Origin: Branchiostoma floridae
Lineage: Eukaryota; Chordata; Leptocardii; Amphioxiformes; Branchiostomatidae
Assembly (NCBI RefSeq): GCF_000003815.2
Contig: NC_049985.1
Span: 7,812,066 to 7,876,065, forward strand
Direction of reading: 5' to 3'
Length of the DNA: 64,000 nt
Shown: one piece after another, positions 1 to 64,000 of the stretch
How positions within the stretch are numbered: position 1 is the stretch's first letter
Layout of the letters: the number at the start of each line of letters is the position of its first letter
Notes under the pieces: generated by a model
Database searches by the model: none
What the model saw: only the letters and a program-made list of their open reading frames with translations
What the model was told of the DNA's origin: nothing
Made by a program: the position numbers and the translations under genes

Positions 1-19
1 TTCTCTGCTGTTGTTTCAG

Positions 20-166
20 AACAAACCTCCCACAGTGGACGGAGAATACCTGGTGCCATCCTACCAGTTAGCCCCACACATCACCAAACTACCCATGCCA
101 GAGGACTATGCCTTACAGGAGCTCAGAGCACTCACACACAGCTACATGATGGAACTAACTACATAG
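20..166 (+). CDS. Terminal coding exon of an unrecognised gene (5' part outside window)
   Basis: A splice acceptor (pyrimidine run ending in CAG at 17-19) is followed by 49 open codons ending in TAG at 164-166. The encoded tail starts NKPPTVDGEYLVPSYQ and ends HSYMMELTT. Third-position GC and the sharp acceptor look like a real coding exon, and a poly(A) signal follows about 230 bases downstream. I do not recognise the protein family from 48 residues. The rest of the gene lies upstream of the window. Confidence 0.6.
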   Translation, partial: NKPPTVDGEYLVPSYQLAPHITKLPMPEDYALQELRALTHSYMMELTT

Positions 167-396
167 CTGCTACACTCCGCTAGGACCTATTACATTTATT
201 CTTTACAAGAATTATTGAGAAATACAAGAATATAAGTTGCCAATATTTCATGTTACTTTAGAGGAGTATATCTAGCATTGATAAATTCAACCGAAACTGC
301 AAAACTGTAACTGTAAGTGAAAAATGTATCCAGCTTATTTTTGTAGTCTGTGCTTTATTGTTGCTCTGATGATGTGTACATTGTATGTAATTGATG

Positions 397-402
397 AATA
401 AA
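397..402 (+). terminator. Poly(A) signal AATAAA for the upstream + strand gene
   Basis: AATAAA sits 231 bases after the TAG at 164-166 and is preceded by an AT-rich 3' UTR-like stretch. It is the first canonical hexamer downstream of the terminal exon. Cleavage would fall around 415-430. Confidence 0.5.
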
Positions 403-1542
403 ACCAAGGCTGATGATAAAGGCTCATATTGTGTCAAAGACTGTGAGACGGCTACTTATGTAAAGCAACCTTGTCTTTAGAAAGTAAAGAAATATAGTCG
501 ATAAAGGTTAGACATCCAAGTAATAAGATATGCAAGACAACAATTACTCTAGCCACTGGATAGATTGTTTAAATGGTCAGACTTTTCAGGGTAGCAAGCA
601 CTACCTTTCATGTCATTGATGAAAGGTAGAAGTCAATGCTACCCTAAACATCTAATAGTTTCCAAAATCTTGGAAATCTCAGTCTCATTCTGTACTTCAA
701 GCAACAGTCAAGGTGCCATTCTGTCTAATGATCAGCTGCTTCCTCAGCTTTATGTCTTGTATGATCATGACATCAACACTTGTAAACTAAGATAGATTTT
801 ATATCCCGCCATTGAAAGTCTTTTCAATCATGTCAGGATAAAGAATGTGTATAAATACTTAAACTAACATTCATTACTTAGTTTATGTTTAATCAAATTG
901 GATGTCAGATATGAATGGTATAGTGCAGTTAAAATATAAGTTACTTATGACCAATATTGAGAATAAAAGTTAAAGCATTGCCAAGGAATTATTCACAGGT
1001 ACATCAAGGAGCAATATGTAGATTTTTGTTTATGTCGGTAGTTTCTTTACACCTTAGCTCAATGCATCGAAAACATGCATCATTATTTTGACACATGGCA
1101 CTGTTTCATAGCCTGTTTTAAATGATAATGTAAATGTCTGAGCTAGAACTGGCTTTTCTTGTGCTAAGAGTATAGTACTAACCATTAAGGTTTCTAAAAA
1201 ATGCAACATGTGTACATGTTAGATGTCTGAATATCTGCCTTTGGACAAGTGGCTTCAGAATTATCTTTTGAGAAACAAGTCGGGATTGATGCATAATGTA
1301 TGTATATGGATTAGAAATAAAGTTCACAATCGACACTTTCTGGCTCAAGCTAATTTATAATGCTAATTAAAATGTGCATAATTGATATACAATTAAAAGG
1401 AAATTAATACAACCTCACAAAGGATTGAGCTATTCTAAGTTGATGTGGTTTGATGGCAAGTTTGTGAGGTAATTGCTGCTTTATGTTGAGGGCTAAATAT
1501 AGTATGTTTGTTATACAATTTTGTTAATGTATATAAACTCAG
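403..1542. other. Intergenic, no gene seen
   Basis: AT-rich DNA without coding-like open frames, splice-flanked exons or obvious repeats. Short open frames here have no coding signature. Confidence 0.5.
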
Positions 1543-1818
1543 CACAAAAAGTTTGGAATAACTTTGGTTGATCATATTTCTGTTATTTCTGCATCAATTT
1601 CAATGTATTATATATCAATAGCTTGTGTGATTTACTTTCCAATGGTATCAAATTCATTATCATTGTACGTGAGTAGGTCACCCAAAAAAAGTGCCACAAG
1701 CTTTCTATTGATATATAATACATTGAAATTGATGCACTTTATTTTTGTGTACGGATATAAAGTCTTAAAAATCGTATCATTATGATTAACCAAAGTTAGT
1801 ATTCCAAACTTTGTGTGT
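1543..1818. repeat. Foldback (long inverted repeat) element, MITE-like
   Basis: The outer arms are CACAAAAAGTTTGGAATA at 1543-1560 and its near complement at 1801-1816; the arms continue inward with TTTGGTTGAT / ATTAACCAAA. A second inner pair (about 1588-1625 and 1694-1735), carrying TCAATTTCAATGTATTATA and its complement, is almost perfect. The middle (about 1626-1693) is a loop. This is the structure of a foldback MITE about 276 bp long. No transposase is encoded. It ends only 22 bases before the mariner element. Confidence 0.7.
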
Positions 1819-1840
1819 GTGTTTGATAGACTGTTACATA

Positions 1841-2418
1841 CGAGGGGCGTGCAATAAGTAATGGTCCTGACCCACTTCCAGTTGTCTGATCTAAATGAAA
1901 TTTTGTATGTGTAATAATTCATATCTCTATGGGTTTTGTTGCAAAAGACAGCTCTGAACTAATTGTGGTTTCTGATTTACTGGTGTTTGAACTTAGTCAG
2001 GTGCGAAATGGACCAGGTGTGAAATGGAACCAGTTGAGTGTCGCGCAGTGATCCGGTTTTTGTATTTGAAAGGACGCACACCAAAGAAGACTTTTCATGA
2101 AATAAATGAAACTTATGGTGATGATGCCCCATCATATGACCTTGTAAAACGCTGGCATCCTGAATTCAAACGTGGCTGGAAGTCTGTGGAAACAGCTCCC
2201 AGACCTGGTCGTCCCTCTTGTGCCATTGATGAGGCATCAGTTGGAGGACCAACCTGGGGTGTCCTACAAAATCGGTGTCCAGAGCTGCATCAAACGATGG
2301 GAGAAATGCATAACTCTGGGTGATTCCTATGAAGAGAAAGACTAATAACTGTGCCAAGTTTCATTAATCTCCTGCTATGGGAAATGGGTCAGGACCATTA
2401 CTAATTGCACGCCCCTCG
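1841..2418 (+). mobile_element. Internally deleted mariner-family transposon with intact inverted repeats
   Basis: Terminal inverted repeats of 34 bp (1841-1874, starting CGAGGGGCGTGCAATAAGTA, and 2385-2418) differ at one position and are flanked by TA (1839-1840 and 2419-2420), the Tc1/mariner target duplication. From 2024 an open frame encodes a mariner N-terminal helix-turn-helix domain (MEPVECRAVIRFLYLKGRTP, with a KRWHPEFKRG segment and a GRPS hook-like motif). At about 2262 the frame changes, and another frame (about 2259-2345) encodes a typical mariner C-terminus (QSCIKRWEKCI, then GDSYEEKD and stop). The catalytic D,D34D core is missing, so the element is non-autonomous. Confidence 0.85.
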
Positions 2419-2420
2419 TA

Positions 2421-3336
2421 TATCTGTCAGTGAATGTAACATGTTTTACCGAAAGGAAGATCAGTACAACCAAGAGCTGCCAATAACACATTTCATCAAC
2501 TTCTGTCCTTTATTCCAACTGAACATGGTGAACAGCAGTTAAGCAACAAATTATAGCTATAGACTATAGCTAAGTAAAAAAGTAGTAGAAAAGTTTTCTT
2601 GTGAATATGATTTACATTTTTCCAGATCAACAAAAGATCTGTACCAGATGTAGTATCAGGACAACTCTGAAGAACATAACGAATGCACACCATAAGTAAA
2701 CGCAACAGGTAATGAATAAGTCATCCAAAATTAAGGTTTACTACTCAAATTTCGCAGCACAATTGCAGAGTATGATGCCTTTTATCCATATCCACCAAAT
2801 TTCAAATCATTGCAAAATCTGCAGAACCTTCCTAACAAGAAATGTTAAAATCGTTTCAAACTGTTCAGTGCAGTTTCAATAAACAAACTTTTCAGACAAA
2901 ATTTTCCCTATCCTTGGGTTAATGATACATGGTTTGCCACATTTGTGTTGGACAAGAAACATAAATCAAATACTAGTATAATCGTCATATTATGATTACT
3001 TAGGGATTCAGAATGTTTCTGACTTGAATGATTCTTTTGGCACACGTCATCTTTCTTAACATGTTTATCAGACCTCAAATTTAATGTTGCCAAAGCAGGC
3101 ACACTTCCTAAACCAAAGTTTTATACTACACTTTCTGTAGTAAGTTTGTTTATCCAATCTATAGACTTGCCATACCTTAGGCAAGTGTAATAACATAATA
3201 TCCTGATACCAATGTCTGGTTTAGTTCCTGAGTATAATCAAATTCTTGTCACAGATTCTTCCACCTTTACTCTTCTTGTGACATACAAGTTGCCATCTTT
3301 GCTCTGATGAGTCAACGTTAATGAGATGTCTACCAG
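2421..3336. other. Intergenic / probable 3' UTR of the - strand TRIM gene
   Basis: No coding exon seen. On the - strand this follows the TRIM stop at 3337. A possible reverse-strand AATAAA lies at 2509-2514, but it is about 820 bases from the stop and is not proven. The left end abuts the mariner element. Confidence 0.35.
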
Positions 3337-3828
3337 CTACTTGCTGTAGATGGATCCATACACACAGATATCTGAGTTCCCCTGTAGAATAGCCAAAGGA
3401 CAACCATCTTGTGTCAGTGCCACATGCACAACGGGCTGCTTCTCAGGAAACTTGAACTTGTCTAACACAGTGCCGTCCTTGGCCATGACCACCAGCCCAC
3501 CACAATACATATTGTTCCTGACTTTCTCACTGGTGACGAGGATGATTTTGTTCTGGTTCACGATGATGCCCCTCATGTAGATCCGGCTGCCACGTGGGTA
3601 GATGGTGCGCAGGTGGTTTCCCTCCTCGCTGTAGTAGTAGAAGTAGAAGTAGTAGCAGTAGTAGTAGTAGAAGTAGCAGTCACTGTAGTAGTAGTAGTAG
3701 TACTTTAAACATGAGTAACTCGCTAACAACAAGTGCAATCCAAAAACGGATTTCAGTGTTCAACTCCCCACCAAGAGACCTTTCCAATAAGAACATAGTT
3801 TGCCTATTTCTGACACTTTTCAAAAATC

Positions 3829-3863
<35 letters not shown>

Positions 3864-6800
3864 ACAGTAGCAGTAGTAGTAGTAGTAGTAGCAGTAGTAG
3901 TAGTAGCGGCTTGTTTACATGAAAACTGTACAACAAGAAAGTTCAAGTGCAGATAAAGCGACATTATATCGGGAAATTGTTTTCTATGAATACTCTCAAA
4001 TTTCAACAAAACGTGGTAAAATCGTTACTGACTCAGAACCTGTAATGTTACATACGCATAGAATAAATTTGATTGTATCAAAACTAAGCAGTCATTGTTA
4101 AAAACTAATTGTCTTATCTGCTGAATAGAGTTCATTCAGTAGATTGATGATTGCTGGGATGGCACTTTTCAAGTATGGGTTACCTGTACACCTGGATGCA
4201 GTGGGCGCGGTGATCCACCACTAGCAGATGGTTCTGGGCGGACATCGCCAGGCTGGATGTGTACGCAGACAGCTTAGTGATCTCCGGGCAAAGAACCTAT
4301 CATAAGGAGACATAATTTTTATGTTACAATTTTAACTCTATATCCACAAAATAAAGACTAAGGTATGGGATATAAATTCGAAAGCCAGTTTGAGGAGAGC
4401 CAGACCTCGAGAAAATGAAAAAGGATCCATTCTGGTGTGAGTGGCTCAAACTTTACTGTCTGGTTTCATGCAGATGTTACCTACTGTAAAAAATCTGGTG
4501 ACCATCACGCCTAAAGGCGATGAAAAAACAGGTTACAGGAAACTAGTTACAAAAAACTGGTTAAGAAAAAACAAACAAAGAAACCTTTCTGAGCAGTTTG
4601 CCATCGGAGCTGTAGATGACCACCCCGTGCGGGCAGCGGTCAGTCCCCACATCCCCCACCAGGAACCGCCCCTTCCTGTCGATGGCCATATTCCGTGGCC
4701 TTTGCACCCTGAGCAGCTGGAACTTGAAGATGAACTGCCCGGTGTCGGAGAAGATCTGCACGCGGCCGTTGCTCTCCCGTACGGCGATGTAGCCCTTACT
4801 GGACGTGGCCAGCTCAACGGGCTTCTCCAGTCGACCAGGGGCCTGGAAACGACCTCCGATGTTGAAACAATACTTTCCTTCTTTGTCAAACACCTGGTGT
4901 AATGAGGAGATTACGAAGCTCAATCAAATTTTTTATCCATTCTCATAATGCTGTTTGCTTTAATAGATAATCAATATCTGCATGGCATAGTGTACATTGT
5001 GTAAACAGCTACTTTTGGAGTGTTGTTTTCATTGAATCTTATAATAAGATCTTTCCTTTCTGTTAGAATGCAACTGAAGTACGGAAGAGCGGGTAAATCA
5101 ATTTGAAAAATTATACTCAAACTTGATCAATAGAACATTGAGTGCGATGAAAGATTATATATATAATAGTACTGACTGCCTTTTTAAAAAAAAAAGAACC
5201 TTTTAATGCCTCTTAGTAGTTTTACAAAAAAATATCATCTCAATGTCACTACGCATGAAACTCTAGAACCACACCTGCACAACAGATTTGTACATGTCCA
5301 GTGCATAAATATTTCCATTTGCACCGACTGCAACACAGGTGAGGTAGGGACAGTCTCCAGCATTCTCTCTTTTTCCAAAAGAACCCACTTTGTGTAGCTC
5401 TGTAACGTCCATTTGTGCACTGTCACTCCCTGGAAAGAACAGGACACCCAAGGCAATCAGAGATGGCAGACTTTACCCATTTACCCGTATCACTTTTCAA
5501 CAGTATCACAGACAAACATAGCAGCAATGAAGACCGGATATATGGTAAAGCTGCATTGTGTATTGGGAATTACACGGACAAACAAACACACATGCTGATA
5601 ACCAAATACAAAGCTGCCAAACATGCAAGAACCAAGTCAATTCTCAAAACAAATCATGTGTCTATGGCTGACTTTAAGGTTTTTCCTACAGTAGATCTGT
5701 GCTTATTCTGCCAGGTAAGGGAAAAGTTGGCATTGACCACAGCCACTTTCATATAAAATTTTTGCCTCCTCCTTTCAGTCCTCTTGTACATCTGTACCAT
5801 ACATTCGTTCACAAACCTTTCCTCTCTTCTGATAGATTGCTTCTGCTGGAGCTTGGGCTGAACTGCTCCTTTGGTGGTGGGGTTGTGACTTCAGCACTGG
5901 CAGACTCTGCCCCGTAGGGCTCACCCACAGCTGAGCATACTACCTTGGTTACCGGGCTGCTGACTTCGATCTTGGGCACAGTCTTGATCTGGATCTGGAT
6001 CCTGCTGAGGAGGTTACCGAAGGCATGGTAGTCCACGGACACACCCACTGCTCCTGAGCTCTTCATATCATTGCCTACAGAACGTTAAAAAAGGTACTAG
6101 CTAAAATGCTTCCCGCACCAGATGGTGTATACGGCAGCATTTTAACATTATAATCTTTGGGGCACACAACTTTGTGCAGTCACTTATCCACTGATAATGG
6201 TCTTTGTTCCCATACTTTTTCTCAAATGCTGAGTGCTAAGCAGAGAAAGCAGTACATTTTTAAAGTCTTTGGTATGACTCAGCCAGGGTTCAAAGTCAGA
6301 ACCTACTGATTGTAAAGCAAATGATCTACTCACTTGGCCGTTGTGTACAGAACAAAGATGTCTTGTAACTTTGATTAGGTAATAAAGTTGTACTTTTACA
6401 GTGAACTATTGGTTTTCCAAGTGGAGGTAGTTTCTTTCAGGCTTTGTTGATTACATGAATGACATCCTTTTAGAACTCTAAAACTTTCAACCCAACATCT
6501 GATTGATGACAAGAAGGTGCTCCAGTACCTGGACACTGCTTGAAGAGGAGGTCGAATTGAGAGGTGACCAGTTTCCCACAGGTCAGCAGGTCCGAGGTGC
6601 TGCCGTACGTCATCAACTTCTCCACAAACCTGGTACCTGCCTGCAGTCTCTCTTCATCTAACTGCAGGGACTTGCCCTGTTATAAACAGACACAAAATCA
6701 CTACACAGCTGCCAGAGTTTCAGCCCAGTAAGTGCTCTCAGTGCCAGGGCTTGATTCCTGATCTCCACAAACAAGGCTGACACCCCTGATAGAAAACAAA

Positions 6801-9800
6801 GACTCTATACACAGGGCTGGAAATACTTTTTACTGCATACTTGCACCAGTGCAGGTAACATTGAAAATTACCTGCACCAGACAAATTTTATCCGCACCAC
6901 TCTAAATTGAGAAAGTATGGATAATACTAAAATTGTTCAGGAACCATTGCTATTTTTCTTTTATACTTTATAGGTGGTAACAGTCTGACAATGCAGCTAA
7001 TAAGTATCCATCTACATCTACATCATAGGACATTCATGTATAAAACCCAGTACATGGATCAGTGCAGGATAGGTGCAGGTAGACATTAGCTCCAATTTTA
7101 CCTGCACTAACCTGCATATGCAGGTGGTATTTCGAGCCCTGGTACATAAACAGGCTGGGTAAAAGAACAACTGGTTTTGAAACACCCACTCAGATGATTG
7201 CAGTGCCCCCTACCTGTTTGTTGAGGAACTGCTTCTGTCTGAGGTACAGGGTCTCCACCTCCTTGCACATTTCCTCCTGTCTGTCCTCCAGCTTGGACAG
7301 CAATGTGTGAAACACCTTATCAACCTGCTAACAACAACACAGGCAAATCAACCTACAAACAACAACAACACAGGCAAATCAACCTACAAACAACAACAAC
7401 AACACAGGCAAATCAACCTACAAACAACAACAACAACACAGGCAAATCAACCTACAAACAACAACAACTACACAGGCCATTTAACCTACAAACAACAACA
7501 ACACAGGCAAATCAACCTACAAACAACAACAACAACACATACCAATTAACCTGCAAACAACAACAACAACACAGACCATTTAACCTACAAACAACAGCAA
7601 CATAGACCAATTGACCTGCAAGCAACAACATTGTGGCAAGTGTGGTACATGTCCTTGGTGCTGAAAGGTTAGACACAGTTACAATCATGATTAATATACA
7701 TTCCAACCACCAAGACAAACAAGAGCTAGTATCATAAGTATGTATATAAACACACAAAAGAAAAAAATGTATTTGTGGATGATAACCACTCTTTGCATCT
7801 TGTTGATCTTTGGGAATATTCTAAGTTTTCTTCATCCATGATATGTATGTATAGTTAGTTACATTTTTTTTATCATTGTATCTGAAACAAATCATATTAT
7901 ACAAAATCCTTTGCACATTATGTGACTGCATCCAGGATAGGGCCTTGTTAACATGTGTAGGGCCCTGTTTTCATGACATTTGTGAGAATTCAAATATGAC
8001 AAGGCAAGTATACCTCACTACCATGAAAGCTAAAAGGGAACAAAGTTGGGAAAATTGTATCAAACAAAACTTAAAAAGATGGTTATCCCCTTACATGTAC
8101 TTCTCCCATCAACTGTAAATTCATTTAAGGTCATGATACTTTGATTGAACGACAACAGGAAAATCATAATATTGTTCATTTGGCAGTGGAAACAGCTAAT
8201 ACTGTAGGAGTAACCATTTTGGTGTGAGGTTATCTTTTGAACCACAAATTTATACAGGCCAAATACTGAAAGAATTACGGTAAGTCACCTCTCCCTTGAC
8301 TTTCATTTTCTCCACTTCCACATGATCGATCTTCTCCTCCATTCGTAAAAGCTGAACTCTGACCTCTTCAGATCTTTTCCTGCCATTCTCAAGCAGATAC
8401 AACATTCTGGAAAGATCATTGAAAATTACGATTAAAAAAAATTATAGTAAACAAGTCTAATCAGTCATGCAGATTGGATTCTGATTAGTCCTTTGGATAC
8501 TGCCTGGCCTCCAATAAATCTGCTTGGAGATTAGGAGCAAATAACATCAGAGACACAGACATGGGAAGAATCTGTTAATCATCAATGATAGACTAGATCT
8601 CAGGGGCAAATTGGGTATTGGTTAGGCCCTTTAGACATTACCTTGTCCCCAATAGATTTGCTTGGAGATTAGGAGCAAATAACATCAGAGACACAGACAT
8701 GGGAAGAATCTGTTATTCATCAATGATAGACTAGTAAAGCCACCGTTAGTAACCTACCGTTCCTTCATGACTGCCGCGGCGTCCTTGACGTACACATACT
8801 GGTGGGACGTCCTGCGGTGGTCGATGGCCGTGCACTTCAAGCATACCAGAGCGTCGCAGGTGTTACAGTAGAACTCCAGGAACTCCCCAGTGTGCTTGGT
8901 ACAGGTCAGCAGCTTCAGGGGAGAGGCCAAGTCACTGATGCTGAGGTTCTCCAACTCAACTAGTCTGAAACATTTTATCACACATGAAGACACAATGGAC
9001 AAGGTATATAAAGAAAGAAAATCCCTTTAGATACTGTGAACTCATTTGCTTTTGTAGTGGCTTTATTTTGCAGGAGGAGGAAAAGTTAGGTTTGTTGTGG
9101 TGTTTTGAATTTGTGATTGAAGCATAGTTGTAGTAATTGGAAATGAATATCTGCATAAAAACCAGTGAAGAGGTCTATGCAAAAACAGAACCACTGCAAA
9201 TGTTTCAAGATTTGCAGTTTTGTCTTTTTAGGTTTTAGCATTAAGACTATAAGAAAATGTAATTATAGAACTGTTGATGAATTTATTAAGACTTTTATGG
9301 CCAGGATATTCTACAACTGAAATGTCCAGGTAAAAAAGGACCAGGACATATCTATTTCTAAGCCACAGAAGGCTCTGTCAACCACCATAATTCCATGCAG
9401 TAAGTGTTAGCATCATCTGTGAAGATGGAAAGATACCTACTACTACTAATCCTACTCTCTCTTTCTAACCAACAAGCTTAACTCAGCAGAAAAAAAGAGA
9501 GAATCACTCTAGTTTAGAGTGGACTTACTGCCATGGTGGCCAAGTAGTGAGTCAAGGAGTCAGGAGAGAGCCATGATATTTGCGGGAGATCAACCTTATT
9601 CTCTGCTCAATCAATCTGGACACGTGTCACCATCTCTAGCTTGAATCCCGTGCCCTGCCAGGTGTCTCTTACTCCTCTACATATGGTCCGAATTACAGGG
9701 GAAACGTCCCCACTACAGGGGTGATCACGATGTCAAGTAGTGACATTACCCATAATCTCCTCTTACCTGTGAGACTTGAAGCACTTCATGAAGCGGTGTG

Positions 9801-10670
9801 CCCCCTGGCAGTTGCTGCACAGAAATGCAGCACAGTCAAGACAGCGGCACACAGCTGAGGAATTCTCCTCGCAGCTGGTGCAGGTGACAGCACCTGCCTC
9901 AACCGACTTCACCTCAAGCAACGCATCGACGATGGGGTCAGAGGGCAGGGTTGAGGGGTCGGACGAGGGGAGAAGGGTCCTCTGCTGGCAGACTGCACAG
10001 CACACCTCACCCTCCCTATCTGTGATAAAAGAAACTATAAATAAGTATCTGCATCAACAAATACGGACATGCTTGGGTTTTAGCGTGATTCATATCAAGG
10101 GAAGTTACATGAATATTTATATGACATATCTGCAGGAGTAAACATTTACTATCAAGGACTATTCATGTCAGGAAGCATCCAGGTTTCATATTTCTAAATC
10201 ATCTATGGTATTGGTATCAAAGTTAAATTATTGGAGTGACTGCTTTGTGGCAACCTGGTAGAATTTCAACTTCCAAGACTGAACCCTCAGTAATTGTTTA
10301 TGGTACTGCAGCCTTAGAATGGTCAATGGTTCAATTGGCCACGACACTGGAAATGAGACCGTAAGGTGTCAGAATCCCCAGATAGTGACACCTGTTGATG
10401 CTGACAGATTTGATGAGATGAAAAACTATGACTGTTGTGATTAGAATCAGCTGTTCACTCCTGTGAACCAACACCAAAATACTCAAATTTGTACCTGTTT
10501 TGCAAACCTAAGCCATGGCATTACCTCACAAAATCAAACTGGTTTGTTTTACCTTGTCTCTTCATGAGGCTCTCCAGACAGGCCAGGCAGAAGGTGTGAA
10601 GACAGGACAGCACCCTCGGCCGGCTGTACTGCTGACCACACAACCCGCACTGCAGATCCATACTGGACAT
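3337..10670 (-). CDS. TRIM-type E3 ubiquitin ligase with C-terminal NHL propeller, 11 exons, 693 aa
   Basis: Exons on the - strand: 10670-10553, 10019-9767, 8964-8758, 8406-8289, 7324-7214, 6676-6529, 6074-5817, 5429-5275, 4893-4585, 4296-4184, 3628-3337. All junctions are GT-AG and phases fit; total 2082 nt. The start gives MSSMDLQC. The RING uses C8-x2-C11, C23-x-H25-x2-C28-x2-C31 and C47-x2-C50. B-box 1 is about residues 86-123. B-box 2 (145-178) is C145-x2-H148, C157-x2-C160, C165-x2-C168, H173, H178. A coiled coil spans about 185-320, a Ser/Pro-rich linker about 340-405, and NHL-type blades about 405-693. No filamin domain lies between coiled coil and NHL, unlike TRIM2/3/71. The role as a ubiquitin ligase is inferred from the family. 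It lies head to head with the + strand TRIM gene. Confidence 0.85.
3631..3906. repeat. Two (TAG)n / (CTA)n trinucleotide tracts
   Basis: Imperfect TAG/GTA repeats run at 3631-3701 and 3831-3906, separated by about 130 bp of unique DNA. On the - strand the first tract, as CTA/CTT triplets, forms the whole polypyrimidine region before the acceptor of the last TRIM exon (acceptor AG at 3630-3629, exon from 3628). Confidence 0.9.
6240..6350 (-). mobile_element. Possible tRNA-derived SINE remnant
   Basis: On the - strand a tRNA-like promoter is visible: GGCCAAGTGAGTAGATC resembles box A (about 6340-6324), and 6303-6283 contains GGTTCTGACTTTGAACC, resembling box B. It lies in an intron of the - strand TRIM gene. 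The copy is decayed and its 3' end was not found. Confidence 0.35.
6812..7141. mobile_element. hAT-like MITE, CAGGGCTCGAAA family, copy 1
   Basis: The element starts CAGGGCTGGAAATAC and ends GGTATTTCGAGCCCTG, giving inverted ends. Inside the right end is the palindrome CCTGCATATGCAGG, and both sides contain repeated ACCTGCACTAA/GCACCAG motifs. A second copy with the same ends lies at 61279-61709. Flanks ATACA / GTACA may be a 5-bp target duplication with one mismatch. It has no coding capacity. It lies in a TRIM intron between exons 7214-7324 and 6529-6676. Confidence 0.7.
7319..7635. repeat. Minisatellite spanning a splice acceptor
   Basis: About ten units of 28-35 bp with core ATCAACCTACAAACAACAAC and end ACACAGGCAA. 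The first unit contains the first bases of a coiled-coil exon of the - strand TRIM gene (exon edge at 7324) together with its acceptor. On the - strand most later units keep an acceptor-like TTGTTTGTAG followed by GTTGAT or GTTAAT. Variation comes mainly from the number of AAC triplets. Confidence 0.9.
8482..8735. repeat. Direct duplication, period about 138 bp
   Basis: The segment beginning at 8482 (containing TGCTTGGAGATTAGGAGCAA at 8521) recurs from 8618 (same 20-mer at 8659). The second halves are nearly identical over about 75 bp, including the ACATGGGAAGAATCTGTTA segment. It lies in the intron just before the B-box 2 exon donor side (exon 8758-8964). Confidence 0.85.
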
Positions 10671-10826
10671 AACAACAAGTCATCATTACTCCGTCAAAAC
10701 AACAGTTACAACTTTTTACTAACCTTATAAAAAGTTGTAATCTCATTAGTACATAAAGCATAGTCATTGTCTAGTGTCTGTGGCTTAATTGAGAAAGTTG
10801 ACTTAGGCCGTCAGCAGCTTATAGTA

Positions 10827-10860
10827 ACTCTCAGGCAGAGGTTTGGCTCTGACTGTTTCA
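10827..10860. repeat. Terminal-repeat fragment of the AGCAGAGGTT MITE family
   Basis: AACTCTCAGGCAGAGGTTTG followed by GCTCTGACTG matches the terminal motif CTCTCCAAGCAGAGGTT seen in longer elements at 25484-25628 and 33638-33793. A reverse-orientation relative occurs at 13148-13180 (AAACCTCTGCTTGTAGAGTT). The two could be ends of separate copies. Confidence 0.4.
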
Positions 10861-11487
10861 AGGCACGAGACATATATTAAGAAAACGGTACAGAATAGAA
10901 AGCCAGATAGAAACACCTAAAAGAAATTTCAAAAAACAGGCTGAGCCAAACGTCTGACAGTAGTCAACAGTCTGATATTTACAAACACAAACTTTGAAAG
11001 AAAAAAAAAAAACATTTTATTTCAGCAATGAGCTTTTGATTTGGGTCAAAGGATGTCCTGTATAAAACTTTAATAGCAACAAGGCAATCAGTTGAGATGG
11101 CAGACTTCACTTTTTGTTGACAATACTAATTCAACTTGGCACTTTAGCACCATCTGGCTATTAAGTAGAAACAACAATGACATGTCAGGTATTTAACAAA
11201 AAAGTTACTGTAGTATCACATAACAGACAAACAAACGCACAGACAGACACCAAGTGAACAGCTAGACACTGAAACATTACACTTCACTCCCTTGAGGGCG
11301 AATCTATAAGCACTTATTGGTGTATTTCCTCGTTACTTCAAATTTTCTTTCGCAGGACTGTCCAGATATACATTTTGTACGTGAAAGCACAACTGACAAC
11401 ATAAAAGTTACACACAACTTTCCCTTTCAAATTCCTTCTTCAACAAAAACTCAGAAGGTCCTGATATGAGTCGATCGAACACTTACC

Positions 11488-11887
11488 TGAGCCTACGTAC
11501 TTTGCTGCAGGTCCTGAGAAGTGGCAGCTAGCAAATGTACTGAAATATTACTTTGAACTTCAAAGTAAGAAAGATAAACAGTAATTTGCATTCGAAACAT
11601 CAACTTGTTGAGCCATGTGTCAAATTTGTTAAACATAGCACGACATTCGAGGAAATTTTTCTTCGAGTTCCTTGTGTTCGTTATTTACAGAACAATAAAA
11701 CATACAAAACACTTTGTTTTTCTGTAAATTGATTTTCTTTGATAAGAATCTTATGAATACCAGCCTTGATAATTCTAACCCGATCTGGAAGCGACTTTCT
11801 TTATCGGAATCCGAGTGTCTGAATACAGAGGCTCAGTTTCAGCGGCGGGGTTATTTGGGGTCAGTGTGGCAGTGGCGTCAGAAAGGG
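11488..11887. promoter_or_regulatory. Candidate bidirectional promoter and 5' UTR region of the TRIM pair
   Basis: On the - strand a donor CTCAG|GTAAGTG at 11487/11486 suggests a noncoding first exon of the left TRIM gene extending rightward from 11487. On the + strand exon 1 of the right TRIM gene carries its start codon at 11888. Both transcription starts therefore probably fall within about 400 bp. No TATA box was identified. This is inference from splice sites and gene orientation. Confidence 0.4.
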
Positions 11888-14800
11888 ATGGCCAAACTTT
11901 CGCAATTTTCGGTGGATTTTTCCGAGGTAAGCGATAAACTATACGGTACATAACTATTGTGGACACTTTTGCACTATCTGGTATATATGAAGAGTGCATA
12001 ATTAGCGGCATAACACACAAACTGGTACGTTTCAAGTCGTTTTTCCCGCAAGCAGCGCATGTGGGGAGGGGGGCACCATGAGACATGTGGTTGACATAGA
12101 ATTTAGGTCAAGTTAAGCGAATTTTCTTTGCACCGGTGACAGGATGCTGATGTCAGTAAGAATCTATGTTTATAGGGGCTTTTCCTGTCAACACGGCAGC
12201 TCAGTCGGCAACCTGAGTCAAAAGCCAGGTTGCACCAAGATTTTAACATAATTTTTTCAGGTTGCCCCACACAAGATATATCCAAGATATAAATCAATTA
12301 ACGTTATACTTTTTCTTCAAATCAGCTTCTTATATCCATTATCTTTTCTTCCGGTGTTCCAAAGGTAAAATTTCAGGTGGCATAGTAGTTTAAAATTAAG
12401 TTGCGACAAGCAAAATGCGGTGGCATTTTCAGTGTGCAGGGGTTATTTAGAGCACTGCTTGTATACAATTCTAAATTATTGTAACGTTATACAAGTGTAA
12501 AGCAAAAGAATTCTTGTACCCTAGGGAAAGGCACTCTACCCAGGTGTAAAAATGGTTACCTAACATTGGTTGGGAGGAAAAAAGGCAGTGGAACTTGAAG
12601 GAGAGGGTTGGGTTCCTCCGTCCAATACTGTGCCCTAGACTGCCCTTATGCTTATGGCTATGGAACAACCTTGTCCTTACCCACCTTTCCCCCAGGCGCT
12701 GAGTTCCAGCCGTCCTGAGGTGGCATCCCTGCTGGTGTGTCAGCTGTGTGAGCGGCTGTACAAGCAGCCCAGGATCCTCTCCTGTCTGCACACCTTCTGT
12801 CACAAGTGTCTGCAGTATGAGGTCCTGAAGCAGGGAGGGGAGGGGCAGGGAACCATGGCCTGTCCTGTCTGTGCACAACATACAGCACTGCCCAGAGGTA
12901 TGGTCATTGTACTGTCTCTGGCAGTTTTTTTACGTCTTTTTAGGCTTTGGGGGGGGGGGTCTATCTTCATAAAGAAACAAAATAGTAAACCGCATAAAAA
13001 TGCTTAAAAGATGGTAAAAAATCAGTCAGTCAGTCATAGTCATACGGTGTATTACAGCACCGTTGGGGTTATACCGCCCCTTACGGGGTGGCATACACTT
13101 TCTTCTAGCTGAATACAAGACGGGGATGCGCCAGGTCTCCCGCAAAAAATAGCCAGAGCCAAACCTCTGCTTGTAGAGTTGTTGTTTCCGTGGACAGTCT
13201 TTTCTTACCTTGCAGTTGTTCAATAGTTAGACTAATGTAAAGAAAGATAAGTCAAATTTGAAGCATAACACTAATACTTTTTTCAATGAACTCCAAAATG
13301 TATCTAAAATGTGTTTCCATTTTGACTTGTTCAGTTGTGAAATTTGATTTTGGAGTGGGGGCTCTATAACAGTTGTGTACTAGTGCAATATCTGTATTGT
13401 TTAGCTGGCATGTTGTCTTATATGTATATTTGACTTCTGCAGGCATCGCTTCCCTACCAGACAACCATGTGATCACCAAGATGCAGGAGGCTGAAGCCAT
13501 CATGAGCGGGAACATCCACTGTACCAACTGTGACATTGCAGGGGCCATAGCTGCAGCCAGGTAACTGTCTATAGTCCACTGTACCAGCTTTGACATTGCA
13601 GGAGCCATAGCTGCAGCCAGGTAACTGTCTGTTGTCCACTATACCAACTGTGACATTGCAGGAGCCATAGCTGCAGCCAGGTAACTCTCTATAGTCCACT
13701 ATACCAGCTGTGATAGCTGCAGCCAGGTAACTGTCTATAGTCCACTATACCAGCTGTGATAGCTGCAGCCAGGTAACTGTCTATAGTCCACTATACCAGC
13801 TGTGATAGCTGCAGCCAGGTAACTCTCTATAGTCCACTGTACCAGCTTTGACATTGCAGGAGCAATAGCTGCAGCCAGGTAACTTTCTATAGTCCACTGT
13901 ACCAACTGTGATAGCTGTAGCCAGGTAACTCTACTATCCACTGTGCCAACTGTGACATTGTAGGGCGATAGCTGCAGCCAGGTACTACTAGTAACTCTAT
14001 AATCCACTTTACCAACTGTGAAACTGCAGGGGCAATACCTTCAGCCAGGAAACTCTCCTTCTCTCAAACCCTCATTCTTTTACACACACTTCAACTACTG
14101 TAAAATCTACATTCAAAGTACTAGTACTCACACTCAGTACATGCAGAATATTTGTCTAATAATCATACGGTATTAGTTTTTTCCAGTCTTTCATTTAGAG
14201 ATACAGATATATGCAGAATATAGTTATTTTCATAGCAAAGCAACTGTTTTAACAGCTTGACCACAAGCATGTATTGTTTTCCCCCCAGGTGCAATGACTG
14301 TCCAGAGTTCCTCTGCGCTCANNNNNNNNNNNNNNNNNNNNNNNNNNNNNNNNNNNNNNNNNNNNNNNNNNNNNNNNNNNNNNNNNNNNNNNNNNNNNNN
14401 NNNNNNNNNNNNNNNNNNNNNNNNNNNNNNNNNNNNNNNNNNNNNNNNNNNNNNNNNNNNNNNNNNNNNNNNNNNNNNNNNNNNNNNNNNNNNNNNNNNN
14501 NNNNNNNNNNNNNNNNNNNNNNNNNNNNNNNNNNNNNNNNNNNNNNNNNNNNNNNNNNNNNNNNNNNNNNNNNNNNNNNNNNNNNNNNNNNNNNNNNNNN
14601 NNNNNNNNNNNNNNNNNNNNNNNNNNNNNNNNNNNNNNNNNNNNNNNNNNNNNNNNNNNNNNNNNNNNNNNNNNNNNNNNNNNNNNNNNNNNNNNNNNNN
14701 NNNNNNNNNNNNNNNNNNNNNNNNNNNNNNNNNNNNNNNNNNNNNNNNNNNNNNNNNNNNNNNNNNNNNNNNNNNNNNNNNNNNNNNNNNNNNNNNNNNN

Positions 14801-17800
14801 NNNNNNNNNNNNNNNNNNNNNNNNNNNNNNNNNNNNNNNNNNNNNNNNNNNNNNNNNNNNNNNNNNNNNNNNNNNNNNNNNNNNNNNNNNNNNNNNNNNN
14901 NNNNNNNNNNNNNNNNNNNNNNNNNNNNNNNNNNNNNNNNNNNNNNNNNNNNNNNNNNNNNNNNNNNNNNNNNNNNNNNNNNNNNNNNNNNNNNNNCCAT
15001 CTGCGAGCTGAGCCAGCAGGACCTGACAGCCTTCTCACAGCCGCTGTCCTGCCAGACACACTAGGAGGAGCCACTGGAGCTGTTCTGTAACACATGCGAA
15101 GTCCTGATCTGTAGGAAGTGCACCAAGGACGGCCACGGGGTGAAGCACACATGAGCACAGCGCTATCAAGGAGGTGTGGACAGGGAAGCTGCCCGCACTC
15201 AACACCGCCCTGAAGGTGGGGAGGGAAGAGCATGACAAGATGCACACCGGTGCCAAGAATCTCGAGACGGAATTAAAAGTCCTGGACCAGCAAGAAGAAG
15301 ACGTGCGAGAGAAGGTGACGGACTCCTTCCGTAAACTCAAGGAGCTGGTGGATAAACGTGAAGGAGAGGTGTTGGAGGAGCTGGAGAGGGTGGGCAGGGA
15401 GAGGAAGGGCGCAATGTTTCTGGCCCATGCAGAGATAACACAAGGCATGAAGAAACTGGAGGGGTTCTGCCAGTTCACGGACACGCTCGTGAGTCAGGCC
15501 AGCCCAGCGTACGGCCTGACTCACTACAACCTGGTCGCACATCAGTATCAGAACCTCCGCGACACCAACCCTTCGTCCGAGCACATGCAGGCCGACCTGA
15601 AGCTGAACTGGAACCAAGATGAGATCACAGCTGCTCTTGGTAGAATCACTATCGTGGACACACACAAGCCGACGGAGATGCCGACCGTACCAGAACACTG
15701 GTGGAATGGCAGTAACAACCTGGATGTCAACGGCAGCGAGAGTAAGGATGACGACAGGCGTCACAGCTGGAGCGGAGTGGTGAAGGCAGGACTGGCCCAT
15801 GACACACAGGCGTCCCCGACTGCTGTGAACAACCTGAACACCCCCGACACTGATAGTGGGGCAAGCAGTGGAGACGACAACATTGACTCACCAGCACAGG
15901 TGGTACGAGGCGCACATCATGACAAGCTACAGAAGGAAAAGGTATGCTTTTTTTATGAGTATTGCCATAGTTATGACAACTATCAGTATCAATCAGATAT
16001 TTTGCTTCCAGCCCACTACAGAAATCTCAGTAGTTTACACACATTACTTAGTTGAATTGTGTTGAGTACATGTACATGTACATGCAGTGTTTCAGCTGAG
16101 AAGTAGGTATTTGTTTGTCTTTATATTTTCTTGAGATTTTTTTTGACAGTACCTCTTACTCCAGTGTTGTTGCTCTTTGTGAATTAGGATAAGAAGAAGC
16201 CCCCAGAGAAGCCCCAGTCCCCCCGTAAGGTGTCAGCGCTGCAGAAGTTTGGCACCCCCGGAGGCGGGGCAGGGCAGTTTCTCTTCCCACACTCGATCTG
16301 TGCCGGACACAATGGACTGCTGTACATCAGCGATGGGCAGAACCACAGGATACAAGTGTTTGACAGGTCCAGTAGTCATTTTTAGAAAACGTTCAGGAAT
16401 CTGGAATAATATCTCAACAGTTCAGTTCCCCATATACGTAATGAATACCACAATACCACATACATGTATAGTCACTGTCAATTATACCATTCTGGAAGCA
16501 CCAGGTCCTGTAAAATTGATATCTACTACTAGTATTCGAGTTTTCAATCCAATATTGTAGAAGCCTATAGTCTTGAAGCCAGTCAGATTCTGCTTCATAC
16601 TCTTACTCTTAGATTTTGCAGGAAAAACACATACGGTGTAATCAATTTCACCATTAAAAGTGACCAATTTGGCATGTCCAAACAATTCCAAATGTATCTG
16701 TCATGAACCACTATACTGATGCGACGATCCTAATTCTTGCCTGTTTGTCTTAAAGTCTAAGCTATCTCACTTGCATACATCTCTCTACAGGCAGGGTAAG
16801 TCCCTGTTCACATTTGGAAAGAAAGGTAAAGGCCGTGGCATGTTCATCCAGCCGACCTACCTCGCTGTGTCTCCTGACGATCACCTGTTCGTTAGGGACA
16901 AGGGCTCCAAACGGGTGCAGGAGTTCAGCAACAAGGGACAGTTCATTAACCAGTTCTTCATGGATAATCTACATGAGGCGAGGGGTGAGTCAGGCCAAGA
17001 TTGTTGAGATGGTCATAGCACATTAGCTGTGGACCCATACTTTTCATCTTTTGATGAATATTAGGGAGTAGCATGAACAAGGAAACTCTGAGCACAGTTT
17101 TCTGTTTGTCTTGTCAAGCTGTTGTTGTTTTTTTCCTACGAAGTAATTTACAATTTGTTCTCTCTCTTCATCTCTATTTTCCTTTCCAAAAAGGCCAGTA
17201 GTACATTGTAGTAGTAGTACAGTAGAAGCCAGTTAATTGCACAACGGATTAACGTACACTTCAGTTAACTGCACCGAATGCCAAAATTGCAAACCGGTGC
17301 AGTCCAGCTGGATAATTTACAAAATATGCTGGCAAATAGGCTGTGCAGTTAAATGGCTTCTAATGTAGTGTATCCAGTATTTGATTATACTGCCAGTGTA
17401 TCTGACAAGCAGGGCTCTAGCCAGCGTCCGTTTTTCCGTCAATTGATGGAAATTTGCTGCGTATGACGGAAAAATTTTAAAACCAGTCCGTCAACCTTGA
17501 CAGACAAAAATCCTTGGAGGAAGCTACAGGCGGCTTGGGGACGCCGTCCACGGTCGGAAAGCCACACACTGTTTGTTTTGCTATTGTTATGATTGTTGAC
17601 AATGTTTGTCGACGCTCTTTCGCATACGATAATCTCATTAAAACCCGTTTTTCAAGGTCTCAGTTCAGTTGAAATCAGTTAATTTTCGGGGTTTTCACAA
17701 CAATGGGAATTGGCTGACGGATAGAAATTTTGAGCTGGCTAGAGCCCTGGTGATAAGCCATATTTCTGTTTTCAGGAATGGCTTGTGACAGCCGGGGCCG

Positions 17801-18287
17801 GATCCTGATCGTGGATAAGGGTGATAACGGGTACCACCAGGGCGTGGCGTTCTACAGCTCGTCCGGCGCACTGCTGAAGAAAGTCTCCTGCCCGAACATC
17901 CCCAAGATGACCGTGTACGCCAACCCGGTGGGCACCAACTCCGACAATGAAATCTTCGTCTGCGACCACGTGGGGCACTGCCTGCGCGTGTACAACGAGC
18001 ACGGGCGCTACGTGCGCCAAGTGGGCGGCGAGGCCAACATCGACGTGCTGATGGGCGTGCTGATCGACCGCGACGACAACATCATCGTGCTGAACGGCAT
18101 CACCACGGTAACGGGACACAACTGCATCGACGAGCTGGTGAGGTTCCGTAAGGATGGCTCGCTGCTGGATAAGATCGCCCTGTGCCCCTCCAAACAGTCC
18201 ATCAACACACTTAACCTGTTGGATGGGCAGTATCCTGTTGGCATCTCTAACTCCAAAAACTGGTGTCTGTTGTATGATCGTATCTAA
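11888..18287 (+). CDS. TRIM-type RING/B-box/NHL gene, damaged or mis-assembled in B-box 2
   Basis: Exons: 11888-11926, 12696-12897, 13443-13560, 14289-14321 (runs into the gap), 14997-15941, 16188-16366, 16791-16984, 17776-18287. Junction phases fit outside the gap. The start MAKLSQFSVDFSE splices in phase 0 onto a RING with C28-x2-C31, C43-x-H45-x2-C48-x2-C51 and C69-x2-C72. B-box 1 starts in exon 3 (HCTNCD) and continues as CNDCPEFLCAH. After the gap B-box 2 reads CQTH, then TAG at 15062-15064, then FCNTCEVLICRKC; a further +1 shift is needed near 15150 to recover the coiled-coil frame, which then runs open to 15941. A charged linker leads into NHL blades (16240-18287), ending CLLYDRI. Function as a ligase is inferred from the family; integrity is uncertain. 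Confidence 0.75.
13144..13180. repeat. Terminal-repeat fragment of the AGCAGAGGTT MITE family (reverse orientation)
   Basis: AGCCAGAGCCAAACCTCTGC followed by TTGTAGAGTT is the reverse complement of the family terminus. It lies within an intron of the + strand TRIM gene (between 12897 and 13443). The full element limits are not clear; sequence from about 13030 may belong to it. Confidence 0.4.
13515..14060 (+). repeat. Exon-derived minisatellite carrying repeated splice donors
   Basis: Ten units begin TCCACT and, in the full form (60 bp), contain the last 46 bases of the B-box 1 exon (ending ATAGCTGCAGCCAG) followed by the donor-side GTAACT and about 8 intron bases. Unit 1 includes the real exon end (exon ends 13560). 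Units 4, 5, 6 and 8 are short forms of about 46 bp lacking ACATTGCAGGAGCC. Most units keep CAG|GTAACT, a usable-looking donor; the last two are decayed (GTACTACTAG, GGAAACTC). Confidence 0.95.
14322..14996. other. Assembly gap (675 N)
   Basis: Run of N that swallows the end of B-box 1 and the intron before the B-box 2 exon of the + strand TRIM gene. The sequence on its right edge contains a stop and a frameshift. Confidence 1.
17410..17749. mobile_element. hAT-like MITE with CAGGGCTCTAGCCAGC ends
   Basis: The left end CAGGGCTCTAGCCAGC and right end GCTGGCTAGAGCCCTG are perfect inverted repeats of 16 bp. Flanks CTGACAAG and GTGATAAG match at 6 of 8 positions, consistent with a degraded 8-bp hAT target duplication. 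Inside, TTTTTCCGTCA recurs in inverted or related forms (TGACGGA). It lies in the last intron of the + strand TRIM gene and has no coding capacity. Confidence 0.7.
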
Positions 18288-20734
18288 CCTCATGCTTCGT
18301 TTTTCATGACCGTTGCTTTCTCTTTCTTTGCCACTCTCAGGTCATCCGTGTTTCAAGTACACATGGACCACTACAATCAAGGTTTATATGTTTACCTCAG
18401 GCCTTTTTTTTTTTCAAAAAGTTTTGTGCAGTAAAGATTTGAAGGAAGTGTACAAGCAACTTAAGAAGAATTAGTACCATTGTCTAATACTTACCCGTAG
18501 ACCTTATTGTATTATCAGAAAGTTTGAACTTGTTGGAAAGCTGAAGACGTGTTTAGAAAGGGTAGATCAACTTTGTGTGTTACATTGACACATAGAACAC
18601 ATGCGAACATGCACATAAGCAGAATCTGAACTCTGACAAGATATCTCATAATATGGCTGTGTTACAATACACATGGAGACAGCACAGAAGTACACAGGAG
18701 AAGGAGTTCCAGAGTTATGTATTTTGCATGTAAACATACTGTTTTGCAAACAAACTTACATAGCAGCCACATTCTGTGCAAATTAAACAGTTTAGAAGGT
18801 AATTTCACCATTCTAGATTGAATATGGCAGTAGATGACAGTCTTGTTTTTCTCACATTTGTAAGAGAGGAGATGCTGAAATACTGATGTTTTGAATGCTT
18901 GATTCAGAAGCAGCCAATGACTTGTGCTAAAGGTTTCAAACTTGTCATTGCACATCACATGGAGACTATATTATATCTATAAGGATGTATTACAGAAACA
19001 GCTTTATCAATGTCTGTAAAGCCAAACTTAAGGTGATAAAAAAGAATTGTTACTATTCATGGAAAACTTCTCAACAGCTGACAGCTGTCTTGTAAACCCT
19101 TATAGGGCAACAGCTTTCTATTACCCTCTTACCTCAGGCAGTATCTTGACTTATTGAATTGTCTTATTGAATTCTAATTAGTCCTCTTTTTGTTTCATAC
19201 CTGCAAGACATCACATACGTTAAGATATGAAAGGCCTTTTGTATCAATCTCCCTCAAAATGTTATGAAATGTTTCGATAGACGGGCCAACTTGCAGCACA
19301 TGTTGTCACATTTGCTTCAGCACACATAAGGAACAAACAAGGCTTTGCACACTTGTCAAATAACTTAACATAAAGCTTCACATATGAACTATACTGTTGT
19401 AACAGTTGTAGGGTTAACAAAAACATCATGAAAATGTTGATGTGCATTCAAACAATTCATGTTATGAATAGTTAACAATGCTGAGACACAAACCAATACA
19501 TGTTTTAAATGTGATGGCAGAATATTGTTGGGTTAGATTTCCTTATAGATATTTTCATGTCCCCCTGTTTCTTCATTCCCTACACCCTTTAAATGCCTTC
19601 TTAAGTCCTCCCATATTTCTATGACAGTGCAGTACCATTTTCCTGTATTAGGTGGAGATATTACACATTGGAAGTAGCTGTCTAGTTTTGTATTCACAAC
19701 TGCTTCAGAATATTTGGATCTGTGTACATTCTATGTACCTCTCAGAGAGAGAGGGATACTAAACAAAGGTGAAGAGTGTTAGCCATAAGATGGCAAGCTG
19801 TGTCACAAAGCAGTTTCACAGTAAAGAAATGACTTGTGCAAATGTTTTGGAAAAAGTCCTAGATTAGCTTTCATTCTGTATCTATATAGCCGGTATAACC
19901 GCCCTTCAGCATAACACACCAGCTATGTTATCTTTGTAACACACCAGACCTCATTTCATTTGTAAGCAGTACTGTTCTTAGTATTACATGATATGACCTA
20001 TTGAAAAAGAGAATGTGTAATAAGTGGATGGGTTTGTCACCAGACTCACCCTCTTGAGTTACCTTTTGGTTTAGCCTCTTCACTTCATGAACTTTGTAGA
20101 ATTTCAGTTGTTAGCATTTCTGTAGCTGATAGAAAGTTTTTGTTTACCTTGTTATTTGAAAATAGCTATTAGAACATTTGTAGCCAGACATTTTTGCTCT
20201 TGTTAGTGCTATAAGACAATGCATGTGATAATATCAAAGTAAAGAATTTTTTCACATGCTGTGTCGGGAAAAGTATATGTTGATGATGTTAAGATATGCA
20301 TTAGTATAAAAAGTTTTCTTTTTTCAGGAGAGAACCTCCCAAATCATACATGCTGTTATTGTTGCCATGACATTACCAACATTGAGACCCAACTTTTTTT
20401 TTCATTCACAGTTGATTTGAAGATCTGTGAAGAATAATCAGACAGGTGATATGAGAGCTAGCAAAGAGTGGCACAATGTGTACCTTTCTCTTGTAACAAA
20501 CCAGATTGTTGAGTGGTGCCAAATGCAATATATTTACAAACCATTCAGTAGCAAATAACACAGCAACAACGCTAGTAATAAAACCATCATGTATCTTGAA
20601 AGTTGTGTTTGTCATTGTCATTGTCTCTTAATCCTTGCACACAGAAAAACAGAACATAATTTGAGCATTGAAAGTCTCTGTAGCCTCACAGAACATACTA
20701 TGGCCTTAGTTGTTTGTTATTGCCTTTCGATCCA
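18288..20734. other. Probable 3' UTR then gene-free AT-rich DNA
   Basis: Sequence following the TRIM stop at 18285-18287 has no splice-flanked coding exon on either strand. No confident AATAAA was found near the stop, so the 3' UTR may be long; GTAATAAAACC near 20575 is the clearest candidate signal but is remote. Confidence 0.35.
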
Positions 20735-21119
20735 TGTCCTTGGTGACAAACACTATCCACACAGGTAAATATAGATGATTCAGCTTTATTCCTGGATGAC
20801 TTGGCATGTATACACACATGAAATACGTCATCAGTCACAGAATCAACTTTAAAACATTAATGCATTACAACATTTAAAATTAGACAGTAATCGGATTAAG
20901 AAAATAGACATGACAGAATCAACATTCTTTACCGATCATCTAGCACTTTCGTACAGCAAACGTACAGAGCGGGGTGCAAATGACATCTCATGTCGCTTCG
21001 TTTTACTTCTAGATGTCCTGTATCGGGCTTCCCGACGAAGACTGTACGAACTGTCCTGAGGTGAAGTAAAGAACTCCCTCAGCGGAGAGCTACTGTCCCG
21101 CAGTCTGGTGCTGAACACT

Positions 21120-22025
21120 GTTCACCAGCAGGTACATATACCTGTCCTTGGTGCTTAACACTGTCCACACATGCAAACATACATGTCCTTCTTGCGAACC
21201 ACACGCAGTTACAAATGCCTGTCCTTGGTGCTGAACACTACCCACACACAGGCAAGCATGAATGTCCTATGCAATGAGCACAATCCACACAAAGGCAAAT
21301 GTATTTGCTGATAAACACTATAAACATACAAACATGCCTGCCCTTGGTGCTGAACGCTATCCACATGCAGACACACATGTCTGTCCTATGTGTTAAATAC
21401 TAACAATACAGGTTAACATGTCTGCCATTTCTGCTGAGCGCTGTCCAGACAGGCAAATGCCTGTCCTTGGTGCTGAACACTATCCACTATAAACATACAA
21501 ACATGCCTGCCCTTGGTGCTGAACGCTATCCAAATGCAGATACACATGTCTGTCCTTTGTGTTGAATACTAACCATACAGGTAAACATGTCTGCCATTTC
21601 TGCTGAGCGCTGTCCAGACAGGCAAATGCCTGTCCTTGGTGCTGAACACTATCCACACACAGGAGAACATGTACGTCCTTCCTGCCGAACACTGTTCAGT
21701 GCCCAAACACAGGCAAGCATGTCATGTCCCTCTTGCTTAACACTATTCACACACAGATACATGTCTGTCCTTGGTGCTGAACACTATCCACACACAGGAG
21801 ACATGCACGTTCTTCCTGCCGAACACTGTTCACACACAGGCAAGCATGTTATGTCCCTCTCGCTTAACACTATCCACACACAGATACGTGTCTGTCCTTG
21901 GTGCTGAACCCTACCCACACACAGGCAGGCATGATTGTCCTTTGAGTTTAACACTATCCACATGCAGATACACATGCATGTCATTTGTGTTGAACACTAA
22001 ACACACAGGCGAACATGCCTGTCGT
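21120..22025. repeat. Minisatellite array, units about 40-46 bp, with a higher-order duplication
   Basis: Units share CTGTCCTTGGTGCTGAACAC, then TATCCACACACAGG and an ACATG ending; about 20 degenerate units are present. A single diverged unit occurs near 20738. Blocks of about 160 bp (roughly 21318-21480 and 21481-21655) are near copies of each other, each holding the same order of variant units (CATACAAACATGCCTGCCCT, then CTGCCATTTCTGCTGAGCGC). Open frames across it are artefacts of periodicity. Confidence 0.9.
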
Positions 22026-22986
22026 GATCGAACTATTTTATGACGTCATTATTCGTATCTAAGGAGCCAGTCACGTGACCCGCGGGGTTTAACCATTGTC
22101 ACAAGTCATCTGTATTGTTCCAGAACAAACATACCTTCTGAGCTATTTGTTTACTGTTCGTGTTTGTTTACTGTTGGTATACGAGGCTCTCGTGTTCTTT
22201 GTGACTGTAAGTACATTTAAACGATGATTTACTTAGAGTCCCTGACTCAAACTGGTGAAATTAACTAAGCAAGTGGTGATTGGTTCTGACAGTTGGATTG
22301 GTTTGCCGGTTACAAAAAGGTACATTACAGATTTTAACTGTGCTTGTTTTGAATGCTCGATTCCGAAGGTTTCTGTGACCAAACTTGTCAATGCTACGAC
22401 ATGTAGTTTAGGGTATTTCAAATGAGGATAACATCACTTCCGGACTGAAACGGGGCTCTGCATGTATCCTCAAAAGCATGTATAGGTCGGAATACTGTAT
22501 GGCTGTGCCGTTTTTTTTACAGATCAATTGACAATTCAAAACACAAATACGGAAGCGTGTTCGAGTTTAATCTTGACATTTAGTATCTGACCAGATGAGA
22601 TGGCGCAAGTGCAAAACATCTGCCTTGCGACCAAGTCTCCTTAAGGAATTCAATAAATCCTTTTAGTCTGTATTAGACACGTTAAACTATAATCCTTACA
22701 TTTTTGCTCCTTATAAAACAAAGTCTGCACAAATTTTCCGTCAATTATTAAGTATATACATGTAGCTTCAAGTGCTCTTATGCCCGATGTTACGCAATAA
22801 ATATTAGTACATGGAGGGTAGATGTGGAGACACTCCGATTGTCTGTTGCCTCTTTCGCCTCTAGTCATTTGCTAACGTTCTATATCATCATCATTATCCA
22901 CTGTGTTCGGCCTCTACTGTCTTTGAAGAGTCCTGTAGTTGCATTCAGTCTTAATATTCGTGTAGCTATTTCTCTAACTATATCCC
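22026..22986. other. Intergenic / probable 3' UTR of the SLC35G-like gene
   Basis: No exon recognised. On the - strand this is downstream of the transporter stop at 22987. Confidence 0.35.
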
Positions 22987-25055
22987 CTACTTTTCTATGA
23001 GCAAATCCCTTTGTTCGTCATTTTCTACAACGTTACTGCTGTTCGGGTTGCTGCCTCTGGAAGTCCGGCTCTTTCGGGAACTCCCGTTCCCCAGTGATCT
23101 CTTCCTGTCGGCCAGCTCGGCCTCCAGTCTCTGCCGCACCTCCTCCGAGCGTTCCCGCCAGTTCTGCAGCCACGTGACCATGGTGGCTATGGCCGTGCTG
23201 ATCAGCACCAACACCGCCCCGGCTATCTCCATTCCCGCCGGTGTGATATGCAGAATGAAAACCTGCATCAGATACGCCAACACGACGTTCCCGTTGCGCA
23301 GGAGGGCCACAGTCGCGGTTTTCTCTAGCTTCAGACTACGGTACAGACACGCGATGCCGACCGTGTAGATGAACCCGGCCCCGGTGAGGTAGCCGTACAC
23401 ATTTCCCTCCAGGTCCCACACGGGTTTCTTAGGAAACACGTACATGAGCGGTAACGTGATGGCGACTCCCAGCGACTCCATCCAGAACAGCACGGTTAAT
23501 AGGGGAGTGCTGGCGAGTTGTCCCCGGCTCACCACGTTAACCGCCGCGAGTCCCAGCGCCGATACGATGGCCAGCGCGTTCCCGATGAGAACAGGCGAGA
23601 CGTGCGGTTCTTCCCCCGGAGTGATGCCGAGCGTCTTGTCCAGCTCCTCCCAGCCGTAATTGGGCCCCTGTGTGAGTAAGACGACGCCGATGAGGTTGAG
23701 GATGATGCCGATGGAGCTGGCGCATCCGGGCTTCTCCCCGAGGAAGGCAAGCGCCATGAGAGCGGCGAACAGCGGTGTGGCGCCCCGCTGGATGGCGAAA
23801 CTATTGCCGGGAGGGATGTAGAACACCGACACGTAGAACCATATCGTCACGAACGTGCGACCGACACCTGCAAGAAAAAATAGCATAAAATCAGCGATCT
23901 ATCTCAAAACTTTCATTCTCCTACAGCAGAGAAGAATCTGTGTCGTAGAAACTCCTTGACCTGGAGTATAAGTTGACGCTGGTCCCTCTGCGTAGGAGAA
24001 TGGAAACTTTCAAGTTTAAGGAGAGGATATTCCCGACGGCTCATGCAAGGTGCATTTACCAAGATGGTTGTCAGTCTGTAAACCTCCATGTCTTTATAGA
24101 AGTCATAATCAGAGCAAACAATGGCCTCAAAGTGTCGCCAAAATGAGGACATTTTTTTCGAAATGAAGACCATGCTCCTACAAATCACACTTTCCCATTT
24201 TCATTTACGAATGCCTACCTTAAGATTTGAACATGAAAACCATTTGCCTGTGATCATCAATTGAATACAAGGGAGGAAAACTAGTGGCTGTATACCAAAT
24301 GCCACCGGTGTGGTGTGCTAAGTACACGTCATTGTATTAGCATTATTGTATTAACTGCCGAGGACGTCTTATATAACGTACATGTATGTGGGGCCAACGC
24401 GCCCTCAGGCAATTCCCTATTCATGGATCTAGGGAGGGGGGCTATCTACATTCTGTACTTCCATATAAACGTGCAAATATCGCAGTTTTACCCTCTTGCC
24501 TTTCTTCTACACGGGCATGACCATGTACTGTGATATTTGTAATACTTTGTAGCTAATCTGAAATTGTTTTTTACATTCTGTCGTAGCTTTCAGAGAATTT
24601 TCAAACACTAATGCAACGGACTCACCTGCGAGAAAAAGTAGGCCCGTATGCTTCCAGTTCTCTCCCAGAAGGGGTCCTCTGCACGCCAACACCAGTGGGA
24701 CAAACAGTATAAACGCCGCCAGTTCGTTAAAGAACACCACCTGCATGTCAGGCACTCCTGAGTTGGCCGCCAGTCGGGCCAAAATGGACGAACTCGACAA
24801 ACTCACTCCGGACAGCAGGGCTAAAAACAGCCCCTCTCCTGCTAACAGCAAGTTCTTGGGCTCTTCTTTCAGCTGTTCCAGTTGAAGTTTTTCCCTCTCT
24901 TCCTCATCAAATTCTCCGTCGACTGTGGGGTTTCCCTGAAGACGTGAGAATAACCACTGGAGACTCTGGTTGTCCTCGTTGTCTTGAGTCATAGCTATAT
25001 GACCCAAAACCTCCTTGTCATTATTGTCCCAATCACTCCACTCCGGTCTCGCCAT
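22987..25055 (-). CDS. SLC35G1-like (EamA/DMT-fold) membrane transporter, 2 exons, 436 aa
   Basis: Exons on the - strand are 25055-24626 and 23867-22987 (430 + 881 = 1311 nt), joined in phase 1 at LLFLAG|VGRTF. The start MARPEWSDW has a good context (CAACATGG). An acidic cytosolic N-terminus of about 65 residues precedes the first hydrophobic segment (LFLALLSGVSLSSSSILARL). About ten hydrophobic segments follow in two EamA-type halves; the first half has IPPGNSFAIQRGATPLFAAL and FLGEKPG, motifs typical of the SLC35F/G group, and the second half has YTVGIACLYRSLKLEKTATV. The tail is Arg/Ser-rich and ends NDEQRDLLIEK, containing an ExxxLL dileucine-type sorting motif. Related SLC35G1 has been tied to ER/plasma-membrane calcium handling and citrate export; substrate here is unknown. 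Confidence 0.85.
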
Positions 25056-25483
25056 GTTGCGCCCCTTTTGATGTATTTCACCTCAAGGATTCACTTCTAA
25101 ACTAATGAACAGCCATTTGGCATGCTTAACATTAACGGTAAGTTTGGAAGAAAGGTTTAGTTGGAACGAGCTAAGGTCCCACCCTACTACACCAGAATGC
25201 GCAGGTACTGACTATGTTGTCTGCTCGTCAGTGCTTGTGCGATACAAACAACACCCTGTGTCAGAAGCCGTCCAACAGGTTATCAGGTGGGTCGTGGGAG
25301 ATTGCCACCAGCATTTAGGAAAGGGAGGGCGACCTTTACCGTTTGCTGTTGATATTTAGCCTCCATAGCATGCTCTCTGGGGCCCTTTTCCGTCTTTTTT
25401 TTGGCTAAGTTAATACACTTTTGCTGGCCATGTCTTTTTGAACGCTTGACCATTGGCCCCGTCTACCTGTATATAGCAATCGC

Positions 25484-25628
25484 ACTCTCTGAGCAGAGGT
25501 TAGACTCCGGCTGATTTTGAACGTATTTTTATCGAGCTGCCTATTTCGTCAGACTTTTTTGTTCGCCTCTGCTAGCCAGCCAACCAGCCAAAACAAGCCC
25601 GACTGAGCGTAACCTCTGCTTGGAGAGT
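25484..25628. mobile_element. Short MITE, AGCAGAGGTT family
   Basis: The left end ACTCTCTGAGCAGAGGTTA and the right end TAACCTCTGCTTGGAGAGT are inverted repeats of 19 bp with two mismatches. The 107-bp centre is non-coding. The same terminal motif bounds the element at 33638-33793. Confidence 0.65.
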
Positions 25629-26000
25629 AAAGCTATAGGCTCGGTTCAGTCTCCATTGCAGACTCCTCCTGGCTGTTTTCCTTTCTTATTACTGCCAAAG
25701 TTCGAATTCAGTGACCTCGTATCTCCATGAAATAGATTTTATGCAAATGACATACATATTTGCATAATATATACATAGCGATGTTCACCATTTTCTAACT
25801 TACGCATGTCACTAGTTTAGTGTTACCGTCATTTGTCAATAGACAGTTTTGCCATTTTTGTTAATTATGAAAATCAGTTACTCGTTTGCACGTTTAGTAT
25901 TTGTGTATGTTCACCAATTAGACGTTTTACATTTATTAATGTTCAGTTATAGAAAACTATGGAAGTAATTATGCAAAATCTAATCATTTCCCGTTTTTGG

Positions 26001-26109
26001 CACACCCTACTAACACACCGAATATGAAATCAATCCATACATCCGTTCTTAGTTATATTGTCGCACATACACAAAGGTAAACGCTGTCTGAAATATAACC
26101 TCCATGACG
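26001..26109. repeat. Dispersed repeat tail, copy 1
   Basis: CACACC...AATATGAAATCAATCCAT, CCGTTCTTAGTTAT and AAATATAACCTCCATGAC recur in the same order at 53953-54061 with about 80% identity by eye. Such an ending (CCGTTCTTGAGT followed by CACAGACAGA) is typical of non-LTR or SINE-like repeat tails in marine invertebrates. The head may lie near 25702, where a CTCCATGAAAT motif also occurs at 52480. Confidence 0.5.
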
Positions 26110-27735
26110 AGTAAGAAAATGGTAACTAAAAGAAAACAGCCGGAGTGAGTCTGCTACGGAGGCTATGAATGTAATAGCCAGGACACGCGGACGTGTACTT
26201 TGCGCGGTAATCAACTGATTCAAAGCGACTCCTGCGGCCATGGCAATAACTGCAGCTGTTAACAGGTGCGGGGTGAATCCACTTCCGGAGATGTGAGAAA
26301 TCCATTAAATTTTACATTCCGCCCCTTTCTGATCATTTTCAGAATCTGACATACAAATTGCCAATGGATCGGGTTGTAAAATTCATTTTATTCTGCAACA
26401 TCTACATCAATGAAGTACGACCAAAACATGTAACGTAACAGTTGCACAAATTTCACAGCAAAGAACGGGGTGGAGACTTAGTCGGTTCTACTACGACAAG
26501 CATCAGCAACTTAAAGAGTGGTTTTGATTAAACATTCCTTTGTCTCATTTGTCTAGTAGACTTTTAAGCACCTAAAAGCAATCCGCATGACCATGGCTCT
26601 CTTAAGCGTCTTGTGTAGGTCCCTGGTGCCAAAGGGTACCGTCGAACTATTAACACGACCCGCCCATTGTGAAGCACCCTGCTGTAGAAGCCGACAGGAC
26701 AAGTTCTCCTCTTTTGAACACGGCATTCTGTGTGGATTTTGTTGAGCACGCAGCAGCGGGTTCAGTGTTCGTGCCGACCGAAAGTTTGATTGCAGGCACA
26801 CAGAAGACTTTAACTTGAATGTCCCCGTCGTTTTGGCAAGTCAGTTCCACAAAACTGCATTTCTTTTTCCTGCATTTTTTTTCAAAGGTTGACGTATTCA
26901 CGTTAGAATTATACGAAGAAAAATCAGATTCGATTCAGCTCTCATTATAATTGTACACTTTTGTTTCCTAACTTTCTTTTTCCAACACATGTCACAAGTT
27001 TTTGTCTTTTACCTGAGAGTTTTCTTTTGACCAATGATCCGTGAGTCGTACCAACCTTCACCTTCAAATGGAATCTTTCTGGTTCATTTCTTTTACCATT
27101 TATCTTATTCAGCCATGTGCAGCCTTTCCATTTCTTCCTCTACATTAAGCCCCTGTCATAGATTCAGGGCCTTCCCATGAGTTTGCTTCCAACCACTCCC
27201 CCAAGATCGGTGGTGGGTTTGGAGTACACTGAATCCATCCTATTCTAGCTCCAAAGGCGGAATCCTCTCTTGATCTATCCAAGGACAATATTAATATGAC
27301 ATAAAATAAGTGCAAATAACTTTTAAAGACTCGTAGGCAACCTCGCCGACCAACTGCCAACTCACAGATGGCCTAGCTCACGACTAACTTATGGTCTGGA
27401 GAAAGTCGGGAGGCCATTGTCGGCTATTTTTACACCTGTCTCACGTGCTAAGGCTTTCACCTTTACACTCATGAGGTCACCAAACTTCTACAGTAAACAA
27501 CACTGCTCCCACAAATGTTTATGACACATTTTCACGTAATATAGAAACTGTTTTTGCTATGACATGTACCGAAGTCAGTGTGGTTATTGTATATACAGGA
27601 GTCTCTACGTGCTGCGCGTATTCCTTTGATTATCGTGTCGAGGACACACAGTCCTGTTTTCTTGATCAATATTGCCTCATGAATATTTAATACGCCAACT
27701 GACAGGAAAGGTCGTTAATACACCTGCGGCAATGT

Positions 27736-27743
27736 TATAAATA
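27736..27743 (+). promoter_or_regulatory. Candidate TATA box for the GRXCR1-like gene
   Basis: TATAAATA lies 283 bp before the start codon at 28026. A start site would be expected near 27766, where TTTCAACAG resembles an initiator. No experimental support. Confidence 0.35.
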
Positions 27744-28025
27744 TTTCCCGAAACAGCCAACAATTTCAACAGACAGTAGGGGCGATCTCCCCATTGCCCT
27801 ACATTTCACAATTTTGTGTATCAAACTATCTAAAATGAGGCTTAAAAGACGAGTTTGTACTTTAAAATGATGAGTTTTCAACGTATATGACGCAAGGTGC
27901 CCTGTTCTTTCCTCCCGTTAAAGGGTCGTAATATTTAAACATGGTCGGAGCGGGTTTGTGTAAGCGATTGTCTGGGCCGCCCCTGACTCAGTACACCAGC
28001 GAGAACACCGTCACACAAACACAGC

Positions 28026-31000
28026 ATGAACAAGCTACGGTTTAAATGGGGCGGCAACGGGTCCGAGAAGAAAGACAAGGAGCCCAAAAATTACGTGAAC
28101 GGCGGGGACCACTACAGCCTGCAGCCGGACACGGGGGAGTACTGCCAGGACCCGGCGGTACAGACTAACGGGGACGTGCCGGGGGAGCATCCCGGCAACT
28201 CCCGGGTACAATTCTCACCTGGCGCCGCCTCACCTGCGGGCTGGACCTACTACGTCACGCAGACGTCGCAGGAGGAAGGAGAAGAAGACGAGAACAGACG
28301 CTTACGTTATGTGGGGAAGAGGGACTATTCTGGCGGCGTGGAGGACACGGAGATCGTCAGCAGAAACGGGACTGTGCGAGGGGTGAAGAACAGGGTCCGG
28401 GCGGGGCTGGCGCACTTCACCTCTCTCACACAAGGAGCGCAGGTAACCAGAGGACTCTCACAGCTTACCAATCATCAACTAGTGGTAATAAAATCTCTAG
28501 GTCACCTGTTGTCCGATTCAGGATCAGAAATTATATTTCTAGTAAATGTTTTGAAGCTGCAGATCCGACCAGTGAATATGTAGCTAAAAGAAAACACTCA
28601 TAAGGAAGTCACAGAACAAAAAGACGACTAAGTCAACACAACACAATGGCAGTGAAATCACCATGAACAAGTTCTTTATCAAAGACAGGGTCATTTTTTC
28701 CTTCCTCTTGGTCGAGCGGATCATGATTATAAAACGATTAAGGTCACAAAGAGTAAGAATATGCGTCTTTATGATTTTGCAAGTTGTGTCACCACACATG
28801 CGTCACTGGATTGCAGCGACACACCCTAATTAAGCGGTCAAAGTCCTCACAGAGGCCGTACGAATGTTTGTGACCTTCCCGAATGTACTGACGCTAAGCC
28901 TGAATAGCTAGTAGGACATGTTTCCACATGACATGTACTGAACGTCACGCACGCCGAGTCCCCATACAACGGTTCAATCAGACCGAAGCACATTACCGAG
29001 AAGGCGAGAACTCTTCCGTACGAATTACTAAGCGTTCTGTTAGAGAGAAGAATCGGTGAAAAAATATTGTTTGGTTCCTTCTCTTTCCTGTCATTACAAT
29101 GAGAAGCCATGTAGGTGCAAACAAAACAATTTCCGCTTACATGATAAAATAAAATACACCTGTCAGAGAAGAAAAGAAACAACTATCATATCATAACAAA
29201 CAGCATGTAAGAGTATGGGAAAACTGCCATACGAACGTACGCTTACAGAAATCATTGACCACGACCGTATAGGCCACTTTTAATAAGTTTAACGAAAAAG
29301 GAACACAATTGGTACATCTATGGCTGATATTCATGTTTTGAGGTCATTTGCTGCTTTGTAACATCCGCATTTTTCCTTATTTGTATTTCGTTTACGCTAC
29401 TCTCTCTTGTTCTTGTTACATTGTCATTGTCAGTTATTGTATACTAGTACTTGTTTCATAAGATTGGTGTGTTTGTGTGAGTTTTCTAGTGTGTGATTTT
29501 TTGTTGTTTTCTTGTTGAGTTTTGTTGAGTTTTGGTTCACATTTCTTTCTTTCTCTCTCTTTTTTGTTTCTCCTTTGTTCTACGTCGTCCCGTGGACTTT
29601 GCCGACGATCCCACAGACTCCCACGTCTCACTTGCAGAAGTCCTACAGTCACGAGAGGGGGAGGATCATTGTTTACACCACCAGCATGCAAGTCGTCAGG
29701 GACACCGCCGAGAAGTGCCAAAAGATCAGGAGAATACTGGAAAGTCACAGAGTTCGCTTTGAGGAAAGAGACGTTGTAATGAACTTGGAACTGCAGAGAG
29801 AACTGAGGGCGAGGCTCGGACAGACAGAGGAGGCGCTAACCTTACCACAAGTGTTCATAGATGGGCAACCGATAGGGGTGAGTACAACCATGGGATAGAG
29901 GGAGGGAGAGAGAGGGGGGAGGGAGAGAGGGGAGGGAGGGGTGGTGGAGGGGGAGAGATGAGGGAGAGAGGAGAAGGAGAGGGAGGGGGTTAGGGGGAGA
30001 GGAGCGGGAGGGAGGGCAGAGGAGAGAGGGGGAGGAGGGGAGAGAGGTATGGAAAAAGGAGAGAGGGAGGGAGGGAGAGAGAGGGGGGAAGAAAAATAAT
30101 TTGAATGTTAAGCACATAAGTTTACATGAATGAATGAACTTTATTGCTCGACGATTCTACAGGAAACAACGCGTGGCTACAGCTATTAAACTACATACAG
30201 ATATAGAGCAACAAAATATTATCAATAACATTATAAGCTTACTTGTCCAAGTTTTACTACAAAGTCCACGCAGACTGTGAATGAAAGCGATCTCAGCCAG
30301 CAATGGCATTTCCAAGGCAAAGATAGATAAATGTACTGAAATGGCTTGGTGATGATTTCTGCATGACAAATTCTATCATAGAGGGGAATATCAATGCTGA
30401 CGACATTTTTGAAACTACCATCATGTTATATGCAGACACTGGCGTCAACAGTCGCGAGTTTTACGGAATGGAATCTGCTGATTGTCTGAATTCCTTTTCT
30501 AAACGATGTTTTATGTATTTCTGACCGATGTTGATTTGTCTCTGCTTGCTTGTAAGTAGGTGGACACACTGCAGTTAGAAATGGCACAAATCTTTTTCAA
30601 AAATCAAAGCCTATAAAAGTACACGCTAGGAATTTTCTTGGTTACACATAATTCCTTGGTGACATAAGATTCATCTTGTTCCCCATCCATGTGTCCTTGG
30701 CAACGTCCTGCCCTTATCAACACAGTTGTGGGGCCATAAAATCGAGACAATTAATGGCGTCCCATAAGATAGTGTAAGACAAATCTTATCAACTATTGAC
30801 CGTTCCAACAAATTAGAATGTGATAACAAACCGTACCAACCTGTACCATCCTCACAACGACATGAAAAGTAAATCAACGTCACCGTGAGAATCCATCGCA
30901 TCCCTTGAGCCTGTTAAATCCATTACAAATCCTGTACCCACTTCATAATTCATTCATCTTTCTTTGGTGGCGAAAGGGAGATGACCATTCAAGAACAGAA

Positions 31001-34000
31001 CAATCGCTCGTCCCTCTGAGATTTGAAGTGACTGATTTCGGTCAGCAGTAGCGCTGCGTCAAAAGAGATCACTTGACCCTGTATATTGCGCTATGGGAAA
31101 GATTGTGTCTCTTTGGACGAAATTTTGATTCCTGAAAGACAAAGATAGGCCGCCATTGTTGGCCTTGTCATCCGGTATATGAAGAACACATCCATCATTG
31201 GACCTGTGTAGTAAATACCTTTGCGCGCTCACGCGAGGGATTACCCTAACATGCCGACACGGAACGGCTATCGTTTAATGTCAGAACGTCCTTTGTTTAA
31301 CAACGTGGCAGTAAATATAAAGATATGATATGGTAAAAACACGGAACAAAGTCCCATGGAAGAAAAGGGACACAGGGGTTTTAAAAATCCGTGATTGTAG
31401 GAATACAGTTTCAAACATATTTTCGAGGCACCAGACTTAGTTGATGCACTCAGAAATTTTCACATTTCAGTGACGCTCACGCGAGGGATTACCCTAACAT
31501 GTCCACACGGAACATACATTTTATATCAATTTTTTTGTCAGAACACCATTTGTTTAACAACGTGGCAGTGATATAAAAACATGATATGGGAATAACAAGG
31601 AACAAAGTCTCATGGCTACAAGAGGAAGAAAAACACTGAGATTTTAAAAATCTGTGATTGTAGGAATACAGTTTGAAACATATCGTGACTCCAGATTTAC
31701 TTAAACACTATGAAATTTTCACATTTTAGTGACGTAAGGTTTTCTCAAATTTGCCAGAAAATGAGATGGCATCAGATATCCCTATCTTGAGTTGCAGATT
31801 TGTGTACAAATGTGTTGAAGTTCTCGTACTTGCGTGCCACATTTGCTGCTTTTAGACTAATCCGCATACTTGTTCTGAATTTTCCAGCTTTCCCGCGGCC
31901 GCTGGACAATGTACCAATTGGAAAACTGTGCCTCAGAAATCACCGTTTTATTTTACCACAAAGCCCTTTAGTAACTTTACTATAAATCTTTGTCCTCGAG
32001 GTTTTCATAGATAAGGGCACGGTCCAATAAAACAATACATGTAATAGTTATAGCTACAGGTAGCTGACTCCTAGCATGTCAGTACGTACCGAATTGAATA
32101 TTTCACGCACTATACTATAACTGCAGGTGCAAGGCGCGCTACATTCTGCAGACAGACATATTAAACTGGAATCTAAGAATAAATCAGAACCAGTCCAGTC
32201 ACGGAAATTACAACAGACAGTTTCGCGTGCGACCCTGGTCAAACTGACGTCAGAAGAAATACGAGATTTCCCCATGACAACTAAAAGACGTGGCTCTCTG
32301 CAGTGGTCTGGACTGTTGTCAGTGATAAATTCCTTCTTGACACAAAATACTGTTAAAACTAGAAAAACATGCAGCCTTGTTGTGATTCGCTTTTGTTAGC
32401 TGCCTTTCCAGACAATAATTGGACATTCTAAATACGTGTAGTGGTGTCGCGGTGATACATATGCATTTCTCTATTTTCAAACTACCCAAGGCACTGATCT
32501 ATAGGCGTACATACAGGGCAACAGCATTGAAAGACATGAGTAAGACTCTTTTGAAAGACAGGAGTAACAGCATAGTAGGGTTGACAGAGCATTGTTTAAT
32601 TGTCTGTATAACTTGCGGAGTAGAGCATTGCAAAGCATTGAGAACATAGACCGGTACAGGCTTACGTGATGCAGATATTTTCCTATGTATAGCTGAATCC
32701 GTGTTGTTGGGCCCGATCTGAGTTCTATGACACTGTTTTAAATCTGCGAGTAGGAGAGAGGATGTAAAATGTACGGTGTTCCTTTAATGCCAAACTCTCC
32801 AAAGGAATAGGGCGAGCCTAGGTACCACTTATGTGCACTTGGTATGGGATTTATGAGGGTCATTTTATATTGGAAAATGTCATTATTTTCTGTTATCAAA
32901 GACTCAATATTAGAGTGATGATTAATTCTAGGTAAACTGTGTACATATTTGACAAAACACTCTGAGAATTGAAACAGCGTTCGTGCATTTTGGTCATTGA
33001 TTTCGACTACAACTTCATTAAAAAAATTAAACATCTGAAAATAGCATGCCAGCACGTAGGGCCCAATAAAACAAACTGTATGTAGTCAATAATGATGACA
33101 CAAAGGTCAGGTAAAAATAGGAGAGGGCGTCCGCCGGAAATGACGTCCTCTCAACTTCCGGTGCTTGCAGGTGTTTCGTCCAGTATTAGATACAGTGTCC
33201 GGATATTACAGCCTGAAACTTGCAACCAGCCGAAATAATAAGTTTACAAAGGTTACATGTGACAACAATGTAACGGAATCGTTTAGAAGACGGGGAAAGA
33301 ATGCCCGACATCTTCGTGAACCTTTTATTTTGATTACCGCACTGGAAATGCAATAAATAATTCACAACTGTTGGAGCCCGAACGGTAATACCTAACATGT
33401 CCAGGACACAGGTGTCCGCATCCGGGTGATGAAATACCTATCAAGCTGATCATAGACGTAGACGTCACGCTGTTATTTTGGATCACTAACCTTAAGATAC
33501 TAGTATTGCACGATGTCCCTAAAAGAACTATTGTTAGTATCAAACATCACAGTATGTAGTAATTCTTGGTAAGCTTGCTGCACACGCATGAAGTACCTCA
33601 CAACAGAAAGAAAGTATTAGTCCTTAGCCTACCGTTACCTACTCTCCAAGCAGAGGTTGATGAGGAAAATCGTGACCTTTTTCTTGTACGCCGTCTTTTT
33701 CTGCCAGCAAACCCCTTCAGAAGAACACGACATATAAGACAAAAGGTGACGATTTTTGACATCAACCTCTGCGTGAAGAACAGGAAGTAGGCGGTCGTGC
33801 GATTTTGGTGTCGAGCGGCTGGAACAGGTCTAACAGCTCACAAGGATATAAACATCCTTAACAAGACACGGAATTCGTACGAAATATGTACGACTATTCA
33901 AGGAATACCTCGTAAGTTAATGATCGCACGACAATCGTACTACGATCTTACGACGAATGTGCCTGGGCCATCAAGCATACTGGCCAACTAAGGGTTACTG

Positions 34001-35758
34001 AATATATTTATATTTGCTCTCCGTGCCGAAGGTAACGCACACAATGTCGGCGTCTCCCTTCTCAAGGTTCAAGGTTTAAAGGCGCGTTGCCCATGTGATG
34101 TGATCATGGGTGACCTGACGGACACAGGGTTATCTCTGGCAGGCGGAACCTTGCCCCATGCAAAGAGCAATCAATGCGGGTGCAAGCTAGGCTTTGGGAA
34201 GGGTTGGTGTTGTTACGTAACGCCAAAGTACGAGGGCCCATCTTTGTCACCACATCCTATTTCGACAATCTTTTATCAACTAATTCAAAGTTATACTTGG
34301 TTCACATTTACAGGACTGTCACAAGTGCAAAACCACTGTATGTGCATAATGATATCAACGCGTAACTATGTTCGATAACACTACTTGTACTACTTGTATG
34401 TTAAAAACCTTTAATTTTGTAAGACCACCTTTTCACTAGATCGCTCATCAACCGTGCAGCGACCAAAATTCGATCAACTTATGTGGACCTTGATTTCATG
34501 ATCAGAAAATTATATAAAAGTATGATTAAAAAACAAAACAAAACAGATTGTTTAAGCGTTCAAAAGTTTCGTTCTGTATGATTGTTATGTAGTTTGTTGA
34601 GCGATCTGTGAAGTCTTTAGTCAGTAACTGATCGCAGCCTTTAGTAGGAATGGAGTGTAACAGTGTGTGTCTTGCCTTATCATACACTCTGCAACATCAT
34701 ATATAATCAGTTTAGAGTGACTGAAAGGACATTCATTGACTTCCCTTGCACTCGGCAAGAAGCACCAAACACCGCACTCATGTTGTTGTCAAAGTGGATG
34801 AGCTGTTTGCACTTCTGTTTCAGGGGGCAGAGAGATTAGACCAACTTAACGAGGCAGGGGAACTCAGGAAACTGTTGAGCCGGTTCGAAGTAAGTATTTC
34901 CTTTGGTTGACATGTTTTTATTCTTCCGTTGCTCACCTAACCGAGCTCACGTATGGACAATGTTTATGTAGTCAAACCCTCGCCGCCCTTTGTCAACTGT
35001 CCCGGCTAGTGCGTCCACCAATTTGCAGAGTTGATCATTACCAAATACCCGTGTTTAGACGGAAGTATGAGTGGCTACTTGTATGCCTGAAAACCTCCTG
35101 GCGGACACCTGTGAAAAGGGCTATAGTCACCATGTTGTCTAAAGAGGCGGCTTTAAGCAGAACATTTGTATGTAGATACACTTATAGTTCAGGGAAGGGA
35201 AGGGGAACAGAGATAAGATAAGCGGAATCAATGGAATTTGAATAGTGTAAGAAAAGCCAGGAAAAGGAAGAAAGCAAAGAAAGAAATCACGTATGAACAA
35301 AAAAGGAGAAGTGTATGTGTATGTGCGTGTGCTCATGTATCTGTTTGACTGTATGTGTGTGTGAGTGTCTGTGTGTTTGTGTGTGTGTGGGTGTGTTTCT
35401 ATGATTCCTAATATATACAATGCAGCGTTATTGCTGTTATTTCTGTCTATTTAGGGCTAGACGGGTCTCAAAGTAGTACATTTGTACATTTAATGTGTGA
35501 CGTCTGCCGTTTCTGATCACCTCGTTTCCCCTTTTCTTGTCTCCACAGAAAATCACGGTGCGGTCCCTGTGCGCACGGTGCGGCGGGTACAGGTACATCC
35601 CCTGCACGGTGTGTAACGGCAGCAGGAAGTCCGTGCACAGGAACAACTTCACGGACATGTTCCGCCAGCTCAACTGTACCGCCTGTAACGAGAACGGTCT
35701 GCAAAGGTGCCCCGTGTGTGACGAGGACATGGAGGAGGAGCACGTCAGTTATATATGA
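28026..35758 (+). CDS. GRXCR1: GRXCR1-like glutaredoxin domain-containing cysteine-rich protein, 4 exons, 310 aa
   Basis: Exons 28026-28442, 29638-29877, 34824-34889 and 35549-35758, all phase 0 and GT-AG, total 933 nt. The 139-residue N-terminal exon is Gly/charged-rich and poorly conserved. Exons 2-3 encode the glutaredoxin-like fold: [45 protein letters not shown] and [11 protein letters not shown]. The usual CxxC redox site after IVYTT is replaced by SMQV, so disulfide chemistry is unlikely. Exon 4 encodes four CxxC pairs (CARC, CTVC, CTAC, CPVC) in a DnaJ-like zinc-binding arrangement, with [20 protein letters not shown], the diagnostic tail of the GRXCR family. In vertebrates GRXCR1 localises to stereocilia and controls actin-bundle dimensions. 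Length is close to the vertebrate protein. Assignment between GRXCR1 and GRXCR2 is uncertain for a pre-vertebrate genome. Confidence 0.85.
29897..30095. repeat. Purine-rich GGGAGA microsatellite
   Basis: Imperfect GGGAGAGA/GGGAGGG repeats, entirely A/G on the + strand apart from rare interruptions. It begins 20 bp after the donor of GRXCR1-like exon 2 (29877/29878). Confidence 0.9.
31228..31734. repeat. Tandem duplication, two copies of about 250 bp
   Basis: Copy 1 (31228-31475) and copy 2 (31476-31734) both start CTCACGCGAGGGATTACCCT and share TTTGTTTAACAACGTGGCAG, TGTGATTG and a TAGGAATACAGTTT motif, ending with CACATTT.AGTGACG. Identity is roughly 80% by eye. It lies in the long intron between GRXCR1-like exons 2 and 3. 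Confidence 0.85.
33638..33793. mobile_element. Short MITE, AGCAGAGGTT family, second copy
   Basis: The left end CCTACTCTCCAAGCAGAGGT followed by TGATG pairs with a right end reading CATCAACCTCTGCGTGAAG and closing at GTAGG. The centre (about 110 bp) shows no coding capacity. It lies in the GRXCR1-like intron 2. Confidence 0.65.
35310..35400. repeat. TG-rich microsatellite
   Basis: Imperfect (TG)n with GTGTATGTGTATGTGCGTGT at the start and TGTGTGTGTGGGTGTG near the end, in the last intron of the GRXCR1-like gene. Confidence 0.85.
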
Positions 35759-37533
35759 ATAAGGCCATACTGATTTGATTATATGGATGACATCTCCTGG
35801 GCACTGCAAAAGTAATGCGAGCATGCAAAAAAAAATTAAAAGTGGGACCCAAAAAATGTTGCATTCTTGATAAACTCCAAGTGGTGAGGAACATCTTCAT
35901 GAAAGACTCGCTCAGGGCTCGAAATACAATTTTTACAAGGGGTATCGTTAAGTTTTCGACATGTCGACAAAATCAGTATATCTTACGATAGGAAAGGAGG
36001 AATTCTATAACATTATTATCCATTTTTGGATATTTTTTAAAGTCATTTTGCAGCTTCTGTGTACAATATGTACAGTACTGTATTGTCAGCGGACGAAAAT
36101 TGATGCGCGCGGGAATGTCATCTGTATATCAAATCAGCGTGGCCTTAATTATAGCAACAAGTCACTTAGAGCAGTCTCATTGTGCCGCATCCAAATTGTA
36201 ACTTTCAAATCATATGTAAAGACATCGTACTTCATTTATATCCTTCTGCAGGTACACTACTTTCTACGGTAAAACTTGATGCACTGTCCGATGACTTATC
36301 TGAACATTGCAGGTACACACATGATAAAACGTTTGCTGAAAGTGTTGAAATGATAAAAGCAAAGGTATTTGGATACTTTTGATAGGTTACTCCTGTTAGC
36401 AGTTGGGCAATAGGTTATCCTTTTTAACGATTTAATGCTTTTAAGTTTAGTCCATGTACTTTGATATCATATTATGTAGTACATGAATTTATATCTCATG
36501 AAAATGAAGATCTCTGTTTTACGAGTACCTAGTCTTGTGATACTCTGTCAAAGGTAGAACGCACTCAGACAAAGTAACTGTCATCTGTTTTGCGACATAC
36601 CCCATTGTGACATCACGGCATACCATTGTCGCTGCCAAGCAAAATATCTGTCCCCCCGCAAGACTGCTTGTAAAGCAAATTGCTGATGTTACAAGAACAA
36701 AATCAATATTGAGCACTTGCAAATGGGGGAAAGTTATGTAGACTTTAAACACAACTTACAGTATTAGGCGGCTAGTTGTTCTCACTTGAATTGGATTCCC
36801 TGAACTGCATCTTTTACTAGTTTTAGCTTCATTGCTCTTACTTGCCAACCCAGCCCAGGGTAGATTATTGTTGTAAAACATTAAATCCAGGCGTTACCTG
36901 ACGGAAAGGGTACATGTATTTGAAAAAAATTAGTTTAAAAAATTATCGCACCCCCCCCCCCTCCAGGCACGGTTTTGGCAACGCACTGACAAACATGGAT
37001 TTCGTTTCAACCGTTGATGAGAAAGCGACCTTTGCTTTTAATGTCAAAATCCAATATTCAAATCTAATGTTATGTTATGTTCAATCATGAATGACGATTG
37101 CCTTATAAGGACATCCGGGATTTTCACAACTCAGACGTATGACATGTCATGAACAATGTTTCACAAAAATACACAATGTGTTTGACAGAAACAACAGCAT
37201 GTTATCTACTTGAATACTGTTGTTTTGCAACTTTCCCTGTGGATCGGGGAATTGTATTTGTAAATTTTGGCAATATCGTAAAATCACAGCTAATATATTC
37301 TACAGCAAAACTGTATGCTAATTCAGATGATAAAAATCAAGAATATATCAGATATTTATCATAATGTAGACTAAAAAGTATAATAATCATGACCATAACC
37401 AAGACTGTAATTGAAATACATAGAATTTGTATAAAAGAAAACTTTTATGAAGTCACTGTTTTATTCCATATTGCCCAAGTATGTAGGATTTATTACATAT
37501 CTGATATTATAATTATTGTGTTTCCTTCACCAG
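35759..37533. other. GRXCR1-like 3' UTR, then AT-rich DNA with weak exon candidates
   Basis: An ATTAAA-type signal near 35835 could end the GRXCR1-like transcript. Two stretches on the + strand look mildly exon-like: 36252-36370 (acceptor CTTCTGCAG, donor GCAAAG|GTATTT) and an open frame from 37189 (ACYLLEYCCF...). Neither could be joined in phase to the downstream candidate exons, so they are not called. A CAGGGCTCGAAATAC fragment at 35913-35927 matches the hAT-like MITE end. Confidence 0.35.
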
Positions 37534-39047
37534 TATCTATTCAAAAAATCACAGCTGTATTTCAGAGATGTGATATTGACGCTCTATCGTGTTATAATGA
37601 ATTTTGGTAAGCCGAAAATGCCCGTTCTTGATGTTATACAAGATGTGTTATTGTTAAATCTTCCAATGAAATGAATTGTACCAGTTATAAAAATTCTCAT
37701 TGTTCCTGTTTATTTAATGAAAGAGAAGGCAAAGGCAATGTGGAAGGGAACAATGTTAGCTGGGGAGAAATAAAGCATAAAAAGTCTGGTGTTGTCCGTG
37801 CGATCTATTTCGAATTTCTATGTCCTGACAATGGTACACGTCAAACATACTTCGGGTAAGAATTACTTCTGTAGCATTACCTGAACTTTGTTCATATGCA
37901 TGAAATAAATGCACCAAATTTTCATCTGACTTTGATACTCCAGACTTTCCAAGAAGGCAAGATCATATATATGACCATCATGGTAACATTAAAGAACCCA
38001 ACACATTTATAGAGAGGAGCAGGGTGACCCGGTGTGGTTGGTCGAATTCTTCAGACATTACAGCCTCATGCCTTGTAAATGACCAATTACCATGTAAATA
38101 ACCAATCACCACAACAAAAATGACTTAACATCAATGTTTACAGTTGACTGTTTAATGTAACCATGCATAAGACCATTCATTCAACATTTGACAATCTTCA
38201 GATTCTTTGTTCTTATACTGCCACTGCAGCAATATTCCCAGTAAACAGCAACATCAAATTAATTTCATATCATAATATGCACAAAATTGAGACGGGTACA
38301 TTTTTTGCAGTGGTAGGTTTGTTGCATTGGCTTGTGCTACGGTAAGGGTAAAAAATAACAGTGCAAGTTTTAAGTAGGCGTAAATTATTTTAAAATGCTT
38401 GATATGCAAGTTTTTTACACAATTATTGTTCGTTCAGATCTCTTCAACTGTACCTCCATTACAAAGCCTTTATGACCGCATTGTCCAGGGAAAACCCATA
38501 CTTCATCCTAGTCNNNNNNNNNNNNNNNNNNNNNNNNNNNNNNNNNNNNNNNNNNNNNNNNNNNNNNNNNNNNNNNNNNNNNNNNNNNNNNNNNNNNNNN
38601 NNNNNNNNNNNNNNNNNNNNNNNNNNNNNNNNNNNNNNNNNNNNNNNNNNNNNNNNNNNNNNNNNNNNNNNNNNNNNNNNNNNNNNNNNNNNNNNNNNNN
38701 NNNNNNNNNNNNNNNNNNNNNNNNNNNNNNNNNNNNNNNNNNNNNNNNNNNNNNNNNNNNNNNNNNNNNNNNNNNNNNNNNNNNNNNNNNNNNNNNNNNN
38801 NNNNNNNNNNNNNNNNNNNNNNNNNNNNNNNNNNNNNNNNNNNNNNNNNNNNNNNNNNNNNNNNNNNNNNNNNNNNNNNNNNNNNNNNNNNNNNNNNNNN
38901 NNNNNNNNNNNNNNNNNNNNNNNNNNNNNNNNNNNNNNNNNNNNNNNNNNNNNNNNNNNCAAACTGTTCTCTGATGAACCTAACATAAGCACCTACAGGA
39001 ATTTAAACGATAATTCTATTCAGTTCTCAATCAGACATCTAGGTTAG
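37534..39047 (+). CDS. Candidate exons of an unrecognised gene, interrupted by a gap
   Basis: Candidate exons 37534-37606, 37685-37855, 38438-38513 (into the gap) and, after the gap, 38960-39047. They join in compatible phase: ...LSCYNEF | CYKNSHCSCLFNEREGK... | SLQLYLHYKAFMTALSRE. Acceptors (TTCACCAG, TTGTACCAG, CGTTCAG) and donors (TTTTG|GTAAGC, TTCGG|GTAAGA) are good. The first intron would be only 78 bp. The last piece ends ...IQFSIRHLG and TAG at 39045-39047, or splices at CTAG|GTTAGC. Codons are AT-rich, unlike the neighbouring genes, so a degenerate transposon protein is equally possible. I recognise no domain. Confidence 0.35.
38514..38959. other. Assembly gap (446 N)
   Basis: Run of N inside the candidate gene at 37534-39047. 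The open frame enters and leaves the gap, so the missing sequence may contain coding DNA. Confidence 1.
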
Positions 39048-41057
39048 CCAATACATGGTCAAAGCCCATCCAAAATTAAGATATACACATGTGTACAACT
39101 ACATTGTACATCGATTTTGTTAAAGATTAATTGATTCTTAAATGTACAACTCATTGGTGAATTTAATGATTCAACATCACATTTATTCAAGATTCTACTT
39201 CTGGCAAGGCACATCGGCTTTCACTGAAGACAGATATAAGGTAGTATACAACAAATACTGGACTATTTTTATGTTCATGTCCTTGGGTAGTATAGCATTT
39301 GGATGTGCAGTATCACTATATCATTGATCTATATACTGTACATACCAGAGTGACACTCTGGTTTGCACCAGTATAATTCTGCCAGCATTTCTCCATTTTT
39401 CAAATGTCCTGTAACAGTTGGATATTCAAGTGCATCTAACTTACATATATTTTGCTAAGTAGTTTGTTGTATATATATACACGATTGCAATAATTGTATG
39501 TCACTTCCTTAAAGAAATTTGTCATCAAGCTATAGTCAGTCTGCAACTTCTCAACTATTCATGGTGAAACTAAGTGTTCAAAGGCAATTTTATAGGTGCA
39601 TATGCAGAGAAATTCAATGAATGGCCAACTCATATGAAATTTTTGATAAGAGAAGTTGCTACAAGATTTTCGTTATCGTCATACATATGAAATATTTACA
39701 ATATAAAAAGAAAGGATTCTAATACTGGTAGACTTACCAACAATCACAAAAAGATGCTTTAGAAAAAAACACTTATTTGTATTCTTTTGTGGTACATGTA
39801 GACATGTAAGCATCACAATGACTATAATAGCCAAAACTACAACTCAAGACAAGTAGTGACAGTCTTTTGTAAAGGCTGAATGTTTGTGACCTCCTTTTAT
39901 AACAGTGTCTACAGGAACAATAATTTTAGCAGCCGAAGCAGCTTCATTCAATTGTTGTAGAATATAAAATGGTAGAAAGACTTTTTACTTTTAATTACTG
40001 CTAGTTCAACTCAGGTGTTTCTAAAAATTTATGTTAGAGGAAACAGTCTTGCTCAAAACATGAAAAGAGGACGTGACTGATACAGTCACAACTTTGTTAC
40101 AATCTGGCTTTCTTACAGAGTATCATTTCACTGCTTAGACCTCTGATGCACAAATGGCAAAAAAGGTTGCAGCTACTAAAAGATAGATATTAAATTTTTA
40201 CTGTTGATTTACTTGGGAGTGAATATTGGAGGTGGAAATTGCACAGCTGTGTATGTATCATCTGATGGCACGATTCTAACAATTGATCAAAAGGTAACCA
40301 AGGTCTAAAATTTCAGGTCAGTTACAACAGATACCAGGAACTAAATATCATCACTGGGAAGTTTTCAGACACTGCTTGTATGGTCCCATTTTATGTCAGA
40401 AATTGCATTATGTACAACCACATACTATGGCAGCTAAGCAAGACAGGTACCATATTGTATAACTTACATCTATTGTTGATCCATTCTCTGGGGCAATGCA
40501 CTGATTTTAACCATTCCTGGTAGCATTGCTTGCTGGCAATGAACAAATCCTACCCCTTTCTCATTCAAAATACTGATACAAAGTAAAGGTTCCATATCAT
40601 AAAGAAACTTCTGGGATGGACTCTTAAAATTATTGACCTGTTCACATGCTATAGAGTTTTACCGAACAGGTTTGATACATAAAAACACATGATGATCTGT
40701 ACATGCACCTAAAGTATGAAATTTTCAATGAAAAAAATCATAAGCCCTATACAAATAACATGCAAGAGTTTTCAATATTGTAAAATAGCATTTGTTACAA
40801 CCACTCAGTTTCAGAAATTTCTTTTAATTCTCCTTGCATCGTTTTGTATTCCAATGTCATTCTCTTCTTTGAAGCAACAGTACAGGACAAAGCATAGCCC
40901 CTCAAAGCAAATGTCTCAGGCCAGACTTGTCACTATTGCTAACCATCCCTACTAAAATTTGGAATCATCCATACTTCTGGCATCTACCTGTCAGTGCTAC
41001 ATGGCTGAGGAATCTACCATCTAGAAAACGGGGGCTGTACATGGAACCATAGCGTTG
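39048..41057. other. No gene called; 3' flank of the CRACD-like gene
   Basis: AT-rich. A + strand open frame at 39142-39327 ends in a hydrophobic stretch (IFMFMSLGSIAFGCAVSLYH) but has no splice or promoter support. On the - strand, sequence below 41058 should hold the 3' UTR of the LIM-encoding gene; no confident poly(A) signal was found. Confidence 0.35.
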
Positions 41058-44000
41058 TTATACTGCCTGTTGGGCCAGCTTGAGCTCCTGTCCGTGCTGT
41101 TTGCAGTAGATCTTCTCCTGGATGACCATGAAACTGCTGATGTCCAGCGTGCGCTTGCACACCAGGCAGCGCTGGCACTTCTTGTGGAAGAAGCGTCCGT
41201 CGGACTTAACCATCTCAGTCTGAAACGTTAAAAATAGAGAGACTTTTTAAATAATTTTCCAACCCTATGGACTGTAGTTTATTAAGTGTTTTCAAAGTTT
41301 GGTAGACTAAACTTTAAAACTGAAAAAAGAAAGGGTACTGGAGTGTTATTGGTATACTAATAAATAACAGGTGGGCAAAGGGATACTACAGCTTTTCAAG
41401 CATTACTTAAAACTTTAGCTGTCACTACACAACCAAAAAATCTATGAAAACATGGCATCTTCTGGTTACTTTTTCTAAATTGTACATCTGTAATATGGTA
41501 ATATCAAACTTGTCAGTGAGTAGATTTCATCAGCATTTCCTATCTGCATTTTGGTAGTAACGCAGCAAGTTGTTCAACAATGTGTATACTATTCACATTC
41601 CTGAAGAACTGTCATAAAAAAAAAGCTGAATTTGCATTTTCTCACCTGATAAACATTTTCGCTACACACGATGCACTTCTCAGGCTTGGGCAGGATGAAG
41701 TTCTTCTTCTGCTGCCGTGCCAGGAACTGTCCCGTCCGGTTCAGCTTGTTGTTGTTGGCCATCAGGTCACCAGACTTGGTGGGCGGGGGGGATGTACTGA
41801 CAGCTGGTTTGGACTCCGCTGGTTTGGTGGGTGAGTTGAGAGGTTTGGGCTGCTCCGGTGCCTTTGTTGCAGGTATGATGACGGGGGTGGGGGGTTCGGC
41901 GGGCCGGGAGAAGGGTTTGGTGGGGCCGACGGACGGTCTGGGAGCTGACGGCCTGGCCGTGACGGATCCAGTCTTTTCTACAACCTGTGCAAGGTGACCA
42001 AAATGGTTTAACATCAAACAGAAGATCAAACAGAAGTCTGATTTACATATCATTTCTATGCACAAAGGCTTTTTACATTGTGTACAGAAATAGCAACGTA
42101 TAAAATCTTTTGTGTCCATTGCTGACACAGATGGACTTTCATTTGAACAGAAGTCTGACTTGTACAGGTATCCTCAGTATTAAAATATGGCAGTGAAATC
42201 ATTCAGTACTTCCTGGAATGAACGTAATGCAATCTAGAATATAAACTAAATGTATACAGTACTAAATTTTGTAATTATTGATACTAGACTATTACCAATT
42301 ATTGAACTATCATCAATTATCAAATGAATACTTAAGGAAAAAAATAACTACATGTATTTACCAAATGTGACCTTTATTGGCATATGATGAAATAATTGAT
42401 ATGTTTCTTTGATGTAGATAGGTTGAATTGACATACTTGTACAGCATAGCATTGGACTATTGTTTTGGTATGTCACATAGCATGAAATTTGAATGAAAGT
42501 TCAATTCATTTGTGATGGTAGTTAACATTGTGCAGATTTTAATGCTATTTGTGGCCACAAATAAATCAATCCTCTTATTCTTGTCATTTCAACTGGAGAG
42601 GGATCAAAGAGCTTCGTGAAAGTTTGTTGCTGGTAAGAGATTTAATTTGCATTTAGAAATAGCATATAAAACCTCTACAATAGTGCCAAATTTTATTCAT
42701 CCCATGGAGCAACTCTGTTAGAATTTGACATGAAAACAGAAAAAAATTCTAGACTCCTCTACAATGATTATCAGTTTGGCAAGATTAATGGCATTATGAT
42801 TAAGAAAGTTGTCTGTTAGAAGGGCAATCTGCCAGAAGAGGCAAAGCAAAGACGTATTAAAGAAATAAAGTACGAAATAAAGAACAATGATTGTCAATAA
42901 AGATCCTGTTTGTAAACAATATCTACATTACTACATTGTACAACAAGGGCCTTCTGAAGACTGACCAACACTTTGGGTGGCACGGCACCGGTAGATGGTT
43001 TGCGGGCGGGGGACTTGGGTGGCGGCTGGCTGGACGACGCGGCAGGCGGTGTCTTCTCAACCACCTGTCGCAGCAGGTAACAGTTTCAACCACATTCAAC
43101 ACTTTAGGCTCATGTCAGCACAGCTCTGTGTAATGCTTCATCATCAGATATCAGTGCTTTTATCTTGGGGTGAATTTGGGTGGAATTATAACCTTCTTGC
43201 TGCAGAGTTGGCCCTTAGGTACCAGGCATGTACCAGTTACCAGTAAGGCTTAGGTCCCAATTGCCAGTGCCCGTCACAGATGTAGTCCGGGCCGGGCTCC
43301 GAAGCCACAAATTTGTCCCAGTGAATTGCCGGATACCGGGGGTACCCCTTCCAAGGGTAGGTCACGGTGTCTATTTGTTACCGGGTCCCGGTTTTATTTT
43401 AAGTCTGACTCGAATTTAACCCAGGCCCGACCGGTCCCCAAAGCACTTAGTGTAGTACCCTGGAGAGCCGAAAGGTGTCTTACAGGCTCACATGACTGTA
43501 AGTGCCAAAAAACAGTCCGTGAACTACCCTATCGCAGTAGGGCCCTTTTTTCCATTGGGACCTAAGCCTAAGTCAGCAGGGAGAAGGTACAGGTAGCCTG
43601 GATACCAGTGCTGTTAGGTTTTAGTTTGCTCAGTATGTTGGCTAATATGTCAGGTTCTATGAAGTGAACAGAGAGCTGAAGAGGGCTGGTATCCAGGCTT
43701 TAGAGGTGATGTGTTAAGTGATATGATTTACATCTCTCAGTAAGTATTTCAGTAGTGAGTGCAGGTGGACTTTGCAGATAGGTAAAGGTAACATTAGGAC
43801 TAGCTTAGATTTTGTGCAGTGAAATATTCGTTATACAGTTATAAGATAAGGAAGTACACTGTGCAAGAAATAGTATGATATATTACACTAATGTTGTACT
43901 GCAAATTTCACACTTACCACAACCTTCTTGCCACCAACTGCAGCAGCATCCTCATCCTTGCCTCCTTCCCTCTCCTTCTGTTTTTTCTGTGCTATCCTTA

Positions 44001-47000
44001 CCCAGGCTGGTATCTTGTCATCACCCTGGTCTTCCAGCGCTTTGATGGCACCAAAAACCTTCTTAGGCTGGGGTTTGTCTGCCAGTGACCTAGAGTAACA
44101 TTTACGGCAAAGTGCAGGTAAGTACGTATTAGGAAAAACACACCTAAACTGTCATGTAATACAACAATTCAGTTTAGATGGTCTGTAATTGACCAGCCAC
44201 CCAGCCATACTTTCCTACATAGTGCTAAGTTACAACATTGGAAGGTCTGTGGTATTCAAATTTGGAAATTTACCTTCAGGTTTCAAGTCTTGTGAAGAGA
44301 CATACAGATTTAAGTTTGCCAGTAATTGTGTGACAATTTTGATTTTCATATCTTATGTATCAAAACTGACCTTAACTGGGGTGCAGCAGAGGCAGTAGGG
44401 GACATTGGGGAAGGCACCACAGGGGTTGAAGAAGGCTTCTTCACCACTATGGTCTCCTTTGGAGTCTCCGTTTTTGGTACAATTGGCACTGGCTTGGTGG
44501 GCTGGGAGCTGCTTGGACTCGGCTCCACTTTGGGTGGAACTGGCTTGAGTTTGGGCCTGATGACCGCCTCGGTTTCTGGGGCCGGGGGATCGGCCCTCGC
44601 AAACATCTGCCTTGTTTCTGCAACACTGAGACGCTTATTATGGACGGGTACATCCGGGGGCTTTGCAACAACCTCTTCGTATTCCTCCAGGTCATCTTCA
44701 GATGGAGTGGTTTCATCTTCAACCGGACCGTTCTGCTTTTCTGTTTCCTTTTCAGGCTCTTCTTCTTCAGGAGGCTCCTCTTCAACCGGAGGAGCTTCGT
44801 CCTCAGAGGACACTGTCTCCTGGCGGGTTTCTTCAAGGTCGTCTTGTGGTTCATCTTCCACCTTCTCCTCAGCCTCCTCCTTCTCTTCCTCCTCCACCTG
44901 CTGCACTGCACCATGGGTATCTTCCTGCAAGGAATTGTGGGAATCTTCATACATCCCATGCTGCTCCTCTTCTTGGTTGGTCTCAGGCGTGGCCACAGCT
45001 GGGTCTTGTTCTTCAGCAGGGGGGACCTCCATCTCAGCAGCAGTTTCTTCTTTTTCTTGTACTGCCTCCTCGGGCTCTTCAGGCGGGGGTTCCTCCTCTT
45101 CAAATGAGTCTTGCTTCTTGACCGACTGTTTCCTCTTCATCTCCTCCACCAGCTGCTGGCCCAGCGGGTTGGGAGGCCCTCGGGTTGGGGATTTGGGAGT
45201 GATGAGGTCCTGGTCCTCGGCTTCAGGAGAGGCTGGAGTGGGCTGATCGGGCAGGTCTGACGGAGGGGGTGAGCCTGGACCGTGCTCCTCACCTGCATCA
45301 ACACGAAACAATCATTGATGCCCACATATACCAAATACTGATGAGAAATATTCTATATCATGAATGTGTATAGCATGATATATTCAGTACACAAAATTTC
45401 TTCATTTGGTTTCTTCTTCTGATTATGATTTTGCCCATTTGTCTACTGTGGACTTGCAGAACCTACAAATTTATAGATTTGTATAGATTTTTGAAATTTA
45501 TGTCATTTTTAGAATACAGTATACAATGTTTCACAGCACAAAGGAAAATAACTTCAACACAGGGAAACATGAAATACAATTTTACAAGACAAACAGAAAA
45601 ATATGGGTTAAAGAACACACACAAAAGATAAAACATTAGTCACAGCGTCACACAAAAACACAAAGAAACTACACTACAGAAGGACATATTCATTCTGCAC
45701 AAAGGAAATGGGTTACATGTAGGGTAATGGGTACATTTAGGACAGATGACCCAAGGTATTGCATTGCTCATTGATATTGCCCCCCTTTACCCAAAAATTG
45801 GCAGGATAAAACCTGATATTCCACTAAATGCACCATTTTTTAAAAACTGTCTATGTCCACCTCTGTTGCCAAAGGGACTTGTGTGGCAATCTTTTATCTC
45901 AGCTAAGGACATTCAGTTCTGTATGACAGAGCATAAAGGATTTAAACTCCCTCTTCTCTTACTCAATACGACATACACTATTGAGTTTATTGTCTGTTGT
46001 TCCTCATCTTGTGAGGGTTAGATGTTGCTTGCACACAGATGCTGTGGTCTTAATCTAATTCACTTATTCTGTTTTCTGGTTGAAGAGTGAGGACTGAAAG
46101 TCAACAAGGGCTAAGTCATCAAAGTGAGCATGCTTACATACTCACATAAAGATAATTTCCATCACTATACCTGACAATGCCAATGTTTTTAAAGGAAATG
46201 AATTGAAACAGGAGTATCTATCTAACAGCAGAATACTACATTGTAGTACAATATCAGTCATAACTTTTAATTGCATGCATATTTATGTTTGTGCTAATGA
46301 CTTTCTTTTATATGTGCAAGTTTGACAATCTGCCTAGCAGTTGCACAAGCCTTTCAACCTATTGGAGGAGTTACAATGGTGCAAGTGTAGTTTCTTTATG
46401 TATACTTGCTGGTCTGAGGGCGCAATGTTATTTCTGAAAGTGGGAGGGTGGGAAGAGAGGTGATTGGCAAACTTGTCAGGTGTATTGTTGTTACCTCCCC
46501 CTGTGCGTTCTTGCTGTGCAACAACAGCCAATAGTCTCTGGGCTATTGCCTCCCCTGTATCTTCATCGGTGGCCTGATCTGCACTGCCTGCAGCACCTGA
46601 AGCGCCCAGCAGGGGGCGACGATGTATGGTGGTTATGTTATTGCTTGCAAATGTTTTTCCAAACTGAACCAAATGCACAGGTGAGGGCTTTCTGATAGTT
46701 GAACATCTACATGTGGCAACTGATGCACTACAATAGGGGATGGACAACACTGGAATAGTAGACTACAGAAGGCAACTTGGGGTAACATAACGATGGGACT
46801 GACTGATATTCACTACTGTTGGTATTGTCACATCTACAAACACCCCCATAGTTACTGTACTGACTTTCAACAACATGTTTGAAAAAAAAATCATGGCTTA
46901 CAGTAACAGTGCTCACAATGGTCACAAATCCAATCCAATCCAATACAATACAAAAACCATCGCTACTCTTCTCACTGAAGATGATTTTGAAGAAAATGCC

Positions 47001-50000
47001 TGTGATGAAATTAACAATTATAGTACAATGCTTAACTTTCTTCCAACACAAAAGTACACACAGAGCAAACTGTTGCCTTCTTTAGGATCAATACGTGTGT
47101 ACTTTTGTGTTGGAAGAAAGTTTAGCATTTGTACTATGACTACTACCAACACAGATGAGCTTCCATGATATAAACAATTGTTGCAGCTGCGTTTCTTTTG
47201 TAAGAATAAGAGAACTGCCTACCAGATGAGGATGCTCCAGAGTCTCCTGCCTCCTCCTCCTCCTCCCCTCCCCCTGCTTCATCCTCCATCACACCGTCAT
47301 CATTCTGTTCAGGCTCTTCAGCTGGGGACTTACCTAGACTGTCTGTAACAAACACAGGAAAAACATCCATGCTCAGAAGTAATTAGGTTTTGCTGTTGAA
47401 GCTCATATTATTCAGGCAGGTGTAAGAGAAAAGTTGCATTTCTTAGGAGGCTGTGCGCGATGTGATGCTGTTCATTTGCCAGATGACTTAGAACTTTATT
47501 AGGATGTATTGTGAAGAACAGGATAATTATCAGGACAGGACATGAGTACATGGGAAAGAAAGGTTGTCTCGTAAGACAGCAAAAGCATCCATTCTTGCAA
47601 TCATCACCTTGGATTCAGCACCGTGGACATGGACAGCACATTTTCGAGGGTGATTTTTCTGCCATATTTTGGGCATGCATTAACGGCGGTGTATATGACA
47701 TAGAAGAGAGAGCCAGCAAGGGAATATCATACCAAAACCATTTTCACCTTCCACAATCTCAACGCTACTAGCATCAGTGTTCACTACTGACTCCTCATGT
47801 GAGGCTACTACAGGCATCTCCACGGAGGCTTCTACTTCTACAGGAGGACAGAACTCCACCACTTGCTCCTCCAGGAGTGGCCCCTCTTCTCTGGTGGGTG
47901 TGAGAGTTGGGACAAAGGCATCTGTGTGGAAGGGACAGGTTTAGTAGTTGTCATTTCACCCTGACCATTTTGATTGGGTGAACGGCTCACTACTGTAATC
48001 AATGAGTTCTTGCTATTGAATCCGATTGGAGAGAAAGAAAATTAAATTCGATATGAAAGGAGAGGTGGTTGTGTATGTGCACATGGTTTAAATCAAACTG
48101 AATTCATGAAAAGTAGAAGTGTTTATCTGTGGCCTGACATAAGGGTGATGTCTTTATTTGTGAAAAATTTATACTGATTTTAATCAAGTTCATGTTTTGT
48201 TTATTCTTTTCATCGAATATTACAGTTCTATACATATTGCCATAGCTACTCCATTTAAGAAGTTTGATGGTGTGGCAGAAAGGGGAAGTTTTTTTAATGA
48301 TTTGATTAGTAACAGCTGGGGGTAATTGCAGTTAGCAGGTGGAGACTCAGCACCTGGTTCCAGCTGGTCTGCTGTAGGTTCAGCTGTAGGTTCAGGGGAC
48401 ATTTGGACTTCCTCCACACTTTGGACTGACTGTGCCGGGACAGATTCAGCTGTGTCAGCTGTACTGTCAGGCGGAACAGCATCTGACATGGCATCAGGTG
48501 GAATGACTTCGTTCTCCGTAGCTGCTGTGTTGACAACTTCGTCACTTTCAGTTTGGTGCCCTACAAGGTCTAATCAGGATTTAGGGAAAATGAATAAATT
48601 TATCTTGATAAGATCGAGGAAAACTGACTTGAATCAAATGTGAAATGATTTGGCAGTCAACTGAGATAAAACGTGATGTTAATGTTGTTTATTTGGCTTT
48701 TTGATTAGGTGGCAGATAACACTGAACATGTTGGCACCTGAGGGCTCTTGTGGATGGCCAGCTGCAGATGTGACATTTGCCTCTGAGTCAGCGTCTGTGT
48801 TAGGTGCTTCAGCTGCAAGCATGTCGCTAGCTGCAACATCAGCTGCTGCTGTTATCTGTGTGTCAGCAGTGGTGTTGTTGTCAGGTGCAACAGCTGTGGG
48901 TGGGTCAGCTATTTCAGGGCCATGATCTGAAGCAACAGGTGCATGGGCTGTTTCTGTGGCAGGTGATGCAGCAATGGCTGTTTCTGTGCCAGGTGCTGAA
49001 GTAGCAGCTGTCTCTGTACCCGGTGCTTTAGCAGAAGCTGTTTCTGTGCCAGGTGCTGTAGCAGGAGCTGTTTCTGTACCCGGTGCTTTAGCAGAAGCTG
49101 TTTCTGTACCAGGTGCTTCCACACTGGATCCGGCTGCAGCATCTGCAATTGTGTCAGCCATTTTACTGTCAAGCGCTACAGCTGTGGATATTTCAGCTGT
49201 AGCTGTGCCAGCTGGTTCTGATGCAGGTGCATCAGCTGTAGGTGTGTCACCTGTCTTGGTTACAAGTGATTCTGATACAGGCATACCACCTGTTATCTTC
49301 TCAGGTGCTATGGCTGAAGATGTATCACCTGTGCCTGAAATGGGTACTTCTGATTCAGGTGCATCACCTGTTTTGGGTGCTAAAGCTGAAGGCGTGTCAC
49401 CTGTGTCTGCTACAGTTATGGTTATGTCAACAGTTTCTGTGGCAGGTGCGGGAGGGTCACTGTATTCTGCCACATCCTGAGACACGGACGTTCTTGGAGA
49501 GTATGTCCCTGAAAGGCCAACATGTTTCCAAACACTGAGGTATGAAGATGGGCAGTCAAGCACTCAGCTTACAGTCAATATTAAATTTAAAGCAGAACAG
49601 CTTGCACTGATTTTAAATCATTTCTCTGACAACTTTGTTTATAAAAAATGTTGCCCAATCATAGTTTGTTGATCTTTGCCATCTGCTGCTTTTACTTCTA
49701 AAGAAAGTTGTTGAAAATTATGTGATTAACAGGGAGTTTGCAGCTCTGAGATATTTCTTTTCATTAGAAAAATTGATGTATTAGATTTCTTCAGAGATTA
49801 ATACCAATACAGTAACTTTTGTACCTTCCGAAGAAAAGGTCCACAAAATCTCTCACTGTACTCATTGTACTATAAGTCTACGAGAGTAAAGTTTAATCAT
49901 AAGTACCATAGTGTGCTATATACAGCCCATGAATATAGTAATAAATGTATGATTATTTATGATGTATAAAACAGACATCAAAGCAGTTGAAGAGACTGTG

Positions 50001-53000
50001 CTTGTGTAGAAGTAAAAGTGTCTTGAGAGGAAAAGGAAAAGATGGAGCACCTGTCCGAGGAGGTTTGGGAGGTGGTTCAGTGTCTGCAGGTGTCACCGGG
50101 GGTTCAGGAGAGTCAGCTGTACAAAACACAGCCCCAACCATGCATTGAACAACAGAAACAACAAAGGTTCCAAACAGTGTTCTAGCCAGCCTAAAATTTG
50201 TTTCCATTGCCTGGATTTTGAATGGTAATCCTGTCAACAGTGCAACAATACTAGGGGGTCTGGGTGTCTGCTCCCCGGGAAAATTTTATAATGTAGGACT
50301 CTGAAATGCTATTTCCTTTATTTTTGGAGCAAATGTTGCTGGTAGACTCAAATGGGTTCATTTACCATCCCCAGCAGCAAATTTCTGTCAAGAGACGAAG
50401 GATGGCTGCTGACTAGAACTCTGGTTCCAACTGAAGAGCACAGACAGAGTTTAAACAATCTTGTGACAAATGGTTGAAAAGTACATTTTACTCCTTATAT
50501 AGCAGGTACAATAAGTTCAAGATATAGGTAAATTTAATTCAAAAATTAATGTGTATCGAATTCGAAGTCATCCATTACATATCAATCCAGGTGAACACCC
50601 CTTTAACATGAAGATTCCAAAAGTATAACCTCTCTACTAACCTCTCCCAATGGCCTTGTCTCCTACACAAGGCCATTGGATAGATACATACAGGGTGCAT
50701 GTATATGGAAAACTACAGATCCACTGTAAAAGGTGTTAAAATCTTTCTAAGATGTATTTTTAATGACACCCACTGCAAGAATGATTGATAACTGAAACTC
50801 TCTTAACTTTCCTTAAAACATGATGTTCAGAAACTGTTCTTGGAGCAATAAAAGAATTATTTCGAATGGTATTTGCACAGAACACTCACTTAAGGACTCT
50901 ACATTTTGAATGTGAATGACACTGTATCAGGCTGTACTGTATATTGATGTGTGCAGAAGTAAAATCCCATGTAGTGTGGTACATTACCTGTCCTGGGGCT
51001 GTCTGACATGATGGGCAGGTCTGGTGTTGGGCTGGGACTCTACAAGAGAAGAGCAACACTCAGGGTTCACTTCTGTCACAGTGACGTTCTACGAATTCAA
51101 TTTCATGCATGTCTGATCAGCTACCTCACACTGGGAGTTGATTGGCTCTTCAGATCAAAAGATGAATGACGCAGAATGTTCCCGACATGTAACAAAGCAG
51201 TAAATTCTGAAATGTATGCTACATTTTATTGAACTAACATTGGTGCAATAGACAAATTTGAAGCACACCAACTGTTTTTGTCATGGGGGATTTTGTCCAC
51301 AAACTGTCTGTGGCATTGCACAAAAAAATGGAAAGCATTTGAACAACATTCACAGAACCCATAAAAGCAGGTGTTTGGTTACAATAATATAGTGGGATTG
51401 ATGAACTATCATTTGCAGTTTATCAAATAAAGCCGCTTGTCCAGCTGGATTCAACACAAGTGTCAAAGCGACAGCAAGTGAAGTATTATGAAAAGCTGAA
51501 AGAACTGCCCGATCAAAAAACATTACGTGGATGGAAGGGGGAGGGTTGTAAGTACTGGCTGTGTTCGTTCCACATGTTGTTCGAATATGTTCTATTAGTT
51601 ACAGAGATTGTGACATAATATAGACAGCAAATCCTTCCTACAATGAAGACAGTTTGTGTGGTTCAAATTCATCTAATGGTAAAACAGGTCATGTTTTCCT
51701 TCCCTACTTTACACTTGCAAGACTATGACATAAACATTATCTGATAAACTGGATGGTTGAAAACTGGCAGGTGAATTAATTGATTTTGGAGAATTGTTTA
51801 TTACAGTCGTGAACATTTTCAGGCCTGACTCTTCCAGGTTCAACCACACATAACCTGCACGGCAGCTGTGACGTCAGTAGTGAGATAACATGCCTACTGA
51901 GATGACACATGATAACTCCCAATGGGAGACAAAATGAACAGGATGTCCTCAGGTGATCTATCACACTTTTCTCGCACAAAGATAATTCAATGTCACACTA
52001 TGTGACTGTGCAATAGTATGGAAATGTGCATTAAACCAAGGGTACTTAAAGATTAAAAGAAGAAAAACAAAAATTTCTTGACTCTGAAATATTGAGTATT
52101 CAAAAACATGCCAAGAATTCAACTGTACTTCAAGTTTTAAGAAAATGTTCAACCCTGATATAATTATGCTATAGAAAGGGCTTGCAGAGACTTAGGACAC
52201 TCTAGACTGTCAGCTCAATGTTTGGGGATGGGAACACATTGGACAAGTAAAACAGTCCCTCCACACTTCTTGACAATGGTAACAATACTCAGTATTGACT
52301 ATGGAACAAAAACATAATGTTTGCTGGTAAGTTGCATCTGGGGCAATTAATAACTGCATTAGTGCTAAATGACATGCCACTTGTGCTTGAGCCCTGTTAC
52401 AAGGACAGTACAAGACTCTCAATGTAATACTTCAAATGCAAATACATTTCATTTAAAAACTAGAGTTCGGGGACCTCATACCTCCATGAAATATTTATTG
52501 CTTTTTTGTGGATGGTATGTATGTTTATAGTCGGTTGTATTTGAGAGTAATGGTTACAAATGTTATGGGAAAGTAGTGGTGTATTTATTTAATGACACAG
52601 AGGATGTCCATCTGATTAGTAATTATTAAAATGGGACACTTAATTGTGTAATGTGCGTTTAAGAGGTCGACGGCATATGGTAGCGTGGTGTTCCTTAAGC
52701 TTGATGTTTGGCATTTAAACTGTCTAAGGTTGTCAGCATTATTGAGGTTCGACTATGTGCCTCAGAGCGGTGTGGTGGGAGGAAGTTGGGAAACTCAAAA
52801 AGAAGAAGGGATGTGGCCAACTTTAGTCAGATGGTGATTTGATTTTCCAACAATATGTCATAACATCAGCTGTTCACACGGTACAAAAACAAGATGCACA
52901 CTTTCCTCTGACAGCCCTACACCAACTGTAAGATGAAAACTTGGCGACAACCCTGTCTGCTAAAAAACAAGTACCATTGGCTACGAAAGAGACAACTAAC

Positions 53001-56000
53001 AACTGTCCCTTATCGTAACAAAATCAGAACATCTGTATCGCCCATGAAACTTCTGACACCCAACCCAGATGAGAGGACCTGATGGCTGTTTCTTCGTATC
53101 CGAAGATCAATGGTAGGCAGACAGGTTGATTAGACGACTAGTCTGCCTGGCCTGCACGTGAATTTTTTTTTAAGGTGAAGGAGGGGTGTGCACTTCCTTC
53201 TCCACCCTCTCGTCTACTGGCGCACTAAGTCCTACAGGGACAGAACTGTTTGCCACGTAAGACGGCCCCAGCAGATGCAGGTTTATTATTTGGAGTTTCC
53301 ATCTCCTAGGAGGACTTCCGACCAAGAATGCAAGGGGTTCCTCCTACCCCTGACTCGTGTGTCATGGCGGGTGCGTCATGCCCGAACATGCCCTTATGGC
53401 CTGTCACCACAACAAGGGCCCGTCACTAGCCACTAGCCGCAGCTATCTACTCATTTACACCTAAGTTAGGTGAGGAAAGTCGTGTAAAGTGCCTTTCCCA
53501 AGGGCACAAGATCGGTGACACGGCAAGCGGATTTGAACCCAGGACCTCTCGGGCCTGAGACCAACGCGCTCCCGATCGTGCCACGCGGTCCCACATTGAG
53601 AGGACCTAATGGCATTTTAATCACCATGTCACTCAAATCAGCAGTACAGTATGTGAGACATCCATACCTGTCAAGCATTACCGTTAAATGTACCTCAACT
53701 TCTTACAATTATACTTATGCTTCACATCTCCATGATATCCTAAGCAGACATAAATAAAACTAATTATCATATTCAAAAAACCTTGGGGTTCCCCAAACAG
53801 CTGTCACCATCTGCTTGGAGCTAAGCCCATTAACAAACACATAAAGCACGATGCCTGTACCAATATATCTCAAATATAGGGGTGATTTCTGATATTATTA
53901 CATCGATTATAACGACAGATACGGCTCCCAAAATCTCATCGATTCAAGCTTTCATCACACCCCACCAACACAACAAGTATGAAACCAATCCATCCAGCCG
54001 TTCTTGAGTAATCATCTACACAGACAGAGACACATAACAGAAAATATAACCTCCATTCCATGACATTTCATGGAGGTAATCAACATAAATCTTGATCAAA
54101 CTTACCTCCTATTTAGATTCTTCTAATTACCTTCTAAGTAGATACACACAGGTTCTTTGTACAATATTGTACCAGAAAATTTTACAAATGTTTATGGAGC
54201 AAGATCAAAAAATGAAAACAGCTTAAAACTACCATTCCTTAAGGGGTGCTGCAATTTCCAGTATCATGCAAGTTGTGTAAACAACAACATGTATGGATGC
54301 CATTGCTGAAACATCCAAGGCACCCTACATGCTACATATACAAGTACATGCATGCAAAAGACCGAAAGTCGTGTTGTCTAATATCTTGCATCACACCACA
54401 GGGCATTTAGGCACTGTAAATTTCTTTTTGTTGCAGGGACTTAATTTTGAAGGAGGGGGGATGTTTAGATGTGTTTCAAGATCACAGTTGGAACAACTGT
54501 AATCCAGTGGTCATGACATTGCAGACTGAGGACAGACCAATTTGAAAATTGTAAAAAATAAATTCTCCGTGAACATTAAAAGATCTACAGGACATAACTG
54601 TTACCTTTCCGACTCCTCTGGTCCTACTGGAGGCTTTTCTGAGCTTGGGTGCGACGGAGAGTTTGTGCAGAGCAGCCTGGTTACTCAGGTGGGTGGGTGA
54701 GGCCGGGATGGCGTCGAGGTCAACGTCTGGGAGGGGACCAATCATGATCATAACCAGTCAATATACAGGCATTCTCTCATTTCCTTATAGATGTACTCTT
54801 ACTTCCAATTCTTAGAGGGAAAATGTTAAGCTGGCTTTAACATAAGAAGAAATTTTCATGTTTTTTTGTCAATGAATGGACCAAAATTAGACTGCACCTT
54901 GGCCTAACTGGTTCTTGTAGGCAGTTGAAATTTATTGTCTAAAGCAAAATTTATATTGTGAATAATGTATTTGCTGCTTAATTGAGTAGAAGTTCACAGC
55001 TAAGTGAGCAACTTAAGCATTTTCATTTTGAGTAAACACCTCTGATGCAAGAGTAGATAAGAATGTACTGCTATACAAGAAGAAATAATTTTTTAAAGAA
55101 TTGATCTTCCGGTTAGAATAACACTACCAACCTCACAGAAAATGGTTCAATTTTGCACATCAAATATGATATTAGCCCTGCTCTCCATAGAAAATAAAGC
55201 AGTAACACCACAGAGTGCTGCACCTACCTCCTGTGCTGACAAACTCTGCAGGCACACTGGTGCCTTGTCTGGCTTGGTGTTTTTCTCCCTGTGCTAATTG
55301 GTCTGCTGCCATGGCAATGCCGGGCTGGGGAAAACACAAAAACACCAAAAACGGGCATCATTGCAAGGGCACTTGCAAGTGTATTGAATTATACAACCCA
55401 AGGCAAAGGTAAGGTGTTTTTCAAAGGTTTGTGACTTAGCATGTAACATTATATTCAAAATGCCTGGGGCTACTAAATATTGCTCTATATATATATATGT
55501 ATAAAAAACTTGTCTTGGTATTGATAAACAATTTAAGGTACAGGTGTTTAAAGCAGTGAGTTTGTTCACATACAGATTTGCATGTAGGTGTGTTGAATTA
55601 TCCAACCCAACCTAAAGGAAAATCTTTTTTTAAAGATTTGTGACTGAGTGTATATATTCAAAATGCCTGGGGCTACTGAATATCGCACTATGTATAAAAA
55701 ACATGTCTATTTTGATAAACAATTGAAGGTACATTGTACAGGTGTTTAAAGTAGTTTGTTTACATACAGCTTTGCATGAATCTGTATGCAGCTACGTTAG
55801 CTGTAGTCTTTGTCACAAACTGTGTTATGTTTTGAAAGAAAAACAACAACAGGAAGTAGATGATGTTAGCCTTTAGCATCTTTACATCTACACTGCACCA
55901 TGATACTAAGACACAATGTAAGATTTGCTAAACTTGCTCTACAGAATCTTGCAGAACGATCAAGCAAGTAGGTGATGACAATTAATCTGATACATCTATC

Positions 56001-59000
56001 AATACCTACCTCATCTCCTACACTTTCTAAACTTTCTTCACTGTGTCTTTTCATTCCATTCTGAAAAAGAGGATATCTACAAATTAAATAGGCATATTTA
56101 AACATGTTTATCTTAAAGTTAATGATATAAATCATTATAATTTGATATCAAAAGATCAAGAGAAAATGGAAAGTTTTTAAATCTAACATATGAAACATAT
56201 GGAAAATAGACTCACATAAATATAAAAGTATGAAAGCCGTTATACTGTTAGAAGATTTGAAAATTCATACATTTGTATTGTGATCCTGTGTTTTGCTTAT
56301 GTTGGTCAAATGGTTTGTAAAATGTACTCTAAGAAGACAACTGAGAATCAGACCTGTGTACTGTGTTCATTGATGACATCAGCCATTGTTACTATAGTGT
56401 CGGGACTGCGGGGAAGACACTCGTCTTCTGAGCTGGCCCCGTCCTCACTTCGACGGGACTTCAGCTTTGCTGACAATTCACTCTGTAACAAACAAACAAA
56501 CGTGTGGCAAAATTCAGTCACATTCAATTTCAATGGATATGACAAGCTTATACAGCTTTTTCGTAACCATTTGTTCCAATCAACTTACTAAAATTTTACT
56601 CAAGAGATGCCAAATTTCAAAGAAAGCTTCATACTTAATCTCATACATTCTTTGTTCATTCAGACCCTTGTTGTGTCTAGTGGCACACACAGCAGCAAGT
56701 TTCATTGCTGTTTCATCAGAAGGGTATATCTTTTTATATGGAAGAGTTAGTAGCCATTCTCGTTTAACATACTTGAAGCACCTCCTCGAACATAGGACAC
56801 CCATTTTAGACGTGTGCAGCCCCAACCGAGTTTCCCAATGCAGGATTGAACCGGGGTCTCCCAGTTACCAATTGAAACCAGGAGCTCAACAGTGACACTG
56901 CTACCACTTGACCTACAAGGACGCTCCCTATTATAATTGTACAGATCTATATGCTCTTTGCAAATTGCAACGTGTCAGCACAGGGTGACTACGTACCTGG
57001 AAGTTTTGTGAGTTAAGGTTGTCGGCGGACGCTGCCATGTCACCCTTCCTGAGTGGCTCTGTCTGCCCGTTGGCAGGAGAGAAGACACTGTCTGCCGACA
57101 TGCTCCGGTTGGCCAACGTCTTGTTACTGGAAACAACAACAAAAAATATAATGTCTGGAAATGGTAATATAAAATTTCAATTTTACTAAAGGCAGCTTAT
57201 GCAATTTTAGATCATTAAAATTGGAAATATTCTGGATAATAGAATCCGATAATAGAATCCGAATTTGTATCGTGATTATTTTTTACTTTGAGCGTTTAAA
57301 AAGAACGCACAAACATGCCGAAAATGGACCCCTTTATTTATTGTGGCCTACAATAAATCAGCACAGGATCGAGCCAGTAACTCATTGGTAATTTTCTGTG
57401 ATTTCGCGTTAGGTCACTGAGTGCATTGAATGTGATTCACGCATTTGCAAATCGAATCTGATATATCCCTCTCTGGCAATACCTAGTCTGGTAAGACATA
57501 CAGTATGGGAAAGGAAAAGAATAATGTCATAACTGATATTATGAAGTAAAAAAAAAACTGTTTCTCCAGCCTAACCTGACATCTTCCTCCGGCTCTGTCT
57601 CCACCACCTGCAGCAGTGCACCTGTAGACTTGGACACGGGCTTGGCCGACAGGAGGGCAGGGTCATCACCAGACTTTTTTCTCCCCTTCTTGATTCCCAG
57701 GATCTTTCGTATAGACTTCAGCGGACGGAACTTTTTTCTCTTGACATCTAAGAAAGAGAAACAAAAGTCTTATTCAGTACGATATGGCTGTATATATATA
57801 TATGTATACCATAGTCAACAGTTTTTGTGTGTGCCTAACTTCTCTGGATAAAACATTATGATGAACTCTAAGATACATATGAAGTTCAATTTATTGTTGT
57901 ACTCGTAGCAGCAAATGACATATGATGGAAAAGGTAAAAAAATCCAGCTTAAGCCTATGTACCTACCACAACTCAACAAACATTTTCAGACTTCCTTAAA
58001 GCTCCCATGGCCCCTCATATCTCTAAGCTGATCCCTCCCAACACCTTATGTATACAACTTTATTTGTACAATACAGGTGTTACTGAACAAATTATGCTCA
58101 TGACTCATTTTTAATGTTTTGTGTGTTTTGTTGTATACCATTGTAGGGGAGCAAGAATGTACACTCTGCTTGCCTGAATACAACTAAGGCTTAGGTCACA
58201 ATTCCCAACCCAGGGCCTGGCTGGGTAGCTTTCAGAAACAAAAAAATCTGATATAAAAGGCAACAAAACACACAGAACGAAAACAAAACTAGTCATGGGC
58301 ATAATCTGTGTATATTCCTTGGTGAACACTTTAATTTTTATTTTCTGCAAACTTCCTGGCTGGGCTCCAGTTTGGAAACAGGACTTAAGCCTAAGCTGGA
58401 CAGATCTGGGATCTATCCCCTTTATTCAATTCTAATTACTTTATCAATAATGAAATAGAGATTGGTCCTTTGGAGCAGAAAAGTGTAGTGATGACACGAA
58501 AGAAGAAGATAAAATTCTCGCTCCTCATCACCATAACCTTCCATTCCCACAAACTGTCAGCCGGGTGCCCCACAGATTGTAAAAGTGACCCTAGAGCATT
58601 ACAATCAAACCTGAGGTTACTGTGACCTCTGACCTGAACACACCTGAGGTATGCAGCATTGTTTGCACAGTGTTACAGGTGCCAACATGTATCATATTTG
58701 ACCAGCATAAAGAAGGGCATGCCTTTGTTATCAGTGTACAGGGAGGAACTACCTAACGATCATTCCAACAGGTCCTAGAGACTGGAATTTTGGTACATCA
58801 GATTGATGAGGGGTGGACCATTATATACCTAAGGGACAGACTATTAGTATTATATGCCTAAAGGGCTAACCTCATATACCTAGGGGAAGGATCTATGAGG
58901 GGTAGACCATCATATACCTAAGAGAAGGATTATTTAAAAACATAATGTATGGCAGTTGAGGTGCACAGTTGCGGGATAAAAATGGGAAAATGGGCATAAT

Positions 59001-60211
59001 GCCACACAAATCCTTGAAAATTTTAGCGCAATCTGCAGACTTTTGGGGTTAGATGGAAACATGTCTAAGCTATGAAGAAGACCCTTGTGACTTTCTAGTG
59101 GCAAAGAAATTCGGGTTTTACGAAGCCTTGTTTTAATGTATTCTAACATGCTTTCCTTACCAGTCCTAACTGCGGCATCCGTCCTCAATCTAGCATGTAA
59201 CCAGGAAGTGTTGCTAGCATTATATTTGGACAACAGTTATTGAATCAGCTTCCTGCTTCAAAATTTCTAGATAAAAATAATGAAAATTTTAATAGAGATT
59301 GTCCTTTATTATGATCTTCTTTTGCATAAAAGATTAAATAATTTTTTAATGAAAAAAAGGATAGCAGGTGAACATTTGCTCTGAGATATCAGATAATTTC
59401 AGCCTATATTGTCCCAAGGAGGTCTATATACTATAGAACAATTATTTACATGTTAACCATTACAACCTCCTTGATTACACATGGGCATGTTCGGACAAAG
59501 TTCGTCATCCCTGACATAACACAAACAGTGCGACAGATTTTGAGCAATGACAGAACCATCTGCTATCTCCCTATACAAGGTTTGAAATCAATAAAGGTTA
59601 ATATTTGATTCTAGGTCTTGCCATTGATATCAGTTCACCTGTAGTCATTTCAAACAAAGTTTCCTTTGGATGATTTATTGACAATATACATATCTACATA
59701 TACAAAGTCACAAGGACTATGAAATGTAGTTTCCATTCCTCAGAAGATGGGACAAGAATTGACAACCCTAAAAGCCCCTTCTACATTCTAGACATAACAT
59801 TCACGGTACGACCATAACAATAATTGTACATACAATGATAGCAATATAAGATTCATATTTCTTTCCTGCTATTATTGTATGTGAATGATGATTACCAGAA
59901 TAAGCTAGAATTAGTAGAAATATAGGATTGTTCAACTTCTGAACCAACATGTCAAAAGTAACGCTATGGGATTGATGAAAATACAGTTAAGATGCTAGTA
60001 CTTTTGGTGCAAGTTTTAAGTGTAGAGACAGAGAAGAGGTGACTGTGTGGCATTTACCTTGTGTGTTCCCAGCTTCTGTGCCATCTAATACCACCACACC
60101 GTCTGTCACTACGAGTACTTCTGCCTCAGCCTCTGCCCCAGCCTCCGCTCCAGCCTCTACTACTGCCTCCTCTCCTTCTGTCTTAGTCTCTACTGCCCCT
60201 TCAGCTGACAT
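41058..60211 (-). CDS. CRACD/KIAA1211-like actin regulator with C-terminal LIM domain, 19 exons, 1351 aa
   Basis: Exons on the - strand: 60211-60058, 57747-57576, 57126-56997, 56482-56354, 56060-56010, 55324-55228, 54726-54605, 51039-50988, 50116-50051, 49508-48738, 48560-48354, 47921-47733, 47342-47223, 46596-46495, 45292-44371, 44089-43918, 43064-42966, 41984-41646, 41219-41058; 4056 nt with all phases matching. After an acidic start (MSAEGAVETK), exon 2 is a basic patch (KRKKFRPLKSIRKILGIKKG). RSMSADSVFSP, VDLDAIP and ALHKLSVAPK (residues about 120-275) resemble conserved N-terminal motifs of vertebrate CRACD/CRACDL (DUF4592). The middle is acidic and Pro/Ala/Thr-rich. KVFGAIKALEDQG and PAWVRIAQKKQKE fall near 1110-1140. 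Residues 1289-1340 are a full LIM domain: C-x2-C-x17-H-x2-C-x2-C-x2-C-x17-C-x2-H. Known CRACD inhibits capping protein; that role here is inferred. The family call rests on remembered motifs. Confidence 0.7.
43247..43568. mobile_element. PIF/Harbinger-like MITE, GGCTTAGGTC family, copy 1
   Basis: The ends GGCTTAGGTCCCAATTG and CATTGGGACCTAAGCC are inverted repeats, and TAA flanks both sides (43244-43246 and 43569-43571), the 3-bp target duplication expected of PIF/Harbinger elements. The 322-bp body is GC-rich with no transposase. A second copy with the same ends and flanks is at 58188-58391. It lies in an intron of the CRACD-like gene. Confidence 0.8.
47020..47137. repeat. Near-perfect hairpin, 42-bp arms
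   Basis: The left arm (47020-47061, containing ACTTTCTTCCAACACAAAAG) pairs with the right arm (47094-47137) with one mismatch and one bulge; the loop is about 32 nt. It lies in the CRACD-like intron between exons 47223-47342 and 46495-46596. It could be a small MITE or a transcribed hairpin. Confidence 0.85.
48945..49115 (-). repeat. 30-bp coding repeat in the CRACD-like gene
   Basis: Within exon 48738-49508 about six consecutive 30-bp units encode APGTETASAK-type decapeptides (variants APGTETAPAT, APGTETAATS, SPATETAHAP). DNA units share CTGTTTCTGTGCCAGGTGCT on the + strand. The array is in frame, so copy-number change would not break the protein. Confidence 0.9.
53163..53592 (-). mobile_element. 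tRNA-derived SINE
   Basis: On the - strand the element begins GGGACCGCGTGGCACGATCG, with box A TGGCACGATCGG (53583-53572) and box B GGTTCAAATCC (53539-53529), 33 bp apart as in a tRNA. Downstream comes CTTGTGCCCTTGGGAAAGG, resembling the conserved central domains of widespread metazoan SINEs, and the element ends in an A-run (53170-53163). It lies in the large CRACD-like intron between exons 54605 and 51039, in the same orientation as the gene. Confidence 0.75.
53953..54061. repeat. Dispersed repeat tail, copy 2
   Basis: CACACCCCACCAACACAACA, then ATGAAACCAATCCATCCAGC, CCGTTCTTGAGTAATC and AAAATATAACCTCCATTCC parallel copy 1 at 26001-26109 in the same orientation. Confidence 0.5.
55379..55790. 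repeat. Tandem duplication, period about 209 bp
   Basis: Copy 1 starts GTGTATTGAATTATACAACC at 55379 and copy 2 starts GTGTGTTGAATTATCCAACC at 55588. Both contain TTCAAAATGCCTGGGGCTAC and TTGATAAACAATT, then GGTGTTTAAAG. It lies in the CRACD-like intron just upstream of exon 55324-55228. Confidence 0.85.
56740..56929 (-). mobile_element. tRNA-derived SINE, second type
   Basis: On the - strand the element starts GGGAGCGTCCTTGTAGGTCA; a box A-like stretch TAGGTCAAGTGGTAGC (about 56917-56902) precedes box B GGTTCAATCC (56852-56843). The body after box B differs from the SINE at 53163-53592, so it is another family. The 3' end is not sharply defined. It lies in a CRACD-like intron between exons 56997 and 56482. 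Confidence 0.6.
58188..58391. mobile_element. PIF/Harbinger-like MITE, GGCTTAGGTC family, copy 2
   Basis: The left end GGCTTAGGTCACAATTCCC and right end GGAAACAGGACTTAAGCC are inverted repeats with some decay, flanked by TAA at 58185-58187 and 58392-58394. At 204 bp it is shorter than copy 1 (43247-43568). It lies in the CRACD-like intron between the first two coding exons. Confidence 0.75.
58795..58932. repeat. Short degenerate tandem repeat
   Basis: About four units built on CATATACCTAAGGG with GATGAGGGGTGGACCAT spacers, in the CRACD-like first coding intron. Confidence 0.6.
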
Positions 60212-61278
60212 GGCTGCACACTAACACCTGTACATGGGGATACACAATTCATTTGTAAAAGAAGCAGCACAATCTAGCTATATTAAGCTTGATCTATCTC
60301 CTCTGTCTTATATGCCTACGTTTTACAGAGCACATACATACAATTGGATTATCAATACAAAGTGTATCAATAACTTAGTAACCTATAGATTACATTATTT
60401 GCCTTTACAATTACATCACTTCATCACACACTAAAATTGATTGCATTGTTTTAGATTGTCATGAACATACTGTACTAGAGAAATAAACTGATTCAGAAGT
60501 ACTATATTCTACTCATATCTGTGAAAACTGAAGTTACAGCCATATTTAGTGATATATACACTTACAAATATACAGTCAGTGTCCCAGTTGTACACCTTTC
60601 TAGATATTTCATATTTCATCTTACCATTATTTCTATGATTTATTTCTTTATATTTGTTATTATTGTATATTTGCTTTTATTGTCGTTGACACAATCATTA
60701 TTATTTGATTGTACAATTGTTATTATTTGTTATCATTATGATTATTTTTCTATTATTGTATAATTTAGTTGCACGGGAGGCGACTAGTAAAGGTTACAAA
60801 GTACCTGTTTTTGCCTCCCTACCATTTTGTGTAAACACATATGGTGAAGTTCAAATAAATAAATAAATACATGAAGTTCCGACTGACCCTTCTACAATAT
60901 ATTACCCTGGAAAATATTGTCAATAACATATACTCACTTAAAGCATTTGAATGAAGACATATCATTTACAGCACTCCATTACAAGTTGCAGTCAACTTCA
61001 TCAAAACAACATTTTTTGATCCTGCCTCTATTCCACTTTCCTCCTCAAACCAGGTACAACCTAAAACTCCATTCATGTATATGAAAACAAATTCATACAA
61101 AGTCTGTGACCTGAACAACAAAAGAAATAGGACACCCACTTCTACCAGTTGTGAGACCCTCAACAGCGTTCCATTCTGGCATATTCACCTCTCAGTAGCA
61201 GGTATGGTATAATTAAGGTGAGAGTGCGAGAGGGTCACCCGTAACAGAACCCCCCAAGCAGCTCTCACGCTGATTAAG
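60212..61278. other. 5' flank of the CRACD-like gene
   Basis: On the - strand an acceptor (CCCATGTACAG|GTGTTAG, exon edge about 60233) lies just before the start codon, so at least one untranslated exon is farther upstream (higher coordinates). No other coding exon seen here. Confidence 0.4.
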
Positions 61279-61709
61279 CAGGGCTCGAAACACTTTTTTC
61301 TGTCTACCTGCACTGGTACAGGTAACTTTTGCAATTACCTTCACCAGAGAAGTGTTACCTGTACCATTCAAATGTATTCCAAAAGTGGATAAAAGCACCT
61401 TTTGAACATATACACCTGTTTTACTACCAAAGTAGGTAAGGGAATACTGCCTTGCATTGACACTAGATAAAAAGTATGATGAATTTTGTATGAATTTTGA
61501 TGTACTCACAATAATTACAAACAATCAGTAATCATTATCACTGTTCTCATCATGATCAGCTGGGTCATTCTCATGTATAGCAGTGGGAATTACAAGGACA
61601 AGTCTCAAAAGTCTGGTGCAGATTTGGTGCAGGTAGACATTAGAAATACCTGCACAGCCCAACTTTTACCTGCACTAACCTGCATATGCAGGTGGTATTT
61701 CGAGCCCTG
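61279..61709. mobile_element. hAT-like MITE, CAGGGCTCGAAA family, copy 2
   Basis: It starts CAGGGCTCGAAACAC and ends GGTATTTCGAGCCCTG with the same CCTGCATATGCAGG palindrome near the right end as the copy at 6812-7141. TTAAG flanks both ends, a possible 5-bp duplication. It is longer than copy 1 (431 against 330 bp). Confidence 0.7.
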
Positions 61710-62118
61710 TTAAGGCAGGTAGGAATACCTGAGTATCACCTTCAGAGGGAACAGGTGTTACTGTGGTTCTTAAGCTTTCCTTAACCCTCATGGGTAAGGC
61801 AGAGAAAAGTCCCCCTAAAAGGATTTTCTAGCTGAGAATAAGCTCTGACTTCCCTCCCACAGAGAACCTTCTAAAAAAAAGCTGCTGCAATAAACTTGCA
61901 CCCATTAGTTCCACATATAGCTATATCAACTATGATAATATATCATTCCTATGTGATGTTCTACATGTAAAGTACTATATATACTGTTTTCACATCAAAC
62001 AAGATAAGTTTCCTTCTTAGTTCAAGACTAGCACATTTTACATTAGAAAGACACCTGTATTAGGACTATTAAGATTCCTTGTAAAAATCCAGGAATTAGC
62101 AAGAAATACAAAACTCAC

Positions 62119-62274
62119 CTACCAAACAAGAACGAAGAAGATTAAGTATTTGGCTGAACAAAGGACCTTTCCTGTACTGTCTTGTCCAAGCTTTGTCCAA
62201 AAGGGGAACTGAATCACCTGTCTGTTCCAGAGTCTCAGGAAGTGTTCTTAGACATTCCAGCAATTCCTCATCAC
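62119..62274 (-). CDS. Orphan candidate exon, phase 1-1, 156 nt
   Basis: On the - strand an acceptor (ACTTTGTCAG|GTGATG) and donor (TTGGTAG|GTGAGT) bound an open frame encoding GDEELLECLRTLPETLEQTG and then SVPLLDKAWTRQYRKGPLFS, ending LLRSCLVG. The helical, Leu-rich sequence looks protein-like. It does not join in frame to the CRACD-like start exon, so it would belong to another - strand gene or an alternative 5' form. Family not recognised. Confidence 0.4.
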
Positions 62275-64000
62275 CTGACAAAGTCTTTGTCTTGCCAGCA
62301 AGTTGATAAGAAGGGTAAAGTGAGCTTCAGTTATGGTTGTAAAAGCTTGGCTTCCAGATTATGCGAAGGACACACCTGTACCATGGTCAAATACACCGCA
62401 ACCTGCAATCTGCCTTAGGCGGAAAACTTGTCTGACCTAGAATCAGGGCCAAAAATGGTTTGCTTGGAAGTCCAAGGGAGAACTCTCTCAGACATTTTTG
62501 GCATTTCTTCTCGCTACAAAATCAGGAAGAAGAAGTAAAGACACGGATGTGCTATCAGCATGACTGATTTGTTTATAGTTTGTTCCAAAACAAGCACGAC
62601 ATATTCAGCATAAGCTCAACCCAGTGAAGTAGAACAACCTAAAAATCTACATCTATAAAATGGAGTATAAAATGTTGACAGAAAATATACAGTGGCAAAT
62701 ATGATATACATGTATTAAAGATTAATCTTTTTTCAAGCTTGTACATTTTCCTAATGTATACTTAATTGAGAGGCTCATAAACATATAAATAATTTTGTTG
62801 ATAACTTAAGCAAAACTGGTTAATATGCTATATACTATGAAATACAGATGTATACTTTGCAGAGAGTTGCAGGCATTTAAGTGCTTTTTATAATGTTTAA
62901 GTAATAACATTGGCATGTTGCAAACATAAACACCAATGTAGCTAACCACGCAGGCAGAAACATTGCTAACACTCTAGAAAAATGGCACAGTGACACAACT
63001 TCTTTGCTGGAAAATTCAGTTAGAGCACAGCTTTGTTTGGTTTGCTGCTTTCTCCAAGGTAACTTCAGCAAAGCTGGACAAACATCTGCGCTGTTTTAGG
63101 CACGATAAAAGCAAGAGTGTTCCGTCTAGCACGGTAATCTGGGTTAACATCTTAGAACAACCTTTGCACAGTTTTGTGTTGGCCACAATCAAAATACTCA
63201 ATACAGGATATGACGTATAGAATTCTATGCAGCAATCTTGACTACAGGCTACATTGTTACGTTATTTGTAACTACACTAACTGGTGTTAAGAGCTGAACT
63301 TTCTGTCTAGTAACAAATGTGTAGCAACCTGTGAAAAATGTATCTTAGAATGCCAAGTACATTACACATACAACACAGCAATGTTACAGTGTACCAGCAA
63401 TCTCCTACCATCCTGTAACTGACACTCTTTTGCTGATTGATCAAAATGGCACCTGCGTGATTATTCAGTTAGCTGAAAATATAGCACAGTTAACTGGCCC
63501 TGGCTCCTCCCCTTGTGTCCTTGTGTACTACAACAAAAGATCAAGGCAAGCTTTACTAACAAATGGCCGTTTGTCACGTCCCTCCACCAGGAAGGTTTAT
63601 TGATTATAGCATCATGTCAGGACTAATATGTTCCCACCCCCCTCATCAGCCTACTGGGGTGGTGGTAGTGTTACCTATTAGCTGGTAAGTACCATGTAAT
63701 TCAGACCACATTGCAGGTCCTTGGACATTGTCCCTGTGGAGTTAGGACCCTTGCACACAATTTTCAAGCCTATGAAGTGGTCTCAACAATTTAAAAAAAA
63801 AAGTATTTTCCTAGAGAAAGGGAAATCTGGTCCCTGTTACAATTTTTGTGAAAAAGGATTTTTTAAGATTAGGACATCAAACAGATACAGAGGGAATAGA
63901 TTCTTTATGTACTCACCATTAATCAGTTATACCATGAAGAAATATATAAGACTTAGTGTTCTAAATATGACTACCGGTAATATATGTCAAGTAATGATGC
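62275..64000. other. No gene seen
   Basis: AT-rich sequence without splice-flanked open frames or recognisable repeats at the scale I could inspect. Confidence 0.35.

Follow-up and report, generated by a model that had tools for sequence, protein, structure and literature searches.

A candidate amphioxus CRACD-family gene predicted to combine an N-terminal DUF4592 region with a C-terminal LIM domain

Introduction

CRACD, a recently found tumour suppressor, inhibits capping protein, binding and inhibiting both CAPZA and CAPZB, as described in PMC12795832. The consensus of the capping-protein interaction (CPI) motif is given as LxHxTxxRPK(6x)P in PMC4598739, and PMC6617212 lists 15 and 13 coding exons for mouse CRACD and CRACDL, respectively.

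The LIM superclass has been divided into 14 classes, according to PMC3305314. There, the EPLIN class is described as having a 22-residue EPLIN motif beside the LIM C-terminus, the CRP class, a glycine-rich motif of 15–20 residues C-terminal to the LIM, and the LMO7 class, CH and PDZ domains together with the LIM, some members having neither of the two. According to PMC11077590, the single LIM of EPLIN binds SEPT9 and does not bind actin. Taken alone, the single LIM of XIRP2 stays in the cytoplasm and does not gather at sites of strain; a different C-terminal region of XIRP2 is recruited to strain, and several LIM proteins are cited as mechanosensitive (PMC10259482).

Results

Gene model

Nineteen exons have been assembled on the minus strand of a 64,000-nt window of the Branchiostoma floridae genome, from an ATG at 60211 to a stop codon ending at 41058, yielding 1,346 residues (4,041 nt including the stop). 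All 18 introns are of the GT–AG type and keep the phase, an in-frame stop sits just upstream of the start codon, and the GC content of each of the 19 exons exceeds that of its flanks. The original prediction had joined nineteen exons in phase, and its ends, exon number and phase all agree with the model rebuilt here. Donor scores are close to zero for exons 4, 9, 10, 11 and 17. The longest intron (3,565 bp) directly follows exon 7. As phase 0 has to become phase 1 over this intron, exon 8 is needed at 50988–51039; a blind scan gave two candidates for it, and 51039–50988 has the higher score.

The N-terminal part starts with the Ala/Glu-rich exon 1 (60058–60211), followed by exon 2 (57576–57747), carrying the basic patch KRKKFRPLKSIRKILGIKKGRKK, and exon 3 (56997–57126), carrying the motif SMSADSVF. 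Downstream of exon 8 we observe exon 9 (50051–50116), proline-rich with PPPKPPRT, weak and negatively scored; the Thr/Ala/Pro-rich exon 10 (48738–49508), which contains a 30-bp coding tandem repeat and is statistically unsupported; the weak exon 11 (48354–48560); exon 12 (47748–47921); the acidic exon 13 (47223–47342); exon 14 (46495–46596); exon 15 (44371–45292), acidic and then Pro-rich; exon 16 (43918–44089), with KIPAWVRIAQKKQK; and the Pro/Lys-rich exon 17 (42966–43064). As exons 9–14 are all of the 1–1 phase type, phase is no test of them.

DUF4592 region

The Pfam profile DUF4592 matches residues 161–278 of the full model (39 bits against a cut-off of 27, E 1.3e-9), and positions 14–123 of its 124 are covered. 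The match begins in exon 4 (56354–56482; profile 14–45), passes through exon 5 (56010–56060; 17 residues, weak) and exon 6 (55228–55324), and ends in exon 7 (54605–54726; profile 91–123), which also contains DLDAIP and HKLSVAPK. Exons 4–7 alone score 45.7 bits, rising to 47.0 without exon 5, and exons 4 and 7 searched separately both match in the right order. The similarity to CRACD, proposed earlier from motifs, is thus borne out by a significant profile search above the curated cut-off, and the outcome named as refuting it did not occur. In PDB, the N-terminal 324 residues had no match at E up to 10.

A CPI motif at HKLSVAPK was considered, as its spacing looked promising, and rejected as no better than shuffled sequences: against the strict consensus the best agreement is three of seven positions, equalled in all 500 shuffles, and such 3/7 matches occur at 9 places, with 9.5 expected from shuffles.

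Further similarity is suggested by exon 16, where PAWVRIAQKKQK resembles PAWITLALQKQK, a putative stretch of human CRACD, PAWxxLAxxKQK presumably being a CRACD C-terminal stretch; this resemblance is a lead only. With exon 16, alignments were obtained for a presumed CRACD C-terminal fragment (4 of 500 shuffles are as good) and for the presumed tail (14/500); another presumed CRACD stretch fails to align (482/500). A PDB search with exons 16–17 gave a single chance match (E 5.6). If real, the resemblance would mean that a CRACD feature lies beyond the large intron, in the part of the gene that carries the LIM.

LIM domain

The last two exons encode a complete LIM domain, as originally proposed, within the same predicted protein as DUF4592. 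Exon 18 (41646–41984) supplies a linker and zinc ligands 1–2, exon 19 (41058–41219), the remaining ligands and the stop. Pfam places the LIM at residues 1284–1335 (35.5 bits against a cut-off of 22.9, E 1.2e-8), and all eight zinc ligands are present in LIM spacing. The protein ends 11 residues after the last ligand (GQELKLAQQAV). Judged by motif length and place as described in PMC3305314, this tail is too short for the 22-residue EPLIN motif, and, with one glycine, it does not correspond to the glycine-rich CRP motif of the same source. At E up to 1, Pfam finds nothing in the predicted protein beyond DUF4592 and LIM, and hence neither CH nor PDZ; as some LMO7 members in that source have neither domain, this does not set the protein outside the LMO7 class.

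Continuity of the gene

Continuity was assessed at ten settings, in two runs of a gene finder that uses no homology and had been trained on the window's other genes. The best parse scores 175.7 on the minus strand and 44.3 on the opposite one, and Markov controls score 0 in 10 of 10 cases; by this measure the locus is more than chance. One gene with the ends of our model is obtained in seven of the ten settings (5/5 in the first run, 2/5 in the second). In these seven, exons 1–3, 6, 7, 12, 13 and 15–19 are always found in the model's frame, exon 7 being shortened in three; exon 4 appears in shortened form in six (end at 56393), exon 8 is found in six and exon 14 in three. Exon 5 is absent from the parses at every setting, and of exons 9, 10 and 11 only parts are taken, in another frame.

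The exact 19-exon model reaches 77.4, a value pulled down by the atypical codon usage of exon 10 (–75.9), which is rich in repeats. As the open frame of exon 10 (294 residues) is the fifth longest in the window, this exon may well be coding despite its negative codon score. With exons 5 and 9–11 removed the chain stays open and in phase, encodes 981 residues and scores 171.5.

These scores bear directly on the main alternative, that two adjacent genes are present: a short CRACD-like gene made of exons 1–7 and a terminal exon at 53400–53362, and an acidic LIM gene starting at about 48.5–48.8 kb. The gene finder splits the locus in this way in three settings, all in the second run and at gene cost 0 or 2, the intron after exon 7 is the largest of the model, and an ATG lies upstream in the open frame of exon 9. 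At gene costs of at least 4, on the other hand, one gene is preferred in all seven settings tried. With the gene cost set to 8, the highest-scoring parse as one gene (175.7), which uses a frame other than the model's at the place of exon 11, exceeds the best forced break (168.9); the exact 19-exon model is well below this break, and the model without exons 5 and 9–11 is above it by only 2.6. Moreover, the N-terminal product of a split locus would stop 12 residues past exon 7, whereas vertebrate CRACDs continue much longer beyond the equivalent point; exon 8 restores the phase; and the CRACD-like stretch of exon 16 would fall in the second gene. Two genes seem less likely to us, and the scores speak only mildly against a break anywhere from exon 7 to exon 12. 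A single continuous gene from DUF4592 through LIM, with weak middle exons, is favoured, and only favoured, as exons 5 and 9–11 lack gene-finder support.

That the LIM exons form an alternative 3' end of one gene, most of the protein being LIM-less as in vertebrates, is made possible by the phase 0 junctions of exons 16, 17, 18 and 19, and appears improbable, the gene finder having retained both LIM exons, 18 and 19, at all ten settings.

Copy number and wider searches

In the 513.4-Mb assembly (431 contigs), both ends of the single predicted gene are found at this place only, at the sensitivity used and apart from remote LIMs. The two nearest other LIMs share 39 and 40% identity and are presumably of the EPLIN class, judging by eye by their KGNYDEGFG tails. 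The idea that an EPLIN-like gene of this genome recently gave rise to the LIM was considered and rejected, as there is no close copy and the intron place, by eye, is different. In two collections without animal genomes, exons 4–7 gave 178 pattern-matching stretches (genome_contigs) and the LIM tail, three (viral_contigs), none of them confirmed.

A GRXCR-type gene is located near the locus; GRXCR1 and CRACD both lie on human chromosome 4. Shared linkage with this chromosome found no wider support: Rpb2-type matches are on C4, C10 and C12, SAICAR synthetase matches, on C5 and C6, and none on C7. Two matches to mir-2060, an amphioxus family, were also noted, in keeping with an amphioxus genome.

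A literature search by titles and abstract openings yielded, among the papers listed, no CRACD–LIM or KIAA1211–LIM fusion, and literature searches for DUF4592, for PF15262, for KIAA1211 together with amphioxus, and for CRACD peptides and four CRACD phrases, gave nothing.

Discussion

The DUF4592 region, the LIM domain, their order and an open, in-phase chain of predicted exons between them can be read from the DNA; from these we infer that both domains belong to one transcript. The likeliest reading, to which we assign a probability of about 0.6, is one single-copy CRACD-family gene whose protein would unite a capping-protein regulator with a C-terminal docking LIM, its function being assigned purely by analogy. 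The predicted protein would consist of the N-terminal DUF4592 region, a long low-complexity middle, acidic and Pro/Thr/Ala-rich, a Pro/Lys-rich segment and the LIM. By analogy with vertebrate CRACD, the N-terminal part may bind and restrain the heterodimeric capping protein, so that growth of actin filaments could continue. The single LIM, with neither an EPLIN nor a CRP tail, may dock the protein on an adhesion protein, a septin or another partner, which would place uncapping at junctions or bundles.

The original prediction further linked the LIM to actin or tension binding. This part is weakened by the LIM of XIRP2 (PMC10259482) and by that of EPLIN, as described in PMC11077590; the other recruited part of XIRP2 and the mechanosensitive LIM proteins speak in its favour. 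Tension sensing by the amphioxus LIM, considered by analogy with these proteins, is doubtful.

If a single transcript holds, a CRACD protein would have changed its parts during chordate evolution, and control of capping protein would have been tied to a docking domain, either within a single lineage or already in the ancestral chordate. The built-in LIM would then suggest which partners vertebrate CRACD may today contact in trans, and the LIM superclass would gain one more architecture. More tentatively, and with the odds against it, the ancestral chordate CRACD may have been a LIM protein with capping-protein control and a docking module in one chain, the vertebrate paralogues having lost the LIM, which would form its own class outside the 14 of PMC3305314.

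Compared to vertebrate CRACD and CRACDL (KIAA1211 and KIAA1211L; DUF4592, PF15262), the amphioxus protein has nearly the whole DUF4592 profile in common, and its gene, like the mouse ones, has many coding exons. It also contains SxDSxF, DLDAIP and HKLxVxPK, which are motifs of the vertebrate proteins. It differs from them in the C-terminal LIM, which no vertebrate CRACD is known to have.

With the EPLIN class (LIMA1, XIRP2, LIMD2) it shares a single LIM, its eighth ligand being His, within a sequence that is otherwise of low complexity, and PDB matches of the LIM include EPLIN (E 3e-9) and LIMD2 (E 5e-8). Unlike that class, it has no tail of the KGNYDEGFG kind after the LIM, and its intron lies early in the domain, whereas EPLIN-like exons of the same genome seem, by eye, to end after CxxCxxxLR. 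The best PDB similarity of the LIM is to the CRP class, namely CRP1 (E 5.9e-17, summed over two domains), CRP2 LIM1 (E 1.9e-10) and MLP (E 4.6e-10). In contrast to the CRP class, the amphioxus protein has one LIM and no glycine-rich tail, and its eighth ligand is His, while in CRPs it is Cys.

Gene structure and domain composition

Rebuilding the exon chain from the raw sequence returned the 19-exon minus-strand gene of the original prediction, with the same ends (60211–41058) and exon number; the chain comprises 4,041 nt including the stop and encodes 1,346 residues. All 18 introns are of the GT–AG type and in phase, and each of the 19 exons has a higher GC content than its 400 flanking bases, while donor scores are near zero for exons 4, 9, 10, 11 and 17. 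A blind search between 54,590 and 50,050 for an exon joining exon 7 (phase 0) to exon 9 (phase 1) yielded two suitable candidates, 51039–50988 being the better-scoring one.

The proposed combination of a CRACD-like N-terminus with a C-terminal LIM domain is borne out by Pfam, which returns only two families when the complete model is searched (E ≤ 1), both above cut-off: DUF4592, the CRACD-family domain (residues 161–278, profile positions 14–123 of 124, 39 bits vs. cut-off 27), and LIM (residues 1284–1335, 35.5 bits vs. 22.9). DUF4592 is also matched by exon 4 alone (profile 14–45, E 0.0024) and by exon 7 alone (profile 91–123, E 6.1e-6), in the correct order, and the joined score is 47.0 bits without exon 5 vs. 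45.7 with it. All eight LIM zinc ligands are present (C-x2-C-x17-H-x2-C-x2-C-x2-C-x17-C-x2-H). An unspliced DUF4592 profile search of the genome gave no matches and is uninformative, because 14 control genomes were silent too.

One gene or two

To the homology-blind gene finder, trained on 1,208 codons from other open frames of the window, the region 60211 to 41058 is a single gene in five of five settings of the first series. In the second series, a single gene is obtained in two of five settings, both with gene cost 4, and three to five genes in the other three (gene cost 0 or 2); in these splits the first gene stops at 53362 and the last begins at 48482 or 48839. With a gene cost of 8 and an intron cost of 6, the score is 175.7 for the one-gene parse and 168.9 for the best forced break; the opposite strand scores 44.3, and Markov controls, 0 (10 of 10).

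A frame check argues against taking the one-gene parses as simple support for the model. In all seven of them the place of exon 11 is read in a non-model frame; three also take up segments of exons 9 and 10 out of the model's frame, together with three exons foreign to the model, and three others lack both exons 9 and 10. For the exact 19-exon model the score falls to 77.4, most of the loss coming from exon 10 (−75.9). Without exon 10 the score is 153.2, without exons 9–11, 168.7, and without exons 5 and 9–11, 171.5, all three variants being open and in phase, and the last lying 2.6 above the best break. Given the frame check and this lead of only 2.6, a single continuous gene is the more likely reading.

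The odd codon use of exon 10 is due to tandem decapeptides; this repeat and the long open frame (294 residues, fifth longest in the window) make the exon a possible coding candidate, and we keep it as such. The coding tandem repeat (48947–49117, 30-bp unit, 5.7 copies, APGTETA-type decapeptides) may differ in length between individuals. Within the largest intron, the CpG observed/expected ratio at 53001–54000 is 0.65, compared to 0.31 and 0.27 for the adjacent kilobases (a similar value, 0.68, is seen at 57–58 kb), possibly reflecting an internal promoter or an inserted repeat. The second longest open frame in the window (306 residues, 44326–45246, plus strand) is antisense to exon 15 and is probably a by-product of Glu-rich codons.

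Copy number and genomic context

The window corresponds to C7:7812066–7876065 (contig C7, 25.95 Mb) of a 513.4-Mb assembly of 431 contigs. In genome searches with parts of the protein, where the best candidates alone were scored, the N-terminal 324 residues gave nine matches (E ≤ 1), every one at an exon of this gene, and exons 16–17 gave two, both at this locus. The LIM tail gave 13, of which two lie at the locus (E 3.4e-30 and 8.9e-24); the other 11 map elsewhere (best E 5.7e-5), and the top two of them look, by eye, like EPLIN-class sequences.

The neighbours are an EamA transporter gene, a RING-finger gene whose NHL match stays below threshold, and an adjoining GRXCR1/2-type gene (29497–35758, plus strand; two open frames, glutaredoxin E 3.2e-12, GRXCR1-2_C E 2.5e-15). 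Immediately past the right end of the window, a 440-residue, Lys/Glu-rich open frame that lacks introns and carries a hydrophobic stretch at its C-terminus occupies L016 6234–7556 (plus strand). Two minus-strand mir-2060 matches (21207–21300 and 21753–21845) fall within or border a tandem array of approximately 43-bp units (21215–22023), and there may be overlap between this microRNA family and a satellite-like repeat. An open frame at 1997–2323 (plus strand) resembles, by eye, the helix-turn-helix region of a transposase of the mariner type.

Similarity to vertebrate CRACD

As a further lead, approximate human CRACD fragments were aligned with the model and with 500 shuffles. An N-terminal fragment aligns with exon 7 (0/500 shuffles equally good). 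A C-terminal fragment aligns with exon 16 (PAWITLALQKQK vs. PAWVRIAQKKQK; 4/500), the CRACD tail falls at the same place (14/500), and the entire C-terminal piece scores better against exons 16–19 than 500 of 500 shuffles; one C-terminal stretch does not align (482/500).

Among titles and abstract openings of the open-licence literature, we found no CRACD-type protein fused to LIM. Zebrafish Kiaa1211 orthologues are named in PMC6617212, section 3.1 of which mentions no invertebrate relative; the bacterial (Proteus) "ortholog" of mouse Kiaa1211 given there by a dating tool looks like an artefact.

Possible function and comparison with known LIM proteins

CRACD binds and inhibits CAPZA and CAPZB, promoting polymerisation (PMC12795832). 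The strict capping-protein interaction consensus, taken from PMC4598739, has no match in the predicted protein; therefore, capping-protein contact, if kept, would be of another kind. The single LIM domain of XIRP2 is reported to be cytoplasmic and not recruited to strain sites, to which another C-terminal part of the protein is recruited (PMC10259482), and the EPLIN LIM domain binds SEPT9 and is stated not to bind actin (PMC11077590). Judging from these two, the LIM domain would more likely be a docking module than a tension sensor in itself, and the earlier idea of tension binding recedes accordingly. The functional picture as a whole, capping-protein contact and LIM docking alike, is one that we infer by analogy.

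By PDB similarity, the closest to the window LIM are CRP-type LIM domains, followed by EPLIN and LIMD2. A survey that sorts LIM proteins into 14 classes marks CRP by a glycine-rich motif after the LIM domain and EPLIN by a 22-residue motif in that position (PMC3305314); the 11 residues after the LIM domain here contain neither. The survey covers nine species, amphioxus not being among its proteomes, and leaves 59 proteins unclassified (PMC3305314), among which there could be a relative.
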